64,000 nt of DNA from Lachnospiraceae bacterium 3-1 (GTDB taxonomy: Bacteria > Bacillota > Clostridia > Lachnospirales > Lachnospiraceae). How positions within the stretch are numbered: the first letter of the stretch is position 1; each line of letters starts with the position of its first letter. Below are positions 1-64,000 of this stretch, in pieces. Both the position numbers and the translations under genes were made by a program. The stretch spans positions 253,969-317,968 of the forward strand of contig KE159593.1 in the NCBI GenBank assembly GCA_000403255.2, given 5' to 3'. Under the pieces are notes generated by a model. The model worked only from the letters and a program-made list of their open reading frames with translations. It did not search any database and was not told the origin of the DNA.

Positions 1-47
1 GTGCAATCCCCCAAAGGATGGGGATCATAACCAAACAGGAGGAAAAA

Positions 48-1235
48 ATGGATAAAAGATTATTTACTTCAGAATCAGTAACAGAAGGGCATCCAGATAA
101 ACTTTGTGATGCAGTATCAGATGCAATTTTAGATGCATTGATGGCACAGGACCCTATGAGCAGGGTAGCATGTGAAACAGCGGCATGCACCGGATTTGTA
201 CTTGTGACAGGAGAAATCACCACCAAAGCTACCATAGACATTCCCCAGATTGTAAGGGAAACAGTAAATGAGATTGGTTACAATAATGCTGCCACTGGAT
301 TTGACGGGAATACCTGTGCAGTTATGGTAGCCCTGGACCAGCAGTCAGCAGATATTGCAATGGGGGTAGACAAGGCCCTAGAAGCGAAAGAAAATAAAAT
401 GTCTGAGGAAGAGCTGGAGGCAATCGGCGCGGGCGATCAGGGTATGATGTTTGGGTATGCAACCAATGAGACTCCGGAATTGATGCCCTATCCCATTTCA
501 TTAGCACATAAACTTGCTTTGCAGTTGACCAAAATCCGCAAGGATGGCACATTGGGTTATCTGCGTCCAGATGGGAAAACCCAGGTTTCGGTAGAATATG
601 ATGAAAATGGAAAACCCAGAAGGTTAGAAGCAGTGGTATTATCCACACAGCATGATCCAGATGTTACTCAGGAACAGATTCACACAGATATCAAAAAATA
701 CGTATTTGATCCTGTGTTACCTGAGGATATGGTGGATGAAGAAACAAAGTTTTTCATCAATCCTACTGGCCGTTTCGTAATTGGAGGCCCTCATGGGGAT
801 GCAGGCTTGACTGGCCGTAAAATTATTGTGGATACATATGGCGGATATGCTCGTCACGGCGGTGGAGCTTTTTCTGGCAAAGACTGTACCAAAGTGGATC
901 GTTCAGCCGCTTATGCAGCGCGGTATGTAGCAAAGAATATTGTAGCAGCAGGTCTTGCAGAAAAATGTGAAATCCAGTTATCTTACGCAATTGGTGTGGC
1001 ACAGCCTACCTCTGTTATGGTGGATACCTTTGGAACCGGAAAAATTTCTGATGAAAAACTAGTGGAAATAATTCGGGAAAACTTTGATCTTCGTCCAGCA
1101 GGAATCATTAAGATGCTGGATTTGAGACGGCCGATCTACAAGCAGACAGCAGCTTATGGGCATTTCGGCCGGAATGATTTGAATCTTCCTTGGGAAGCAA
1201 CCGATAAGGTGGAAATTTTGAAGAAATATTTGTAA
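48..1235 (+). CDS. metK: S-adenosylmethionine synthetase
   Basis: Makes S-adenosylmethionine from ATP and methionine in the cytoplasm. The 395-residue protein has the usual family length. It shows GHPDK at residues 14-18, the GAGDQG loop near residue 127, and a [13 protein letters not shown] loop near residue 245. An in-frame ATG lies upstream at 18, but the start at 48 follows AGGAGG (37-42) at good spacing and gives the standard [18 protein letters not shown] start. The upstream region lies off the window, so an S-box riboswitch cannot be judged. Confidence 0.97.
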
Positions 1236-1259
1236 TTGTTCGTGGGCTTTCTCTTATAG

Positions 1260-1301
1260 CACCCCATGGATACGTTGCAGTCACAATGTATCCATGGGGT
1301 G
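1260..1301. terminator. Shared hairpin between convergent genes
   Basis: A perfect 14-bp inverted repeat (CACCCCATGGATAC and its complement) with a 14-nt loop lies between metK and the convergent gene at 1317-3071. There is no U-tract on either side, so a role in termination or 3' end protection is inferred from position. Confidence 0.5.
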
Positions 1302-1316
1302 AACTGTTGATTGGTT

Positions 1317-3071
1317 TTACTCATTTCCAAACCAGACTTCGCAGTCCTTTCGGTAAAAGGATATTCCATAACAATCAATTGTCCGATATCCTTCTGCCTG
1401 TAATTCTTCTGTATATCTTTTGTCATAAATTTGCAGCCATGCCTTTTTTGCATCTGTTTCCAGATTATCAATGGAATTGGAGACTTTTAATTCCAGAACA
1501 AATGCTCTGCCTCGCAGAGAAGGACTCTTTACCATAATGTCAGAACGGCCATTCCCGGATTCACGGTTAGATTTTACCAGATAATTTTCGCTCTGGCTTA
1601 AGATTCCAGTGAGGAACCCGTGGTAAAAGCAGACACTTGAGTTCTGTCTTTTAGAACTCTTAGTGGTCGCTTTCCCTTTGGGCAAAGTTTCCACATTATC
1701 AAAAAAGCTGATGGTTTGAAAAAGCTGTCCACTTAAAATGTCTCTCATGCGCACTGCATCCTTGGCTTCCATTGCACGATAAAAATCTCGGAAATCCTCT
1801 TTCTTTATCCTGTCGTTCATCCAATTTAAAAGGGTGGTCTGGTAAATTGTTTTGACTTCTGTGTTGGGAATCCGTACCTGTAAAAAAATGGATGATTCCT
1901 GAAAGTATTGGTTTTCTTTTGTCAGATATCCAGTAAAATAGAGGAAGTTCCATAAGCATTCCCCACTGCTGTGTATATCCTCATAAGTAATTTCTTCATG
2001 TACTCGGATATCCAGGGTGTTTCCAGCTAGGAGTGTTTCAATCTGCCCTTTTGTTTTCCGGTCGGCCCTGGCGATTAAATCCTTTATGATATCATTGGAA
2101 CTGGTATTTATCCAGTATGGGCGTGGAAAAGCGTTGGTGTTTGTATGCAAATCATACATAAAATTGACGATACTCCAGGGGTTGTAGACGGAGGAATTGC
2201 CAAAAACGTACCCATCATACCATCGCTTCATGGTAGGGAAATGGTTTTCCACACCATAGTAACCTAACATTTGTAGCACTTCTGGTTCAGTAAAGCCAAA
2301 ATGTTCACTGTATCCTTCGTCAAGTATGGAAATGATTCTTAAATGGTTCAATCCTGTGAAAATACTTTCCTTTGAAATACGTAGGCATCCCGTGATAATG
2401 GAAAATTGCAGGTAGTCGTTTGTTTTCAAAGCAGATTCAAACAAGGAACGGATAAAATCCACCATCTTTTCGTAAAATCCCTGGAAATATGAATTTTCCA
2501 ACGGTACGTCGTATTCATCAATTAGAATGATGGTTTTTTTTCCTGTAATCTGGTGCATGCATTGGCTGAAAAGTCGTAAAGAGTTTCTGACGGCTTTTTC
2601 CGGTGCTTTCCCATTGGCAATCTCCATATATCGCTCATATTCCCTAGAGGAAAGCTGAGCTCTTCCTCTTTCCACGATGCTTCTGTGCCGATCAAACTCT
2701 CCACTGATTGCAGATTCTATCATGTAATAGGCGGTTTCAAAATCTTTTTGTTTTGCAGACTTCAGTGTCAGATTTATCACAGGGTACAGAGTCATCTGGC
2801 TTGTGTAGAACTCTCCAGCCTTTGTGATTTTTAGTCCTGCAAAAAGTTTTCTTCGCTGAGCATTTATTTCGTTGTTTCCAGTATCTTCAAAAAAATATCG
2901 GAGCATGCTGAGGTTCAATGTTTTTCCAAAACGTCTTGGACGGGTGAAGAGGTTTACTTCTCCCTTTAAGTCTAGAAGCTCTTTGATCAGCATGGTTTTA
3001 TCCATGTAGTAATACCCTTCGGTTATTATTTTTTCAAAGTTATCAATGCCTATGGGCAAGGGCTTTTTCAT
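1317..3071 (-). CDS. AAA-ATPase-like / PD-(D/E)XK nuclease superfamily protein
   Basis: A 584-residue protein of the AAA-ATPase_like plus DUF1703 type, common in many copies in gut Clostridia and Bacteroidetes. The N-terminus has the family opening ([10 protein letters not shown]) and a P-loop-like [10 protein letters not shown] near residues 44-53. An acidic [11 protein letters not shown] segment follows in the middle. The C-terminus has a nuclease-like SDIMVKSP...FVLELKVS stretch. GGAGGTG precedes the ATG. The cellular role is unknown; selfish or defence-related roles have been suggested for the family. It stands alone, convergent with metK. Confidence 0.85.
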
Positions 3072-3313
3072 TTTGTCACCTCCGCCTAATTGAATTTTGA
3101 TTTGCCAATATTATAACCTACCTTCTGTACTTTCACAATCGAAAAATAGAAGGAAAGCACAAGGATCAGTACAATACCGCCAACCGTTTGGCATTTTTTG
3201 TTGAAAAGGTGTGGTATGGATGGTATAATGATGGTGGTATCATTTTAATCGTAAACAAGACGGTATAATTGAAGAATTACTTGATTTTATCGGCGTAAAG
3301 GAGGGAACCTGCT

Positions 3314-3763
3314 TTGATTTACACACCCCTAACCAAAAAAGCCATGGAAATTGCTTATCAGGCCCATCACGGGCAGAAAGATGCTGGCGGCGTTCCCTAT
3401 GTGTTCCACGCAATTCATCTGGCAGAACAGATGAAGGATGAAATTACCACATGCGCTGCATTGCTTCATGATGTAGTAGAAGATACCAATATAACTTTGG
3501 AGATGCTACAGAAAGATTTTCCAAAGGAGGTTATAGAATTGGTATCACTATTGACCCATATTCCTGGGGAAGATTATTTCGATTATATACGAAAGATTCA
3601 GAAAAATCAGGGGGCCACTCTGATAAAATTGGCGGATTTAGCTCACAACTCTGACGAAAGCCGATTCAGCGGGAGTTCGTCTGTCTCAGAAGAAAAGAAA
3701 AAAGCCTGGCGCATAAAATATGAAAAGGCCCGCAGAATTCTTAACGAGAAAAATTTGGAATGA
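3314..3763 (+). CDS. HD-domain hydrolase, MESH1/RelA-SpoT hydrolase-like
   Basis: A 149-residue single-domain protein with the HD fold of (p)ppGpp hydrolases. His32 and His52-Asp53 (in ALLHDVVEDT) form the metal site, and a second Asp lies in LADLAHN. It lacks the synthetase, TGS and ACT domains of full RelA/SpoT, so it would be a small alarmone or nucleotide hydrolase. The start is TTG, preceded by AAAGGAGGG (3297-3305) with 8-nt spacing. Substrate is inferred from the family only. Confidence 0.8.
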   Translation: MIYTPLTKKAMEIAYQAHHGQKDAGGVPYVFHAIHLAEQMKDEITTCAALLHDVVEDTNITLEMLQKDFPKEVIELVSLLTHIPGEDYFDYIRKIQKNQGATLIKLADLAHNSDESRFSGSSSVSEEKKKAWRIKYEKARRILNEKNLE

Positions 3764-3910
3764 TGTGAAGAGTCTGAAAGGAAGCGGGACACCAGCGAAA
3801 AACCCAAAGTCTAAGAAACAAGTCTAAAATAATCCAAAACTGTAGTAGTGCAATTAATACAAATTTTATAAATTTTTAGAGAAATTCCATATGATTTTCT
3901 ATGAAAGCTG

Positions 3911-3932
3911 TTATAATATAATCTGTTGGAGG
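3911..3932 (+). promoter_or_regulatory. Putative -10 box and RBS before the kinase gene
   Basis: TATAAT (3912-3917) in an AT-rich stretch is followed by GGAGG (3928-3932), 12 nt before the ATG at 3945. No consensus -35 box is seen. The short gap between TATAAT and the RBS means the box may not be used, or the leader is very short. Confidence 0.3.
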
Positions 3933-3944
3933 TTACCGCAGTTT

Positions 3945-5435
3945 ATGAAGTTAAGAACCAGATTAATTATTTCATTTTGTATCATTATATTTGTGCCAGT
4001 ACTTTTGACAGTGGCTACCATATGGGGATTTGGCCGCTATCAGATGAAAGCAGTACGTCAGATTTATAATATAGATGGGAATGCCTATGATTATTTTGTC
4101 AATTCCTTTAAAGTCCTCAGCCATTTTACCAAATCAGATTATGAGAATCTTCAAAATGTAGCAAAGGATACACCTGAGATGTTGGAGGATATGGCGTATT
4201 TGAATGAAGTGAATCGTCAACTAGCGGAAAAGTATTCTTATCTGATTGTACGTAGGGATGATGAACTCATTTATAAAGGCAGGAGTGAGAAGGAAAGTCT
4301 CCCGGTGGAAAAATTACCAGAATACAACAGTGATGTTCTTCAAGGATCAGGTTCTGGTTTTTATATTGAGGGGGAAACACAGGCCATGGTGAAGCAGATT
4401 GATTTTTCCTTTTCTGATGGAAGCAATGGGAGTGTTTTTATTGTCACATCCATGGAACAGATTCAGCCAGAGATTAAGGGGATTTTATTTGATTTGCTGA
4501 TTTCAGTGGTCTTGATTTTGATTTTTACCGCAGGAATGTTGACTGTGTGGATTTATCAGGGAATCATTAATCCCATACGAAAATTAGAAATAGCAGCTCA
4601 AAGTATCAAGGCGGGGAACCTGGATTTTACCATTGAGGCAGATGGAAAGGATGAGATTGGGGAGCTTTGCCGTAATTTTGAGGAAATGCGCTTTCGCCTA
4701 AAAGAATCCGCAGAGGAAAAGGTGGAAGGAGAGAAGGAAAATAAAGTTTTAATCAGCAATATTTCCCATGATTTGAAGACGCCTATTACAGCCATTAAGG
4801 GATATGTGGAAGGAATTATGGATGGGGTTGCAGATACGCCGGAGAAGCATGATAAATATATCCGCACCATTTACAATAAAGCAAATGAGATGGATATGCT
4901 CATCAATGAGTTGACATTATACTCAAAAATTGATACCAATCGAATACCCTATAATTTTAACCGTATCAATGTGGCAGATTATTTTGAAGATTGTGTGGAA
5001 GAGGTAGGGCTGGATTTAGAAGCTAAAAATATCAAACTTACTTATATTGATTATGTAGATAAAGATGTACTGATTATTGCAGACCCAGAACAACTTCGCC
5101 GTGTCATTAATAATATTATTGGAAATTCCATTAAATATTTGGACAAGGAGCAAGGATTCATCAATATCCGTATCCGCGATGTGGGAGATTTCATTCAGGT
5201 TGAGATTGAAGATAATGGAAGAGGAATTGCAGCCAAAGACCTGCCTTATATCTTTGACCGATTTTATCGCACAGACGCTTCTAGGAATTCAGCTACAGGA
5301 GGAAGTGGTATTGGCCTGTCCATTGTGAAGAAAATTGTGGAGGATCATGGTGGAAAAATCTGGGCAAACAGTAAAGAAGAAAGCGGAACAATTATGTACT
5401 TTGTAATCCGAAAATACCAGGAGGTAATAACTTGA
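3945..5435 (+). CDS. Sensor histidine kinase, HAMP type
   Basis: A 496-residue membrane kinase. It has a first membrane segment near residues 8-29, an extracytoplasmic sensor region to about residue 178, and a second membrane segment near 180-203. A HAMP linker follows, then the HisKA box ISHDLKTPITAIKGY with the phospho-acceptor His near 274. N, G1 and G2 boxes of the ATPase domain are present (NNIIGNSIKY, DNGRGI, GSGIGLSIVKKI). The ATG at 3945 is preferred over one at 3891 because it follows GGAGG and puts the membrane segment at the N-terminus. It overlaps the regulator gene by TTGA. The stimulus is unknown. Confidence 0.93.
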   Translation: MKLRTRLIISFCIIIFVPVLLTVATIWGFGRYQMKAVRQIYNIDGNAYDYFVNSFKVLSHFTKSDYENLQNVAKDTPEMLEDMAYLNEVNRQLAEKYSYLIVRRDDELIYKGRSEKESLPVEKLPEYNSDVLQGSGSGFYIEGETQAMVKQIDFSFSDGSNGSVFIVTSMEQIQPEIKGILFDLLISVVLILIFTAGMLTVWIYQGIINPIRKLEIAAQSIKAGNLDFTIEADGKDEIGELCRNFEEMRFRLKESAEEKVEGEKENKVLISNISHDLKTPITAIKGYVEGIMDGVADTPEKHDKYIRTIYNKANEMDMLINELTLYSKIDTNRIPYNFNRINVADYFEDCVEEVGLDLEAKNIKLTYIDYVDKDVLIIADPEQLRRVINNIIGNSIKYLDKEQGFINIRIRDVGDFIQVEIEDNGRGIAAKDLPYIFDRFYRTDASRNSATGGSGIGLSIVKKIVEDHGGKIWANSKEESGTIMYFVIRKYQEVIT

Positions 5436-6121
5436 GTAAAGTATTGATTATTGAGGATGAAGTGGCAATTGCAGATTTGGAAAAAGACTATCTGGAGCTA
5501 AGCGGCTTTGAAGTAGAGATAGAAAATAATGGAAATCAGGGATTAGTGCGGGCATTGAATGAAGACTTTGATATGTTTATTTTGGATCTGATGCTGCCAG
5601 GAGTAGATGGATTTGAGATTTGTAAAAAAATTCGGGAAAATAAAAATACCCCTATTTTGATGGTGTCTGCAAAGAAGGATGATATAGATAAGATTCGTGG
5701 TCTGGGACTTGGGGCAGATGATTATATTACGAAGCCTTTTTCTCCCAGTGAATTGGTGGCAAGGGTGAAAGCCCATCTTTCTCGATACGAAAGACTTATT
5801 AATAGTAGTGTGCAGGAGAATGATGTAATCGAAATCCGAGGCTTGAAAATTGACAAAACGGCAAGGCGTGTATGGGTCAATGAGGAGGAAAAGCAGTTTA
5901 CCACCAAGGAATTTGATTTATTGACATTTCTTGCCCAGAATCCCAACCATGTATTTTCCAAGGAAGAGCTGTTTAGCCAGATCTGGGATTTAGAATCAGT
6001 GGGAGATATTGCAACGGTTACTGTGCACATTAAGAAAATTCGTGAGAAGATTGAGCTTAGTACCACAAAGCCCCAATATATTGAAACAATCTGGGGCGTG
6101 GGTTATCGCTTTAAGGTGTAA
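5432..6121 (+). CDS. OmpR/PhoB-family response regulator
   Basis: A 229-residue regulator. The receiver domain has the acidic pocket (IEDE), phospho-acceptor Asp52 in FILDLMLPG, Thr/Ser in MVSAKK and Lys in DDYITKPFSP. The C-terminus is a winged helix ending GVGYRFKV. The start is TTG at 5432, overlapping the kinase stop and preceded by AGGAGG (5419-5424), so translation is probably coupled. It should be phosphorylated by the upstream kinase. Targets are not evident nearby. Confidence 0.94.
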   Translation: MSKVLIIEDEVAIADLEKDYLELSGFEVEIENNGNQGLVRALNEDFDMFILDLMLPGVDGFEICKKIRENKNTPILMVSAKKDDIDKIRGLGLGADDYITKPFSPSELVARVKAHLSRYERLINSSVQENDVIEIRGLKIDKTARRVWVNEEEKQFTTKEFDLLTFLAQNPNHVFSKEELFSQIWDLESVGDIATVTVHIKKIREKIELSTTKPQYIETIWGVGYRFKV

Positions 6122-6190
6122 TTTTGCCGGATATGACAAGGGTTTATGCATATCATTGATTTAGGTGTTATATAGCTGGGATATAAGATT

Positions 6191-6916
6191 ATGATAGAGA
6201 TTATTTATAAAGACAGTGAAATTATAGTCTGCCACAAGCCGCCAGGGATTCCGGTGCAGACGGCAAAAACAGGGAAACAGGACATAGTAAGCATACTGCA
6301 GAATTATTTTGCAGATCAAGGAGAATCCTCAGAGGTTTTTATCATCGGACGTCTGGATCAACCTGTAGAAGGAATTATGGTGTTTGCAAGGAATTCTAAG
6401 GCAGCAGCGATCTTAAGCCGTCAGGTGCAGGAAAGAACCATAGAAAAAGAGTATCTTGCATTGACCGAGGGCAGATTTGAAAAAAACACAGGAATATTGG
6501 AAAATTATCTGCTGCGAGATGGGAAAAGTAATACATCCCAGGTTGTGCAAAAGGGAACCAAGGGCGCAAAATCAGCAAAGCTTTTTTATGAAGTAAAGAA
6601 AGTAATTACAGATTCGGAAAAATTATCCGATATTCTGGAAGATACTTGCCTGGAATCGACGGTTAGTCTGGTGAGTGTCCATTTGGATACTGGACGCCAC
6701 CATCAGATACGGGTTCAGATGGCGCATGCAGGTCATCCTCTTGTAGGTGATAAAAAATATAATAAAAATTGTCCGTCAGGCTACTTGCCCGTAGGTTTGT
6801 GCTCAATTAGAACATCTTTTTGCCATCCTGCAACTGGAAAACGGATGGAATTTTCCGTACATCCCAAAGGAAGGTTGTTTGCAGAATTGGCAGATGAGTT
6901 TTCAGATATGTTTTAA
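6191..6916 (+). CDS. RluA-family pseudouridine synthase
   Basis: Isomerises uridine in rRNA or tRNA. The 241-residue protein has the catalytic motif as GRLDQPVEGIMVFARN with Asp56; the more common form is HRLDxxTSG. The family segment VHLDTGRHHQIRVQMAHAGHPLVGDKKY is present in full. There is no S4 domain, so this is the short RluA/RluC-like form. The substrate nucleotide cannot be told from sequence. Confidence 0.88.
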   Translation: MIEIIYKDSEIIVCHKPPGIPVQTAKTGKQDIVSILQNYFADQGESSEVFIIGRLDQPVEGIMVFARNSKAAAILSRQVQERTIEKEYLALTEGRFEKNTGILENYLLRDGKSNTSQVVQKGTKGAKSAKLFYEVKKVITDSEKLSDILEDTCLESTVSLVSVHLDTGRHHQIRVQMAHAGHPLVGDKKYNKNCPSGYLPVGLCSIRTSFCHPATGKRMEFSVHPKGRLFAELADEFSDMF

Positions 6917-6940
6917 TACTACCATAGATATTACTCCAAT

Positions 6941-8026
6941 GTGTCAGGTAGATTTTTCCCGCATAAAAAGCAGAAAATACCGCATACTGATTTCATGAAA
7001 AAAGAAGCGAAAGAAAGCATGCGGAGCATAGGAAAAGTTCTGGGAATTACCCTTGCCGTTTATATTGGCATTCGTTGGCTGCTCCCATTGGTAGTTCCCT
7101 TTTTTGTTGCCTTTTTGTTGGCAAAATTTTTGAATCCGCTGGTAGAAAAACTGGAGAATAAATTAAAACTAAAAAGAAGCATATGGTCATCCATACTGGT
7201 AGGGATTTTATTATTGCTTTTGGGGCTGGCAGTATTTTATTTCTTAAAAACGCTGATTGAGCAGATAAAAAATGTCATGGATAATCTGGATTTGTACAAA
7301 CAGCAGGCTGGGCAATTTTGGCAGGAGTGCTGCTGTCAGATAGAAAATATTACTGGAATAGAAGCCAAAGTAATTCAAGACAGAGTGGAAAAGCAGATAC
7401 CAGAAATGATGAACCAAGCAAAAAGTAACATGATTCCCACTGTGATGAATGAGACAATTCTGTATGCAAAAAATATGTTTGTATTTGTGGGTGTATGTTT
7501 TGTAGTGGTTATCAGTACAATTTTAATCCTAAAGGATTATAAGAAAATGCGGACAGTTCTGGAAAATCATCCGGTAGGAAGTATGGCTCTTAATATTTGC
7601 CGCAGAACGTACGAAGCTGGAGGAGCCTATGTGAAAGCTCAGATTATTATTATGGGGATTATCTCAGCTATTTGCGTGGCAGGGCTGTACTTTTCAGGGA
7701 ACGAATATGCATTGTTGGCAGGCTGTGGTATTGGTATCTGCGATGCAATGCCTTTTCTGGGAACTGGTACAATCTTTGTGCCTTGGGCTATTATTGAATT
7801 GCTCCAGGGAAAATATATGTTGGCGGCAATTTATACGATTATTTATACCATTTGCACCTTAATGCGTGAGATATTAGAACCGAAGCTTTTGGGCAATAAA
7901 TTGGGAATGCATCCATTGACAGTTATTGTCAGTATGTATGTAGGATTGAAGATTTACGGTTTATGGGGTTTTGCTCTTGGTCCCCTTTCTTATATTTTAA
8001 TTAAGGAAATATATTTGGTGACTTGA
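6941..8026 (+). CDS. AI-2E/YtvI-family membrane protein
   Basis: A protein of up to 361 residues with about seven or eight membrane segments. Family features include the N-terminal pair of helices (LPLVVPFFVAFLLAKFLNPL), a long soluble section with coiled character near 110-165, and a glycine-rich GCGIGICDAMPFLGTG motif. The C-terminal half contains EPKLLGNKLGMHPL. The family includes YtvI sporulation permeases and AI-2 exporters, and the exact function is open. The GTG at 6941 and the ATG at 6995 both lack a clear RBS, so the start is uncertain. Confidence 0.8.
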   Translation: MSGRFFPHKKQKIPHTDFMKKEAKESMRSIGKVLGITLAVYIGIRWLLPLVVPFFVAFLLAKFLNPLVEKLENKLKLKRSIWSSILVGILLLLLGLAVFYFLKTLIEQIKNVMDNLDLYKQQAGQFWQECCCQIENITGIEAKVIQDRVEKQIPEMMNQAKSNMIPTVMNETILYAKNMFVFVGVCFVVVISTILILKDYKKMRTVLENHPVGSMALNICRRTYEAGGAYVKAQIIIMGIISAICVAGLYFSGNEYALLAGCGIGICDAMPFLGTGTIFVPWAIIELLQGKYMLAAIYTIIYTICTLMREILEPKLLGNKLGMHPLTVIVSMYVGLKIYGLWGFALGPLSYILIKEIYLVT

Positions 8027-8077
8027 CAATTTGAAGGCTTTGCCTTAGAATAACCATTACCAATAGAACATCATAGT

Positions 8078-8318
8078 AGAAATGAAATTGGCGAAGAAGA
8101 GGATTAGTACAGACAGGAAGATGCACAGAGAGGAAATCAATGGTGAGAGATTTCTCATACGAATATCTGGAACCTGCCTTGGAGCTGCGTATGAAAGTAC
8201 GACGTGCAGCCGCGTTAAGGCGATTGAGAGAATGAAGCAATGGTTCATTAATCAGGGTGGTACCGCCGGATATCCGGTCCCTTGTGGGATTGGATATCCG
8301 GCGTTTTTATTTATTGAA
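8078..8318 (+). promoter_or_regulatory. T-box leader, proline-specific
   Basis: The leader before proS starts with the conserved GAGGATTAGTA-type stem I element (from about 8096). It ends with the T-box AGGGTGGTACCGCC (8254-8267). The terminator hairpin is GCCGGATATCC (8265-8275) with GGATATCCGGC (8292-8302), followed by T5. A CCT triplet followed by a purine (8173-8176) is the likely proline specifier. Uncharged tRNA-Pro should stabilise the antiterminator and allow proS transcription. Confidence 0.92.
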
Positions 8319-8356
8319 AGATTTTATAAAGTCAAAAGCAGAAAAGGAGAGGAAAC

Positions 8357-9799
8357 ATGGCAAAGGACAAAAAATTAGTAGAAGCCATTACGTCCATGGA
8401 TGTGGATTTTGCACAATGGTATACGGATGTAGTGAAAAAAGCAGGCTTGATTGACTATTCCAGTGTAAAAGGATGTATGGTAATTAAACCAGCAGGTTAT
8501 GCCATCTGGGAAAATATTCAGAAGGAGCTGGATCGGAGATTCAAAGAAACGGGAGTGGAAAATGTATACATGCCCATGTTTATCCCTGAAGGTTTGCTAC
8601 AGAAAGAAAAAGATCATGTAGAGGGATTTGCTCCCGAGGTAGCCTGGGTAACTCATGGAGGGTTAAATCCGTTACAGGAGAGAATGTGCGTTAGGCCCAC
8701 ATCGGAAACGTTGTTCTGTGATTTTTACGCAAATGATATTCAGTCTTACCGAGATTTGCCCAAATGCTATAATCAGTGGTGCTCTGTTGTTCGTTGGGAA
8801 AAGGAAACGAGACCTTTCCTGCGTTCTAGAGAATTTTTATGGCAGGAAGGACATACTGCACATGCATCAGCAGAGGAAGCAGAAGAGAGGACGCTTCAAA
8901 TGCTGCACCTTTACGCTGATTTTTGCGAAGAAGTACTGGCAATGCCAGTGGTCAGAGGTAAAAAAACTGATAAAGAGAAATTTGCCGGAGCAGAGGCAAC
9001 CTATACCATTGAGGCATTGATGCATGATGGAAAGGCTCTTCAATCTGGCACCAGTCATAATTTTGGAGATGGGTTTGCAAAAGCCTTTGGAATTCAATAC
9101 ACAGATAAAGATAATAAGCTGCAGTATGTCCATCAGACTTCATGGGGAATGACAACTCGTTTGATTGGAGCAATTATTATGGTACATGGAGATGATTCAG
9201 GTTTGGTGCTTCCACCTGAAATTGCGCCCACTCAGGTAATGGTGATTCCTATTCAGCAACATAAGGAAGGAGTATTGGACAAAGCGGAGGAAATAAAAGA
9301 TGCTCTGAAACATGCAGGAATTCGGGTAAAAATGGATGACAGCGAAAAAAGTCCTGGATGGAAGTTTTCGGAGCAGGAAATGCGCGGAATTCCTATTCGT
9401 GTAGAACTGGGACCAAAGGATATTGCAGCAGGGAAATGCGTATTGGTGCGTAGAGATACCAGAGAGAAAACGGAGTGCTCATTGAAAGAAGCTGCAACAG
9501 TTGCAGCGGAATTATTGAAAACAATTCAAAGAGATATGTTTGAACGGGCGAAGGAACATCAAAAATCTCATATAACAGAAGTGACATCCTATGATGCTTT
9601 TAAGGAAGCAGTGGAACATAAGCCAGGATTTATACGTGCTATGTGGTGCGGAGATGTGGAATGTGAAAATAAAATCAAGGAAGAAACAACAGCGACTTCT
9701 CGTTGTATGCCTTTGGAAGATTCACAGCCAGTCTCAGATGTATGTGTATGCTGTGGTAAGCCAGCTCATAAACTGGTGTATTGGGGAAAAGCATATTAA
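8357..9799 (+). CDS. proS: Prolyl-tRNA synthetase, short (archaeal/eukaryotic-like) form
   Basis: Charges tRNA-Pro. The 480-residue length and lack of an editing insertion place it in the short ProRS group. Class II motifs are seen: motif 2 [20 protein letters not shown] and motif 3-like [20 protein letters not shown]. The C-terminus has the zinc-type cysteine pair [18 protein letters not shown] typical of this form. AAAGGAGAGG precedes the ATG. It is controlled by the T-box just upstream. Confidence 0.96.
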
Positions 9800-9848
9800 A
9801 AGGATAGAACAAAGCGGACAAGTCCACTGGGGCTTTCCTAATAGAATA

Positions 9849-9893
9849 AAAAAGGCTGCACTGATATCAACTTCATCTAGTGCAGCCTTCTAT
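9849..9893 (+). terminator. Terminator-like hairpin after proS
   Basis: AAAGGCTGCACT and AGTGCAGCCTT form an 11-bp stem about 50 bp after the proS stop. The following TCTATACT is only weakly U-rich, but the A-run before the stem would allow bidirectional action. Confidence 0.6.
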
Positions 9894-9899
9894 ACTATA

Positions 9900-10640
9900 C
9901 TGTCCACGGGATTTTACCTCTTCTTTCTGAAATCTTAATTCTTTTCTGAGAAATTTATTACCTCTGAATGAAATGGTATGTATCCATATTATGAACGAAT
10001 CTTACTGGAATATCATACAGTATGCTTTTTTAAATTATTGATTCAGGGCTTCTTTTGAAAATCCTCTTGATTTCTGTTCCTATCAATCTTCTGAAATCTT
10101 CTGCTTCTCAATCTGCAAATCCTTCGTAGAATCCTGTCTGGAATACTTAATTGCTGTTTCTATCTCTGTTCATTTTCCCATTCCGAAAATATAAGATCGG
10201 ATGCTATCACATTTGCTAATACTTATTTCAAATACTACCAGATTGGATAATAACCTTATTATAATTTCCCATTCCGAAAATTCAATTACTAGTATCGACA
10301 TTTAAAAACTATTCCATTTTAGAAATTCAACTTCCGTTTTCGCATCTTCAAAGCTCTTGATATAGAAGAATCTGGTTCTGTTTGTCTTGTACCTCAGATA
10401 ATGATTGAGGGGGAATTAAATTAAGTTTTTGGTGGTCCGTACCTTCCTTTCCTAAATTATGAGATATTTCATTCTGTTCTCGGTGGTCTGTACCTCCTTT
10501 TTAAGATTTGTTGTGTGTTTGTTGTTTCTTTGTTTTGATGTGTTTATTATATCTAATAAAAAACAAAATGTCAACAACTATTTTTAAAATTAAATATTAA
10601 AGATACTTATAATTGAAATAATATAAATAAGTAGCAAAAT
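9900..10640. other. Gene-free AT-rich stretch with internal repeats
   Basis: No credible coding region is visible in about 740 bp. Two repeat pairs occur: TTTCCCATTCCGAAAAT at 10174-10190 and 10265-10281, and GGTGGTCYGTACCT at 10431-10444 and 10482-10495. Read on the minus strand, the second pair gives GGTACRGACCACC next to purine-rich RBS-like GGAGG. It could hold a minus-strand non-coding RNA or be decayed sequence next to the broken ABC gene. Confidence 0.4.
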
Positions 10641-10652
10641 ATTCTGAAAATT

Positions 10653-12088
10653 TTACTGCTTATAGAAAACTTTTTCCATGACAATACGTTCCGTAACATG
10701 GTCTAACGCAGATGTTGCTTCGTCTAGAACAACGATCTGGGATTCATCAAACCACAATCGGGCCAATGCCAGCCGCTGCTGCTCTCCACCAGATAAGCAG
10801 GTTCCTTTTTCACCGATTCTTGTATCCACTCCATCGTCCAAGGATGCAAGGAGCTGCAGCAGATGTGTGTCTACAAGGCTTACATGGATTTCCCTATCTG
10901 AAGTTTTTTGTCAAATACCAGATTTTCCCGGATAGTGCCGTCAAATACAGGTGTATCCTGGGAGAGATAGGAAACTTTTTGATATAAGGATTCCAAGGAA
11001 AGGTTTTTTAGCGACTCATCATCAAAAAGAATATCGCCTTCCTGGTATTTGATTAGTCCAATGAGGGCTTTTGCCAATGTGGATTTACCAGAACCCGATT
11101 CACCCACAAATGCTGCTTTTTCTCCTTTTCGAATGGTTAGGCTGATGGAATTTATTACTTTTTTATTTCCGTAGGAAAGGGATAAATTCTCAAGCTGAAT
11201 TCTATTTGAAAGTGTATCAAATGTTACGTCCTGGTTAAGCTGCATATCTTCTTTCAAATCTAACAATTTTAGAAAACGCAGCCAGGATATTTTGTTTAGC
11301 TTGTATTGGACATAGATGACATTAAATATGGCAATGGGGGTATAGGCGTGTTCTATGAGCGTGATTAATGCTACCACGGAGCCTACAGACAAATGGCTGC
11401 TTTTCCATGCATAGATTAGAATTCCCATATCCAGACAAGTACCCAACAATGCAAATATGCTAAAAAATGCTTCGTGTATCATGGTCATTTTTACCTTTGA
11501 GGATACAATGGTCTCCTTTGCCTTTCAAGCTTTTTTTACTTCGTTGGGGAATTGTCGCTTCATACGAAAAACAGGAATTTCCATAAAGCCTCGTACAAGA
11601 AAATGATTTAGCTCCTCTTCATTGGTCAATATTTTTTCTTTGATCTGGTATAATCCTTTCAACAGTAAATTAGTTATCAGGAATACAATCACATATCCTG
11701 CTATAAAAAAATAAGTTATCTTTCTGTCTATTTTCCATATAAAATATAAGCTGAACAACATGGTTGGAATTAAATTTCGAATCACACAGAACCAAAAATC
11801 ATAGAGAACACCTTTCCCTGCATTGGCCCATGTTCAATTTGCTGTACTAATTTTCCTGTTCCTAATTTTTGGTATTCAGAATAATCCATTCTTCCTATTT
11901 TTTGTAATGACAGTAATTTGAAATTCAAATAAATCTCATTGGCTAGTTTTGCGGTAGGATATTCATCCAGATAGTTCATCCCATAGTTTACAATCAGAAC
12001 AATGCAGTAAAGCACAATGCCATAAATGGTTAGTGTGTGGGTTATCAAGCCATCTACAATTTTTTAAAATTTCTTTCATATAACGCAT
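10653..12088 (-). pseudogene. Decayed ABC exporter (fused permease/ATPase)
   Basis: Pieces of one ABC exporter lie in order in different frames. A probable original ATG at 12088 has GGAG before it. Membrane segments follow (12048-11782 and 11785-11525), then the linker and nucleotide-binding domain (11488-10880) with Walker A GESGSGKSTLAKAL. The last piece (10841-10653) has signature LSGGEQQRLALARL and Walker B VVLDEATSALDH. At least four frame breaks separate these pieces, so no full transporter can be made. The substrate is unknown. Confidence 0.88.
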
Positions 12089-12243
12089 AACTGTACTCCT
12101 TTTCTAGTGTTATTGTATCTATGAAGTTTGTACAGTTGTGACTGTCAGCAAGTTTTATTTTCCTCAGCACAATCCTATTTTGATTTTCATAGGATTAATT
12201 ATAGTATTAAGTATTGTAAAAAATGATATGGCTGAGACAGAGG

Positions 12244-12284
12244 AAAATCGCCGTGTACCCAATGGTATGCACGGCGATTTTTTT
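12244..12284. terminator. Bidirectional-type terminator hairpin
   Basis: AAAATCGCCGTG pairs with CACGGCGATTTT, followed by T8 on the plus strand. The hairpin also lies downstream of the minus-strand TSCPD gene and could terminate it. Confidence 0.6.
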
Positions 12285-12321
12285 ACTTATTTGACCCTCG
12301 CGGCATCCGTTCGCGCGCGGA

Positions 12322-12346
12322 GAATGCGCTGTGCGCATTCTTTTTT
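12322..12346 (+). terminator. Plus-strand terminator hairpin
   Basis: GAATGCGC (12322-12329) and GCGCATTC (12333-12340) are separated by 3 nt and followed by T6. It overlaps the last codons of the minus-strand TSCPD gene, so it faces against that gene. No plus-strand gene upstream accounts for it. Confidence 0.45.
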
Positions 12347-12602
12347 AATTCTGTGCAGCTTCAAATGCAGCGCGGCAGGCTTTGGCCAGTTGGTCTCCGC
12401 AGGAGGTTGGTCTTCCATTACAGGAAATTCCGCCAATTTTTTCTTCTACCTGTTCAATGGTCAGACCCTCCACAAGCTTAGGAATTGCCTGGAGGTTGCC
12501 ATGGCAGCCTCCAGTAAATTTCACATACTTTACGATGTTACCATCAAGCTCAACTTCAATTAATGTGGAACAGGTTCCTTTGGTTTTATAAGTATAGCTC
12601 AT
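12345..12602 (-). CDS. TSCPD-domain protein (TIGR03905 type)
   Basis: An 85-residue protein with conserved cysteines (GTCSTLIEVELDG, GGCHGNLQAIPKLV, CNGRPTSCGDQLAKACRAA). The TSCPD sequence near residues 65-69 defines the family. Related domains occur at the C-terminus of some ribonucleotide reductases, where they bind metal. As a free protein its role is not known. GGAGAGG precedes the ATG. Confidence 0.85.
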   Translation of the reverse strand: MSYTYKTKGTCSTLIEVELDGNIVKYVKFTGGCHGNLQAIPKLVEGLTIEQVEEKIGGISCNGRPTSCGDQLAKACRAAFEAAQN

Positions 12603-12742
12603 TGTTATCCTCTCCTTATTTGTGAAAACATTTTTCCAATAGTTTTCTGATTTCGCAGATTTAATGGAAAGTATATCATAAAAATAGTGAAAGTGAAAGG
12701 GAATTTCATAAAAAATTCATAATTCGTTCATGGGATTAAGTA

Positions 12743-12771
12743 TTGTGAATAAAATCATTAAGTGGTACAAT
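12743..12771 (+). promoter_or_regulatory. Sigma-A promoter of secA
   Basis: TTGTGA (12743-12748) and TACAAT (12766-12771) are separated by exactly 17 bp, about 85 bp before the secA start. Confidence 0.7.
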
Positions 12772-12855
12772 GTAAGAAGTTGTCCGCGCATAACGCATAA
12801 ACGGAATAGAAGCGGCAGCAGTCTGCTGTCGAAGTGAAAGTAGGAGCATAGTATT

Positions 12856-15420
12856 ATGGGTATTATGAATAAATTCTTCGGGACTCACAGTGAACGGGAA
12901 TTAAAAAGAATCAATCCCATTGTGGAAAAGATTGAATCTTATCGGCCGTCCATGATGGAGATGACCGATGAACAACTAAAGGGTAAGACAAAGGAATTTA
13001 AAAAAAGGCTGGAGGATGGGGAGACCTTAGATCAGATCCTGCCTGAAGCATATGCGGTGGTACGGGAAGCGGCAAGGCGTGCGCTGGGAATGGAGCATTA
13101 CAGGGTACAGCTGGTTGGGGGTATTATTCTCCACCAGGGCCGTATTGCAGAGATGAAGACTGGTGAAGGAAAAACACTGGTGTCTACCCTCCCAGCTTAT
13201 CTGAATGCCTTGGAAGGAAAGGGAGTCCATATTGTTACTGTCAATGATTATCTGGCGCACCGTGATGCGGAATGGATGGGAAAGGTACATGAATTCCTGG
13301 GACTAACGGTAGGTGTGGTCTTGAATTCTATGGATAATGATGAACGCCGCCAGGCATATGGTTGTGACATTACTTATGTTACGAACAATGAGCTTGGGTT
13401 TGATTACCTGCGTGATAACATGGTTATTTATAAAGAACAGTTGGTGCAGCGGGATCTTCATTATGCCATTATTGACGAAGTAGACTCTGTATTGATTGAT
13501 GAGGCCAGAACTCCGTTGATTATTTCTGGACAGAGCGGAAAATCCACTAGCTTGTATGAGGCCTGCGATATTTTGGCAAGACAGCTCACCCGGGGTGAAG
13601 ATATGCCAGAATTCTCCAAAATGGATGCCATTATGGGAGTGGAGCAGGAAGAAACAGGGGATTTCATTGTTAATGAAAAAGATAAGGTGGTAAATCTTAC
13701 CGAAGAAGGTGTCAAGAAAGTAGAAAAATTCTTTCAGATTGAAAACCTGGCAGATGCTGACAATTTGGAGATTCAGCATAACATAATTCTTGCTCTTCGC
13801 GCACATAATCTGATGTTTCGGGACCAGGATTATGTGGTGCAGGATGAAAAGGTTCTGATTGTAGATGAATTTACCGGACGTATTATGCCAGGGCGTCGCT
13901 ATTCCGATGGTCTTCATCAGGCGATTGAAGCAAAAGAGCATGTGAAAGTAAAGCGTGAGAGTAAGACGCTGGCGAATATCACGTTCCAGAATTTCTTTAA
14001 TAAATATACAAAAAAGGCAGGCATGACAGGTACAGCATTGACGGAGGAAAAAGAGTTCCGTGATATTTACGGTATGGACGTTATAGAGATACCTACCAAT
14101 ATGCCAGTAGTCCGTGAAGATTTACAGGATGCCGTGTATAAGACGAAAAAAGAAAAGTTTCATGCAGTGGTGGATGAAATCGAGAAGGCTCATGAGAAAG
14201 GGCAGCCTGTTTTGGTTGGTACCATTACAATCGAGACTTCTGAATTGATCAGTGGAATGCTGAAAAAACGGGGAATTCAGCACAAAGTATTAAATGCGAA
14301 ATTTCATGAATTGGAAGCTGAAATAGTAGCAGAGGCAGGTCAGCATGGAGCAGTTACCATTGCAACTAATATGGCAGGCCGTGGTACGGATATCAAGCTG
14401 GATGAGGATGCAAAGGCAGCTGGAGGATTGAAAATTATCGGTACAGAGCGTCATGAATCCAGGCGTATTGACAATCAGCTCCGTGGGCGTTCCGGTCGTC
14501 AGGGTGATCCGGGAGAATCTCAATTCTTTATTTCTCTGGAGGACGATTTGATGCGTCTGTTCGGTTCAGAAAAGCTGATGGGTATGTTTAATGCATTGGG
14601 CGTGCCGGAAAATGAACAGATTCAGCATAAGATGCTTACAAGCGCCATTGAAAAGGCACAGATGAAGATAGAAAGCAATAACTTTGGAATTCGTAAGAAT
14701 CTGCTGGAATATGATCAGGTTATGAACGAGCAGAGGGAAATTATCTATGCAGAACGCCGTCGGGTATTGGATGGAGAGAGCATGCGGGACGTGATTTACA
14801 AGATGATCACGGATCGGGTGGAGAATACAGTGGATACTTGCATTTCTGCAGATCAGGAGAGTGAAGAATGGGATTTGAAGGAATTGAACCAGCTTCTGAT
14901 TCCGATTATTCCTTTAAAGCCAGTTGTGCCTGAAGATGTAAAAGATATTCAGGTCAATGAGCTAAAGCATCGTTTGAAAGAGCAGGCAGTAAAGGCTTAT
15001 GAGATGAAGGAAGCAGAATTCCCAGAGCCGGAAGCAGTTCGAGAGCTGGAGCGTGTTGTTCTTTTGAAAACTATTGACCGTAAGTGGATGGATCATATTG
15101 ATGATATGGATCAGCTTCGTCAAGGAATTGGTCTACAAGCGTATGGGCAGCGAGACCCCTTAGTGGAATACAAGATGAGTGGGTATGATATGTTTGACGG
15201 CATGATTGCAAACATTCAGGAGGATACGGTGCGTCTGCTGTTCCATGTACGAATTGAGCAAAAGGTAGAACGGGAACAGGTGGCAAAGGTAACAGGAACT
15301 AACCGTGATGAATCCATGCAGAAAGGGCCTAAAAAGAGGGAATCTGCTAAGATCTATCCCAATGATCCTTGTCCATGCGGTAGTGGTAAGAAATATAAGC
15401 AATGTTGTGGAAGAAAATAG
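12856..15420 (+). CDS. secA: Preprotein translocase ATPase SecA
   Basis: Motor that drives unfolded preproteins through SecYEG. At 854 residues it is full length. It has Walker A GEGKT near residue 101, the [15 protein letters not shown] box near 203, and helicase motif VI in [17 protein letters not shown]. The C-terminal zinc motif [16 protein letters not shown] (SecB/ribosome-binding type) is present. The ATG at 12856 follows TAGGAG at about 10 nt and gives the family start ending [11 protein letters not shown]. Confidence 0.98.
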
Positions 15421-15428
15421 ACAAAATA

Positions 15429-15458
15429 AAAAGAATCTTGCTTGCAAGATTCTTTTTT
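15429..15458 (+). terminator. secA intrinsic terminator
   Basis: AGAATCTTG and CAAGATTCT with a 4-nt loop are followed by T6, about 10 bp after the secA stop. Confidence 0.88.
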
Positions 15459-15598
15459 CAGGTATAAAGCTGCTTCTTGACCATTTCCAAATGAAAATAA
15501 TGGCTGCATGATGAAATCACTAAAAAATTCAAAAAAACTTAAGAAATAAGTTAAGGGCTATTTAAGAAGTATAGTTTATATTAAAAAAGGAGAAACAT

Positions 15599-16285
15599 AT
15601 GAAAAGAAGGATTCAGATCATACCAGGGATTATGTGGCTGCCAATCATTTTGACACTTGTTTGTAATAGTATAGCTTATAATGGTTCGAGGATAATCATG
15701 ACAGGGAAATTTCACCATGATCTTTCCAATGCTTTGGATGAACAGATTCCATTTGTCCCTTGGACGATTGCTATTTATTTTGGCTGTTATATATTTTGGA
15801 TTGGAAATTATATGCTTGGGTGCAGACAGGACAGGGAAGAAGCGTTTCGTTTTTTAAGCGCTGATTTGCTGACAAAGCTGGTATGCCTGATCTGCTTTTT
15901 GTTTCTTCCAACTACAAATGTGAGGCCAATGGTAGAAGGGAATTCTATATGGGATGAATTGATGCGGTTCTTATATCAAATAGATGCCGCGGATAATTTA
16001 TTTCCATCGATCCATTGTCTCGTCAGTTGGTTTTGCTTTATTGCAGTAAGGAAAAATGAAAAGATACCAAAATGGTATCAATTGGCTTCACTTCTAATGG
16101 CATTGAGTGTCTGCGTATCCACTCTTACAACCAAGCAGCATGTGTTGATAGATGCGATTGCAGGAGTGGCATTGGCAGAGGGAAGCTATTGGTTTGTAGA
16201 AAAAAGCGGATTCGCTAAATGGTATATGGAGTTTATAGAAACAACCTACAGCAAGATAATTAGGAAGGGAAAGCTGCATGAATAA
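15599..16285 (+). CDS. PAP2-family membrane phosphatase
   Basis: A 228-residue protein with about six membrane segments. The acid phosphatase signature appears as LFPSIHCLVSW (C2, SxH) and TKQHVLIDAIAGVAL (C3, HxxxD), but the usual KxxxxxxRP C1 motif is weak or absent. It probably removes phosphate from a lipid such as phosphatidate or undecaprenyl pyrophosphate. The next gene overlaps by 8 bp, and together with pssA the three genes look like one lipid operon. AAAGGAG precedes the start. Confidence 0.8.
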   Translation: MKRRIQIIPGIMWLPIILTLVCNSIAYNGSRIIMTGKFHHDLSNALDEQIPFVPWTIAIYFGCYIFWIGNYMLGCRQDREEAFRFLSADLLTKLVCLICFLFLPTTNVRPMVEGNSIWDELMRFLYQIDAADNLFPSIHCLVSWFCFIAVRKNEKIPKWYQLASLLMALSVCVSTLTTKQHVLIDAIAGVALAEGSYWFVEKSGFAKWYMEFIETTYSKIIRKGKLHE

Positions 16286-16832
16286 AAAGATAAAAATGTG
16301 GATTATGATTGGGTTTGTTGCCATCATGCTGATTTTTGCAAAACAATTTTTTGATCAGAAATTCGATTCTGTGGAATCTTTGCAGGCTTATATGAAAGGC
16401 TTTGGTATCTCTGCGCCTTTGATCCTTATGCTTTTCCAGGCATTGCAGGTGGTGGTGCCTGTACTGCCCGGATATTTGGGCTGTGCAGCAGGTGCAATTG
16501 CATTTGGCAGTTCTTTAGGATTTTGGTGTAATTACATAGGAATCAGCCTTGGCTCTATTGTTGCTTATTTTCTGGCACGGAGATATGGAATGAATATTGT
16601 GCTGGCCATGTTTCCAGAAAATCAGTATATAAAATGGAGCAGACGAATTGCAAAGAGTAAATCATATGATGTGTTTCTTTTTATTGCAACTTTGCTGCCG
16701 CTGTTCCCAGATGATTTTTTGTGTTATTTTTCAGGATTGGTGAAAATGAACAGCAGAAAATTTATATGGATTATCATTCTTGGAAAACCATGGTGTATTC
16801 TGGCATATAGTATAGCGTTTGGACTAATTTAG
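16278..16832 (+). CDS. VTT/SNARE-associated (TVP38/DedA-like) membrane protein
   Basis: A 184-residue multi-pass protein. The VTT domain is recognised by QVVVPVLPGYLGCAAGAIAFGS and LARRYGMN, and by a late FPDDFLCYFSGLVKM segment. Family members affect membrane lipid distribution and can act as lipid scramblases. It overlaps the PAP2 gene and is followed by pssA after 13 bp, supporting a lipid-linked role. Confidence 0.82.
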   Translation: MNKKIKMWIMIGFVAIMLIFAKQFFDQKFDSVESLQAYMKGFGISAPLILMLFQALQVVVPVLPGYLGCAAGAIAFGSSLGFWCNYIGISLGSIVAYFLARRYGMNIVLAMFPENQYIKWSRRIAKSKSYDVFLFIATLLPLFPDDFLCYFSGLVKMNSRKFIWIIILGKPWCILAYSIAFGLI

Positions 16833-16845
16833 AGGGAGAAATGAG

Positions 16846-17487
16846 ATGAAGAAAAAATTACTTGGATATTATGATTACACGGTGGTTCTTACATACTGTG
16901 GGATGTTGTTTGCTTTTTGTGGAATCTTGCAGGCCATTGGCCAGAATTATTGGAATTCGGTGTTTTGCCTTATGCTTGCAGGAGTTTGCGATATGTTTGA
17001 CGGAACCGTAGCTGCTACGAAGATTAGAACAGACAGTGAAAAAAGATTCGGAATTCAGATTGATTCCCTGAGTGATTTGATTAGCTTTGGTGTTTTTCCA
17101 GGTGTTTTTGTGTATATGATTTCTGAGAAAAATCCATTGGCAGGAGTAATTTCTGCTATGTTTGTTTTGTGTGCTTTGATACGTCTGGCATATTTTAATG
17201 TGTTAGAGGAAGAAAGACAGAGGCAGACGGAAGAAAGCCGGAAAAGTTATCTGGGCGTTCCAGTTACCACAATAGCTGTGTTGCTGCCAGCAGTCTATCT
17301 TTTGTATGATTATAAGGTGTGCAAAAGGGTCATTTGTTTTCCCATTCTCTTGATATTTATGGGGATTGGTTATCTTTCGCCAATTGAAATAAAAAAACCA
17401 GGGGCAGTTGGAAAAATAGCTATTATTATTTTGGGTATTTTTGAGGCAGTGTGGATGATGCTTTTTATGGGATGGGATGTAGTCTAA
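16846..17487 (+). CDS. pssA: CDP-alcohol phosphatidyltransferase, probable phosphatidylserine synthase
   Basis: A 213-residue membrane protein. The CDP-alcohol motif reads DMFDGTVA...FGIQIDSLSD, with the aspartates spaced as in the family DG-x2-A...G-x3-D-x3-D pattern; the usual AR is replaced (AAT). The SLSDLISFGVFPG segment favours phosphatidylserine synthase over other branches. No decarboxylase (psd) gene is next to it. GGGAG precedes the ATG. Confidence 0.82.
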   Translation: MKKKLLGYYDYTVVLTYCGMLFAFCGILQAIGQNYWNSVFCLMLAGVCDMFDGTVAATKIRTDSEKRFGIQIDSLSDLISFGVFPGVFVYMISEKNPLAGVISAMFVLCALIRLAYFNVLEEERQRQTEESRKSYLGVPVTTIAVLLPAVYLLYDYKVCKRVICFPILLIFMGIGYLSPIEIKKPGAVGKIAIIILGIFEAVWMMLFMGWDVV

Positions 17488-17650
17488 GAAACAGGTGTAA
17501 GGAAAAAGTACAAGTACAAGGGAAGGGTTGAAAAAGACCTGATCAGATAGTATGATATAGAAAAATTAGGAAGGAGGACGCAGGATGAGAGCGTAGTTCT
17601 GTTGACTAAAGTACATAATTGATAGTGTAAAAATGCTTGAAACATAAGGC

Positions 17651-17697
17651 TTTTCCGAGGATTTGGAAGTAAATCCAGGTTCTCGGATTTTTTTGTT
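17651..17697 (+). terminator. Terminator-like hairpin after pssA
   Basis: TTCCGAGGATTT pairs imperfectly with AAATCCAGGTTCTCGGA, followed by T7 and TTTTA. It marks the right end of the backbone before the defence island. Confidence 0.6.
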
Positions 17698-17796
17698 TTA
17701 AGGAGCGGAAAATAAGCGTAAAATAAGGGTTGAGAATACAAAACCATTGATTTCGGGTTGAATATACAAGACTATTGAATAAGGCGGTGAGGTAAA

Positions 17797-18023
17797 ATGA
17801 AATTAAAACTAAGTGTAATGCTCGCTGCAAAACGAAATGAAAAGCAACTAACTAAAAAACAAACTGCTGAACTTATGGGGGTTACACCCATGTATTATGC
17901 TCGTTTTGAAAATAATAATCTAACTTCATCAAAGAGAAATCTAGATTTTTTGCTGACTTTTTAGAGATGGATAAAGATGAGCTTTGGAGTATTATCGAAG
18001 ACGAGAAGAAAATGAAATTGTAA
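17797..18023 (+). pseudogene. XRE-family regulator of the RM locus, -1 frameshift
   Basis: A small helix-turn-helix protein. Frame 0 gives 55 residues (MKLKLSVMLAAKRNEKQLTK start) and stops at 17962-17964. The expected C-terminus (FADFLEMDKDELWSIIEDEK) continues in the -1 frame to 18023. The switch occurs at T-TTT-TTG, a classic -1 slippery heptamer, so it could be a disabling base change or programmed slippage. It sits just before the methyltransferase promoter and its palindrome, as controller proteins of RM systems do. GGTGAGG is the RBS. Confidence 0.7.
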
Positions 18024-18039
18024 ATTTTCTTTGTACTTC

Positions 18040-18069
18040 TTGAAAATTATAGCGCAGTGCGCTATAATT
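18040..18069 (+). promoter_or_regulatory. Methyltransferase promoter with 25-bp palindromic operator
   Basis: TTGAAA (18040-18045) and TATAAT (18063-18068) are 17 bp apart. A perfect inverted repeat, 12-bp arms around one base (AATTATAGCGCA, G, then its complement; 18045-18069), spans the whole spacer and the -10 box. A bound dimer would block RNA polymerase. The likely ligand is the XRE regulator just upstream. Confidence 0.85.
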
Positions 18070-18097
18070 AAGAAAAAGAAAACAAGGAGTTGTGAAG

Positions 18098-19078
18098 ATG
18101 ATTTCAATAGAGAAACAGTTGTTATCAGGCTATACATTTATAGATTTATTTGCTGGATTAGGTGGGTTCAGAATTGCATTAGAATCATTAGGTGTAAATT
18201 GCGTTTATTCAAATGAATGGGATGTCCCTGTTCAGAAAGTTTATGCAGATAATTTTGGTGATACACCCGAAGGGGATATTACGCAAGTTGATGAGAATAC
18301 AATTCCTGATCATGATATTCTCTGTGCCGGATTTCCTTGCCAGGCATTTTCTATTAGTGGTAAGCAGCGTGGATTTGAAGATAGTAGAGGTACGTTGTTT
18401 TTTGATGTTGCTAGAATTGTAAAAGCGAAGAGACCCAAAGTTGTCTTTATGGAGAACGTAAAGAATTTTGCAACTCATGATGACGGCAAAACACTTGAGG
18501 TTGTAAAAGGCACTATGGAGGAATTGGGATATACGTTCTATCAGAAGGTGTTGAATGCTGTTGATTATGGTGTTCCACAAAAACGAGAAAGAATTTATAT
18601 GGTGTGTTTTAGAAATGACTTAGGTATTAATGATTTTAAGTACCCTAAGCCATTTGAGTTAACACGTCACGTAGAAGACTTTCTTCTCGAAGATGAAGAA
18701 ATGGTCAGGGACTTATATGTTGATAGACCAGATACTTACTACAATGGCGTAGAAGATAATCAGTATAGCAATAAGTCCATTCGTTTAGGCATTGTAAACA
18801 AAGGTGGACAAGGAGAGAGAATATACAGCACCAAGGGAATTGCAATTACTCTTTCTGCATATGGTGGAGGCGTCTTTGCAAAGACAGGTGGATATTTGAT
18901 AAACGGAAAGACGAGAAAGCTGCATCCACGTGAATGTGCTAGAATCATGGGTTATCCAGATTCCTATAAAATCGGTAAGAGTGCAAACCAAGCCTATAAG
19001 CAGTTTGGAAATTCAGTAGTAATTGATGTTTTGCAGCTTATCGCAGTGGAAATTGGGACAGTGATGGAGGGAAAATAA
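18098..19078 (+). CDS. DNA (cytosine-5-)-methyltransferase, RM enzyme 1
   Basis: A 326-residue C5-cytosine methyltransferase. Motif I is FIDLFAGLGGFR, motif IV GFPCQAFSISG has the catalytic Cys near residue 80, motif VI is MENVKN, and motif X is NQAYKQFGNSVVI. AAGGAG (18084-18089) with 8-nt spacing favours the ATG at 18098 over the GTG at 18092. With the second methyltransferase and the nuclease pair it should protect host DNA. The target site cannot be read from sequence. Confidence 0.95.
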   Translation: MISIEKQLLSGYTFIDLFAGLGGFRIALESLGVNCVYSNEWDVPVQKVYADNFGDTPEGDITQVDENTIPDHDILCAGFPCQAFSISGKQRGFEDSRGTLFFDVARIVKAKRPKVVFMENVKNFATHDDGKTLEVVKGTMEELGYTFYQKVLNAVDYGVPQKRERIYMVCFRNDLGINDFKYPKPFELTRHVEDFLLEDEEMVRDLYVDRPDTYYNGVEDNQYSNKSIRLGIVNKGGQGERIYSTKGIAITLSAYGGGVFAKTGGYLINGKTRKLHPRECARIMGYPDSYKIGKSANQAYKQFGNSVVIDVLQLIAVEIGTVMEGK

Positions 19079-19080
19079 AG

Positions 19081-19386
19081 ATGAATGAGGTTGAATTCAG
19101 AAATTGGCTTATAAATAAAGGCGTAAAAACAAAGGTTGCAGGAGATACAATTTCAAGATTAAAAAGAATAGAGCGAGAAATTGAAAACTGCGATATTGAT
19201 GAACAATACCGCAGTGATAAATGTGAATACCTATTAAAACTCTTTTTGGATATGGGTAACAATGACGAGATGAAGAAATATCCAAATGCAAACCTTCCGA
19301 TAGGAAAGTACTACATGAGTACATATCGTCATGCCCTTAAACAGTATATTCAGTTTTCAGATGATGTTACTTCAAACAATCAATAA
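19081..19386 (+). CDS. Small helical protein of the RM locus
   Basis: A 101-residue charged protein that starts 2 bp after the methyltransferase stop and is therefore co-translated. It is mostly helical, resembling a SAM-like or core-binding helical bundle (NEVEFRNWLINKGVKTKVAG...HALKQYIQFS). Its 3' end overlaps the convergent nuclease gene by 20 bp. Function is not recognised; its place suggests a helper or assembly role for the RM system. Confidence 0.6.
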   Translation: MNEVEFRNWLINKGVKTKVAGDTISRLKRIEREIENCDIDEQYRSDKCEYLLKLFLDMGNNDEMKKYPNANLPIGKYYMSTYRHALKQYIQFSDDVTSNNQ

Positions 19387-20158
19387 ACTCTGGTTCTGAC
19401 ATACCTGGTGTAGATGCTTTATGTTTGATTGAAAAAATAACATTAGCATTATATGTATTTGAGAGTTTGCGAAGTTCATATTCGTCTCCACGTAGAGAAA
19501 ACATATACTCAATTCCACAAAGGATGAATTTGTGATCATGTAACTGCTGTGGTGAAACAACAAAAAGCTTATCCCCGAGTACACGAGAATCTGTAATGAC
19601 ATAATCATGAGTTGATATATAATCCATCACAGGCTTTAGACGGCTCTTACCAACATTGCCTGAACCACTTCGTTTGATTCGATACTTAGCTGTTACATCG
19701 AAATATTCTCTGAAACGCTCAATAGGTAAAATAGTATAGTTATTGGTGATGAAGAAATCGGCTCCCTTATCTTTATATGCCTGGATAATCCAGTCAGCGA
19801 AGATATCGGATCCGTTTGGCATATCAATATCTTTTCCGGCTGTACCAGCTTCTCTGAATGCATCGAAATCTTCGTTCATATAGTCCATTATCATTTCTGC
19901 GTATCTGTTGATGCGATTAACATTGAGACGGCTATATTTAAATGTTCCCGTATCAAGATCTGGTAATAAAACAAACTGTCCGCATTGAGCAGGTGAGTGT
20001 TTAGCATCAATGTAAAATGAATTTCCAGACTTGGTCTCAATTAAGATGTCAGGTACAGTTGAATCGGCACCTCCTTGATGAAAAAATCTTGCGTATGCAC
20101 CAAATCTGTTATTAAGATAATCCGTGCATTGAATTTCAAATTCTTCCCATATTGCCAT
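19367..20158 (-). CDS. PD-(D/E)XK restriction endonuclease subunit 1
   Basis: A 263-residue protein. The nuclease core is PDILIE (Asp37) and FYIDAK (Asp51, Lys53), then QCGQFVLLP. The same layout (DST..DI.IE...FY/FV.(D/E)xK....QC.QFVL.P..DT) recurs in the neighbouring gene, so the two are diverged paralogues. The gene lies 3 bp after subunit 2 and shares its operon with the second methyltransferase. It probably cuts one strand of an asymmetric site as part of a heterodimer. Confidence 0.78.
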   Translation of the reverse strand: MAIWEEFEIQCTDYLNNRFGAYARFFHQGGADSTVPDILIETKSGNSFYIDAKHSPAQCGQFVLLPDLDTGTFKYSRLNVNRINRYAEMIMDYMNEDFDAFREAGTAGKDIDMPNGSDIFADWIIQAYKDKGADFFITNNYTILPIERFREYFDVTAKYRIKRSGSGNVGKSRLKPVMDYISTHDYVITDSRVLGDKLFVVSPQQLHDHKFILCGIEYMFSLRGDEYELRKLSNTYNANVIFSIKHKASTPGMSEPEFIDCLK

Positions 20159-20161
20159 TGC

Positions 20162-21010
20162 TTAATCCTCCTTATTCATTACATCCTCAAATGCTTGAAG
20201 ATCCTTTTTGTCTTGCACTGTTTTCTTAAGTGATAATTGACAGATTACATTTGGGTTGCTAGTATTTGATAATCTTCTAACTTCAAAAACATATTTCTTT
20301 GATTTAGAAAGTGTTTTTGAGTAATTATTATCCTTAAATTGATATGTGTGTTCTTCGCACATCATTTTTCTTTTATGTATATAAGTGTCAGAGTGAAGAA
20401 AACACCTTATCTTTCCGCCGACTGACTTGTATTCGATAGTTCCTGAGATACCTTCTTCATTTAATCCTTGCATTATTTCTTCATTATTGTTTGATTCATT
20501 AGGGTCTGCGGAACCGCTTGTTTTTCTACGATAAAAAGCCTCAATAGTGAAGTAATCAGAAAAACTGCTGGATGGAAAAATTATTATGTCCGTTCCTTCT
20601 GTCATAAAGAATATAACCTTTTTTACAGAATAGAAATCTTGGACTAAACCATAGAGCGTTGAACTGTCGACCTCTACGGGAATTCCCTTTTTTCCGACTT
20701 TGTAATATCTCTTATATAATCCATCCATATATGCAATAATTCTTTTGCAATTATCAGATAATGGAACTTTGTTTCTTTTTGAAAAATCAAATGATTTCGT
20801 ATCTTCGTTGGGAAATAATACAAACTGGCAGCATTGAGAATCCCCAGCTTTTACTTCAACAAAGAATTCATCGGATGCTGCTGGTTCAATTTTGATGTCA
20901 GCTTTTGTTGAGTCTGATTTGCCGTACGGTTCAATTGAATTATTATCTCCGTACATACGTCTTAAATATTCGTAACACCTGTTTTCTAATTCTTCCCAAG
21001 CATTAGCCAT
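20162..21010 (-). CDS. PD-(D/E)XK restriction endonuclease subunit 2
   Basis: A 282-residue paralogue of subunit 1. It has AWEELENRCYEYL at the N-terminus and a core of ADIKIE (Asp38) and FFVEVK (Glu52, Lys54), followed by QCCQFVLFPNEDT. Both copies keep all expected catalytic residues, so neither looks dead. Together the subunits match the size and gene count of BbvCI/Bpu10I-type heterodimers, although no close sequence match to those enzymes is claimed. Confidence 0.78.
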   Translation of the reverse strand: MANAWEELENRCYEYLRRMYGDNNSIEPYGKSDSTKADIKIEPAASDEFFVEVKAGDSQCCQFVLFPNEDTKSFDFSKRNKVPLSDNCKRIIAYMDGLYKRYYKVGKKGIPVEVDSSTLYGLVQDFYSVKKVIFFMTEGTDIIIFPSSSFSDYFTIEAFYRRKTSGSADPNESNNNEEIMQGLNEEGISGTIEYKSVGGKIRCFLHSDTYIHKRKMMCEEHTYQFKDNNYSKTLSKSKKYVFEVRRLSNTSNPNVICQLSLKKTVQDKKDLQAFEDVMNKED

Positions 21011-21013
21011 AAT

Positions 21014-21988
21014 CTAGTGCACCTCACTTTCAATGAAATTTTTAATTGAACAACCCAGGGCCTTTATAACATTAACGGTCATTGCATTACCTGCCTGCAT
21101 TAGGAGGTGCCTATCGGATACTTCATTCTTTACTCTGTCAGCATATGCCTTTGGAAATCCTTGAAGGAGCAATGCTTCATAACCAGTCAGCTGATATATC
21201 GTATGGTTCTTAACATATAGAACACCATCCCTCTGTGCCCTTAATGTTGGGCAGCGGCCGTCATAAATGCGAAGATCATTCATACGAGTATCAATTATTT
21301 TGCCCTCCATCTCCTTTATGTCAACAACGGTGTACTTACCGTTGTTGGTAGGGTTTTTTAGGTAATAAGAGAGAATATCGAGTCTTTCAGGACTTGCGAT
21401 GTTATCGTCAATTAAGAAATCAGAAAGAGAAGGTTTCTCTACCGGTTCAGGCCATTGAAATTCATCAATACTCTTTCCTAAATCTTTCCTTATGCCAACA
21501 AAGTAAACTCTTTGGCGCATTTGAGGTACGCCATATTCAAGACTGGTAAGTACTTTATATACAACATCATAACCAACACGATTTAGTTCGTTAATGATGA
21601 TTTTTATGGTATTCCCTTTGTCATGAGTTACTAGTCCTTTTACATTTTCTAATAGAAAACATTTGGGCTGTGTTTCTTCTAGTATTCTCGCTAAGTGAAA
21701 TATAATCTGTCCTCTATCATCAGAGAAGCCTTCTTTTCTACCAATAACTGAGAAGGTTTGACACGGGAATCCTGCGATTAACATATCATAGGGTTGTAAC
21801 TTTTCAGTTTTAATTCTCTTTAAATTATAGTAGTAGGGTTCGTCTGTAGTATCATGCATTAAGGTATAAGTACGAACAGCTAGTTTGCTTGTATCTGAGT
21901 AACCTATGCTTTTAAGTCCGGCTTGCTCTAAACCTAGACGGCCGCCGCCAATACCAGAGCATAAATCTAAAAAAGTATTAATTCTCAT
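21014..21988 (-). CDS. DNA (cytosine-5-)-methyltransferase, RM enzyme 2
   Basis: A 324-residue C5 methyltransferase. Motif I is FLDLCSGIGGGRLGLE, motif IV GFPCQTFSVIG holds the catalytic Cys, motif VI is LENVKG, and motif X is LLMQAGNAMTVNV. It differs clearly from enzyme 1, as expected if each modifies a different strand of an asymmetric sequence. It is the first gene of the minus-strand operon, followed at 3-bp gaps by the two nuclease subunits. Confidence 0.95.
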   Translation of the reverse strand: MRINTFLDLCSGIGGGRLGLEQAGLKSIGYSDTSKLAVRTYTLMHDTTDEPYYYNLKRIKTEKLQPYDMLIAGFPCQTFSVIGRKEGFSDDRGQIIFHLARILEETQPKCFLLENVKGLVTHDKGNTIKIIINELNRVGYDVVYKVLTSLEYGVPQMRQRVYFVGIRKDLGKSIDEFQWPEPVEKPSLSDFLIDDNIASPERLDILSYYLKNPTNNGKYTVVDIKEMEGKIIDTRMNDLRIYDGRCPTLRAQRDGVLYVKNHTIYQLTGYEALLLQGFPKAYADRVKNEVSDRHLLMQAGNAMTVNVIKALGCSIKNFIESEVH

Positions 21989-22012
21989 TGTTCTTAATCC
22001 TTCATTGGTTTG

Positions 22013-22468
22013 TTATTTTAGTTCCGGGGCAGGAGCATCGAGATTTCTATTGAAATATAGTTCTGATACCCCATTGCCTTCAAAGATTTCTAACATCATA
22101 TTCAAATGCCATAAGGTTTCTTTTTTCTTTAATTCTTCAAGTGGCATCCAGAATATTTCTCCCTCTGATGAGGATTGAATGTTTCCAAAATATGTGTTGG
22201 TCTTATACAGGAAAACCATATAGCGAGAACCGTCAAATTCTATCCAGTCCTTAATGCCACAGAACTGAAGATTACTAATTGTTAGTCCTGTTTCTTCTTG
22301 GATTTCTCATATCATCGAATCGACCACGGATTCATTGCTTTCTACGTGACCGCCTGGGAAAATTAATCCCTTGGAGTTGTGTATAAGCTTTTCTTCGACA
22401 AGTACATATCCCTGGTCATCATAGATCATACACATATTCGTGAGTTCGACCAGGGTTTTACAATTCAT
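22013..22468 (-). pseudogene. NUDIX hydrolase with nonsense codon in the Nudix box
   Basis: The frame from the ATG at 22468 encodes a NUDIX protein of about 150 residues. An in-frame TGA (22309-22307) replaces the conserved Arg of the Nudix box, so GGHVESNESVVDSMI is followed by stop and then EIQEETGL. CGA to TGA explains it in one step. The rest is intact to 22013. Truncation before the catalytic glutamates should abolish activity unless the codon is read through. The substrate is unknown. Confidence 0.85.
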
Positions 22469-22478
22469 TCGCTCCACC

Positions 22479-22682
22479 TCAATTCTTTATTGTTTCCATT
22501 ATGTCTTCTAACTTACAATCCATTGCCTCACAGATTTTGAGAAGTACATCTGTAGTGATGTTGGCACCCTTGGCAAGTTTGGCTATGGAAGCTGCACTGA
22601 TTCCGGCAGCCTCTTTGAGATCATTTTTATTCATTTCTTTATCTATCAACATCTTCCATAATTTGTTGTAACTGATTCGCAT
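22479..22682 (-). CDS. XRE/Cro-type helix-turn-helix protein
   Basis: A 67-residue single-domain regulator of the HTH_26 type (NKNDLKEAAGISAASIAKLAKG, then TTDVLLKICEAMDCKLEDIMETI). It lies just upstream of the NUDIX pseudogene on the same strand. Such small regulators often control defence or toxin modules; its target here is unknown. Confidence 0.82.
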   Translation of the reverse strand: MRISYNKLWKMLIDKEMNKNDLKEAAGISAASIAKLAKGANITTDVLLKICEAMDCKLEDIMETIKN

Positions 22683-22697
22683 TTTCTGTCCTCTGTT

Positions 22698-23260
22698 TAA
22701 TCTGTTACATCCATAAGAAAGCCATATCGACCTTCTTCGAGTCCTTTAGTGAAAGTAATTACATTAGTTCTAGTAGATTCAAAATCGATAGCAGGAACAT
22801 CTTACATATTGTCGAGAAGAATAACCTGACCACAATCTTGATGGTTAGTGAAATATGTATAGAGAGAGGCTCTCATACTTTCAGGTGATACATCCGATAC
22901 ACCCTGATCCAATCCGAGAAGAGGTGTGTCAATTACAAGTAGTCCTGGGTCGTACACAGCGTATTCTGAAAGGTACTGTCTAAAGGACATTGCAATAATA
23001 CTGTTCAGGAATGAGGTGTATCCTTGACCATTAAAGTTCTGCTTTTTGAGTTCGTTTATTTCTACATCAAAACTTGAAAGGTTAAGACGAGCAGTAGTGA
23101 GGTTCGGAAAACTGCACTCTGTTAACGCATCTTTAAGTAGCTTATCGATTCTCTCTTGGAAGTCTTTATCAAGTAATTCCTTAGGATGATATTCCGTTTC
23201 GGATTCATCTTCGCTTGGTAATTCTCGAAGATCTGTTTCCCAACTGGTGTGCTGTATCAT
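22698..23260 (-). pseudogene. C-terminal stump of an ABC-3C (DUF3732-like) ATPase
   Basis: The fragment has the end of an SMC/RecF-like ATPase: LPSEDESE, FNGQGYTSFLNSIIAMSFRQYL and Walker B-like LLVIDTPLLGLDQG. The N-terminal part with Walker A is lost at the IS630 element (about 23262). A premature TAA (22804-22802) interrupts the frame; the family end (DVPAIDFEST...GRYGFLMDV) continues to 22698. Related ATPases belong to ABC-three-component defence systems, and the assignment to DUF3732 is from memory of the family. Confidence 0.65.
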
Positions 23261-23261
23261 T

Positions 23262-24130
23262 GATATTTAGCTTATGTGTCACCTCTATTATGAGGTGGCA
23301 GACGAAATTATTGGATAAAGTGATATCAGCTTTTCTCTGGCATCTCCCGTTTGGAAATGCCACCGTATTTTAGCTTCATCACGATTGCGCTCGGTTTCCC
23401 ATGCAGACAGTTCGTTTTTTAGCCTGGCGATTGTATCTATACGACGTGATAGGCATTGTCGTGTCATTACATTAAGTTCAATTTCAGCCATGTCAAGCCA
23501 GCTCCCATGCCTGGGCGTGTAATGGATTTCCAGACGCTTTATAATCCTCCTCGCTTCCTTTGGCGGAAACGCTTTGTAAAGGGATGCGGCTTTATGAGTA
23601 TTCCGGTTATCCATGACCAGAATGATCTTTTCGGCATCCGGGAACATCACATCTGATAAATATTTGATTTCCTGCGCCCAGTCAATGGCAGTGCGGTGCT
23701 CATGGACGCTCACATGATGTTTTCCTCCAAGTGGTTCCACGAAAGCAAATATACTGCAGGTGCCGGGCTGCATGCGATTTCGATCATGCGGGCTTCTGCG
23801 CGCCCATCGAATTTCCGTCGCGCCTGGTCAGAGTTAACATTGCGGTTGAGTGAAGTGATGCCTTCAATCCCTTTTTCAGAATAAAGTTTCACTGTATTGG
23901 TAACTGTCGCCATACAGACACAGTTTGTTTTAGCAGATTGTTCATGAGTAAGAATTTTGCCATGTGCCTCATCCAGATCAATGATAATCTGGCATCTGTT
24001 GCGGACAGTTTTTGTTGTTTTCTTTTTACGCATAACGGATTTGAGTATTTTAAGTTCGTCATCCGTTAATGAGATTTTGTATTTTTTAGGTCTTGCCATA
24101 GGAATCACCGCCGTTTCTTTTAGTATATCA
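23262..24130 (-). mobile_element. IS630-family insertion, internally deleted
   Basis: About 870 bp lies between the ATPase stump and an MFS stump and contains only transposase remains. Clear terminal inverted repeats could not be delimited by eye, so the ends are approximate. The element separates two truncated genes, consistent with insertion followed by deletion of flanking DNA. Confidence 0.65.
23288..24108 (-). pseudogene. IS630 transposase, two frames with internal deletion
   Basis: The N-terminal part (24108-23710) has the helix-turn-helix region (ARPKKYKISLTDDELKILK) through RAEARMIEIACSPAP. It then jumps, out of frame, to the DDE_3 C-terminal part (23773-23288: TCSIFAFVEPLGGKHHVSV, DNRNTHKAA, HGSWLDMAEIELN). 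The segment that normally carries the first catalytic Asp is missing. The second Asp and the Glu remain. The enzyme should be inactive. Confidence 0.85.
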
Positions 24131-24444
24131 CGAAACGACTTGGCAAACCAGCAATATTGGTGTCTGTGGTTGCATTTGCATCAGCAGGATTTTTTAATTC
24201 CATGTTATATCCTATACAGTTAGATGCATTGAATCAAAGGATTCCTTCCAAACAACGGGCTACATTAATTTCTGTAAACAGCATGTTTTTTTCAGTTGCC
24301 ATGATTGTTATGTTTCCATTGGCAGGGGCTATGGCGGATTATTGGGGGCTTCGAAAGGTTTTGACAGTAATTGGCTTGGCACTTTTGATTTTTATTCTTT
24401 ATTGGAGACTTGCAGAAAAGGAAGCTGTTTCTATGAATGAATAA
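24130..24444 (+). pseudogene. C-terminal stump of an MFS transporter
   Basis: The frame reads LGKPAILVSVVAFASAGFFNSMLYP with three or so membrane segments to the C-terminus (LTVIGLALLIFILYWRLAEKE). This is the last quarter of a 12-helix transporter. The N-terminal part is not elsewhere in the window, so it was lost with the island or IS insertion. A TTG at 24157 is the first start codon, but no RBS is seen. Confidence 0.75.
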
Positions 24445-24463
24445 AATTTATATGAGTTTGTAT

Positions 24464-24504
24464 AAATATACCACTTGATTTCATTTGAAATAAGTGGTAT
24501 ATTT
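24464..24504. terminator. 13-bp inverted repeat between MFS stump and marR
   Basis: AAATATACCACTT (24464-24476) and its exact complement (24492-24504) enclose 15 nt. It may end transcription from the left or be part of the marR control region. Confidence 0.45.
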
Positions 24505-24521
24505 AGTTTAAAATTAAACTA
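24504..24521. promoter_or_regulatory. MarR operator copy 1
   Basis: TAGTTTAA-AA-TTAAACTA is a perfect 8-2-8 palindrome ending just before the marR RBS. The same sequence recurs before the citrate synthase gene (25020-25036), so it is the likely site of the MarR protein encoded between the two. Confidence 0.75.
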
Positions 24522-24534
24522 TGAGGTGGAATCG

Positions 24535-24975
24535 ATGGACTGGATGCTGGAAGGGCTTTTGCAGGGAACGCAGTTTCAAACATTATATAACCGGAAAATC
24601 GAATCATTACGCGAGGAGTACCATCTGCGGAAAATTGATATTGATATTTTATATTTTCTCTATAAATCAGGAGAACATAATACCTCGAAGGACATCTGTA
24701 ACCTTCATTTATTTAATAAAGGACATATTTCTCAATCTGTGGATCGTATGGTAAAGCAGGGGTTAATTCATGCGGTTCATGATACGGAGGATCGGCGGTG
24801 TGTACATCTGGTTTTGACGGAAAAGGCGGTGCAGATTATTGAACAAGCGACAAAGCTGCGGAGTCAGATGTACAATATTATTTTACAGGGAGTTACAGAG
24901 GAAGAGCGAAAGGTATTGCATCAGGTTTCTGGGAAAGTGAATCAGAATATCAAGAATGCTTTGCGAAATTCTTAA
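24535..24975 (+). CDS. MarR-family transcriptional regulator
   Basis: A 146-residue winged-helix regulator. The DNA-binding part reads HNTSKDICNLHLFNKGHISQ, then SVDRMVKQGLI and the wing DTEDRRCVHLVLTEKA with the family D-x-R-x3-L pattern. The ATG at 24535 follows GAGGTGG. It is the upstream neighbour of the citrate synthase gene, and both have the same palindrome before their start, which points to autoregulation and control of citrate synthase. Confidence 0.88.
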   Translation: MDWMLEGLLQGTQFQTLYNRKIESLREEYHLRKIDIDILYFLYKSGEHNTSKDICNLHLFNKGHISQSVDRMVKQGLIHAVHDTEDRRCVHLVLTEKAVQIIEQATKLRSQMYNIILQGVTEEERKVLHQVSGKVNQNIKNALRNS

Positions 24976-25019
24976 ATTATTCTAAAATCAGTTGGCAGTA
25001 GTATGGGTTTATGATAAAA

Positions 25020-25036
25020 TAGTTTAAAATTAAACA
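25020..25036. promoter_or_regulatory. MarR operator copy 2, before citrate synthase
   Basis: TAGTTTAAAATTAAACA repeats 17 of 18 positions of the site before marR. It lies about 35 bp before the citrate synthase start. Confidence 0.75.
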
Positions 25037-25070
25037 ATTGGAAACGACAGATTTAGGAGGGATTGGATAT

Positions 25071-26408
25071 ATGAGAAATGAAAACGAATTGATGGAATAT
25101 GCGCTCAAGCAGGAAGCCCTTTGTAGGAAAAATGACAGTATCTCAGATAGTTTATTTGAAGAATATGGGGTAAATAGAGGATTACGTGACATGAATGGAA
25201 AGGGTGTATTGACAGGGCTTACAACCATTTCCAAGATTGTTTCTTTTGCAGATGTAAATGGAGTAAAGACACCATGCGACGGACAGCTGTGGTATCGTGG
25301 CTATAATGTGCAAAACCTTGTAAAACAGATGGCAGAAGATGGATTTGGATTTGAAAAAACAGCGTATCTTTTGCTGTTTGGTGAGATGCCAAACGGGGAA
25401 GAGCTGCAAGAATTTTGTAAAGTAATGGCACAGTGCAGAACTCTCCCAACCAATTTTACTAGGGATGTTATTATGAAAGCGGCAACCAAAGATATTATGA
25501 ATTCTATGACAAGAAGTATTTTGACGTTGGCTTCTTATGATAATCAGATGGGTTCCCCGGATATTATTAGTAATAGCTTGAGACAATGTATCGAATTGAT
25601 CAGTATTTTTCCTATGCTTGCTGTATATGGCTATCATGCGTATAATCATTATGAAAATGATGATAGTATGTACATACATCGGCCAGAGCCGGAGCTTTCT
25701 ACTGCGGAGAATTTGTTGATGATGCTGCGGCCAGACAAGAATTATAGTAAGTTGGAAGCAAAGGTGTTAGATGTAGCATTGCTTTTGCATATGGAACATG
25801 GAGGCGGAAATAATTCTACATTTACCACACGAGTGGTAACTTCTTCTGGATCAGATACTTATTCTTCCATTGCAGCAGCGATGTCTTCTCTAAAAGGACC
25901 CAAGCATGGCGGCGCTAACATTAAAGTAATGGAAATGATGGAAAATATTCGTGGGAATATTAAAGATATTCATGATAAAGATGAAATTGAAGCGTATCTG
26001 GCAAAAATTCTTGCAGGAGAAGTTTTTGACCGCAAAGGTTTGATTTATGGTATGGGCCATGCAGTTTATTCTCTTTCAGATCCCAGAGAACGTGTGTTTA
26101 AGAGTTATGTGGAGAAGCTGGCAGGAGCCAAAGGCCGGGGAGATGATATGTTCTTATACAACAGCATAGAAGAGCTGGCGCCGAAGTTAATTGCTGGTGA
26201 ACGCAAGATATTCAAAGGTGTAAGCCCTAATGTGGACTTTTACAGTGGATTTGTGTATGAAATGTTGGGAATTCCTCAGGAGTTGTACACGGCGATTTTT
26301 GCCATTGCCCGGATTGTTGGATGGAGTGCGCATCGGATGGAAGAATTGATTGGCATGAACAAGATTATTCGCCCAGCTTATATGAGTGTTATGGAAGAAA
26401 AAGAGTGA
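25071..26408 (+). CDS. Citrate synthase
   Basis: Condenses acetyl-CoA with oxaloacetate. The 445-residue protein has the catalytic triad regions: MEHGGGNNSTF (first His), GMGHAVYSLSDPR (second His) and NVDFYSGF (Asp). SSLKGPKHGGAN binds substrate. The ATG at 25071 follows AGGAGG (25055-25060); an upstream TTG at 25038 lacks an RBS. In fermentative Clostridia this enzyme mainly feeds glutamate synthesis. A 2-methylcitrate synthase activity cannot be excluded. No aconitase or isocitrate dehydrogenase gene is adjacent. Confidence 0.93.
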   Translation: MRNENELMEYALKQEALCRKNDSISDSLFEEYGVNRGLRDMNGKGVLTGLTTISKIVSFADVNGVKTPCDGQLWYRGYNVQNLVKQMAEDGFGFEKTAYLLLFGEMPNGEELQEFCKVMAQCRTLPTNFTRDVIMKAATKDIMNSMTRSILTLASYDNQMGSPDIISNSLRQCIELISIFPMLAVYGYHAYNHYENDDSMYIHRPEPELSTAENLLMMLRPDKNYSKLEAKVLDVALLLHMEHGGGNNSTFTTRVVTSSGSDTYSSIAAAMSSLKGPKHGGANIKVMEMMENIRGNIKDIHDKDEIEAYLAKILAGEVFDRKGLIYGMGHAVYSLSDPRERVFKSYVEKLAGAKGRGDDMFLYNSIEELAPKLIAGERKIFKGVSPNVDFYSGFVYEMLGIPQELYTAIFAIARIVGWSAHRMEELIGMNKIIRPAYMSVMEEKE

Positions 26409-26419
26409 AAAATGGATGT

Positions 26420-26516
26420 TTTGCAATTTGGGTTTCCCTATTTTACAATTCATGGAAACCTTTTGGTTCTATAATATCGGCTATTATAAAAAATGGGGAA
26501 ACTCAAATTTTGCAAG
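26420..26516. repeat. Imperfect inverted repeat of about 25 bp
   Basis: TTTGCAATTTGGGTTTCCC...ATTTT (26420-26444) is mirrored by AAAATGGGGAAACTCAAATTT and TGCAA (26490-26516) around 45 bp. It lies between citrate synthase and tRNA-Pro. It may be a terminator-like fold or a small MITE-like insertion. Confidence 0.5.
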
Positions 26517-26518
26517 GA

Positions 26519-26547
26519 TTGACAAATTTCAAAAAGTGTGTTATTAT
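26519..26547 (+). promoter_or_regulatory. tRNA-Pro promoter
   Basis: TTGACA (26519-26524) and TATTAT (26542-26547) are 17 bp apart; the tRNA begins 14 nt later. Confidence 0.8.
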
Positions 26548-26560
26548 GCCATAGTGATAT

Positions 26561-26634
26561 CGATGCGTGGCTCAGCTTGGTAGAGCGCTGCGTTCGGGAC
26601 GCAGAAGTCGCAGGTTCAAATCCTGTCGCATCGA
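26561..26634 (+). tRNA. tRNA-Pro (anticodon CGG)
   Basis: CGATGCG pairs with CGCATCG (acceptor stem). The anticodon stem CTGCG/CGCAG holds loop TTCGGGA with CGG. The T arm has GGTTCAAAT. Discriminator A is present and CCA is not encoded. The 74-nt gene ends just before the integrase of the mobile element, so its 3' half is the likely integration site. Confidence 0.95.
26610..26634 (+). other. Probable attachment site (attL) in tRNA 3' end
   Basis: Tyrosine integrases often use the T-arm and 3' end of tRNA genes. The integrase gene starts its stop codon side about 90 bp beyond this point. No second copy of the tRNA 3' sequence is seen in the window, so the other end lies to the right. Confidence 0.5.
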
Positions 26635-26673
26635 GTAACGAAAAGCCAGTAAAACCAAGGCTTGTGGCAAAAG

Positions 26674-26701
26674 AAAGGCACTCCATTAAGGGGTGCTTTT
26701 C
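26674..26701 (+). terminator. Hairpin after tRNA-Pro
   Basis: AAAGGCACTCC and GGGGTGCTTTT with a 5-nt loop, then TCTTG. It terminates the tRNA transcript and, read backwards, may terminate the integrase gene. Confidence 0.7.
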
Positions 26702-26722
26702 TTGTATTTGGCTAACATTTGA

Positions 26723-28006
26723 CTAACATTGTTTCTGGGAGCCCCCAGAGAACAATTCCCCCAGGGATTCTGCTGCAAGCTCATCCTGTTTCTTTAGGGC
26801 ATGTGCATAAATGTCCATTGTGGTGGATGTTTCGGAATGCCCAAGGCGGCTTGAAACGGTCTTTATGTCCACATTCTGGGCAATCAACAGCGTGGCAGAC
26901 GTGTGCCGCAAGCCATGCAGGGTGATTTCCGGCAGCTTGTCCGCATGGGTTTCGTTGTATATGCGGATAACTTTCTTGAACACTTTGTTTGGGGTGGATA
27001 TGTCCATCTGTTTCCCGTCATCTTGGATGAACAGGTAATTGTCCCCTTTCCAGTAAGTCCCTAGGGATAGGCGGTACTGCTGCTGTTCTTTCTTATGCCT
27101 GTGGATTAGCCCCATTGTGCTGGCCGGGAGCGTCACTGTCCGGTTGGAGGAGAAGGTCTTAGGGGGCTTCGTAATAATGCCCCCTTTGGTTCTGGCGGAT
27201 GCCTTGTTGACGGTGATGGCATGGCTTTGGAAATCTATGTCATCCCAAGTCAGGGCAATTAATTCACCGCGCCGGAACCCGCCAAAGACAGCTAGGTGGA
27301 ACAGCACCTTGAACTGCAGGGGGATTTCCCTTTCCTCATAATGCTTCTTGCTTTCGGAGCCGTCCTTCTTTGTGCGTCCCCAATGGGCAACGGTATAGGG
27401 CATTTCCAACTGGCTTAGGAAGGCCTTTGCCTGCTCCAGGGTAAAATGCTTCACGTCTGCCTGTTTTTCCACCTTAGGGGGCTTTACGCGCTGGCAGGGG
27501 TTGCTTTCTATTAGCTGCCAGTATACGGCCGTGTTCAGGCTGCTGCTAATGATTTGGTGGATGCGCTTAATCGTCCTTGCGCTGTAAGGCTTTTGTTTTC
27601 CGTTTTGGGTATAGCCATGTTCGGCAAGCTCATTGTATAGTTTGGTTAAGTGTAATGGCTGTATCTCTGACAGCCTTAAATGCCCGATTGCTGGCAGGAT
27701 GATGTTATTCAGGGAGTTTTCACACCGCTCAATGGAAGTGCGTTCCATTTGCTTTTCCGCATATTCAGAGAGCCATAATGCAGAATATTCCTGATAGGTC
27801 ATTTTTTCGCCTTTTAGGTATTTGCCGCTTTTTACCTTATCCTCGAAATCCATGACGAACCGTTCCAATGCCTTCTGGTTCTGCTTTTCTGTTCTGCTGG
27901 GGTCTGGCGTCCACGTGGCTGTTTCCAGTATCTGCTTGTCATGGATGTCCCTGCCGTTGCTCACGGTTACCTGGTAGCTTTTCCCCCTTTTCCTGATGCT
28001 TGCCAT
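26723..28006 (-). CDS. int: Tyrosine integrase of the mobile element
   Basis: A 427-residue phage/ICE integrase. It has an N-terminal arm-binding domain (MASIRKRGKSYQVTVSNG), a SAM-like core-binding domain (YQEYSALWLSEYAEKQM), and a catalytic domain with FRRGELIALTWDD (Arg), LHGLRHTSATLL (His-x-x-Arg), LGHSETSTT and the tyrosine in MDIYAHA. The start at 28006 follows AAGGAAAGGA; an upstream ATG at 28042 adds an atypical leader. It inserts the element at tRNA-Pro. Confidence 0.94.
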   Translation of the reverse strand: MASIRKRGKSYQVTVSNGRDIHDKQILETATWTPDPSRTEKQNQKALERFVMDFEDKVKSGKYLKGEKMTYQEYSALWLSEYAEKQMERTSIERCENSLNNIILPAIGHLRLSEIQPLHLTKLYNELAEHGYTQNGKQKPYSARTIKRIHQIISSSLNTAVYWQLIESNPCQRVKPPKVEKQADVKHFTLEQAKAFLSQLEMPYTVAHWGRTKKDGSESKKHYEEREIPLQFKVLFHLAVFGGFRRGELIALTWDDIDFQSHAITVNKASARTKGGIITKPPKTFSSNRTVTLPASTMGLIHRHKKEQQQYRLSLGTYWKGDNYLFIQDDGKQMDISTPNKVFKKVIRIYNETHADKLPEITLHGLRHTSATLLIAQNVDIKTVSSRLGHSETSTTMDIYAHALKKQDELAAESLGELFSGGSQKQC

Positions 28007-28160
28007 ATAAAAAATCAGTCCTTTCCTTAAAAATGGGTGCATTTTATAAAGGACTGTGATATACTGTTTTTGTTCAATATTGTATGTATATCATAATCCT
28101 TTATGGTATCTATCTGAAAGGCTCCGGTATTGGCCTACCGGGGCATTTTCAAATTTATGG

Positions 28161-28189
28161 TTGAAAAATCTGCATTTATGGCATATAAT
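28161..28189 (+). promoter_or_regulatory. Promoter of the antitoxin RNA
   Basis: TTGAAA (28161-28166) and TATAAT (28184-28189), 17-bp spacer, point to a start near 28196. No protein is encoded downstream before the terminator. Confidence 0.8.
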
Positions 28190-28216
28190 ATGCTTAACAA
28201 GGAAGTCGATACGATA

Positions 28217-28236
28217 GTTCACACCTATCCGTTTCC
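28217..28236 (+). repeat. Direct repeat copy 1 (antitoxin RNA 5' region)
   Basis: GTTCACACCTATCCGTTTCC matches TATTCACACCCTATCGGCTTCC at 28413-28434, which lies in the toxin mRNA leader on the other strand. Such repeats give short complementary segments in the two RNAs. Confidence 0.6.
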
Positions 28237-28251
28237 GGCGAAAATATTAGT

Positions 28252-28296
28252 AAAAAATAGCACCTTTACTTTGTCAGAGCGGGGGTGCTATTTTTT
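28252..28296. terminator. Bidirectional terminator shared by toxin and antitoxin RNA
   Basis: AAAAAATAGCACC (28252-28264) and GGTGCTATTTTTT (28284-28296) form a 13-bp stem with U-tracts on both strands. The toxin stop codon lies in its right arm. Confidence 0.85.
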
Positions 28297-28374
28297 ACGT
28301 TTTACATAGTCCAAAATGGCAACAACAAGAATCGCAAATGTGAGTAACACCATAAATTCTTCATATGTAGTCAT
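28288..28374 (-). CDS. Holin-like toxin peptide (type I TA, TxpA/BsrG/Hol_Tox type)
   Basis: A 28-residue hydrophobic peptide: a short acidic start (MTTYEEFM), one membrane helix (VLLTFAILVVAILDYV) and a basic tail (KRKK). MTTYE plus one helix is the hallmark of the putative holin-like toxin family. GGAGG (28382-28386 on the minus strand) lies 7 nt before the ATG. The RBS region can pair with an upstream CCTCCGTTC, so translation is probably held back by the leader fold. Over-expression of such peptides damages the membrane. Confidence 0.75.
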   Translation of the reverse strand: MTTYEEFMVLLTFAILVVAILDYVKRKK

Positions 28375-28379
28375 AAAAA

Positions 28380-28412
28380 ACGCCTCCTTCCGTTCAAGGC
28401 TCGGAACGGAGG
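28380..28412 (-). promoter_or_regulatory. Leader hairpin that can mask the toxin RBS
   Basis: On the minus strand CCTCCGTTCC and GAACGGAAGGAGG can pair around CGAGCCTT, placing GGAGG in a stem. This is the layout used by Fst-type toxin mRNAs. Confidence 0.5.
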
Positions 28413-28439
28413 TATTCACACCCTATCGGCTTCCCTGGT

Positions 28440-28980
28440 AAGCATATTATATTGTCATGGTGCAGTAATTCTCCGATCTGAAATCGGAGTAAACAGGTCG
28501 CATTTAAAATGCGGGTGCAAGATTGCGTTGAGTGTATTTTCAAAAGTTGCTAAAGCCAACTTTTCACATTTGGAATGAGCAAAGGTGGATCTGATTAGAC
28601 CCCTCGCCGTAATTTCCGGGGCGGTATCCCTTAATTTGCAGTATGCCGTGTGACGCTCTCAGCCGTCCATATACGGGCAGTATAGCTATTGATGGTTGAT
28701 TTTATCAATGGATGCATAAAACGTCTGTATAGGGCGAATAGAGCAGAATTTTCAGTTGTATAGAGTTTTCGCATAATTGGCGAATACTGCCAACCAAAGC
28801 CATTTGTCCGTGGTTAGAGTCATTTGGCTTTACGTGACGGACATTTTCCCTTTACCTCTTCCCATAATTACCAGCACCCATGCCGCTGATTTGACGCACC
28901 AGTTTTGGGGTGTCCGTTAGCAGAAGGGAAAATTCCCTTCTGCTGGACGAAGTCCAAAGTGGCTTGGTTATTCTTGGCGG
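28440..28980. other. Gene-free structured stretch
   Basis: About 540 bp with no credible ORF but several stems: CTCCGAT/ATCGGAG (about 28470-28488), and AGCAGAAGGGAA with TTCCCTTCTGCT (28919-28946), a 12-bp stem with a 4-nt loop. It lies between the toxin locus and the repressor. A structured RNA or cis-acting site is possible; nothing specific is recognised. Confidence 0.35.
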
Positions 28981-28982
28981 AG

Positions 28983-29648
28983 TTATTCGTAAAATTCATC
29001 TTCTATTTCAGTATATTTTTTGATTTCAGTAAGTTCATTAACTCTTTTTCTTGCTTCGGATTGTCCTAAACCATTTAATTTTCGATAGTCTTCAAGGAAA
29101 AATTTTTCTTGAGTTTTTGTAATGCGTTCACAGGCCTCTAAAAAATTACTATAATTTCTGGCATAAGAAAGTGGATTTTGTGCCATATCTTCTTTTAATT
29201 CTGGATATAAAGATAAATCTCCTACTATTTTTTCTATATTTACGGCAAGAAATGAAGCTATACTTTTTATGATTTCTATAGGGGGCAAATCCTTGTTTCC
29301 TTCACATTCCTTAATGGCTTTTTCAGTCAATCCGGTATACTCAGCTAGTTCTTTTTGAGTTAATCCCTGTTTTTCACGTTCTTCACGAATTGTATCGCCT
29401 ATAGATGATTTGTATACGTCTCGCATTATTTCATTCCAGAGTTCATCTGATGATTTACCCGTTTTTAAATAATCTATTGATACATTAAGGGCTTCTGCTA
29501 TTTTTCTTAATTGTTCTTGACGCGGTTCTCTTTTATTCAATTCATACTGCTGAATGGTACCAGTTGCCATGCCGCATTTTTCAGCTAATTGTTTTTGAGT
29601 GTACTTTTTTTCTTTTCTGATTTTTTGTATTATTTGCCCAGTTGTCAT
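28983..29648 (-). CDS. Phage-type repressor with two XRE domains
   Basis: A 221-residue protein with two helix-turn-helix domains in tandem. The first, residues 5-60, reads KYTQKQLAEKCGMATGTIQQYE. The second, about residues 80-140, reads GLTQKELAEYTGLTEKAIKECE. A helical C-terminal tail follows. No LexA-like peptidase is present, so induction would not be by RecA-driven self-cleavage. It is divergent from the Cro-like gene, with palindromic sites in between, as in a lysogeny switch. Confidence 0.85.
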   Translation of the reverse strand: MTTGQIIQKIRKEKKYTQKQLAEKCGMATGTIQQYELNKREPRQEQLRKIAEALNVSIDYLKTGKSSDELWNEIMRDVYKSSIGDTIREEREKQGLTQKELAEYTGLTEKAIKECEGNKDLPPIEIIKSIASFLAVNIEKIVGDLSLYPELKEDMAQNPLSYARNYSNFLEACERITKTQEKFFLEDYRKLNGLGQSEARKRVNELTEIKKYTEIEDEFYE

Positions 29649-29738
29649 AGTTACTACCTCTCCCTATTAGATTAAATAACTATAACACAAAAAAAATACT
29701 GACACAATCAAAATGAGTATATTTTTTCAAAAATCCTA

Positions 29739-29790
29739 TTGAACTTTCAATTTGAATATGCTATGATTATAACACATTCAAATTGAATGT
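29739..29790 (+). promoter_or_regulatory. Early promoter with repressor operators
   Basis: TTGAAC (29739-29744) and TATGAT (29762-29767) have a 17-bp spacer that contains TCAATTTGAATA. A perfect 17-bp palindrome, ACATTCAA-A-TTGAATGT (29774-29790), overlaps the expected start site. The half-site TTCAA/TTGAA thus occurs twice, placed to block the rightward promoter. Confidence 0.8.
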
Positions 29791-29818
29791 CAATAAAATT
29801 TGAAAAAGGAGAAAATCA

Positions 29819-30028
29819 ATGAAATTGAAACTCGACACAAAGAAGATTTACCTCGCAATGGCTGAAAAGGGACTCACTGTAACAGAAATTGCCAAAGCTG
29901 GTGGAGTGAGCCAACAGGCGGTATCTAACGCACTGAACGGGAACCGAGTAGGCAAAGTTAAGGTTGTTCCGGCAATCTGTAAGGCGTTGGATTTTTCAGC
30001 TAAAGACATTGTAATCATTGAGGACTAA
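29819..30028 (+). CDS. Cro-like XRE regulator
   Basis: A 69-residue helix-turn-helix protein (LTVTEIAKAGGVSQQAVSNALNG) ending in an acidic tail. It is the first gene of the rightward early operon, opposite the repressor. AAAGGAG precedes the ATG. Confidence 0.85.
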   Translation: MKLKLDTKKIYLAMAEKGLTVTEIAKAGGVSQQAVSNALNGNRVGKVKVVPAICKALDFSAKDIVIIED

Positions 30029-30044
30029 GGAAGGAGACAAACCA

Positions 30045-30239
30045 ATGAAAATCAGCAGAGATAAAGTTGACATCTGCCGGGCAAGGAAGAAAAAGAGCGT
30101 GGCAGATTTGGCAAAAGCCTATGGCGTAAGTCGGGCGAGAATGAATGTCATTCTCAACCAAAGGGAAGTATCTGTTGTTTCCGCTGGAAGATTAGCAGAT
30201 GCTCTTGGTGTCGATGTAACTGAAATTTTGGAGGATTAA
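30045..30239 (+). CDS. Small XRE regulator
   Basis: A 64-residue helix-turn-helix protein (KSVADLAKAYGVSRARMNVILN), similar in layout to its upstream neighbour. The ATG at 30045 follows GGAAGGAGA. It is in the early operon; target unknown. Confidence 0.8.
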   Translation: MKISRDKVDICRARKKKSVADLAKAYGVSRARMNVILNQREVSVVSAGRLADALGVDVTEILED

Positions 30240-30258
30240 AGAAAGGAGAAAACAGACA

Positions 30259-30564
30259 ATGGCAAAGAAAGTATTCACAGATTATTACATGGCAGATGAA
30301 GAGAGATTAAAAGGTTATACGGTGGCAAATGTTGCCTTCGGCACTAATGCGGCAGATTCCGGTATGCTGATTGAGCTGGAACGGGAAGTAGACAACGTGG
30401 TTCTGGGTATTGATATTTTTTATGACCCAGACAATGAGGAACTGGAAGAGCCATGCCAGATTTCGCAGGAGTATGTGAAACGTATCTACCAGCTTCCAGA
30501 AGAGCCAGAAAAGAAGGTATGTCAGTGTGGAAATGGTAAGTGCCACACTGAATGCAAAGGGTGA
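30259..30564 (+). CDS. Hypothetical phage early protein
   Basis: A 101-residue acidic protein with a C-terminal CxC...CxxxC cluster (CQCGNGKCHTEC) that could bind metal. Not recognised. AAAGGAG precedes the ATG; it lies in the early operon. Confidence 0.65.
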   Translation: MAKKVFTDYYMADEERLKGYTVANVAFGTNAADSGMLIELEREVDNVVLGIDIFYDPDNEELEEPCQISQEYVKRIYQLPEEPEKKVCQCGNGKCHTECKG

Positions 30565-30568
30565 TTTT

Positions 30569-30769
30569 ATGACGAAGGAAGAGTTTGACGCAATGGTGGC
30601 CGCAGAAGAAAAACGGCTTGGCGTTGGCAACCAAGAGTTCATGCAACGCCACAATGAGATTATGCGTATGATTGACGAAGCGCGGCAGAATGGAGGGAAA
30701 TCAGATGGGACAGACCGTACAGATGGTGACGCTGAAAGAAGCATCCAGCCGGACAGGGATAAGCTATGA
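30569..30769 (+). CDS. Hypothetical small phage protein
   Basis: A 66-residue charged protein (MTKEEFDAMVAAEEKRLG) starting 5 bp after the previous stop and overlapping the next gene by 65 bp in another frame. The overlap suggests compact, coupled translation. Function unknown. Confidence 0.55.
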   Translation: MTKEEFDAMVAAEEKRLGVGNQEFMQRHNEIMRMIDEARQNGGKSDGTDRTDGDAERSIQPDRDKL

Positions 30770-30899
30770 CAGGCTGCGGAAGATGTGCATTAACCGCCAA
30801 ATTGTCTATATTAAGGCAGGGAGTAAGTTTTTGATTAACTGGGATAAGTTGGTGGATTACCTGAATGTTGGGGATAAGGAGGGCAGTAAGAGAGGATAA
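30705..30899 (+). CDS. Excisionase-type (MerR-like) DNA-binding protein
   Basis: A 64-residue protein. VTLKEASSRTGISYDRLRKMCINRQI followed by a basic wing and LVDYLN matches the HTH_17/excisionase fold. GGAGGGAAA precedes the ATG. It may direct excision with the integrase or act in replication control. Confidence 0.75.
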   Translation: MGQTVQMVTLKEASSRTGISYDRLRKMCINRQIVYIKAGSKFLINWDKLVDYLNVGDKEGSKRG

Positions 30900-30907
30900 A
30901 ATCTAAA

Positions 30908-31762
30908 ATGGCTGACAATAAAAAATATTATTACATAAGACTTAAAGAAAATTTTTTTGATTCTGAAAACATTATTTTTATAGAAAATATGAAAAATGGA
31001 ATTAATTTTTCTAACATTCTTTTGAAACTTTATTTAAAAAGTTTAAAGACAAATGGACGTTTAATGGTTAATGATATCATTCCTTATGATACAAAAATGA
31101 TAGCAATAATCACCAGGCAAAAGGAAAAAATTGTGAAAGAAGCATTGGAAGTATTTAGGGAGTATGGACTAATTGAAGTGCTTGAAAATGGGGCTATATA
31201 TATGTGCGACATACAAAATCTCATAGGGAAAAGCACAACGGAGGCGGACAGGAAAAGGGAGTATGACAGAAGGATGACTTCGGAAAAGAAATCTTTGAAA
31301 AATGTTGGAGAAATCTCCGAGAAATGCATACCAGAGATTATAGATAAGAGATTAGAGATTAAAGATAATAAAAGAGATAAAAGAGAAAATGCGGATTATC
31401 AGCAGATAGCTGATATGTATAACGAGATTTGTATCTCGTTCCCCCGCTTAACTAAACTATCCGATTCCAGAAAGAAGGCAATCAAGGCAAGATTGAAGCA
31501 GTATACCATTGAGGACTTTAAAAGGCTTTTCACAATGGCAGAGGAAAGCAACTTTCTAAAAGGGCAGAATAACCGGGACTGGTCCGCAAACTTCGACTGG
31601 CTTGTTAAGGATGCAAACATGGCAAAGGTCCTTGACGGCAATTATGCGGACAGGCAGCCAGCACAGCAGGAACCGGAGGAAGGAGGGAGGACACAGTATA
31701 GGAGCTATGAAGAATTTGAAAGGGAACTTAGGGAATCGCTTGGAGAAGAAGGAGCTGTCTAG
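30908..31762 (+). CDS. Phage replisome organizer protein
   Basis: A 284-residue protein. The N-terminal winged-helix domain matches the replisome organizer family (KKYYYIRLKENFFDSENI, then IIPYDTKMIAIITRQKEKIVKEAL). A charged linker follows, and the C-terminal part (YNEICISFPRLTKLSDSRKKAIKARL) is the DnaD-like region that contacts helicase-loading proteins. It overlaps the loader gene by 56 bp. Confidence 0.85.
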   Translation: MADNKKYYYIRLKENFFDSENIIFIENMKNGINFSNILLKLYLKSLKTNGRLMVNDIIPYDTKMIAIITRQKEKIVKEALEVFREYGLIEVLENGAIYMCDIQNLIGKSTTEADRKREYDRRMTSEKKSLKNVGEISEKCIPEIIDKRLEIKDNKRDKRENADYQQIADMYNEICISFPRLTKLSDSRKKAIKARLKQYTIEDFKRLFTMAEESNFLKGQNNRDWSANFDWLVKDANMAKVLDGNYADRQPAQQEPEEGGRTQYRSYEEFERELRESLGEEGAV

Positions 31763-32489
31763 GGAGAAAGTGGAGCTTGTGGATGGGAACCTGTGCGAGC
31801 TTGTGGGGTATGAGGTAAAGGATTATGGCTTCACGGAATATGTTGAAAACATTGAAATAAGCAATGGGCAATTCCGGCGATCCAGGTCAATGATACCGTT
31901 CAAGTATTTGGATGCGGACATGACAAAGTTTAAATGGGATGTATATGGCTGCGACATAGCGTTGGAGAAAGAAAAGGCAGAATCTTTCATAACAAGGTTC
32001 CAAGAATACCAGAAGTGTGGGAAAGGGCTGTATATATTTTCGAGGACGAAAGGCAGCGGCAAAACGTTCCTTAGCTGCGCCCTGGCGAATGAGGTCATGG
32101 AAAGGCAGGATATATGCGTGAAATTTATTTCAGTGCCGGAACTTTTGGAAATGACGAAGAAAAGCTATAAGGACTTTGCAAAGGAAGAGGATTTGGAACG
32201 GGTGAAAGGCGCAGACCTCCTCATACTGGATGACATCGGGACAGAAACGAAAAAAGAGTGGGTGGACACAGAACTGTTCCGCATGATTGATAACCGGAAT
32301 AATAGCAGGAAGGTTACAATTTTCACAAGCAATGTTGAGATGGACAATCTGAAGCTCGACGACCGCATAGTGGACAGGATATTTGAGACCTGCATAAGGA
32401 TCCATCTGCCAGAGAAGCCAATACGGGCAATGAATGCGGATAAAGAAAATATGAAATTCATGCAAAAAGTATTGAGAACGGGGACATAA
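31707..32489 (+). CDS. DnaC/IstB-like helicase loader ATPase
   Basis: A 260-residue AAA+ protein. Walker A is IFSRTKGSGKTFLS, Walker B is LLILDDIGTE, and sensor 1 is TIFTSN. It should load replicative helicase at the phage origin with the upstream organizer. The ATG at 31707 follows AGGAG and overlaps the upstream gene. Confidence 0.88.
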   Translation: MKNLKGNLGNRLEKKELSREKVELVDGNLCELVGYEVKDYGFTEYVENIEISNGQFRRSRSMIPFKYLDADMTKFKWDVYGCDIALEKEKAESFITRFQEYQKCGKGLYIFSRTKGSGKTFLSCALANEVMERQDICVKFISVPELLEMTKKSYKDFAKEEDLERVKGADLLILDDIGTETKKEWVDTELFRMIDNRNNSRKVTIFTSNVEMDNLKLDDRIVDRIFETCIRIHLPEKPIRAMNADKENMKFMQKVLRTGT

Positions 32490-32532
32490 TTTGAATTTAC
32501 AGTGCCAACAGGGGGCAGGAAGGAGCGGCAGC

Positions 32533-32655
32533 ATGTGGATTAAGGAACTGTTGTTATTGGCAGGGCAGCTTGGGGAAGATGATTCCTTCATAGCCCGCCA
32601 GGTATGTGCTATTTTATACCGCTACCTTGAGAAGCGGGGAAGGCTGGGAAAATAA
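32533..32655 (+). CDS. Small hypothetical phage protein
   Basis: A 40-residue peptide (MWIKELLLLAGQLGEDDSF...YRYLEKRGRLGK) with a GGAAGGAG site before the ATG. It fits the gap between the loader and the next gene. Function unknown. Confidence 0.5.
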   Translation: MWIKELLLLAGQLGEDDSFIARQVCAILYRYLEKRGRLGK

Positions 32656-32765
32656 ATGGAAAATGCCCTTGTCAGTGCGCCAACACTGGCAGGGGCTGCA
32701 CAGCCGGGGTCGTAAACATCACAGGAACATAATACCACGGCTTCTGGCAGAAAGGAAAGGGAAAA

Positions 32766-33494
32766 ATGAAAAATATAGTCAAGGACATTAAGACGGCAGC
32801 AAACTTATTTCTGAATATGCGGAAAGCAAGAAAGCATGGCGGCGCAATCAGGGTAGAGAAAAAAATACAGATTCCGGTTATCCAGTCGGGAGGATTTTAC
32901 AGCACAGTTGAGGGGTGTGCGCTTTCCCATTGCCAAAAGGAAATTGTCAATGCGGCACAGAGAGCCTTTAGCAGACTTTCAGACAGCGAAAAGCACAGGC
33001 TCACATTCTCACCGGAAGCCGGAGAATTTGCAGAGAGGGCGGCATTTTGGAAAAACCTGTTAAAGCCCACTATGCCTGAACAGCAGTACAGAAAAGCTAT
33101 TCTCACGCTTATTCGCCAGTACATACGCATTAAGAGGGATTTAACGGTAATCAGTCCTTTGAAAAGTATAGAATATCCGCTTTATCCTGATATGCCGGAA
33201 AATGCAGTAATGAGCAAATGTGACAATATGCACAGGGCGTTAATGGAAAAGCTGCATGATGATTTGTATGTGGTGTGGGATTATGACAGAAAAGCAGGAA
33301 ACAAAGCGGCGCATGAGTTCATGCACAGTAAAGAGCAAGGGCGGCTTGTGAATTTATCGCTATGGTTCAATATGTCTGATGAATACTTTAACGGCCTTGT
33401 AACCTACGGAGAATACAAGCGAGTAAGAAAGGCTTTAGATGCTTGCCTGCATAGCCTGACAATGGAAAACCAAATGAAAGGCGGTGCGGCATAA
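32766..33494 (+). CDS. Hypothetical phage protein
   Basis: A 242-residue basic, mostly helical protein with no recognised motif. It shows NIVKDIKTAANLFLNMRKARK at the start and conserved-looking aromatic positions (LYVVWDYDRKAG, WFNMSDEYFNG). GGAAAGGG precedes the ATG. It overlaps the next reading frame at its stop. Confidence 0.6.
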   Translation: MKNIVKDIKTAANLFLNMRKARKHGGAIRVEKKIQIPVIQSGGFYSTVEGCALSHCQKEIVNAAQRAFSRLSDSEKHRLTFSPEAGEFAERAAFWKNLLKPTMPEQQYRKAILTLIRQYIRIKRDLTVISPLKSIEYPLYPDMPENAVMSKCDNMHRALMEKLHDDLYVVWDYDRKAGNKAAHEFMHSKEQGRLVNLSLWFNMSDEYFNGLVTYGEYKRVRKALDACLHSLTMENQMKGGAA

Positions 33495-33520
33495 TGGCAA
33501 AGAGGGAAGGAGGCAGAAGC

Positions 33521-33739
33521 ATGAAAGACGAAAGGAAATTCAAAGAGGTTATCCACACCATAAAGGGGGCAGAGAAGGACAAGGACAGGTTCTGTAAGGC
33601 GGCAAGGATTGAGCGGGAGCCAATGAGCGATAAAAGGCTCGTGACGCTGCTTAACTATGCAGTCGGCACGCTTGCCATGGTTATGGGGTTCGCTGCGCTG
33701 TATATGGTCATCTATTTTATGGGCACATCGGGCAGATAG
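33521..33739 (+). CDS. Small membrane phage protein
   Basis: A 72-residue protein with a charged N-terminal half and one C-terminal membrane helix (YAVGTLAMVMGFAALYMVIYFM). AAGGAGG lies before the ATG at 33521; an ATG at 33494 overlaps the previous stop. Unknown role. Confidence 0.6.
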   Translation: MKDERKFKEVIHTIKGAEKDKDRFCKAARIEREPMSDKRLVTLLNYAVGTLAMVMGFAALYMVIYFMGTSGR

Positions 33740-33752
33740 GGGGTGATTCAAG

Positions 33753-33848
33753 ATGTACATACATGGCTTTATTGATGGGGTGCTTGCCTTGGCCGTGCTT
33801 GAGGTAGTTGCCCTGGTAGTTGCCGCAGCACGCTCAAAGAAAAAGTAG
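33753..33848 (+). CDS. 31-residue membrane peptide
   Basis: MYIHGFIDGVLALAVLEVV then a hydrophobic stretch and RSKKK tail. GGGGGTGATT precedes the ATG, 13 bp after the previous gene. It is like other single-helix phage peptides; role unknown. Confidence 0.5.
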   Translation: MYIHGFIDGVLALAVLEVVALVVAAARSKKK

Positions 33849-33977
33849 TTTGGCATGGAGGGTGGTGTCATGCCATCCTCCCCTGCATTGGGGCGAACGA
33901 AACGGCGCTTAACTTGGTACAACGGATTTCTGATTCCATGATACCATAAAGGAAAGAAAAACATTTAGGAGGACGCT

Positions 33978-34310
33978 ATGGGTGAAGCTTCGTTGCGGAT
34001 TGAGGCGCATTTATGGTTCAGAAACTTTGACGAATATGCAGAGCGTGAAAAGGAGCTTTATGAACTGCTGGGAAGGCTGCATGGCACTGGCAGCGTGATT
34101 GTATTTTTCAGGGCGACGCCGGAATACGTGGAAATCCCTGGGGCGTGTTATGATCACATGGACGAAAAACAGGCAGGCAAACTGATAGATTTCTGCGGCA
34201 GGGATAATATAGATTTTGTTGTCCGGGTAAGCCGGAATGCAGAAAGGGGATTGGGGTGTCTGCGTGAGAAACAAAGGCAGGATGAACGAAAGGCAAAAAG
34301 CGTTTGCTGA
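33978..34310 (+). CDS. Hypothetical phage protein
   Basis: A 110-residue protein (MGEASLRIEAHLWFRNFDEY) with two possible beta-alpha units; its C-terminus is basic. AGGAGGA precedes the ATG. It overlaps the start of the terminase gene. Not recognised. Confidence 0.6.
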   Translation: MGEASLRIEAHLWFRNFDEYAEREKELYELLGRLHGTGSVIVFFRATPEYVEIPGACYDHMDEKQAGKLIDFCGRDNIDFVVRVSRNAERGLGCLREKQRQDERKAKSVC

Positions 34311-34755
34311 TTATTACATAGAGTGCGGAAACGCCACGGAATCAGCAAGGAGGGCAGGGTATAAACAGCCAAAGCAACAAGGAAGCAGATTGTTGACCAA
34401 TGTTGACCTTTTGGAATACATAAAGAGCCGCGCTGCCCTTTCGGAACAAAAGCGAATTGCATCCGGTGATGAAGTCCTGCAATTCTTCACAAGGGTAATG
34501 TATGGGGAAGAGGAGGGCGTATCTATGCCTGACAGGATTAAGGCAGGGCGGGAGATATTGAAGCGGGATATTGCTGATAAGAAACTGGAAATAGAACTGC
34601 TCAAACTGGAAAGCAGGCAGGGAGAAGAAGCGGAGGAATCCGATATGGATGATGCCATGCTGGACGCCCTGAACGCATCGGCGATAGAAGTATGGGGAGG
34701 TGGTGAGGATGGCGGCGCGGTTGACGGATGCGCAGAAAAAGAAGATAGTGGCTGA
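34282..34755 (+). CDS. terS: Small terminase subunit
   Basis: A 157-residue protein with the Terminase_2 opening: LTxKQ-like MNERQKAFADYYIECGNATESARRAGYK and a helical oligomer region. An acidic tail follows. It would recognise phage DNA for packaging. A GTG at 34264 is an alternative start. No large terminase subunit follows, so the packaging module is incomplete here. Confidence 0.75.
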   Translation: MNERQKAFADYYIECGNATESARRAGYKQPKQQGSRLLTNVDLLEYIKSRAALSEQKRIASGDEVLQFFTRVMYGEEEGVSMPDRIKAGREILKRDIADKKLEIELLKLESRQGEEAEESDMDDAMLDALNASAIEVWGGGEDGGAVDGCAEKEDSG

Positions 34756-35164
34756 TTATTCAGTGACTGGAAGCTATAGAGCAACGGCAAAGCATTTCGG
34801 GGTGTCTGACCAAACTGTCCGCAGGGTATGCTGCAGCGAGCCGGAAATATCGCGGAAAGTCGCACAAAAAAAGGAAGAGAACACGGCCGATATGCTTTCT
34901 TTTATGGAGAGCAGGAAACGCAAGGCACAGGGTGTAATAGACAGATGTCTGGACATTCTTCCGGAAAAACTGAAAAGTGCCAGTGCCTCGCAGGTGGCAA
35001 CGGTAATGGGCATTGTTGCAGACAAATTTGCAAAGGCCCCAAATTTTGGAGGCACATCCGTTACGATTGTTGACGACATTCCCAAAGTACTGGAAAACAT
35101 GGAGACCCTTGCAGATATTGTAAGGCATCCAGTCCCAAATCGGGATATTTCGGATTATGAATAA
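34709..35164 (+). CDS. Helix-turn-helix phage protein
   Basis: A 151-residue protein. The N-terminus has a recombinase/transposase-like HTH (LTDAQKKKIVADYSVTGSYRATAKHFGVSDQTVRRV). The remainder is helical and resembles phage regulatory or small-terminase-like proteins. GGGGAGGTGG precedes the ATG and it overlaps terS by 47 bp. Confidence 0.7.
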   Translation: MAARLTDAQKKKIVADYSVTGSYRATAKHFGVSDQTVRRVCCSEPEISRKVAQKKEENTADMLSFMESRKRKAQGVIDRCLDILPEKLKSASASQVATVMGIVADKFAKAPNFGGTSVTIVDDIPKVLENMETLADIVRHPVPNRDISDYE

Positions 35165-35188
35165 AAAATATGAACGGAGGATTTCAAC

Positions 35189-35956
35189 ATGAAGAAAAGC
35201 AATATTGAATATTACAGGAAAGCGGTTAGGCTGGCAGAGGGCGCAAGCGGCGCTATCAGCAAAGCAAGGGCAGATTATGAGCATGGGTGCGAAGTGGCAA
35301 AAGGGGCTTATGAAGCTGACCTTTTGGGAGAGAAAGGCTATCAGGACAGGTTAAAGGAACTGGAAGCGGAGCGGGATGCACTGATAGAAAATAGCTTGTC
35401 CCGGATTCTAACCGTGGTTGATGAATATGATGCAGAGATGGCAGAACTTGGGAAACTGGACGGAAGCATGGTTGACAGCGGCACAATGGCACTCCTGAAC
35501 AGCGGCATAAATCTTAGCCATGCGGACTATCAGGAGCTGGCAAATAAGCACGCAGACAATGCTGTTATGACACGGATTCTCAAGGAGCGGTATAACGCAA
35601 ACAGGCCGCAGGAAAAAGGGACAGGCATCACAATAGTGCAGTTCGGCCAATCCCCGGCAGACAGGTCAGAAACATTCAGCAAGTTTGTAAGGACGGTCTA
35701 CCATGCCTGTGAATCTGGTGCGTGCCCGGCTATATCAGGGAGCGGAAAGTTAAAAACACCAAAAGACTATTACAATTTCCTTGCGCAATCTTCACTTGCG
35801 GACATGCAGCCTTATGGGGATGAAAGTTTTGATAACCTGGATGCAGATTTCCCAGTCGAAACGGTGAACGGGAAGGTGGAAAACGCAGGGAAAAAGAGCA
35901 GTAGCTTTAACAATGCGGATGTTGGCTTTGATTTCGGATTTACCCCGATAAGATGA
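35189..35956 (+). CDS. Hypothetical phage protein with coiled N-terminus
   Basis: A 255-residue protein. Residues 1-75 are alanine- and glutamate-rich with coiled-coil character (KAVRLAEGASGAISKARADY). The rest has no recognised motif. GGAGG precedes the ATG. It may be a late-gene remnant. Confidence 0.6.
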   Translation: MKKSNIEYYRKAVRLAEGASGAISKARADYEHGCEVAKGAYEADLLGEKGYQDRLKELEAERDALIENSLSRILTVVDEYDAEMAELGKLDGSMVDSGTMALLNSGINLSHADYQELANKHADNAVMTRILKERYNANRPQEKGTGITIVQFGQSPADRSETFSKFVRTVYHACESGACPAISGSGKLKTPKDYYNFLAQSSLADMQPYGDESFDNLDADFPVETVNGKVENAGKKSSSFNNADVGFDFGFTPIR

Positions 35957-35997
35957 CAGTATTTGCAGGGATGCCCTTAGGAAGGAGGATTAGGGAA

Positions 35998-36357
35998 ATG
36001 GGAATGGCAATAGAGGCACAGGAGGCATACGGCTGCCGTGGTCAGCGTACGGCATCACGCCGGAACAGAAAAAGGAGCTGATAGAAATCGCAAAACAGGA
36101 AGAATATGCCGGCCTGGTGCTTGCAGCCGCCCTAAAGGCAGATAGGCAGGCCGCAGGGCATATTGTCCTGTCCGTTACGAAAGGGCTCTCATATGAGCAT
36201 ATTGAATTTGATGGGAAACTTGGCAGGTGCCCGCTTGGAAGGACAGACTTTTATGGTGCGCGGCGGCTGTTTTACCATTATCTGGACATTGCGCTCAAAG
36301 ATGTACGGGGACATCCCCACGGCCAAGTTAGCACGTCACGTTTGATACAAAATAAAT
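35998..36357 (+). pseudogene. Truncated, frameshifted phage gene
   Basis: A start with GGAGG (MGMAIEAQEA) runs out of frame after a few codons. The likely original frame continues as LPWSAYGITPEQKKELIEIA through FYGARRLFYHYLDIALKD to 36357. Near its end a second frame reads MYGDIPTAKLARHV, suggesting another break. This marks where the phage gene order stops. Confidence 0.6.
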
Positions 36358-36399
36358 AAGGCGTTTGCCCCGATTTATAGGGGTAAATGCCTTATTTGA
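36358..36399 (+). terminator. Terminator at end of phage module
   Basis: AAGGCGTTTGCCCC pairs with AGGGGTAAATGCCTT around a 7-nt loop, followed by ATTTGAT. It ends the rightward phage operon. Confidence 0.75.
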
Positions 36400-36533
36400 T
36401 GATTGGAAGCGGTAAATGAGTGGGGATTTGAGGAGGGGATTATACTGTGAAGATGGCGAGGTTTTGAGAGTGATTTTACACGATGCACCATTTTGCACCA
36501 AAAGCATTAACTGATTTTAGATGATCTTATACG

Positions 36534-36776
36534 CTCTCACCCCTCCCGTACCACACAGCGAACGGCAAAACCGAATCCGCGGGAAGCATTATTATGGTAA
36601 TCGACGCCCATTGGGTAACTATATATACTGTAGCTATTTGAGTTTTGACTAGCGACAGCTGACCACCAAAGACCAAATACGATGCGCGTGTTGACATAAC
36701 CATGGCTATGAACGTAATCGCCCGTACGGAGAAAGTTGAGAGGTATGTAGATAGTTTTACGAGCTTCTATTTCCAT
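36534..36776 (-). pseudogene. Variable FISUMP-type C-terminal cassette A
   Basis: A 79-codon fragment that matches the end of Fibrobacter succinogenes major paralogous domain (TIGR02145-like) proteins. It begins LNFLRTG, has a WWS core and ends RGFGFAVRCVVREG. The last 40 bp (36534-36573) are identical to cassettes B and C, while the middle differs. The first residues (MEIEARKTIYIP) are not a signal peptide and no N-terminal domain is present. It is either a silent cassette or a relic. Confidence 0.65.
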
Positions 36777-36861
36777 TTGTGAGAAGCTACCCCTATCACA
36801 ATTGTTAGCCCCAAAATCAATAACAGCTTGATTGTGGCATTTTTATGTACTTATTTGAGCC

Positions 36862-36890
36862 TTGCATGGGTGGTACATGGGCGGTATAAT
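36862..36890 (+). promoter_or_regulatory. Promoter of the Imm51-like gene
   Basis: TTGCAT and TATAAT with a 17-bp spacer, 40 bp before the start codon. Confidence 0.65.
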
Positions 36891-36929
36891 GAATCCACTC
36901 TAGCATATCAACAGTAAGGAGAATATATT

Positions 36930-37289
36930 ATGGCGGACTATGTAACAACCCATAAGGACGATAGCAGAATAGCTGTATGTTTCTACAACGAGAACGATAA
37001 ACCCTTTTCTATCGGCGAGAAAATGAACGAAATCAATGCATATGCCTACATGAATGGCTATAACTGGGATGCTTTTTTCAAGTATTACCTTGCCCAAAAT
37101 GCACCCGAACTTTTGGAAGGCCTTATAGGCGATCCGGAGGCCGGTTGCTACATCGCCTACTATGCACTGTCGGATGAAAATGAGAAAAAGGCCAAACGTT
37201 TTGCTGAGATGATTGTTTCCCTGATTGAAAATGAACAGGAATTGTATGATATCATACGCGAACATGGCAATGGGATTGAGTGGAACTAA
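36930..37289 (+). CDS. Imm51-family immunity protein (orphan)
   Basis: A 119-residue acidic protein. NAYAYMNGYNWDAFFKYYL, PEAGCYIAYY and the C-terminal GNGIEW match the Imm51 family of contact-dependent toxin immunity proteins. No toxin gene is next to it, so it could protect against toxins from neighbours. GGAG precedes the ATG, with its own promoter. Confidence 0.65.
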   Translation: MADYVTTHKDDSRIAVCFYNENDKPFSIGEKMNEINAYAYMNGYNWDAFFKYYLAQNAPELLEGLIGDPEAGCYIAYYALSDENEKKAKRFAEMIVSLIENEQELYDIIREHGNGIEWN

Positions 37290-37502
37290 TTCCAAGATTT
37301 GAGTCTCCTCATTTTGCAGCAATACATTATAAGAAAGTCTCCGCCCAAGAACGACGGGGGCTTTTTTGCGATAAGATATCAGATGTCATAAGAAATAGGG
37401 AAACTATTTTTAATATATTCTCATCCCAAACTCCTAATCCGAAGGTAAAGAATTCTTATATCAACCTACGCCAAGGACTTAATAAATAGCAAATAAAAAT
37501 GA

Positions 37503-37534
37503 CCCCTCCAGGCCCGAAAGCTATTTTGGAGGGG
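37503..37534. terminator. Bidirectional-type hairpin
   Basis: CCCCTCCA (37503-37510) and TGGAGGGG (37527-37534) form the stem, with TTTTCC to the right and ATTTTTAT on the minus side. It contains the stop of the minus-strand gene. Confidence 0.65.
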
Positions 37535-37994
37535 TTTTCCCTGGATGCATCTTGGCAAAAAAATCTGCAAAAGCTGCATCCATATCCGGCGGCGGAGCGC
37601 CAAAATTTTCGATGGGCTGTAAGCTGGCACAGATTCGTAGTGAGGCTCCATGTGGTGCTTCGTGGCTAATGCCAAGCGACATTGTATAATAGTCGTTATT
37701 AATCTCGTCAAAGCAATTGCATCGCATTTGGAGCATCTTTGGGAAGCGTTGTAAGGTTGAGATTTGCGCGAGTAGGACTACGCTATGTCGGTTAGCCTGC
37801 TTAATTATACGTGGCTTTACGCCAGTATCGACTGCGACCGGGTGGTTCTCGGGATGGAGCAACTTAATCTCCATCATATCATATTCCCTGAGGCTGACCA
37901 ACAAATCTTTGGCCGCTATGTATTTCTTTTGGTCAGTTCTTAATAAAATACCATTACCTACATCCGCCCATTTACCAGTAGGTACAAAGCTCAT
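37521..37994 (-). CDS. Hypothetical protein
   Basis: A 157-residue protein (MSFVPTGKWADVGNGILLRT) with a mixed alpha/beta look and a proline-rich end (HPGKTPPK). It has no signal peptide. GGGGGTGAT lies before the ATG. Not recognised. It sits between cassettes A and B. Confidence 0.6.
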   Translation of the reverse strand: MSFVPTGKWADVGNGILLRTDQKKYIAAKDLLVSLREYDMMEIKLLHPENHPVAVDTGVKPRIIKQANRHSVVLLAQISTLQRFPKMLQMRCNCFDEINNDYYTMSLGISHEAPHGASLRICASLQPIENFGAPPPDMDAAFADFFAKMHPGKTPPK

Positions 37995-38092
37995 TCATAT
38001 CACCCCCGTTTCATGAGTTGGTACATTCACGATAAAATGTACATCTACATTTGTCAATGCTTTTACCAAAAACTTTCTTACAACATTTGCTT

Positions 38093-38314
38093 CTCTCACC
38101 CCTCCCGTACCACACAGCGAACGGCAAAACCGTAGCCACGGGGGTCTGTATATTCGGGGATAACATATTCCGTATAAGTAGTTAAATTGTGCGCCTGGCT
38201 ATTGGTACGAACTGCGTCTGACCACCAGTGACCAATCGTAACACGCGCGTTAATATAGCCATCCGAAAGACTATAATAGCCCGTACGGAGAAAGTCAAAC
38301 GAAACCATTCCCAC
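38093..38314 (-). pseudogene. Variable FISUMP-type C-terminal cassette B
   Basis: A 72-codon fragment: FDFLRTGYYS at the start, GHWWSD in the core, RGYGFAVRCVVREG at the end. Its last 40 bp (38093-38132) are identical to those of cassette A. It is divergent from the surface-protein operon promoter about 40 bp away and lacks an N-terminal domain. Confidence 0.65.
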
Positions 38315-38351
38315 AATTAAGCTAATCTATTTTTCTATTTGCGATATAAAG

Positions 38352-38369
38352 TATGCTATAATCATAACC
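38352..38369 (+). promoter_or_regulatory. Promoter element of the surface-protein operon
   Basis: TATGCTATAATCATAACC precedes an ATG, with TATAAT as the -10 box. The same block with ATGAAYGAG occurs at 49571-49597 before cassette C. The very short distance to the ATG suggests a nearly leaderless transcript. Confidence 0.6.
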
Positions 38370-38486
38370 ATGAACGAGTTCCAGGAGGCAATGATTGCCA
38401 CAGATGCCCCATATTCACAGCCTGTGGGCATGACTTTTCAGCAGCATCTGTCGGATTTTGTACAAATAAACTGGGGGGGGCTATAA
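38370..38486 (+). CDS. 38-residue leader ORF ending in a G8 tract
   Basis: MNEFQEAMIATDAPYSQPVG and 18 more residues end with a TAA immediately followed by the ATG of the next gene. A run of eight G (38473-38480) lies in its last codons and doubles as the RBS of the next gene. Both frames are the same, so only the TAA separates them. Expression is inferred from the promoter placed right at its start. Confidence 0.5.
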   Translation: MNEFQEAMIATDAPYSQPVGMTFQQHLSDFVQINWGGL

Positions 38487-39035
38487 ATGAGGCGACCCCG
38501 ATGGTTCTATACTACTCTTGGCATATTCGGTATTATTGTCCTTGCTGTGGCAATATGGGCGGTAGTTACTCTAATACATTCTTCCAATAATGGGGGTACT
38601 ACAACTTCGCTAGTTTTGGATGACAATACAAACAATGATGGCGCTGAGAACGAAGCAGTAAATAATTATGTGGCTCAACTCCAAAAGATATATGATGCAA
38701 ACTCGGATAATGGCTCTGATAACGCTGCCGGTATGGAGAAAGTTACTCAAGCCGTAGATAATGCCGTAAAATCAAAACAAGGGGAAGCACAGGCGGGTTC
38801 AATCCGAATTGCGGCGATGGTGCTTGCATATCAAAATTTAAATTATGATAAGGTTATAAGTCTTACTAATGAAATAAACCCTGATGAGTTAAGCTTGCAA
38901 GATCAGATAACATATTATGCAACTCTGTATGCCGTTTACGACAGTAATGGAGATACAGAAAAAGCCCAGGAGGCGTTTAGGATTGAAGGAGAAAAAATCC
39001 AGCAACTGTGCAGTAAACAGGAGTGTATGCAATGA
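38487..39035 (+). CDS. Membrane-anchored helical-repeat protein
   Basis: A 182-residue protein with a basic start (MRRPRWFYTTLG), one membrane helix (IFGIIVLAVAIWAVVTLI) and an exported part with TPR-like helices. Its style (small anchored partner before a giant surface protein) is typical of Saccharibacteria (TM7). Its stop overlaps the next start as ATGA, so the two are co-translated. Confidence 0.7.
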   Translation: MRRPRWFYTTLGIFGIIVLAVAIWAVVTLIHSSNNGGTTTSLVLDDNTNNDGAENEAVNNYVAQLQKIYDANSDNGSDNAAGMEKVTQAVDNAVKSKQGEAQAGSIRIAAMVLAYQNLNYDKVISLTNEINPDELSLQDQITYYATLYAVYDSNGDTEKAQEAFRIEGEKIQQLCSKQECMQ

Positions 39036-42000
39036 GAGTGTCTAATGTAAGAAAAACTATTTTATATGGCGTATTGGGTACAATTTTTTGCTCGTTGGCT
39101 GTTTTGAGCGGCATAATGTTCTTCTCCCATGGCGTATCGGCCGGCAATGTAACCGGCGCGAATGGGGGTAAACCTCCAGCAAACACCCCATGCGGAGGAT
39201 TGAATGGCCATTCTACTTTCTGTGGAGAATTTGGTGTATCTTGGCGATACTATACGCTCTCTCAGGTCTCTTCTATTGCCAACTACAGTGGGCCGGCAAG
39301 TACTTGTGCCGAAGAGGATGTCGAGGGGATTTGGATTTTAGCGTATGAGTGGGTGAATGGGGATGGTTCCTTCCAAGGGAAACAAGTACTCGATCGCCCC
39401 AATAAGAATGTACATGTAGCCCAAGTCCAACCTCCGTATTCAACTGGTTGGTATAAGTTTGTTGGACCGACTGTTTTGGCTGATACTAAAGACTGGACTG
39501 ACGCAAAAGAAGCTTATGAGTATTATAAATCAGCTTTTGATGGAAATACATCTTGGGAAAATACGACTTGGTTTTGCGGTAATGAAGATCCTGGTCCAAG
39601 GACGGGTGCCATAAAAGCCAATTCCGGTATTAACGTCTCAGGTGTAAGTGGCGATAAAACAGGGGCTGATGTAGGCTCAAAAAATTACGATAATTCGCTT
39701 GAAAAGACAGCGGCGATGACGGTTTCCGTACAGACTTCGATTCCACAAATATCCGGTCAAATATGGCATAATCAGTACTATAAAAATACGAGTGACGGTT
39801 GGGCAGGTGTTAAGCAAAAAGCAAAGAAATATAAAGGGATTACTCTTGATTTATATTGGGATGTCAAAGGTGGTAAGTCAGGTGATAAGTATGATGCCTG
39901 TGATGGCAAATGGACTTGCGATACACTGTGGGCAATTCCTGCCAAGGAAACTACGGACAAACAGGAAAAGGTAGGGAGTGTCAACTATACCGTTAATGCT
40001 GGTGATGAATACTGCCATACCATGACAGTAGAGCCTACCAAGTTTAAGTTTAATAATAGCGAGGGGGTGACAGATGAGGCTGGCCGCGCGCACACCAGGG
40101 CTTGTGTTAACGTCAGCCATGTCGACAAACCTAAGCCACCTACCGACGAATTTAAGGCCAACTCCAGTGTTGAAGTTCCCAATGCCTCTTCGCAGCTCGG
40201 CGGATATGATCCGGGCAAGCAGACTTCCGACTGGGACAAAGCCGTTGGTCTCAAAGTCAGTACCGATAGCGCAGAGTTAACATTTACGTTTTCGCATAAT
40301 ATGGGCTTCGATATCAAGGATACTAACCATAATATTTGGCGCAAGTGGAATTCCTGTGCGTACACTGTAGGCTCCGGGGAGAACATAACTTGTGTCGGTG
40401 ACTGGGAATTCGTAGGTAAGACTACCGAATTGAGATATGATCTAAGCAATGAGGGTGGGGGAACCGTCACGCCGGGCACCGCAGGCGGAAATGCGCAGTA
40501 TAAAGCTGGCATAGACAAAGACAGGCAAAATCAGGACGAGGAAGTTTCGAAGGAAACCTTTACCATCTCCGGCATGGAACCCGGCAAAACCTACAAAGTT
40601 TGTCACAAGATTACATACACTCCAAAGAGCTATACTACGCCAATTACCGAGAAATTAATTTGGACTGGTCCGTGGTCAATTGGCCCGCAGTGGATTTACG
40701 GAGAGCCACAAGCCAATGGCGACTCTGAGGATTCCGAAGCCTGTATCGAGATTACTCGCCCGGAGAATCCGCCTGAAGGTGGTGATCCGGATCCATACGG
40801 CCCGAAGAACAGTGGTAGCAGCAATGCCGATGTGATGTTTGCGGGTGAGCAGACGAATATCGGTTGGAAAGTCGAAGCCAAGTCGGTTCCAACTCGCCGG
40901 GTAACGGATTATTCTGCGGTCGGTTTTGTGGTGCGGGATGATGTAGCGAGTGCTGCCGCCATGAACAGTGGCATGGCGCATCAGCCGAGTGACCCATGTG
41001 CCTACTTCGGATCCAAAGCCGTGCTGGTTGGTTTTGGCGGCACTACCTGTGCTGAGTTTAGTGGCGATGGCCTTAGTGTGGCAGAAAACACCGATGGTCT
41101 GTCCGGGATCAAGGTTGAGAAAATTCCAAGTTCAAGCGGTGCGTTTACAAAGCAGATTAATATCGCCGTACCCGATAACGTTGGCGCCAAGTATTGTAAC
41201 TCTTACGGTTATAAATGGGGTTATTGGTATGGGGTCGTGAAGGGTGAGACTGCAGAAAATCTTACCGATGACACAGCAACTTGGACGCACGTCAATGGCA
41301 AAGATTATTGGACCAACTATAGCCCAGCTTGCCGTACTATTGCCAAGAAACCCAACTTTGCGATTTGGAATGGTAGCATCTTCTCGGGCGGAGGGATTGT
41401 CTCTTCAACTGCTCCGCGCCACAATGATGCGAATAGTGGTCAGCCTACAAAATTGAATGACGACGGCAATAAAACTACTTACGGTTCTTGGGCGGAAAAT
41501 CTTGCAGTTGCCGGCAGCAATATTAGTCGCTTTGCCTCAAGCGGGGCTTATGGCGCCGGTCTTCCTGGTCTAGTCAATCCAAGTGGAGGCGGTAATGATT
41601 GGAAAATGGCTTGGTTGACTATCTCCAACGATGGATTAAAGTCAAGCGGCAGTGCACTCGGAAACTCGGGGATTAACTATAACTCTTCTTACGATACGCG
41701 ACTCTCGGCATATCTCAAAGGTAGCGCTACGAACGATGCGTCGAATCAATCAGCGACGACCTATTCCGGTGCTAGCGGTGTAGCTAGTACGCAAATCCTC
41801 TACTTCAACCCAGGCGGGACTAACGGCACTCTAACAATCAATGGCAATGTAACCCTAGATAGCGCCAAGAAAGAGAATATCTATGAGTTGCCGCAGGTGG
41901 TAATCTACGTTGATGGTAATATCGCAATCGACCCAAGCGTAACTCGACTTGATGCCTGGCTAATTGCTACCGGTGATATTGATACTTGTAGGGGTTGGCA

Positions 42001-42292
42001 AGACAATACTACCGAGACACGGAGCTTGAACCGTAATGCCAATGCCACTTGTGATAATCAGCTACAGATCAATGGTCCAGTGATTGCAAACTCAGTCAAA
42101 CTGCATCGCACATTTGGGGCGGATAATCTCGTTAGCTTTACTGGTTCGCACGGTGACCGGTCCAACAAGAACGTTTCTAGTGAAGTATTTAACCTCAGCG
42201 CACTGACTTATCTTTGGTCCTTTGCACAAGCTGGAAGATACCAGTCGAGTTATACGGATGTTTACTCCAGGGAGCTGGCTCCGAGATATTAA
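39032..42292 (+). CDS. Giant Saccharibacteria-like surface protein
   Basis: A 1086-residue exported protein. A signal anchor (ILYGVLGTIFCSLAVLSGIMFF) is followed by a cysteine-containing ectodomain with the SWRYYTL segment, repeated cysteine-bearing modules (DACDGKWTC, CVGDWEF, CMRTIAKK-like pairs), and a C-terminal beta-helix-like part (GTLTINGNVTL, VVIYVDGNIAID). It ends SRELAPRY, an ending I associate with candidate phyla radiation surface proteins. No LPXTG motif is seen. AGGAG lies before the ATG. Donor assignment is from resemblance and was not tested. Confidence 0.7.
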   Translation: MRVSNVRKTILYGVLGTIFCSLAVLSGIMFFSHGVSAGNVTGANGGKPPANTPCGGLNGHSTFCGEFGVSWRYYTLSQVSSIANYSGPASTCAEEDVEGIWILAYEWVNGDGSFQGKQVLDRPNKNVHVAQVQPPYSTGWYKFVGPTVLADTKDWTDAKEAYEYYKSAFDGNTSWENTTWFCGNEDPGPRTGAIKANSGINVSGVSGDKTGADVGSKNYDNSLEKTAAMTVSVQTSIPQISGQIWHNQYYKNTSDGWAGVKQKAKKYKGITLDLYWDVKGGKSGDKYDACDGKWTCDTLWAIPAKETTDKQEKVGSVNYTVNAGDEYCHTMTVEPTKFKFNNSEGVTDEAGRAHTRACVNVSHVDKPKPPTDEFKANSSVEVPNASSQLGGYDPGKQTSDWDKAVGLKVSTDSAELTFTFSHNMGFDIKDTNHNIWRKWNSCAYTVGSGENITCVGDWEFVGKTTELRYDLSNEGGGTVTPGTAGGNAQYKAGIDKDRQNQDEEVSKETFTISGMEPGKTYKVCHKITYTPKSYTTPITEKLIWTGPWSIGPQWIYGEPQANGDSEDSEACIEITRPENPPEGGDPDPYGPKNSGSSNADVMFAGEQTNIGWKVEAKSVPTRRVTDYSAVGFVVRDDVASAAAMNSGMAHQPSDPCAYFGSKAVLVGFGGTTCAEFSGDGLSVAENTDGLSGIKVEKIPSSSGAFTKQINIAVPDNVGAKYCNSYGYKWGYWYGVVKGETAENLTDDTATWTHVNGKDYWTNYSPACRTIAKKPNFAIWNGSIFSGGGIVSSTAPRHNDANSGQPTKLNDDGNKTTYGSWAENLAVAGSNISRFASSGAYGAGLPGLVNPSGGGNDWKMAWLTISNDGLKSSGSALGNSGINYNSSYDTRLSAYLKGSATNDASNQSATTYSGASGVASTQILYFNPGGTNGTLTINGNVTLDSAKKENIYELPQVVIYVDGNIAIDPSVTRLDAWLIATGDIDTCRGWQDNTTETRSLNRNANATCDNQLQINGPVIANSVKLHRTFGADNLVSFTGSHGDRSNKNVSSEVFNLSALTYLWSFAQAGRYQSSYTDVYSRELAPRY

Positions 42293-42319
42293 CCATCCTA
42301 TTATTTTCAAGATTTGAAC

Positions 42320-42631
42320 CTAAAAAATGTTCTCATAATCCTGCAGGTCATGGAAGATCCCGAGGACGTGCGCTTCGCTGTCTGCGATTTTATACAGCAT
42401 AAAATATTTATGCCGCCTGAAATGGATTGTCCGGTATCCTATAGCCCGCAGACGGGGATGGTCACACAACTTCAAACTGCCGGCCACAGTGGAAAGCCTT
42501 GCCGTGGTTTCCTCCATATCATCCGCGACCCTGGACGCTGCCTGGTCACTCTGGAGTTCATAAATCAGATAATGGAGGATTTTTCTAACATGTTCTTGTG
42601 CTTCCGCTGAAAAAATAACTTCATATACCAT
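42320..42631 (-). CDS. ParE/RelE-family toxin
   Basis: A 103-residue protein with the RelE/ParE fold (YEVIFSAEAQEHVRKILHYL, then GYRTIHFRRHKYFMLYKI and VLGIFHDLQDYE). It overlaps the antitoxin gene by 11 bp. Either ribosome-dependent mRNA cleavage or gyrase inhibition is possible; the LxxL-R-Y-x pattern fits ParE. Confidence 0.85.
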   Translation of the reverse strand: MVYEVIFSAEAQEHVRKILHYLIYELQSDQAASRVADDMEETTARLSTVAGSLKLCDHPRLRAIGYRTIHFRRHKYFMLYKIADSEAHVLGIFHDLQDYENIF

Positions 42632-42860
42632 ATTCCTGCCTCAGTTCTAAAAGAAAATCCTTGGCGTTTTTGCATTCGCCGTTGGCAATCTGCCGTTCGG
42701 AAGTCTCTGCAATCTTGATGATATCCTCTTCGCCCAGCACTGGGAACGGGTACTCTGCCCCGCGCTGCTTGAACAGGCTTTTGGCGTAATCCTGGATTTT
42801 AATTAGATCCGTCTCCGGCAGCACTTCCAGCATGGAAATCGTGTTTTCTAATGTACTCAT
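42621..42860 (-). CDS. Antitoxin partner of the ParE/RelE toxin
   Basis: A 79-residue acidic protein (MSTLENTISMLEVLPETDLI...NGECKNAKDFLLELRQEYGI). The order antitoxin-toxin and an 11-bp overlap are typical of type II systems. GGAGGAG precedes the ATG. Confidence 0.8.
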   Translation of the reverse strand: MSTLENTISMLEVLPETDLIKIQDYAKSLFKQRGAEYPFPVLGEEDIIKIAETSERQIANGECKNAKDFLLELRQEYGI

Positions 42861-42970
42861 CCCGGCTCTCCTCCTTCTTTCTAAAATGAAATTGGCATAA
42901 TCCTATTTAAAATTATTATAACATCTTACGGCATGAATATAAACACTTTTAAGAAATATCTATTGGGGGT

Positions 42971-43543
42971 TCAGAACAATGTCATCTTAAGTATCGCCTC
43001 ATCCCGCTCATCCTGCCTGATGCCGAGGTAAAGCTTGGTAGTCTCGTAACTGCTGTGGTTATAGATATCTACAACCACAGCCAGTGACACGTCCCCATCT
43101 ATGATTGCGTGGTAGCCCCAGGTCTTCCGCAAAGAATGGCAGGCAATCTTGCCCATAATCCCCAGCTCCACTACTGCGGCATGGATAATCCGCCACGCCT
43201 GCACCCGGCTGATTGCTTTTGGCTCTTTACGGTTATTGGCGAAGATATAATCGCCTCGGCGGTGGAGGTAACACTGCTTGAGTGCGCCCAGTAGCTGTGG
43301 GTTTAGAGCAATGGTACGCTTTTTCTTAGTCTTCTTTTCTGTCACGGTAATATGGGTACGGAATGCCTGTCTTTCTTCGTCATACACATCCGACCATTTA
43401 AGCCGGAGCAGGTCGCTAATCCGAAGAACGGTATATGTCCCCATCAGCACGAGCGTATAATTACGCAACTGCCCTTTCTTCAAAAAATAATTCGCAAGTT
43501 CCTTTAATTGTTTCTTGTCCCTGATTGGTTCTGTTGCTGCCAT
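42971..43543 (-). CDS. Minimal tyrosine recombinase
   Basis: A 190-residue catalytic-domain-only recombinase. Active-site residues are TVLRISDLLRLKWSD (Arg), CHSLRKTWGYH (His-x-x-Arg, His) and the tyrosine in TTKLYLGI. The N-terminal core-binding domain is reduced to a short helix pair (KKQLKELANYFLKKGQL). Such short enzymes occur on Firmicute elements; the substrate may be the GTAAC-rich sequences to its right. Confidence 0.88.
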   Translation of the reverse strand: MAATEPIRDKKQLKELANYFLKKGQLRNYTLVLMGTYTVLRISDLLRLKWSDVYDEERQAFRTHITVTEKKTKKKRTIALNPQLLGALKQCYLHRRGDYIFANNRKEPKAISRVQAWRIIHAAVVELGIMGKIACHSLRKTWGYHAIIDGDVSLAVVVDIYNHSSYETTKLYLGIRQDERDEAILKMTLF

Positions 43544-43549
43544 AATAAA

Positions 43550-43900
43550 TAAAGCCCCCTTTTCTTTGATAGAAATAAGTATAACCTATCAAGGACAAGA
43601 GGACACTCGTAACATTTTGTTTATACTGTAACCTATTTTAACATCAAGATTGACAAGATTCAAGGAAAAAATTATTTTTGTCCAAATACCGTCCCCAAAT
43701 TTTTACAACAAGCATGGTTTATCTGCCAATATTTAGTAATTCCTGCGCCGTTTTCTTTTTGATAAGGCATGAATTTAGCGATAAAACGGCGTTTTATGGA
43801 ATTTAGCCGTTAAATGATCTGCCAGAATGTAACATAATAAACATTCTGTTACATCCGATCCCTGAGGGCGGATTTTTGGACAGTTAATACAATGTCTTAT
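43550..43900. other. Non-coding GTAAC-rich stretch next to the recombinase
   Basis: About 350 bp without ORFs. GTAAC/GTTAC occurs at 43609, 43628, 43829 and 43848. It ends with the composite element described separately. Confidence 0.45.
43829..43877 (+). repeat. Composite element copy 1: GTAACA-N12-TGTTAC plus hairpin
   Basis: A 6-bp inverted repeat with a 12-bp spacer (43829-43852) abuts ATCCGATCC...GGCGGAT and T5. The same order and spacing recur at 47883-47932. The hairpin plus T-run looks like a terminator or attenuator; the dyad looks like a protein site. Confidence 0.7.
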
Positions 43901-43950
43901 CAATATTGAGCAAAAAAGCTAGTAAATTTATAGAAAAGGTGGTGTTGTGC

Positions 43951-44382
43951 ATGGTATATGACCATGGAACGTATTATGGAGGATTCGTGGATCATGTATT
44001 GGGAAGGGATTATGCCATAAAGTCTGATACCCTTTCTCTTCGAACTGAGAATTCCTCAAGAAGATTTCAAAGGTGGATTAAGCATTCGTTGGTTTATCAA
44101 ATTATTACTTGGGTACCATTTCATATCGTTGATTTTTTCCTGAATGAGTTGGAATATAAGCATGGTTGCGATTGTCCGTGGTGCGGTAGGTTATACTTTC
44201 GGTTCTCAAAGAATGAACTCAGAAAACTGAAAGACTGTTGTTCGGATACAAAAAAGAAACTTGGTGCGAAACCGGGTAGTATGGCAGTTCCTGGTGGTTA
44301 TAGCTATGGCGGAGCTGTGTATGATAGCTTCCATGATTGTTATCGCGACGGTTGCGGTCGGACGTATACGCGAAATGATTGA
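43951..44382 (+). CDS. Hypothetical CxxC protein
   Basis: A 143-residue protein. GGTGGTG precedes the ATG at 43951; a TTG at 43906 lies upstream. CDCPWCGRLYF could be half of a zinc site with the later cysteines (CCSD, C-x-D-GCG). Not recognised. It is followed closely by the lipoprotein gene. Confidence 0.55.
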   Translation: MVYDHGTYYGGFVDHVLGRDYAIKSDTLSLRTENSSRRFQRWIKHSLVYQIITWVPFHIVDFFLNELEYKHGCDCPWCGRLYFRFSKNELRKLKDCCSDTKKKLGAKPGSMAVPGGYSYGGAVYDSFHDCYRDGCGRTYTRND

Positions 44383-44442
44383 TGGGAGGGGCGGATGTTA
44401 AAAAAATACAGCAAAAATAAAAATTGTCAGGAGGAAGTATTC

Positions 44443-45345
44443 ATGAAGCAAAAGTTATTAGCAACCTTTCTTATAGCTGCTTTAGTGTTAGGGGGTACAG
44501 CTTGTGGGACGGGAAATCCGGGGCAGACAAACAGCGGTAACAGTAAAAATGACAGCCAGTCCACCGTTGAGACCTCAGAGTCCATGAACCAGAAAACAGA
44601 AAAAACGGAATCCGGGGCAGATACAGAAAGTGATCTAGACCGCCAGACTTATACTGTAGCTGACATCAATGATGGTAAGCTAGGCGATAAAATTACCTTT
44701 AACTCGATCACCGATGTTGCTGAGACTGGCAACGAGGTCGATTTTACTTCGGCACAGGAAGCTGGCGCCGATGGTCTCGCAGTTAACCCACATGGTAACT
44801 GGGAAGGTGGTAATGTTGAGGTTGAAGATGGCAAGGAATACGTTGTTCGTCTTTACGTCCACAACAACAGCCCGAAGGGTATCGCTGGTACCTCTACTGG
44901 CACCAAGGTCGCAATTAGCGGTATTGGCGCTAGCAAGACCAACGCAAAGGGCAAACAAGAAGTTGAAGTAAACGGCTTTATTGAGTCGGATAACGCAACT
45001 CCAAAAGAATACTGGGATTACGTTCGCTTTTATAGCAACACTTCATTCCACCTAGACTACGTTTATGGTTCAGCAATGATCTATAACCGTGGTGCAACTG
45101 GTACGACTGATCCAATCTCGGCCGCTGAAATTGAGAGCAAATCCGGCGATGAGCTGAAAGCTCTTCTTAACAGCCACACTGTTACTGGTAAGCCACTTGG
45201 CGACGACATTGTCCTCAAGACCAAGGTTGACGGTACTTTGGATGGTCAATTGATTGGGTTTGATGCCCTTGATGGTAATGTGCCGGGGTGCTATGAGTAC
45301 TCTAGCTACATTACGATTCGTGTGAAGGCGGTCTATGATAAATAA
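44443..45345 (+). CDS. Lipoprotein with shared surface domain
   Basis: A 300-residue exported lipoprotein. The leader (MKQKLLATFLIAALVLGGTA then Cys) has a lipobox and is of Firmicute type. A Ser/Thr/Glu-rich linker (about residues 25-70) leads to a beta-rich domain with ITFNSITD, VEVEDGKEYVVRLYVHNNSP, FIESDNATPKEYWDYVRFYS and PGCYEYSSYITIRVKAVYDK. The same domain occurs at 45389 and 52267. AGGAGGA precedes the ATG at 44443. Confidence 0.82.
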   Translation: MKQKLLATFLIAALVLGGTACGTGNPGQTNSGNSKNDSQSTVETSESMNQKTEKTESGADTESDLDRQTYTVADINDGKLGDKITFNSITDVAETGNEVDFTSAQEAGADGLAVNPHGNWEGGNVEVEDGKEYVVRLYVHNNSPKGIAGTSTGTKVAISGIGASKTNAKGKQEVEVNGFIESDNATPKEYWDYVRFYSNTSFHLDYVYGSAMIYNRGATGTTDPISAAEIESKSGDELKALLNSHTVTGKPLGDDIVLKTKVDGTLDGQLIGFDALDGNVPGCYEYSSYITIRVKAVYDK

Positions 45346-45388
45346 TCGCATACATCAAAGAAGCTGGAACTAAAAAGGGAGGGCAAAA

Positions 45389-46177
45389 GTGAATAGAAAA
45401 CAGAAAAATTGGGTAGTGGTTGGAATGATAGCATTAGCGGTCATACTGCTTGCCGTTAGCAATAAAGCTCTCGCTTGGGGTCCGACGGACCGTCCAACTT
45501 ATACGATGGCGGCGCCAGCCGATCACGCTACTTTTAACTCAACCACGGACAGTTCTTCAATTGGCGATGAGCGCGATTTCGTGAAGATTGTTGAGAAAGG
45601 TGTCGGCGGCACTTATTCGAGCAAAATTAAACTTGAGCCGGGTAAGGAATATGATGTTTATATCTATTTCCATAATGACGCTTCGGCGACTTATAACGAC
45701 AAAGACCATAATTATGCTGGGGTCGCGACGGATACTCGCCTAGTTTCTTCCTTCCCACTGGAACTCGCAGCTGGCGAGGAAGGCGCAGTGAGCGGGGTGA
45801 TTTCCTGGGCATCACTGGCTGATCGCGATAATGTACAAAAAGTTTGGGATGAAGCTTGGGTGACAGCGAGCGAAAACATGACCTTGCATTATGTGACGGG
45901 CTCGGCCAAGATTTATAACGGCGGCAAAGCTAATGGTAATGTCCTGTCGGCGAATCTTTTCTCGGAGCAGGGTACGTATCTTGGGTACGATGATTTGGAT
46001 GGTATTGTGCCGGGATGCGATGAATATTCTGGTCATGTGAATTATACAATTCAGACTGAAAGGATGAATAAATCAATCACAAAACCTTCTCTTATGATGG
46101 TGATTGCAGCTATAGTGGTATCGCTCTTGATAGTTGCAGCGGTCATTATTTTTCGTAGAAAACGTAAAGGACTATAA
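45389..46177 (+). CDS. Cell-surface protein with shared domain and C-terminal anchor
   Basis: A 262-residue protein with a signal peptide (VVVGMIALAVILLAVSNKALA). The shared domain follows in its Saccharibacteria-like form (RPTYTMAAPADHATFNSTTD, IGDERDFVKI, LEPGKEYDVYIYFHND, PGCDEYSGHVNYTI). A C-terminal membrane helix and RRKRK stop-transfer end complete it. GGGAGGG precedes the GTG/ATG start. It lies 43 bp after the lipoprotein gene. Confidence 0.78.
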   Translation: MNRKQKNWVVVGMIALAVILLAVSNKALAWGPTDRPTYTMAAPADHATFNSTTDSSSIGDERDFVKIVEKGVGGTYSSKIKLEPGKEYDVYIYFHNDASATYNDKDHNYAGVATDTRLVSSFPLELAAGEEGAVSGVISWASLADRDNVQKVWDEAWVTASENMTLHYVTGSAKIYNGGKANGNVLSANLFSEQGTYLGYDDLDGIVPGCDEYSGHVNYTIQTERMNKSITKPSLMMVIAAIVVSLLIVAAVIIFRRKRKGL

Positions 46178-46382
46178 AAATGTTGTGAGTCGCTTAGGGT
46201 GATACTGCTTACGAAAACGCAGGCAGGAACGGATTATGTTTTAAGAATAGGAAAACCATACTCAACGGATATTGGTGGCAGTATACCAAAGAGCTTATAA
46301 TTGCGCCTTTTACTAAGTGATAGTACAATCGGAACATTGGTCTGCCAAGACCAAGTATTTTAACAGTCAGGAGGGAACTATC

Positions 46383-47540
46383 ATGAGAACAAGGAAAGTA
46401 ACTTTGGCATTGCTGACAGTGATAAGTTTTATGATTCTGTTTATGGCTTGTCCGCCGGAGGCAGAAGCCGCAAGTAAGCTAAAAACAATTACTGTCACAA
46501 AAATCGACCAAAAAACTGCCAAAAAAGTCCACAAGCAACTTTTGAAAGGAAAAGCGTTTAACCTACGGTTTAAGGGAGGTGAAAAAAACTTTTATAAGCA
46601 ATTCCAAAAGCTGAGCAAGAAGGTTGCGAACTGTACGGATGAAGGGTTTAATATTTTTCCCATTTGTATGCAGGATGCAGGTTATTATGGTACCGCCGGC
46701 TTTGACCAGCAAGGTAACCAGCCGAGAAGATCAGGCGGGTATACGAGTTTCCTTGTAAAGAGCGGCTACTGTCAGGAGTATATTTATGGCATAAAATTTG
46801 CCAAGCGTGAGTACGAGGCTTTGAAGATGTATGTCGATAAGATTCTCGCAAAATCGAGATCAACGCTAAAAACGCTTGAGGATGACACATCGACGTGGCT
46901 CTTAAGCGAATCGGCAAAAAGGACATATATCAAGAAACTGAATCATGTCATTTCTGAATATGAAGAATTGCAACAGTACTTAAAAAGAACAAAACTTCGC
47001 GACCTGCCCGGGACTATGAAGGCTAGGATTCTATTAGAGATAGGTGGGAGCGTTGATGCTAATGACTGGGTAAAAACCTCAATGAAGCATAAGGATATGG
47101 GTTTTAAACGTAAAAATAGTTTTAAAGACCTATATAACAGAAAAGCTTACGGCCGAGAGCTTTATATAGCGCATACTCTTTGTAAGATATGTGCAGTATA
47201 TAACATTGGCGATTTTAGTTGTGTAAAAGAGTCGTCACAACCGAATGGCGTTATGGTGTGGGTTAAAATGAAAACTCGCAGCGGAAAGACACGGTACGGA
47301 GTTTACAGGTACGGTACGCTTAGGTCTACTCGCAGACAAATTAGCTATGAAACAAAAGAAGCTCTTGTACGGTATCGCAAACGTCGTAAAAGCGATAGGG
47401 TGATAGGGCAAATTGCCAAAGCTAAGACAATAAGACAGCAAATTGCCGTAGATGGTATCAATGTTAGCTTCGGCACTACATCTGGCGATGCGGTTAACTT
47501 GACGATTTATGAATTTAATCTCGATAGGTCGGAATGGTAA
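46383..47540 (+). CDS. Secreted protein, paralogue 1
   Basis: A 385-residue exported protein with a signal peptide ending AEA-like (FMACPPEAEAASKL). The mature part has ITVTKIDQKTAKKVHKQLLKGKAFNLRF, a basic repeat-like KQFQKLSKKVA, and CTDEGFNIFPICM. Its C-terminal LYNRKAYG...CKICAVY loosely recalls the Lachnospiraceae transglutaminase-like layout, without a clear His-Asp pair. It is about half identical to the gene at 48311. AGGAGGG precedes the ATG. Confidence 0.7.
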   Translation: MRTRKVTLALLTVISFMILFMACPPEAEAASKLKTITVTKIDQKTAKKVHKQLLKGKAFNLRFKGGEKNFYKQFQKLSKKVANCTDEGFNIFPICMQDAGYYGTAGFDQQGNQPRRSGGYTSFLVKSGYCQEYIYGIKFAKREYEALKMYVDKILAKSRSTLKTLEDDTSTWLLSESAKRTYIKKLNHVISEYEELQQYLKRTKLRDLPGTMKARILLEIGGSVDANDWVKTSMKHKDMGFKRKNSFKDLYNRKAYGRELYIAHTLCKICAVYNIGDFSCVKESSQPNGVMVWVKMKTRSGKTRYGVYRYGTLRSTRRQISYETKEALVRYRKRRKSDRVIGQIAKAKTIRQQIAVDGINVSFGTTSGDAVNLTIYEFNLDRSEW

Positions 47541-47617
47541 GTCCTGTTTCTCTGAGGCAGTTTGCCTCCAATAACCAGTCCATGAAAAAAGTGGGCTGGT
47601 TTTGCTGTCACCTAAAG

Positions 47618-47641
47618 CCCCCGGATTGTCCGGGGGTTCGG
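47618..47641 (+). terminator. GC-rich hairpin after paralogue 1
   Basis: CCCCCGGA and TCCGGGGG with a 3-nt loop; weak T-run. A second AACCAG.../CTGGTTTTG stem lies just upstream (about 47573-47604). Confidence 0.6.
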
Positions 47642-47644
47642 TTA

Positions 47645-48300
47645 AATTCTGCATTTAAGCATCTGACATACTCTCCTATAATGAGATTAGCTTGAACCCA
47701 AATAAACCCTGCTTTTGCAGGTAATGTAACATTATCTCAATAAGGTTACAATTTGATAACATAACAAGGCGGTAAAAAACCGAGTCTCCGGAATTGTTAA
47801 CGGAAGAAAACAAAAAATCGCCCGCAGGAACAGAAAAACGACAAAAAAAAAGGGGTAAACAAAACAAGAAACCGATAAAAAAGTAACAGAATTGAGAATG
47901 TGTTACATCCGACCTGCGAAGGCGGATTTTTACATATTATATAAGCAGGGAAACTATTTGATAAGGAAACCTATAACCATGTAACGCTTCTGGACAAAAT
48001 TTAGTAACTGCGCGCAAGCGCGCATACGTTACATTGTATTGGTACAGTGTTTGGGAGACTGGAAAAAAGCTATCCCCTATGTTTTTGGTATTTAAGTTTT
48101 CTTGGCTGCTGTTGTTTGATTTTTGGTTTCTGATTTTTTCGGGTGATAATTGTATTTTGCTTGCGGAAATCTCGTCAAGGCTGAATATGACGGGCTGTCC
48201 GCCCGACCTTGACTAAATTTCCGGCGCAAAATACCTTACGTGTGTTGGGCGTATAAAATTGATATGCATTGAATGTGACTACTAACGAGGCGAGACGAGG
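47645..48300. other. Non-coding GTAAC-rich stretch with composite element copy 2
   Basis: About 650 bp with no credible gene. GTAAC/GTTAC occurs at least seven times between 47720 and 48035 (for example 47883, 47902, 47977, 48003, 48025). A GCGCGCAAGCGCGC palindrome lies near 48008. It leads to the second paralogue. Confidence 0.5.
47883..47932 (+). repeat. Composite element copy 2: GTAACA-N12-TGTTAC plus hairpin
   Basis: GTAACA (47883-47888), 12 bp, TGTTAC (47901-47906), then ATCCGACC...GGCGGAT and T5. It matches copy 1 in order, spacing and hairpin while the spacer and loop differ. Confidence 0.7.
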
Positions 48301-48310
48301 AGGGATTACC

Positions 48311-49471
48311 ATGAAGGTGATGAGAAAGTTTTGTAGCAGATTGTTGATGGTTTTTGGATTGGCGATGGCGATTGGGCTGCTTTCTCCGCAAATGGAAGTG
48401 AATGCGAAGACCCCGACCATTACGGTCAAGAAGGTCGATCAAAATACCGCCAAAAAAGTTCACAAGCAGTTGATGAAGGGCAAAGCCTTCAAGTTGCGCA
48501 TCAAAGGAGGTGAGGAAAATTTCATAAAGCAATTCCAAAAGCTGAGCAAGAAGGTGGCGACCTGTACGGATGAAGGGTTTAATATTTTCCCGATTTGTAT
48601 GGAAACCTCAATGTATTTTGGTTATAATGGTGGCCGTAACCCGAAGACATCCGGAGGGTATACCAGTTTTAATGTGACCAAGGGCGACTGTCAGGAATAT
48701 ATCTACGGTATTAAGTTCGCGAGACGTGAATACAAGGATTTTAAAGCCTACGTCGATAAAGCTTTGAAGGAATCAGAGTATTTGCTGAGCGTAGTAAATA
48801 CTGACAAGGTATATGTCGACGAGGTGAATTACAAAAGTCGCGCGGCGTTGACGAAGGATGTAGAAAAAACAATTGCAAACCTTAGAGAGCTGAGCAAATA
48901 CCTCAAAAAGACCAAATTCCGGAATCTTTCGGGTGCGATGAAAGCGAGAGTGGTGCTGGAAGTTGGAGGAAGAGAGTGGGGAAAACCAGCGATGTGTATG
49001 AGCTGGGATAAACCAAAGTTTAATACGTCATTTAAAGCTCTATATCAAAGAAAGGCTCATGGTCATATCCGAAAATTTACCGATGTAGCCTGCAAGACTT
49101 GTGCAGTGTTTGATATAGGGGAATACGATCAAATTAAGGGGAGGATGGGCACCGGTCCTGACGTGGATGAGGCAGTAAGGGTTAAATTGAAGACGTCGTC
49201 CGGTAAGGTCCGTTATGCCGTTGTGGAAGTGGGGGAGTTTTGCCCACATAACGATTATGTAGGATTTGATACATGGAGGGAAGATACGACCTATCGTTGT
49301 TGGGATCAAAAGAACCATAGGACGGTCAAGAAGATCAAAAAAACGCAACAGTTGCGGAGCATAACATTAATTAAAAGACAAAAGGCCGTATATGAATTAT
49401 CTCCTGATGGCATAAATTTGGGTAAGGCACTGGTGATTTACGGCTTGGATGTGCCGAAGAGCGAATGGTAA
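48311..49471 (+). CDS. Secreted protein, paralogue 2
   Basis: A 386-residue exported protein with a signal peptide (SRLLMVFGLAMAIGLLSPQM, then EVNAK). The mature part shares VHKQLMKGKAFKLRIKGGEE, FQKLSKKVATCTDEGFNIFP, GGYTSF, CQEYIYGIKFARREY and the late CKTCAVFDIGEY with paralogue 1. Strong differences lie in the middle and end. GAGGAGGG precedes the ATG. Function unknown; conserved cysteines suggest disulfides. Confidence 0.7.
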   Translation: MKVMRKFCSRLLMVFGLAMAIGLLSPQMEVNAKTPTITVKKVDQNTAKKVHKQLMKGKAFKLRIKGGEENFIKQFQKLSKKVATCTDEGFNIFPICMETSMYFGYNGGRNPKTSGGYTSFNVTKGDCQEYIYGIKFARREYKDFKAYVDKALKESEYLLSVVNTDKVYVDEVNYKSRAALTKDVEKTIANLRELSKYLKKTKFRNLSGAMKARVVLEVGGREWGKPAMCMSWDKPKFNTSFKALYQRKAHGHIRKFTDVACKTCAVFDIGEYDQIKGRMGTGPDVDEAVRVKLKTSSGKVRYAVVEVGEFCPHNDYVGFDTWREDTTYRCWDQKNHRTVKKIKKTQQLRSITLIKRQKAVYELSPDGINLGKALVIYGLDVPKSEW

Positions 49472-49509
49472 GCCGCGTATCGTTCTGTATTCTATCTAGT
49501 TTTGCATTG

Positions 49510-49538
49510 ATGGGTGTCACGAGGTTGACGCCCATTTT
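49510..49538 (+). terminator. Terminator after paralogue 2
   Basis: TGGGTGTCA and TTGACGCCCA around 5 nt, then TTTTGC. Confidence 0.65.
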
Positions 49539-49570
49539 GCTATTCATGGTACTTTGAACTTCTGATTTGG

Positions 49571-49813
49571 TATGCTATAATCATAACCATGAATGAGGAG
49601 AGAACCTCTCAACTTTCTCCGTACGGGCTATTATGATCGCTCATACGGCAACATCTATGTACGAGTTCTACATGGCTACTGGTGGTCAAATGTAGTTGGT
49701 TCCGCTACTAATAGCTACGGCCTAGTTACGTACCCAACAAGTATTGGTCTTAAGAATCATCATTACCGCGGCTACGGTTTTGCCGTTCGCTGTGTGGTAC
49801 GGGAGGGGTGAGA
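49571..49813 (+). pseudogene. Promoter plus variable FISUMP-type cassette C
   Basis: TATGCTATAATCATAACC with ATGAATGAG (as at 38352) is joined almost directly to a cassette. The cassette has LNFLRTGYYD, a GYWWSN core and RGYGFAVRCVVREG. The promoter's ATG (49589) is out of frame with the cassette; an ATG at 49593 is in frame. Its last 39 bp are identical to cassettes A and B but inverted relative to them. A long N-terminal section is missing, so it looks like a deletion product or a donor cassette. Confidence 0.6.
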
Positions 49814-49896
49814 AAAATAAACGCTGTAAGAGAGCTTTGTACCTAATTGTAGGATATGATTTACGAAGACAGAGATTTAAAAAGGGGGTGCATTTT

Positions 49897-50166
49897 ATGG
49901 ACAGAAACGAATGCCTGCGCAAGGTAGAGGGGATGGCGAAGGACGAATTTCGAGAGAAAATTATCCGAAAAGCCATGAAGAACGATGTCTTCAATAGCGC
50001 CATGACGCTTGGGATTCACAATCTCTCCGAAGAAGAAATGGGCCAACTCTGCGATGTCCTTACTGACGCCGATATACCGGTTACATATCCACATGACGAG
50101 ATGGAACTGATAGTTTTCAAAGAAGTTTTTGGTTCCATCCTCAGTCGGGCTATGAGCGTAAGATAG
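49897..50166 (+). CDS. Small hypothetical protein
   Basis: An 89-residue acidic helical protein (MDRNECLRKVEGMAKDEF...MGQLCDVLTDADIPVTY). AGGGGGTG precedes the ATG. Not recognised. Confidence 0.55.
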   Translation: MDRNECLRKVEGMAKDEFREKIIRKAMKNDVFNSAMTLGIHNLSEEEMGQLCDVLTDADIPVTYPHDEMELIVFKEVFGSILSRAMSVR

Positions 50167-50235
50167 CCCTTTGGACACTATATAATCCTACCATCCTCAG
50201 TTTTAATCAGAGTGTATGCGAAGATGGAATTATAT

Positions 50236-50267
50236 AATGAGGGTCATCCGACAAAATGACCCTCATT
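50236..50267. terminator. 12-bp hairpin
   Basis: AATGAGGGTCAT and ATGACCCTCATT with an 8-nt loop; no clear T-run. It lies between convergent genes. Confidence 0.5.
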
Positions 50268-50372
50268 GAGATAGTATGCATATAAAACGCGAGTGCACAA
50301 TTAAAATTCTATCACAGGGCTTCCGTGGTTTGGATTACATTTAGTAGCCTAGCCATGAATAGGGTGTATGTC

Positions 50373-50861
50373 TTAATCTTGCTTTTGAATCTCCCCAAGT
50401 TCTTTTCTCATCTGCTTTAAGTGCTTAGAGATTGCAGAAGGACTGCATCCTAAAATATCTGCAATCTCTTGTTTCTGTAGCCTCCCTTCCATTATGTAAG
50501 TAAGAATTTCTTTGTCTTTGTCAGTTATCTTCTTAACCCATAAAATTATCTCTGTCCTGTCCAAATCCTCAATCCAATCTTCAAATCCCCATTCGCTGAT
50601 TTCGCACTGCTGAACACTGAACCGCTCAAGATACCGTTTATAAAGCGGCGAGTAGCTTTCATCAAGCTCCTCCTCATCCGAGAATGTAGCAGCATCAAGC
50701 GACTGGTTATGTCTGTAATACTTTCTATCATTATTTACTTCATCGAGTAGCATACGGTGTATTTCTTCTATTGCTTCAACTGACATACCTGCTTCAAGGC
50801 AATGCATCTCCATCCAGTCAAACTCTTTTTCCATTTTCTTTCTTTTTGAATAATAGCTCAT
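50373..50861 (-). CDS. Sigma-factor-like helix-turn-helix protein
   Basis: A 162-residue protein. The C-terminal third is a sigma-70 region-4-like HTH (ITDKDKEILTYIMEGRLQKQEIADILGCSPSAISKHLKQMR). The acidic N-terminal half lacks region 2. Such proteins act as regulators in Clostridia mobile elements. AAAGGA precedes the ATG at 50861; a longer frame to 50957 has no RBS. Confidence 0.75.
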   Translation of the reverse strand: MSYYSKRKKMEKEFDWMEMHCLEAGMSVEAIEEIHRMLLDEVNNDRKYYRHNQSLDAATFSDEEELDESYSPLYKRYLERFSVQQCEISEWGFEDWIEDLDRTEIILWVKKITDKDKEILTYIMEGRLQKQEIADILGCSPSAISKHLKQMRKELGEIQKQD

Positions 50862-50899
50862 AATCCTAGTCCTTTCCGCCTGATAGGCAGCGGACAAGG

Positions 50900-50937
50900 A
50901 TAAAAATAAGGTCTGTGCAGTTCGATACACAGACCTT
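50900..50937 (-). terminator. Attenuator-like hairpin before the HTH gene
   Basis: On the minus strand AAGGTCTGTG and CACAGACCTT with a 10-nt loop are followed by ATTTTTA. It lies just upstream of the HTH gene, so it is a 5' attenuator or ends a transcript from the right. Confidence 0.65.
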
Positions 50938-50959
50938 GGATGCCTAATTGGGCGCAATA

Positions 50960-51320
50960 AGGAGAGGGTACCGATACTGCTACCCCACCAATATTTTGGT
51001 GAAGATAGACGATATTTGTATCCTTGAGCCCTATTGCAAATCAGGCTAATGATATTTTGTTTTTAGTTTTCTAATGTTTTCGATGTTTAAATGTCCTAAC
51101 CCCTATCTAGGGGGCGGACGAATATAGGTCATGGCGACCACCTCGCTTCCTTCTTGGTTTGCAGAAGGTATTCTTGCTGCTTAGATAGATGATAACAAAA
51201 TAAAACCTCATTGCCTGGAAAAGAACAAAGAAGAACAAAGAAGAATGGAAAGGGAACGGAAAAGGGTAAAAATTTTAGATCATCCTCACAAAAATGATGG
51301 CAAAATATACGAAAAAGCAT
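50960..51320. other. Gene-free stretch
   Basis: About 360 bp with no credible ORF. A CCCCTATCTAGGGG palindrome lies near 51103-51116. Nothing else is recognised. Confidence 0.35.
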
Positions 51321-51327
51321 AAAACCA

Positions 51328-51378
51328 TTGACAAAAACAAACATGTGTGCTACAATAAAAACAATTAGTTAAAACTAA
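51328..51378 (+). promoter_or_regulatory. Consensus promoter with downstream palindrome
   Basis: TTGACA (51328-51333), 17 bp, TACAAT (51351-51356). TTAGTT-AA-AACTAA (51365-51378) lies over the expected start and may bind a repressor. The leader to the next gene is about 180 nt. Confidence 0.75.
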
Positions 51379-51539
51379 CTACTTAGTACATTAAGAAACC
51401 TCAATATTATTCTGTATTCTTGCGCCATTCGGTAGCCTTCTTTCCTGACATCTTTTGAATAATCGCAAAGTTCGCATATTCTATGTGGATATGTGATGAT
51501 GCGATTATTCTTATAAATATAAAGATTGGAGGGGGAAGA

Positions 51540-52136
51540 ATGAGAGAACTGACTTATAAAATTGAATTAGCAGAAAACGGCTATATTGTCTCTGGAAACA
51601 ATGGCAGTTTTGACTGCTTCGAAGCTTGCCGCCAAACTAATTTGCGACAGCCAATCCGGATGAAAATGGGAAAAAGAGATAAGTCGGAAGAGGCATGGAG
51701 AAGATTGCTCTGCTATGTTGGCTCAGACTACTTTGAACTGTCAAAAGATCAGGAAAACACTGAAAATGAATTTGCCGACAACATAATTGAAATTATGATG
51801 GGCAATAATCCTGATTGGGAACTCAGTGGTTTCAAGGTTTTTGCTGGCGGCGTGCAGTTATTCTATGTGAACGAGGCAAAGGATGACAGAGTCAACTTTT
51901 GGATCCGCGGTTATGAATTTTTGAATCTTATCTTCGAAGGACCGCAATCTAAATCGGGCATCACACCAACCTATCATCTGACACATACTGCGACAGCTAC
52001 GATACTTGAAGAAGATTTTGGCGATAGTCATCGACGTCTCCAGTTTAGAATCAAAGACCGTTGGAAGGATGATAGCCACGATATTTTTCATGATGACAAC
52101 ACGATTGTCACAATTACAGAATTTATAGGTTTCTAA
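51540..52136 (+). CDS. Hypothetical protein
   Basis: A 198-residue soluble protein (MRELTYKIELAENGYIVSG) with beta-rich N- and C-terminal parts and a His/Thr-rich TYHLTHTATAT segment. GGAGGGGG precedes the ATG. Not recognised. It stands between a strong promoter and a strong terminator as a single-gene unit. Confidence 0.6.
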   Translation: MRELTYKIELAENGYIVSGNNGSFDCFEACRQTNLRQPIRMKMGKRDKSEEAWRRLLCYVGSDYFELSKDQENTENEFADNIIEIMMGNNPDWELSGFKVFAGGVQLFYVNEAKDDRVNFWIRGYEFLNLIFEGPQSKSGITPTYHLTHTATATILEEDFGDSHRRLQFRIKDRWKDDSHDIFHDDNTIVTITEFIGF

Positions 52137-52143
52137 GCATCTT

Positions 52144-52173
52144 CGCTATACGGTAAAACGTATAGCGATTTTT
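52144..52173 (+). terminator. Intrinsic terminator
   Basis: CGCTATACG and CGTATAGCG with a 6-nt loop, then ATTTTTAT. Confidence 0.85.
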
Positions 52174-52266
52174 ATCAGGGTATAAGTGATGCTGTGAAAT
52201 CTATATTTTGACTTATGACAGCAGTTATGACATAATAATAGAAAGATCCATGTGGAGGGATTATAT

Positions 52267-54447
52267 ATGGGAGAGACTAAGAACAACGCACCCACAGCCG
52301 TCGAAAAGATTAAAGCTCGCTTGACTCAAGTTCGTAAATCAGAGGCAGATATGCACGAATTAGCCCTGCTACTTGAAAGAGAAAGTGGGAATCATGTTGA
52401 TGTGGTGCGTCTCAATAGGTTGGCATTGGGCAATCGGGCGAATGATTCTGTTAAATTAGAAGAGTTATATCAAACATTTTACAGTGCATACGTCATAAGA
52501 CTGTTGGAAAAATACGTGAATATCATCCGTGACCGTCTTCTACTTTTTGCGGTATATGGCATTTTGCCAGGATATAAGAATTTAAATGTAGGAGAACGTC
52601 GCGAAAAATATGCAGAAGATAATCCAAATGTCAAATTTGAGAGAGCTAGAACTACCGTATCCGGGTGGAGCGATCCAAACAGCAGGCTTCCAGATTTTGA
52701 GGATAAAATAATAAAAGCGCTAGCTAAACAACTGGATACAGAAACAGATGGTCTCAAAAAGAAACTTGGGTTATCAATGGCCGTTTTTGATGAGCTGGAG
52801 AAAAAATTTCCGAATGGTCTCCCTGAAGAATTGCCATCGGACTTCCCCGAATGTATTGCACTTAATTTGGAGGATAATAAAAACACCGTTGAGGCTACTG
52901 TCGTTTCGGAAAATGACAAGGCCATTGTTGAACCACTAAACATTCCAGCGGATAATAAAAATTGCAACAAGCCTGCATCTGTTGTTGATGATGATACATC
53001 TGAAGGTATTAATCCCGAAGAAGACCACCCCTCAGACAACCCGGAGAATGATGAAGCTTCTGCTGAGCCGTTAGGAGGTTTAGATGCGGATAAAACAACC
53101 AATGAGCCTACAACCGACCCTGATGATAAGTCATCGGGTGCACATCCTTTATGCGTATTTATAAAGAAGCATCCATTTTTATTTGTTATAGTCGTCTTGC
53201 TAGTACTGGCGCTAATAGTGTTTTTTATATATAACATCTGTGGATCTGCACAAAGAGACACGCATGATATTTCTTCTGAACCTGAAAGCATCACGGAAGA
53301 ACCAGAAGATATAAGTGAAATTGATGATTCTGAAAGCCCCATAAACGAGCGTATTTCGCCTGACTGGGGAGACAGTATTGGAGGGCGCACCAGTTACACG
53401 GCTGGCCAACTGGAACGAAACATCCTCGCTAATCAGGTTGTTTTCAACTCAAAAGGTCAAGAAAATGATCCCGGGGGATGCAAAGCCATTTATCCGGGCG
53501 ATGAAAAAAATTTCGTTAAAGTTTGGTTGCAAAATACCGGCTCAGATAACAATGATTTGTGGGAAAGTGAAAATATTACTGTAGAAAATGGAAAGTCGTA
53601 TATGATCCGGATTGATATCAATAATGATAACCCTAAGAAGCACATTGTGGCAAAAGATACAAAAGTAGCCTTGAGCATCCCATCATATTCGGATACGAAG
53701 ATTCCAGTACGTGGGTATATTGAATCGAGCAATGCAGAGCCGTCAAAAATCTGGGATGGAGTAGTGTTCAGCAGTGCAGAAGACAAATCTTTCCATTTGA
53801 GGTTTAGACCAAATACCGCTACGCTTTACAATAAATTTACAGGTGAAGCCAACGGAATGGAGTTAAGTGATGACATTGTTTTAAAGGCTACGGATGGCGG
53901 AACGTTGATCGGTTATAATGAGCTTAACGGTGAGATTCCCGGTGGCCCACAATACGGCGGTAGAGTCGAAGCATGGGTTGATGTGATTTATGATAAATAC
54001 TCTGTTGCAACACAAGTTCGTAAACTTGGCGCAACTGAATGGGGCAAATCTGTTGATGCAGAAATTGGTGACCAAGTCGAGTTCCAGATCGAATATAACA
54101 ACACCAGTACTGAGACGCAGACTAACGTGATGATTCGCGATATTCTGCCAGGCAACCTCAAATACGTGGCTGGTACGACCAAGCTTTACAATTACAGCAC
54201 TAAGGGTCAATGGGCAACTTTGACTCCGGATGGTGATATCGTAACCCGTGGCGTGAATATCCGTAGTTATCTTGGCAGTCCTGATGGTGAAGGCGGTGGT
54301 AATGCATTTGTCCGCTTCACTGCGGAAGTAGTTGATACCGATCTTGCCTATGGCGAAAACTTCATCTACAATTGGGGCCAGGTGACAGTTGATAACGATT
54401 TAATAGAAAACCCATCAGTTGTAATAGTCCAAAAGCCTGAACAATAA
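52267..54447 (+). CDS. Type II-like membrane protein with shared domain and DUF11-like repeat
   Basis: A 726-residue protein with three parts. The cytoplasmic N-terminus (about 1-300) is helical then acidic, with no known motif (GWSDPNSRLPDFEDKIIKAL). One membrane helix (HPFLFVIVVLLVLALIVFFIY) follows near residue 305. The outer part has the shared domain (NITVENGKSYMIRIDINNDN, YIESSNAEPSKIWDGVVFSS, GYNELNGEIPGGPQYGG) and a DUF11-like repeat (GDQVEFQIEYNNTS, MIRDILPGNLKYVAGTTKLY). Outer-domain signals could pass to the inner domain. GGAGGG precedes the ATG at 52267. Confidence 0.75.
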   Translation: MGETKNNAPTAVEKIKARLTQVRKSEADMHELALLLERESGNHVDVVRLNRLALGNRANDSVKLEELYQTFYSAYVIRLLEKYVNIIRDRLLLFAVYGILPGYKNLNVGERREKYAEDNPNVKFERARTTVSGWSDPNSRLPDFEDKIIKALAKQLDTETDGLKKKLGLSMAVFDELEKKFPNGLPEELPSDFPECIALNLEDNKNTVEATVVSENDKAIVEPLNIPADNKNCNKPASVVDDDTSEGINPEEDHPSDNPENDEASAEPLGGLDADKTTNEPTTDPDDKSSGAHPLCVFIKKHPFLFVIVVLLVLALIVFFIYNICGSAQRDTHDISSEPESITEEPEDISEIDDSESPINERISPDWGDSIGGRTSYTAGQLERNILANQVVFNSKGQENDPGGCKAIYPGDEKNFVKVWLQNTGSDNNDLWESENITVENGKSYMIRIDINNDNPKKHIVAKDTKVALSIPSYSDTKIPVRGYIESSNAEPSKIWDGVVFSSAEDKSFHLRFRPNTATLYNKFTGEANGMELSDDIVLKATDGGTLIGYNELNGEIPGGPQYGGRVEAWVDVIYDKYSVATQVRKLGATEWGKSVDAEIGDQVEFQIEYNNTSTETQTNVMIRDILPGNLKYVAGTTKLYNYSTKGQWATLTPDGDIVTRGVNIRSYLGSPDGEGGGNAFVRFTAEVVDTDLAYGENFIYNWGQVTVDNDLIENPSVVIVQKPEQ

Positions 54448-54508
54448 ATAGTTACAGAAGTACATATTGATATACTTTTAGAAAACATTTGAACGACAAT
54501 CAAACCAT

Positions 54509-54550
54509 AGACCTATCCTGTATAACTAAGACGCAGGATGGGTCTTTTTT
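54509..54550 (+). terminator. Terminator after the membrane protein
   Basis: AGACCTATCCTG and CAGGATGGGTCT with a 12-nt loop, then T6. Confidence 0.85.
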
Positions 54551-54681
54551 ATTTTCCAAAAAAATTACAAAAAATTTTAGAAAAAGGTAAAATTTTCGAT
54601 TTCAGGATGACTTAACTATTAGAAGCACATTAGTGACACGCACCATGTGTTTCAAAAAATAAATATAGGAGGACTATCATT

Positions 54682-54996
54682 ATGAACCATCAAAACATTT
54701 ACCCGGACGGTTATGATGACACAGTCATAGAAACCGCCACCAACTACATTCCTATGCCACGCAATCTGAGCTGGATGGCAAAACATACTGCCAACATGAT
54801 GGTAGACCAGGCCGTGCTTGATGCCGGGCAGGACAAACTCGCCGCCCAGCTCGCCAGGGGGTCAATGCAAAACATTGGCAGCTTGGGCATGATGGCTGAA
54901 CAACTCGCCAACATAAACCCAGATGTAGGTGGCTGCTGCCGGGCTATTATGGCTACATACTTAAAGAGCTCAATAAAGCGGTTAGAAAGGTGGTGA
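54682..54996 (+). CDS. Hypothetical protein of the transfer module
   Basis: A 104-residue protein (MNHQNIYPDGYDDTVIETAT) with a helical C-terminus. AGGAGGA precedes the ATG. It recalls short proteins at the start of Clostridia transfer modules. Function unknown. Confidence 0.6.
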   Translation: MNHQNIYPDGYDDTVIETATNYIPMPRNLSWMAKHTANMMVDQAVLDAGQDKLAAQLARGSMQNIGSLGMMAEQLANINPDVGGCCRAIMATYLKSSIKRLERW

Positions 54997-55004
54997 AATC
55001 TGTT

Positions 55005-55232
55005 ATGACTACAGAATTAATCGCACAAGCAATATCTATAGTTACTATCATTGGCTGGCTGCTCCGTATGCTTTTTAAGCACTGTTATAGAAAGATTGCT
55101 ATGCGCAGGATGATATGGAAGTATTTACAGGACAGCTTTATGGATGGGTATGATGCCATGGAATCATATCGTGCAATGATCCGTAGAGCTTGTGCGGAAG
55201 ATGCGAAAGAGCGTTTCCGCAAGAAAAACTGA
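55005..55232 (+). CDS. Small membrane protein
   Basis: A 75-residue protein with one N-terminal helix (IAQAISIVTIIGWLLRMLF) and a basic cytoplasmic tail. The ATG at 55005 follows AAAGGTGG; a GTG at 54990 is too near. Unknown role. Confidence 0.6.
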   Translation: MTTELIAQAISIVTIIGWLLRMLFKHCYRKIAMRRMIWKYLQDSFMDGYDAMESYRAMIRRACAEDAKERFRKKN

Positions 55233-55431
55233 CATTTAGGCAGAAAACACGGTGCAAAGGACTGCCCTGTCGTTGCAGAGGGTACAGCAATTAAGCGCAA
55301 AACAAGTCATTGTTAACATATATTTGACCTTATTACAACATTGTTTTTTGACGCATTTTAATTTACGTCTGACCTCTGTTAAAGGTAGTCCAGTCGCTGC
55401 AAAAGTTTTAACTTCTTATGTTTTATTTCGT

Positions 55432-55466
55432 GGCTGCTTTGAGGTTCAATGGGCGTCAAAGCAGCC
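55432..55466 (+). promoter_or_regulatory. 11-bp hairpin before the MT-A70 gene
   Basis: GGCTGCTTTGA and TCAAAGCAGCC with 13 nt between lie just before the RBS (AAAGGAGG). Without a T-run it may be a processing or translation control hairpin. Confidence 0.5.
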
Positions 55467-55489
55467 AACCAAAAGAAAGGAGGATGATT

Positions 55490-56086
55490 ATGAAAGAAAT
55501 TATCAATAACGCAGAAACCAAAGACAGCCCAACTAAACGCTACTCTACCCTGCTTATTGACCCACCTTGGGACATTATGCAAAAAGGGGCTCTTGGTGCA
55601 ATTCAGCACTATGATTTGATGCCGCTGGAACGTATTAAAGCATTGCCGGTAGCGGATTTGGCGGAAGGAAACAGCCACTGTTGGCTATGGGTGACAAACA
55701 ATACTTTGAGGTGCGGTTTTGACGTTCTAGAAGCATGGGGCTTTACCCCGCGTTCCGTGTTTACATGGGTTAAGCCTCGGATGGGGCTTGGCAGGTATCT
55801 GAGAAACTGTACTGAGCATATTTTACTTGGTACGCATGGTAATGCGCCAGTCCGCTGCAGGAACCAAATAAACTTCGGTGTCTTTCCTGTGCAGGACCAC
55901 TCGCACAAGCCTGAGGAAATCCATAAAATCATTGAGCGGGTTTCCCCACCGGATTACTTAGAGCTTTTCGCCCGCCGCCGACAACCTGGCTGGGATGTAT
56001 GGGGCAATGAGATCGACAGCGATATCATAATCCCGGGCTATCCTGTGCCAAAGTACAGCGCTAAAGCATTCAGAGAGGAGGGATGA
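55490..56086 (+). CDS. MT-A70-family adenine methyltransferase
   Basis: A 198-residue protein. The catalytic DPPW motif is in LLIDPPWDIM (residues 20-27), with the family WVTNNTL and TWVKPRMGLGRYLRNCTEHILLGT segments. Mobile-element MT-A70 enzymes methylate N6-adenine, usually in DNA. It may protect incoming element DNA from host restriction. AAAGGAGG precedes the ATG. Confidence 0.88.
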   Translation: MKEIINNAETKDSPTKRYSTLLIDPPWDIMQKGALGAIQHYDLMPLERIKALPVADLAEGNSHCWLWVTNNTLRCGFDVLEAWGFTPRSVFTWVKPRMGLGRYLRNCTEHILLGTHGNAPVRCRNQINFGVFPVQDHSHKPEEIHKIIERVSPPDYLELFARRRQPGWDVWGNEIDSDIIIPGYPVPKYSAKAFREEG

Positions 56087-56089
56087 TGA

Positions 56090-56287
56090 TTGGAACCACC
56101 CAAAAAAATAATTACCAGGATACTCGAGTTTGCATTCATGCTGGCGCTCAGCGCCTTTCTCATCAATACCGCCGCATACTTGATTTTGGAAGTTTGGCCG
56201 ATACTGCTTGCTATCGCCATTGTTGTCATAGTTGTTATTATGATCTACCGCATCAGGAAACACAAGCATGATTTGGGACAATGGTAG
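56090..56287 (+). CDS. Small membrane protein
   Basis: A 65-residue protein with two hydrophobic segments (ILEFAFMLALSAFLI and ILLAIAIVVIVVIMIY) and a basic end. The start is TTG after GAGGAGGG. It lies between the methyltransferase and the transfer ATPase and may anchor that ATPase. Confidence 0.6.
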   Translation: MEPPKKIITRILEFAFMLALSAFLINTAAYLILEVWPILLAIAIVVIVVIMIYRIRKHKHDLGQW

Positions 56288-56312
56288 AAAGAAAAGAAAG
56301 GAGTGGGCATTT

Positions 56313-58484
56313 TTGAAGCATCAAATAGAAAACCTTGTCTTTAAGGAAATAGTATGGGCGCGGCCATATAAAACAGAAGCCGTGTGGGAAGTTCTCTCGC
56401 ATTTAGCGGCATTATCGCCATTATCGCCACGGGGAGCCGTTATCTGGGAAGTACGCAGCCAAAACGGCAAAGTAAGTTACCTCATCGGAGCCGCCACAAG
56501 GTACATCAGAAATATTGAAGAAGCCATCAAGGCACATGGTGATATCCAGTTCCATGAGGTGGACGCAGAAAAACGTGCTGCTGTTACTACTGCCCGACAA
56601 CTGAAGATTAGCCATCCGACACTCTCGCTTAAGACTGACATTACGGAGGCGGTCATCCGGGCAGGACTGGCGGCACTGGCAGAAAACAAGGATGGCACGG
56701 AAATGGTAATACAGATTGTACTGGGGAGGGCTTATGCCCCCTCCCCAGTGCCAACTAACCTCGCTGACCCAAATGCAACATGGCTGCAGATACTTCTCGG
56801 AGACGTACAAAAAGCTTCCGCCGAGAGCCGTAAAAGCGTGCGTGAAAAAGCCGAGCAGCACACGTTCCAGGCTGTCATCCGCATTGGTATTACTGGAGAA
56901 AATGCCAACAATCGTCTACAAAGCATCATCAGCGCATTTAGGGTATTGGAGTCCGCCGGAGTAAGGATACATACGGAAGAGATAAAACCACACGATCTCA
57001 ATTCCGCTCATGTACCGTGGCATTTTCCACTGCAGCTTTCAGTAAAAGAGTTAGCCAATTTTCTGCTACTCCCTGCCGGGGAGGAAGAATTGCCTGGAAC
57101 ACCAGGGCTGCATCCCAAACTCACTTTGCCACCTCACTGGTACCGCAATCCGACTAATCGGCAAAATGACCGTAGCTTTGCTATCAGTATGGATACCATA
57201 AGCCCGAAGCGGCTAAGCATCTCACCAAAAAATTCACTTGAGCATACGATATGCTTGGGTCCGACGGGCAGCGGCAAGTCGACTGCTATGTTGCATTTGA
57301 TTTTGGCGGATATTACGGCTGGGAGAAGCGTTCTTGTTCTTGATCCGAAGGCAGATCTTATTAACGATTTGCTAATGCGGATTCCTGAAAAACGCATGGG
57401 CGACGTGGTCATCATCGATCCATCCGATCCTTGCCCCTGTGGGTTTAATCCGCTGGCGTTTAAGGATTATGGCAACCCTTCGCTGATTGCGGATGCAATT
57501 CTCTCCGTGCTTAAAGAAATCTTTAGTGATTGTTGGGGAATTTACACGCAAGATATACTAACAGCGGCCCTCCTGACCCTCGTTGAGACAGAAAATTCTA
57601 CCCTATTGTGGCTATTGCCACTTCTGACTGACGAGCGGTTTAGGCAGAAAATTACCAACAAGGTTAAAGACCGCGTAGCGTTGCGCCCCTTTTGGGAACA
57701 GTTTGAGGCTCTAAGGGATACCGAAAAAAGGCAGCAGATAAGCCCTGTTCTCAACAAGCTTAGACAGCTAACTTTACGACCGGGGCTAAGGAACACCCTG
57801 GGGCAGGCAAAGCCAAAGTTTTCCCTCACAGATTTGTTCTATAAACGAAAGATTGTACTAATTCCGCTGAACCGTGGTTTAACCGGAGGAGAAAGTGCTA
57901 GGCTTCTGGGTTCACTTATTGTCGGGCTAACTTGGACGCTGGCACTGTCACGGGCTGGCATTCCGGCAGAGAAACGTCATATCGTTTCTATATTTATTGA
58001 TGAGCTCCAAGATTACCTCTCACTGCCGACAGATTTGGCGGATGCTTTAGCGCAGGCGAGAGGCTTGGGTGTAGGGTTGACACTGGCACACCAATACCGC
58101 GATCAGCTGCCTTTAGATATCCGCTCCGGGGTGGACGCCAACGCCAGGAACAAGATTGTGTTCGGTCTTAACAGCAAGGATGCTAAAGACATGGCGGCGA
58201 TGGCACCGGAACTTACAGCAGAGGATTTTATGGCTCTGCCCCGCTATCAGATTTACACCTCGTTCCAATTAGGAGGAAGGAACATTGGCTGGGTGCAGGG
58301 CAGGACTCTGCCGCCACCGCCCGCCCTGCGGGATGCCGCCGAGCTTAAGGCAAAGAGCCAGGCCGCCTACGGCATCCCGGCAGAGCAAATTGAAGAAGAA
58401 TATCTCAGTATATTTACCGCTAACAACCAAACTGCCGGGGAAAATCCCGGCGACGTTAACATTGGAAGGAGGAAAAAACCATGA
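56313..58484 (+). CDS. VirD4/HerA-like transfer ATPase
   Basis: A 723-residue protein. The C-terminal RecA-like domain has Walker A GPTGSGKSTAML (about residues 315-326), DPKADLINDLL, Walker B VSIFIDELQDYL, and an ARGLGVGLTLAHQY motif. The N-terminal half is soluble and beta-rich with no membrane helix, so it may use the small membrane protein upstream. The start is TTG at 56313 after AAAGGAG. It overlaps the relaxation gene, forming a pair seen on mobile elements. Confidence 0.85.
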   Translation: MKHQIENLVFKEIVWARPYKTEAVWEVLSHLAALSPLSPRGAVIWEVRSQNGKVSYLIGAATRYIRNIEEAIKAHGDIQFHEVDAEKRAAVTTARQLKISHPTLSLKTDITEAVIRAGLAALAENKDGTEMVIQIVLGRAYAPSPVPTNLADPNATWLQILLGDVQKASAESRKSVREKAEQHTFQAVIRIGITGENANNRLQSIISAFRVLESAGVRIHTEEIKPHDLNSAHVPWHFPLQLSVKELANFLLLPAGEEELPGTPGLHPKLTLPPHWYRNPTNRQNDRSFAISMDTISPKRLSISPKNSLEHTICLGPTGSGKSTAMLHLILADITAGRSVLVLDPKADLINDLLMRIPEKRMGDVVIIDPSDPCPCGFNPLAFKDYGNPSLIADAILSVLKEIFSDCWGIYTQDILTAALLTLVETENSTLLWLLPLLTDERFRQKITNKVKDRVALRPFWEQFEALRDTEKRQQISPVLNKLRQLTLRPGLRNTLGQAKPKFSLTDLFYKRKIVLIPLNRGLTGGESARLLGSLIVGLTWTLALSRAGIPAEKRHIVSIFIDELQDYLSLPTDLADALAQARGLGVGLTLAHQYRDQLPLDIRSGVDANARNKIVFGLNSKDAKDMAAMAPELTAEDFMALPRYQIYTSFQLGGRNIGWVQGRTLPPPPALRDAAELKAKSQAAYGIPAEQIEEEYLSIFTANNQTAGENPGDVNIGRRKKP

Positions 58485-59464
58485 CGGACCGGCTGACGAA
58501 CCGACTGACGGACGGGGACGGCAAAGCACAAGCGGAAACCGCGGGAATCAGGGGCTTCGCGCAGTTTAACGTCCGGGATTCCTTTAGCGTTCCCACTACG
58601 GATTCCCCTATGGCAGGCGGCGCCCCTGTTAACGACAGCCAATCGCCCCAGCGTGTATCCAAAAAACAACTGGCGGAGACTGACAGCCGCCTGGGGGAGC
58701 GCGACCGACAGCTGCTCGCCGCGGTGCAACAGTACCGCTATCTTATGACCGGGCAGATCGGGCGGCTATTATTTAACGATGCCGCTAACCCGTCTGCAGG
58801 GCTTAGGGCAGCCAGCCGCAGCCTCAAGAAGCTAAGCGGGCATGGGCTGGTAGACAGTCTCTCGCGGAGGATTGGCGGAGTAAGAGCCGGATCAGGCTCA
58901 TTCATCTGGCATCTGACCCACGCCGGCGAGCGCCTGTTGCGGCTCCATGACGGCAAATCGTCCCCCATGCGCAGGCATTATGAACCGTCTCCATATTTCT
59001 TAGCCCATACCCTGGCGGTTGCAGAAACTGCCATCCGGCTGACAGAAATCTGCCGGGAACATGAGCCTCAGATTACCGCTTTGCAGTTAGAGCCGGAATG
59101 CTGGCGGGCATACAGCAGTGCCGGGGTATCCTGCTCCCTCAAGCCCGACCTCTACGCCGCAACTGCTACTGAAGAATATGAAGACCGCTATTTTATCGAA
59201 GTTGACCTTGACACGGAATCTCCCGCCAAGATCATTGATAAATGCGAGAAATACCATGCCTACTACCGCTCCGGCTTGGAGCAGGAAGAATCGGAAATGT
59301 TCCCACTCACGGTTTGGATTGTACCAAGCATTACCCGGAAAGAAAAACTCATCCGGCAGTTAAGAGAGGCATTTGACAAGCAAGCGAAATTATTTGCTGT
59401 AATTACCTGCGATGAGCTGGAACATCTCGTCCTGGAGGGAGGCGATAGAGAAATGCTTTGTTAA
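58481..59464 (+). CDS. Replication-relaxation family protein
   Basis: A 327-residue protein. After a Thr/Gly-rich start, the PF13814-type winged-helix region reads LGERDRQLLAAVQQYRYLMTG, LKKLSGHGLVDSL and FIWHLTHAGERLLRL. The C-terminal half has an acidic YFIEVDLDTESPAKI motif like a nuclease/relaxase core. Family members are thought to initiate plasmid replication or transfer. The ATG overlaps the ATPase stop. Confidence 0.85.
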   Translation: MTDRLTNRLTDGDGKAQAETAGIRGFAQFNVRDSFSVPTTDSPMAGGAPVNDSQSPQRVSKKQLAETDSRLGERDRQLLAAVQQYRYLMTGQIGRLLFNDAANPSAGLRAASRSLKKLSGHGLVDSLSRRIGGVRAGSGSFIWHLTHAGERLLRLHDGKSSPMRRHYEPSPYFLAHTLAVAETAIRLTEICREHEPQITALQLEPECWRAYSSAGVSCSLKPDLYAATATEEYEDRYFIEVDLDTESPAKIIDKCEKYHAYYRSGLEQEESEMFPLTVWIVPSITRKEKLIRQLREAFDKQAKLFAVITCDELEHLVLEGGDREMLC

Positions 59465-59610
59465 GCCATATTGTATTCAGCTACAAGGCATTCTGTTTAT
59501 TCTGCCCTAGCCTGGGTGCCTGGCACAGTTAAGCGGCAGGGCAAGACTTGATGCAAAGGCAACATTTATAGGCTGCAGTTTTATGAACAATTTAACTACT
59601 AAGGAGCAAC

Positions 59611-59823
59611 ATGGGTACAGCTAAGAACCAATTAACACCAACTATAAAAAAGCAGATACTTAAAGTGCGTGACAGCGCGGAAACTAACATGTTTGACTGC
59701 AACGCGGTAATGTCCATCGCTAACCGTGAAGGCTGGCACGAACTCGTAAATTATTTGCTTGACAGAAAGAACTGGGGTGCGTACAGCCATTTCATCCTGA
59801 CCGGCAAAACGGATGCATCTTAG
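59611..59823 (+). CDS. DUF5049-like protein, copy 1
   Basis: A 70-residue protein: IKKQILKVRDSAETNMFDCNAVMSIANREGWHELVNYL then HFILTGK. The same layout is found in the gene at 63641. Common in Clostridia mobile elements, unknown function. TAAGGAG precedes the ATG. Confidence 0.75.
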   Translation: MGTAKNQLTPTIKKQILKVRDSAETNMFDCNAVMSIANREGWHELVNYLLDRKNWGAYSHFILTGKTDAS

Positions 59824-59826
59824 GAT

Positions 59827-60132
59827 ATGGAAGAATGCCTAGAAGACGCACGCTATGGCATCAGCCAGGTAAAGTTTATGGATAATAATTGGATATCAGG
59901 CAAAGTCGGAAATTTACGCTTTCAGGCAAAAGTCTATGCAGAAGCTTCCGAATTCGGCATTAACAGCGGGAATGTTAGCAAACTGACGGTTCGGCAGGAA
60001 TATGGGCCGATAGCCATCAACTATGACCGCGGCTGGGACGTAAAGCCCAAAAACGTGGAAGAGGAAAAAATTATCGATACAATCCTCGATTTCTGCAGCC
60101 ATGCTTATGACGGGATAAAAGATTTTATGTAA
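59827..60132 (+). CDS. Hypothetical protein
   Basis: A 101-residue beta-rich protein (MEECLEDARYGISQVKFMDN...FGINSGNVSKLTV). It starts 3 bp after the DUF5049-like gene and is probably coupled to it. Not recognised. Confidence 0.6.
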   Translation: MEECLEDARYGISQVKFMDNNWISGKVGNLRFQAKVYAEASEFGINSGNVSKLTVRQEYGPIAINYDRGWDVKPKNVEEEKIIDTILDFCSHAYDGIKDFM

Positions 60133-60307
60133 CCATCTCCTACGAAAGCTAAAAACGAAAAAACAAAAACAGGCAGTGCATAAATAATGCCAAAGCAGAA
60201 AGAATCCGTCCCTGCCGGCTTAACTGCGCCAGGTGCCCAGGCACACCAAATAAAAGCGATATATGAATAGTTATATACAAACAAGACAACAGAAAAGGAG
60301 GCATACC

Positions 60308-61477
60308 ATGACAAAACAAAATATGATTCGATTTTTTGATATGTTTGCCGGTATTGGCGGGTTCCGCGCCGGGCTGGAGCGTGCCGGCGGCTTTACCTGC
60401 ATCGGCCACTCAGAAATCGACAAACACGCCAACCGGGCATACCGTGCCATACATAATATAAAAGAAAGCGAGGTTTTCTATGAAGACGCAAAAACCATCA
60501 ATGCAGCAGAAATGCCGGACTTCGACCTGCTCTGCGCCGGGTTCCCCTGCCAAAGCTTTTCCATTGCCGGAAAGCGCCGTGGCTTTGAAGATGCGAGAGG
60601 CACGCTCTTTTTTGAGATCGCGCGTATCCTTAAAGCCAAACAGCCTGCGTTTTTTATCCTTGAAAACGTTCCCGGACTGCTTAGCCATGACGAAGGGAGG
60701 ACATTTACAACCATCCTCAGCACGCTATCAGAACTGGGGTACGATGTTCAGTGGCAGGTGCTTAACAGCAAGTATTTTGGAGTCCCACAGTCACGCAAAC
60801 GGGTGTATATTGTCGGATATCTTGATCCGAGATGTGCCGGAAAAATACTACCTCTCACCGGAGCAGACGGAAAAGCTCTTATACAGATCATCCGCGGGGC
60901 ACAGGGGGAAAGGGTCTACGACCCAGCCGGAGTCGCCTGCACCCAGCTCGCCAGCTCCGGGGGAGGCGGCGGGAAAACCGGGCTGTACCTCGTAAGCTGC
61001 AGCAGCCAGGTGGGGATCACGGATACAAGGGACTGCGCCCGCACCCTCACTGCCAGTTACTGCAAAGGCATAAGCTCCAGGCAGGTACGTGATGGTGTCC
61101 TGCTGATTAAAGAAGCCACCAGGCGCGGGTACAGTGAGGCGGAGCCGGGGGACTCGGTTGACATCTCCTATGCCGGGCAGAACAAGAAGCGGGCGCGCGT
61201 GGGGCACGGCGTCTCCTATACCCTTACCACGCATGCGGACAAGGCGGTTGTGGGGGAAGACCTGAGAATTCGCCGCCTCGTCCCACGGGAATGCCTGCGG
61301 CTGCAGGGGTTTTCTGATGAACAGATTGATAAACTGCTGGCTGTGACTTCCGACACCCAGGCTTACTGGCAGGCTGGCAACGCCGTAACCGTCAATGTAG
61401 TGCACGCCCTCGGCCTGCGCATCAAAGCCGCATATATGGCAGGTGCAGGAGCCGGGGCAGAAAAGGAGGCAGTATGA
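60308..61477 (+). CDS. DNA (cytosine-5-)-methyltransferase of the transfer module
   Basis: A 389-residue C5 methyltransferase. Motif I is FFDMFAGIGGFRAGLE, motif IV GFPCQSFSIAG has the catalytic Cys near 79, motif VI is LENVPG, and motif X is YWQAGNAVTVNV. Its target-recognition region is long (CTQLASSGGGGGKTG... segment). It has no nuclease partner here, so protection of transferred DNA is likely. AAAGGAGG precedes the ATG at 60308; it overlaps the next gene by 4 bp. Confidence 0.94.
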   Translation: MTKQNMIRFFDMFAGIGGFRAGLERAGGFTCIGHSEIDKHANRAYRAIHNIKESEVFYEDAKTINAAEMPDFDLLCAGFPCQSFSIAGKRRGFEDARGTLFFEIARILKAKQPAFFILENVPGLLSHDEGRTFTTILSTLSELGYDVQWQVLNSKYFGVPQSRKRVYIVGYLDPRCAGKILPLTGADGKALIQIIRGAQGERVYDPAGVACTQLASSGGGGGKTGLYLVSCSSQVGITDTRDCARTLTASYCKGISSRQVRDGVLLIKEATRRGYSEAEPGDSVDISYAGQNKKRARVGHGVSYTLTTHADKAVVGEDLRIRRLVPRECLRLQGFSDEQIDKLLAVTSDTQAYWQAGNAVTVNVVHALGLRIKAAYMAGAGAGAEKEAV

Positions 61478-61866
61478 CTGATCCCAAAACCAAACAGGCA
61501 ATACTAAAAATGCGTGAGGATGGCGCATCGTATGCGGAAATTGCAGATTTTTTCTCCTTATCTCCCAATACTGTAAAATCCATCTGCTACCGCAATGGCG
61601 TCCATGCCCCACTTAGCAACGGTGCGGAAACCGGTTTATGTAAAAATTGCGGCAAGCCATTATCGCACCCCACGGGTGGCGGACGCAAGATTTTTTGCAG
61701 CAACCGGTGCCGTTACCAGTGGTGGAACCATTTCCGCAGCAGGCAGCCATACCGTCTGATTTGCTATTGCTGCGGAAAAGAATTCGTCAGCTTCGGGAAC
61801 AAGAAAAAGCAATTCTGCGGCAGGGAATGTTACCGTCTCAGCCGCTATGGGGAGGGATTGCCGTAA
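61474..61866 (+). CDS. HTH plus zinc-ribbon regulator
   Basis: A 130-residue protein. The N-terminus has a sigma-70 region-4-like HTH (MREDGASYAEIADFFSLSPNTVKSICYRNG). Two Cys clusters follow: CKNCGKPLSHP...FCSNRCRYQWW and CYCCGKEFV...FCGRECYRLS, typical of paired zinc ribbons. ATGA overlap with the methyltransferase suggests coupled control. Confidence 0.8.
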   Translation: MTDPKTKQAILKMREDGASYAEIADFFSLSPNTVKSICYRNGVHAPLSNGAETGLCKNCGKPLSHPTGGGRKIFCSNRCRYQWWNHFRSRQPYRLICYCCGKEFVSFGNKKKQFCGRECYRLSRYGEGLP

Positions 61867-62087
61867 TGGATAAAGCACATTTTGAACAGATAAAGCAATA
61901 TGGCGCGATGCTTGCCATCGCCGGCCATCTTCATAAGCGCGGGCTGATTACCGATGCAGAACACCATAAGCTGACGGAAGAGATACAGAAAAAATACCGT
62001 CCGGCATCCGGTTCCGCAGCAGGGTTCAGCCCGGCGCTAAACAATCTCACGGAAAAAGTTCCGGGAAAGGAGGATTTAGGCAGGTAA
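61866..62087 (+). CDS. Small helical protein of the transfer module
   Basis: A 73-residue protein (MDKAHFEQIKQYGAMLAIAG...GLITDAEHHKLTEEIQKKY) with a SHOCT-like helix pair. Its start overlaps the previous stop (TAATG). Not recognised. Confidence 0.6.
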   Translation: MDKAHFEQIKQYGAMLAIAGHLHKRGLITDAEHHKLTEEIQKKYRPASGSAAGFSPALNNLTEKVPGKEDLGR

Positions 62088-62191
62088 CATAGAAAATAAG
62101 TAAACATCGCGGCATGGTGCGCAGCCAAGTTTGGGGGCGCACCACAGCCGCCCCCATTCCGCGCTCCAACAGCCGCAGGAAAGGAGGGCAA

Positions 62192-63148
62192 ATGTTTACT
62201 AAAAGATTCGGTCTGGAAATCGAGTTCACCGGGATTACCCGGCAGGAAGCGGCAGAGACCGTCGCGCGTTTCTTGAACGGCACGGTTGAGGTTACCGTGG
62301 ATTACTACGACACTCATAAGGTAACGTCTTCCGATGGGCGCGTCTGGAAAATCATGTACGATGGCAGCCTGCATTGTCAGAAAAAGGAAGGGCGCAGGAC
62401 AGTTTCCGCCAGTGACAGATACAGCGTGGAATTAGTCAGCCCCATCTTGCTGTATCGGGAAGATATTGACCAGGTGCAGGCTTTAGCCAGGAGACTGAGA
62501 AAAGCCAGAGGATTTACCAATAAGTCTTGTGGCATCCATATCCATCTGGATGGCTCTAACCATACGCCGAGAAGTATCCGCAATTTTATCAACATCATCT
62601 ACGCGCATAATGATTTGCTTTATAAGTCACTTCAGATTGCACCGGAAAGAATGCGTTATTGTAAGAAAATGGATGCATACCTCGTGGAACGGATGAACCA
62701 GGTGAAGCCAAAGAGATTCTCCCAGATAGAATCCATCTGGTATGAGAATTACGGCGGCAACCGTAATGGCCACTACCATCAAAGTCGCTATCATTTTCTC
62801 AATCTGCACAGTTTCTTTCATGGTAACCACACAGTAGAGCTTCGGGGGTTCAACAGCACACTGCACGCTGGCAAAATCCGGGCGTATATCGTTCTAGCCC
62901 TTGCTCTAAACCATCAGGCATTAACACAGAAAAGTGCCAGTTGCCGCAAAGTCCAAGAGGAAAATGAGAAGTTTGCCATGCGTGTGTGGCTCAATCGCAT
63001 CGGATTTATCGGTGATGAGTTCAAGAGTTGTCGGGAACATCTTTACCAGCACTTAGACGGCAACGCCGCCTGGCGGTACGGCTCAAGAGAAAATGTCAGG
63101 AGTCATATTGGCATCAGAAACACCGAGAATGGAGGACAAAACGCATGA
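62192..63148 (+). CDS. Amidoligase-family enzyme
   Basis: A 318-residue protein of the ATP-grasp-like Amidoligase_2 family. It has FGLEIEFTGI at the start, the KSCGIHIHLDGS motif, and HTVELRGFNSTLHAGKI. Such enzymes join an amine to a carboxylate, often on peptides. The next gene is a gamma-glutamylcyclotransferase, and this pairing recurs on mobile elements, hinting at a gamma-glutamyl-type modification. AAAGGAGGG precedes the ATG at 62192. Confidence 0.83.
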   Translation: MFTKRFGLEIEFTGITRQEAAETVARFLNGTVEVTVDYYDTHKVTSSDGRVWKIMYDGSLHCQKKEGRRTVSASDRYSVELVSPILLYREDIDQVQALARRLRKARGFTNKSCGIHIHLDGSNHTPRSIRNFINIIYAHNDLLYKSLQIAPERMRYCKKMDAYLVERMNQVKPKRFSQIESIWYENYGGNRNGHYHQSRYHFLNLHSFFHGNHTVELRGFNSTLHAGKIRAYIVLALALNHQALTQKSASCRKVQEENEKFAMRVWLNRIGFIGDEFKSCREHLYQHLDGNAAWRYGSRENVRSHIGIRNTENGGQNA

Positions 63149-63657
63149 GTAAAAATAACAGTTTAACCAAAGACAGATTCTATATCGCCTATGGCTCCAA
63201 TCTCAATCTGGAGCAGATGGCAAAACGCTGCCCGACAGCAGAGGTTGTAAAAGCAACTTATTTACAGAATCACCGCCTGATGTTTCGTGGCAAAGGCACT
63301 GCCGTAGCCACGATTGAGAAACGCCGAGGTAGCAAAGTTCCCATCCTCATTTGGCGGTTACAGCCAAATGACGAGCATAACCTCGACATTTATGAAGGCT
63401 TTCCGCACCTCTACCGTAAAGAAACACTAAAAATGACGGTGGACGGCAAACGGATCCGGGCAATGGCTTATATCATGAACGAAGCTTTGCATCCCTATGA
63501 CACGCCGTCGCGCAGTTATTTTGATACAATCCTACAAGGCTATGAAGATGCTGGCTTTGACGCCAAAATTCTGCGACATGCCGTGCTTGATTCGGTTTGG
63601 GAAGCATATCTGGCAGAAAAGTACGAAGGGGGTGAGACGTATGACAGAAAGAATTAA
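63145..63657 (+). CDS. Gamma-glutamylcyclotransferase-family protein
   Basis: A 170-residue protein with the AIG2/GGCT opening FYIAYGSNLNLEQM and the catalytic Glu in DIYEGFPHLYRKET. It overlaps the amidoligase stop by ATGA. It may release or recycle gamma-glutamyl groups made by the amidoligase. Confidence 0.85.
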   Translation: MSKNNSLTKDRFYIAYGSNLNLEQMAKRCPTAEVVKATYLQNHRLMFRGKGTAVATIEKRRGSKVPILIWRLQPNDEHNLDIYEGFPHLYRKETLKMTVDGKRIRAMAYIMNEALHPYDTPSRSYFDTILQGYEDAGFDAKILRHAVLDSVWEAYLAEKYEGGETYDRKN

Positions 63658-63829
63658 GGAACAGATTGAGGCTGTCCGGCAAAGTGGGGAAACCAATATG
63701 CTGGACACCCGCATGGTACAGTGGATCGCTAACCGTGAGAATTACTATGAGTTAGTCATTTATTTGGAAGAGCACCAGGAAGAATATGTTAATTATCTCT
63801 TTACCGGCGAAGCCCCGGAAGCAGAATGA
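63641..63829 (+). CDS. DUF5049-like protein, copy 2
   Basis: A 62-residue protein: IKEQIEAVRQSGETNMLDTRMVQWIANRENYYELVIYL then YLFTGE. Paralogue of the gene at 59611. GGGGGTGAG precedes the ATG; it overlaps the upstream gene by 17 bp. Confidence 0.78.
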   Translation: MTERIKEQIEAVRQSGETNMLDTRMVQWIANRENYYELVIYLEEHQEEYVNYLFTGEAPEAE

Positions 63830-63927
63830 CACACATTATTCCATATTGTTATGACAAAACAAGACTTGCCGGAATCGGCGGTCTGAGTGATAGATGTGTG
63901 TACAGCCAAACGAAAGGAGCAAATAAT

Positions 63928-64000
63928 ATGAACTTCCAATATAATTACAATCTCCGCGGCAGCAATAGAAAACCGCTGGTTGAAGCTATCAGCCAAATAC
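63928..64000 (+). CDS. Start of a gene cut by the window edge
   Basis: MNFQYNYNLRGSNRKPLVEA after AAAGGAG (63913-63918). The NLRGxxRKxLVxAI opening recalls a short family next to amidoligase genes on Clostridia elements. Only 24 codons are visible. Confidence 0.5.
   Translation, partial: MNFQYNYNLRGSNRKPLVEAISQI

Follow-up and report, generated by a model that had tools for sequence, protein, structure and literature searches.

We suggest that an integrative element of a Lachnospiraceae bacterium captured surface genes from Saccharibacteria, which are tiny bacteria living attached to other bacteria, and that the product of one of them, P0002, is displayed, maintained by selection and likely involved in cell-cell contact. 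Taken as a whole, this seems to us the probable explanation. The genes are located in the window, that is, the whole stretch of 64,000 nucleotides analysed in Lachnospiraceae bacterium 3-1 (contig KE159593.1, positions 253,969 to 317,968 of the forward strand). Within this explanation, the Saccharibacterial origin of P0002 is almost certain.

The window genome belongs by kinship to the Lachnospiraceae, in the genus of Petralouisia muris, and the same kinship would place the origin of this genome and of a Saccharibacteria metagenome-assembled genome (MAG, G145) in the gut. The Firmicute setting supposed in an earlier note on this DNA was borne out, and the pair of P0001 and P0002 genes is housed in an integrative element of about 50 kb in tRNA-Pro. 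The element is bounded by 34-bp direct repeats, 33 bases of which are identical, at a spacing of 49.9 kb; attL (26601..26634, + strand) is in the 3' end of tRNA-Pro and attR is beyond the window, at 76459-76492 in the window frame. One end is adjoined by the integrase, a tyrosine recombinase (26723..28042, - strand) with XerA/XerD-type matches below the cut-off (best 1.7e-21). A 190-aa tyrosine recombinase (42971..43543, -; Phage_integrase 1.4e-24, residues 10-173) was found between the cassettes c38 and c49, and further along are a TraG/VirD4-like coupling protein (56268..58484, +; T4SS-DNA_transf 1.5e-9) and a Replication-relaxation protein (58481..59464, +; Replic_Relax 5.7e-37). Saccharibacteria-type sequence is dispersed over about 36.5-54.4 kb and interspersed with other genes. 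The interval 38352..42292 given in the earlier note does contain the pair, but is too narrow for the whole. The plasmids searched yielded 0 matches; among viral contigs, 4 stretches fit a pattern and 0 encoded a relative.

Both open reading frames reported there, of 182 and 1086 aa, are present. P0001 (38487..39035, +; 182 aa) is predicted from hydropathy to be anchored by one N-terminal membrane helix, and its 3' end overlaps the start of P0002 (39023..42292, +), which is 1089 aa long from GTG and 1086 aa from ATG at 39032. P0002 has a hydrophobic, export-type N-terminus and terminates in SRELAPRY, and such endings of the ELPPRF/ELAPRY kind occur in the majority of rows in the 33-row alignment. 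Its conserved C-terminal domain (41288-42289) has about 330 residues, as in the Saccharibacterial family according to hmmsearch, tree and alignment. Pfam and NCBIfam gave no family at cut-off for P0001 or P0002, and a structure prediction for the C-terminal 462 residues of P0002 from three near-identical rows was unusable (mean pLDDT 31). The leader of P0001 (38351..38486, +) consists of a 28-nt repeat with a TATAAT-like box (D5; second copy at 49570-49597) and a 38-aa ORF (38370-38486), the stop of which abuts the P0001 start. A promoter scan returned 9 sites against 8.2 expected, no better than chance.

The transfer from a Saccharibacterium into a mobile element, as the earlier note had proposed, is supported for P0002 by its distribution, tree position, pilus-locus synteny and codon use. 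Homologs were present in 54/148 genomes from the order (E<=0.001) and 156/246 from the family (E<=1e-10) of a MAG titled Saccharibacteria, the genomes that we call Saccharibacteria being drawn from this order or family in overlapping sets that each include the MAG. In comparison, only 3/145 genomes around the window's own had the family, namely the window genome and two congeners, and all of these were copies of one element. P0002 is nested within the Saccharibacterial tree and not among Firmicutes; the element copies form a clade (100/100) whose sister is G145:C28, with support of 100/100 in a first tree of 61 rows and 100/99 in a second of 51 rows, in which 11 of those were dropped and a G548 piece was added. 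Identity to the nearest Saccharibacterial sequence reaches only 38% (over 439-1089), which means that the donor itself has not been found. We compared 20 Saccharibacterial regions, a non-random set in that they were picked from the best matches of the 148-genome search (19 genomes, G283 twice). The P0002 gene adjoins pilM-N-O-B-T-C in 12 of them, and prepilin neighbours in 3 further regions bring those with a pilus gene or prepilin to 15/20; the other 5 have no pilus gene beside the homolog. The pilM-pilN-pilO-pilB-pilT-pilC adjacency is absent in 8/20 regions and thus not strictly family-defining. In codon use, P0002 is nearer to Saccharibacterial housekeeping genes (distance 0.64, within resampling) than to the chromosome (1.06) or the element backbone (0.95), both outside resampling.

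The likeness to candidate-phyla proteins that had been claimed for both members of the pair is real for P0002 and, for P0001, is limited to position, size and topology. In Saccharibacteria, a small protein is encoded directly upstream of the P0002 homolog, and P0001 matches it in these respects. Sequence homology to these upstream proteins was not shown, with a best HMM E of 0.0031 (L055) and probabilities of 4% or less in profile comparisons, and the basis for a Saccharibacterial ancestry of P0001 is its position only. The transfer was wider than the pair, since three more window genes have an A4 domain, which occurs in 89/121 Saccharibacteria-group genomes as against 7/195. These encode a lipoprotein-like protein (44395..45345, +; Saccharibacteria-type A4 domain 44647-45342), a surface-type protein with a C-terminal membrane helix (45389..46177, +; A4 domain 45485-46087), which groups with G240 of the Saccharibacteria group (100/99), and a 731-aa membrane protein (52252..54447, +; A4 domain 53392-53985, DUF11).

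Variable cassettes of 200 bp are situated on both sides of P0001-P0002: c36 (36534..36745, -), c38 (38093..38310, -), which is divergent from the P0001 leader, and c49 (49604..49814, +), which is inverted relative to c38. The c49 core is almost identical in three elements, and c38 of the window is 57-59% identical in its core and 98-100% at its 3' end to that of the element copies L002, L003 and L004. Related cassettes are abundant in G145, also behind its own P0002 homolog, and match those of the element at E 8e-9 or weaker, the L002 cassette excepted; the cassettes of the element were probably acquired from the same source as the surface genes. Four of five cassettes weakly matched the last 60 residues of PF09603 (Fibrobacter succinogenes major domain; best E 0.0038), below the Pfam cut-off, and, like c36, which resembles a C-terminal piece of this domain, they lack a gene body. 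The cassettes of the Saccharibacteria MAG resemble the targets of diversity-generating retroelements in that AAY codons are the commonest at many variable columns, but no reverse transcriptase was found on the window's contig (RVT_1: 13 matches in G000, 0 on this contig). That the cassettes of the element arose simply from a retroelement seems unlikely on this ground and because, by eye, third codon positions vary too. G145 has one reverse transcriptase (L198), beside which there was no cassette-like template. A reverse transcriptase-like frame (L227) on contig C22 of the Saccharibacteria MAG carries a template-like repeat of its own and seems to be foreign. Where the window and L003 hold two cassettes, L004 and L002 hold one. 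Hopping of cassette cores between positions was weakened as an explanation, as a crossover of c36 and c38 in an L003-like order would yield the L004 cassette.

Could P0002 instead be a native, pilus-associated protein of Clostridia that was passed from Firmicutes to Saccharibacteria? The P0002 profile matched 3/398 Bacillota, that is, the window and two weak partial matches (E 7.4e-5 and 2.5e-4), and the latter are what might favour such a direction. It is nevertheless extremely unlikely, given that the family is almost absent from these Bacillota and from 348 Lachnospiraceae (2 matches, the window genome included), whereas most of the genomes sampled from the Saccharibacterial family (156/246) have it, and there it is deep in the tree and often beside pilus genes. 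There is even less reason to believe in a chimera of Saccharibacterium and Lachnospiraceae made by assembly or binning, because a P. muris strain (L004) and another MAG (L003) share the arrangement. L003 is collinear with the window over 36.3-43.9 kb and bridges both junctions at which the earlier note had suggested looking for a break, and L004, a contig with a coverage of 219, is collinear over 38.1-43.9 kb and bridges the right one. To the left of c38, L004 continues with one cassette fewer in an arrangement unlike that of the window, and mixtures do occur, as the presence of the element contig L002 in the Saccharibacteria MAG shows; however, the window's contig is 519 kb long in an assembly of 27 contigs.

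P0002 is under purifying selection, and some of its parts diversify through a mosaicism of alleles that is seen among the element copies. The dN/dS ratios were 0.11-0.15 for P0002 (3 pairs), 0.03-0.08 for its C-terminal domain (6 pairs) and 0.12-0.19 for P0001 (5 pairs, with one further pair having no synonymous change). Together with the mosaic alleles, this selection points to a functional surface protein, and a selected surface function is in our opinion quite probable. Neutral hitch-hiking of captured DNA without function in either host would fit the frameshifts in two of the five known copies (window, L002, L003, L004 and G548): in the P. muris strain the frame is broken into two parts, and in G548 its end is out of frame, so that P0002 is not needed everywhere. 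But this explanation is very unlikely in view of dN/dS values of 0.03-0.19 between copies, of the frames that are intact in the window, L002 and L003 (1087-1089 aa from GTG), and of a second, related Lachnospiraceae element (coupling protein 53% identical) whose P0002 gene derives from a different branch of Saccharibacteria. The occurrence of genes from two tree branches in Lachnospiraceae elements implies a flow of DNA between both groups. Alternatively, Saccharibacteria and Lachnospiraceae might exchange the element itself, with the surface genes being cargo selected in the Saccharibacterium and passengers in Lachnospiraceae. The two broken copies, the retained Saccharibacteria-like codon use and the binning of L002, which has a full-length P0002 and matches P. 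muris at 97.1% identity across 8720 bases, are consistent with this, and dN/dS cannot tell which host imposes the selection. On the other hand, we read L002 as probably misbinned, as nearly half of it is Saccharibacteria-like, and the MAG contains the foreign-looking contig C22 as well. We regard such a shared element as rather unlikely.

We therefore return to capture by the tRNA-Pro element, which would have taken up P0002, P0001 (by position only) and the A4-domain genes, along with cassettes of the kind common in one Saccharibacteria MAG. Once exported, P0002 would then be retained on the Lachnospiraceae surface with the help of P0001 and without the Saccharibacterial pilus machine. There was no pil gene in the window or in C23:316000-335000, and a role in a pilus would thus require the carrier's own machinery. 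We infer this export, the partnership with P0001 and the Lachnospiraceae as the host in which selection acts. Kept by selection and diversifying in parts through mosaicism, P0002 would most likely serve in cell-cell contact in place of the epibiont's own surface protein. It may act as a mimic in competition with the attachment of Saccharibacteria to the carrier, a reading that we hold only tentatively, or an adhesin that aids contact for transfer of the element. That a family of Lachnospiraceae elements repeatedly takes up pilus-locus surface genes and cassettes from Saccharibacteria living on or next to the carriers, as displayed mimics to block or tune epibiont attachment, an anti-epibiont system, is more doubtful still; if true, it would identify the hosts of gut Saccharibacteria as Lachnospiraceae. 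We know of no established host of the latter. The elements give a testable host prediction and may point to unknown epibiont hosts, and this would be a case of epibiont-lineage genes entering another phylum and remaining under selection.

Exchange across phyla has been described in passages of PMC12455944, one of which infers that Nanoarchaeota received an ABC transporter gene from Patescibacteria. These exchanges are also inter-phylum and mostly concern genes received by groundwater Patescibacteria, and those passages describe no surface genes in a Firmicute element. Among the matches listed from the open-licence literature on such transfers (titles and abstract openings), none described this one. 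According to parts of PMC12206443 and PMC10633639, type IV pili of Saccharibacteria function in host binding, and the former describes PilX1 and PilX2 of Nanosynbacter lyticus TM7x as pilus-locus proteins whose C-terminal parts are expanded and in which no prepilin-peptidase signal is predicted. The P0002 homologs, likened to these by description alone, share the pilus-locus setting (15/20 regions), whereas the element differs from the TM7x loci in the lack of pilus genes in the two stretches searched. Clostridia have a class of integrative elements, mobilizable or conjugative, that are inserted in tRNA genes. The window element is like them in its tRNA-Pro att repeats, tyrosine integrase, coupling protein and replication-relaxation protein, and differs by its cargo of Saccharibacterial surface genes.

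The two genes of interest in the tRNA-Pro element, P0001 (38487-39035, encoding 182 aa) and P0002 (39023-42292), have intact frames in the window genome, which comprises 5.08 Mb in 27 contigs (the window being C23:253969-317968), and overlap by 13 bases if a GTG is taken as the start of P0002. A leader ORF of 38 aa terminates at the start of P0001. Neither protein matched a Pfam or NCBIfam family above the cut-off. By hydropathy, P0001 has a single hydrophobic helix at its N-terminus, and the hydrophobic N-terminus of P0002 is predicted to be of the export type. An Imm51 immunity protein (36930-37289; Pfam, 1e-26) and a ParE toxin (42320-42631; 5.9e-9) are encoded nearby.

Distribution and phylogeny indicate that P0002 belongs to a Saccharibacterial family. 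Matches to P0002 were found in 54 of 148 genomes from the order of the Saccharibacteria MAG G145 (E<=0.001) and in 156 of 246 genomes from its family (E<=1e-10), the MAG being included in both counts. Around the window genome, matches occurred in 3 of 145 genomes, all of one genus: the window genome itself, G015 (in two pieces) and G023. G015 is Petralouisia muris, marked as the same genus as the window genome, and Petralouisia belongs to the Lachnospiraceae. A profile of the C-terminal domain, built from 33 rows, matched 2/348 Lachnospiraceae genomes (the window genome and G548, from another genus) and 3/398 genomes of Bacillota (the window genome and two weak partial matches, E 7.4e-5 and 2.5e-4). 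The closest relative beyond the element was a 1014-aa protein on a G145 contig (G145:C28), with 38% identity over residues 439-1089 (E 1.2e-72); the second best had an E of 7.7e-31. Maximum-likelihood analysis of 61 domains (midpoint root) placed the four element copies in one clade (100/100), nested within Saccharibacterial rows, with G145:C28 as sister (100/100) and then G289 (97/88). A 51-row tree recovered the same forks at 100/100, 100/99 and 94/81.

The earlier note had claimed that both proteins resemble those of the candidate phyla radiation. Distribution and the placement beside G145:C28 bear this out for P0002; P0001 matches in position, size and topology, and no sequence homology to the proteins encoded upstream of Saccharibacterial P0002 homologs was found for it. 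In the comparison with the flanks, the codon use of P0002 was likewise nearer to G145 than to chromosome or element genes. The distance was 0.64 to four G145 housekeeping genes (mean 0.46 and maximum 0.81 in 200 pool resamples), 1.06 to seven chromosomal genes of the window (resampling maximum 0.66) and 0.95 to eight element genes (resampling maximum 0.79). The codon use of P0002 thus still looks Saccharibacterial and unlike its surroundings. P0001, at 1.4-1.7 from all sets, is too short for this measure. We consider an origin of P0002 from Saccharibacteria to be as firmly established as comparative data allow. In the titles and abstract starts of open-licence papers, no movement of surface genes from Saccharibacteria into Firmicutes was named.

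A pattern scan of genome contigs gave 24 stretches, which reduced to three loci, each with the gene pair and, to its right, neighbours resembling those of the window. L004 is from P. muris strain NM01_1-7b (G015; coverage 219 according to the contig title), L003 is from a Lachnospiraceae MAG, and L002 is an 8.9-kb contig (CANOTH010000036.1) binned in G145 and distinct from G145:C28. Nucleotide identity of the main block to the window was 92% for L002 (5880 bases), 91% for L004 (5879) and 87% for L003 (7680). L003 is collinear with the window throughout 36.3-43.9 kb; in L004 and L002 collinearity starts at 38.1 kb and jumps leftward to 36.3-36.6 kb. The far-left part of L004 had no match within 30-64 kb of the window. 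Taken at its binning, L002 is possibly a genuine Saccharibacterial copy of the element. Because it is 97.1% identical to L004 of P. muris over 8720 bases, it is more probably a contig of this Lachnospiraceae element in the wrong bin. On another G145 contig (C22, L227) we noticed a retroelement-like region that appeared foreign to us.

The element has a 34-base repeat in a tRNA-Pro 3' end (26601-26634), adjoined by an integrase gene (26723-28042). A second copy with one mismatch lies 49.9 kb apart, beyond the window edge (C23:330427-330460). The element is integrative and probably mobilizable, as its coupling protein and replication-relaxation protein indicate. The proteins of 46317-47540 and 48269-49471 had no Pfam or NCBIfam hits and are unassigned to a family; their genes have a common 207-nt repeat (78%).

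Three genes of the element (44395-45345, 45389-46177 and 52252-54447) encode a common domain, A4. Of 121 genomes from the Saccharibacterial family, 89 have it; around the window genome it was found in 7 of 195, namely G050, G812 and five members of the window genus, the window genome among them. When 19 rows were placed in a tree, the domain of 45389 grouped with Saccharibacteria-group G240 (100/99), and those of 44395 and 52252 grouped with domains of genus members and one each from G145 and G050 (100/99). On this evidence we regard the three genes as further Saccharibacterial cargo. The A4 proteins at G050:C89 (L154) and G812:C95 (L155), one genome sharing the family and the other the order of the window genome, are possibly additional captures. 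In G548 a P0002 homolog lies on a 72.9-kb contig near proteins identical to those of the window element at 53% (coupling protein), 60% (MT-A70 protein), 68% (amidoligase) and 54% (GGCT-like protein). Its P0002 clusters with Saccharibacteria-group G362 and G334 (100/99), distant from the window clade in the 51-row tree, and we take the two as independent captures by related elements. Directly upstream in G548, a protein (L129 7821-9694) has 150 residues 77% identical to a neighbouring secreted protein that differs from it in its end, which we take to resemble a Lachnospiraceae-type Ig-like domain. It is possible that domains were exchanged here between epibiont-type and Lachnospiraceae-type surface proteins.

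The variable cassettes c36 (36534-36745, minus strand), c38 (38093-38310, minus) and c49 (49604-49814, plus) are 200-bp units with near-identical nucleotide ends and strongly divergent cores, and 4/5 members have a weak match to the final 60 residues of Fib_succ_major (best E 0.0038). Among 61 genomes around the window's, the cassette profile gave 26 matches in seven genomes, six of which belong to its genus; the frames measured 67-116 aa, and two contained internal stops. At the c38 position the window, L003 and L004 are 57-62% identical in the core, 98-100% in the 48-base end and 86-95% in the right flank; the c49 core is almost identical in all three. Cores at orthologous c36 and c38 vary between related elements, unlike c49. 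Left of the pair there are two cassettes in the window and L003, and one in L004 and L002. Within the compared segment, the L003 c36 core and the single L004 cassette differ at two residues. The single cassette could have arisen from an L003-like order if c36 and c38 crossed over. Between the inverted c38 and c49 sits the gene of a short tyrosine recombinase (42971-43543), a possible agent for inversion or exchange of the 11-kb segment.

Of 121 genomes from the Saccharibacterial family, 29 had a match to the profile (E<=0.01). The top match (1.5e-36) was the cassette on L002; the rest of the 48 in G145 were at E 8.3e-9 or weaker. Retrained on G145's own cassettes, the profile found 113 units in 888 kb of this MAG (loci L044, L167-L186 and L189-L228), 103 in frames <130 aa and none in frames >=300 aa; no full-length cassette target was found there. 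Across 65 aligned units, many variable columns had AAY as the most frequent codon, and the end was almost invariant in nucleotides. This looks like a very large repertoire of silent cassettes. Three lie directly behind the G145 P0002 homolog; therefore, cassettes beside a P0002 gene occur in the Saccharibacterium too. The element cassettes likely came from a Saccharibacterium, a less firm conclusion than that on P0002.

Comparison of element copies gave a dN/dS of 0.11-0.15 for P0002 (window, L002 and L003), with 0.03-0.08 in the C-terminal domain; P0001 had 0.12-0.19 and the neighbour at 46317-47537 had 0.15-0.53. The dS of P0002 (0.21-0.65) exceeded that of this neighbour (0.004-0.12); therefore, the P0002 alleles either predate this neighbour or have been exchanged. 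The alleles are mosaic: at 39.0-39.3 kb the window is 97% identical to L004 compared with 70% to L003, at 40.2-40.5 kb L003 and L004 are 93% identical compared with 69% for the window and L004, and at 41.7-42.3 kb the window is 94-96% identical to the other three copies. An exposed protein that diversifies but keeps its end conserved would be expected to show such a pattern, in whichever host selection acts. However, frameshifts split P0002 in P. muris (L004 6001-9256, ORFs of 351 and 736 aa) and in G548 (L129 9675-12493, with the end out of frame), and both count against that reading. A selected surface function of P0002 is likely.

Its setting in Saccharibacteria was viewed in 20 regions around the best matches of the order-level search. 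The homolog adjoins pilM-pilN-pilO-pilB-pilT-pilC in 12 and prepilin-motif genes in three others; five (L044, with the contig start just ahead of the homolog, L048, L053, L055 and L060) have neither beside it. A representative pilus locus matched PilM_2 (2.8e-39) and T2SSE in Pfam. In 18/18 regions, L044 and L063 being left out, an upstream ORF of 161-350 aa ends <=64 bases from where the open frame of the homolog starts; in L058 this frame is that of a first, weaker homolog. Of two extra loci, L119 has an upstream ORF of 113 aa and L111 has none. By eye, most upstream ORFs have a membrane helix; L046 has none, and L050 and L054 begin far upstream. P0001 has the same position and topology as these ORFs. 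P0002 might mimic or interfere with epibiont attachment, or provide adhesion that serves transfer. In S. epibionticum most pilus genes are essential (PMC10633639). In N. lyticus TM7x, PilX1 and PilX2 carry additional C-terminal domains and lack a predicted prepilin-peptidase signal, and host binding falls when PilX2, a minor pilin of locus three, is deleted (PMC12206443).
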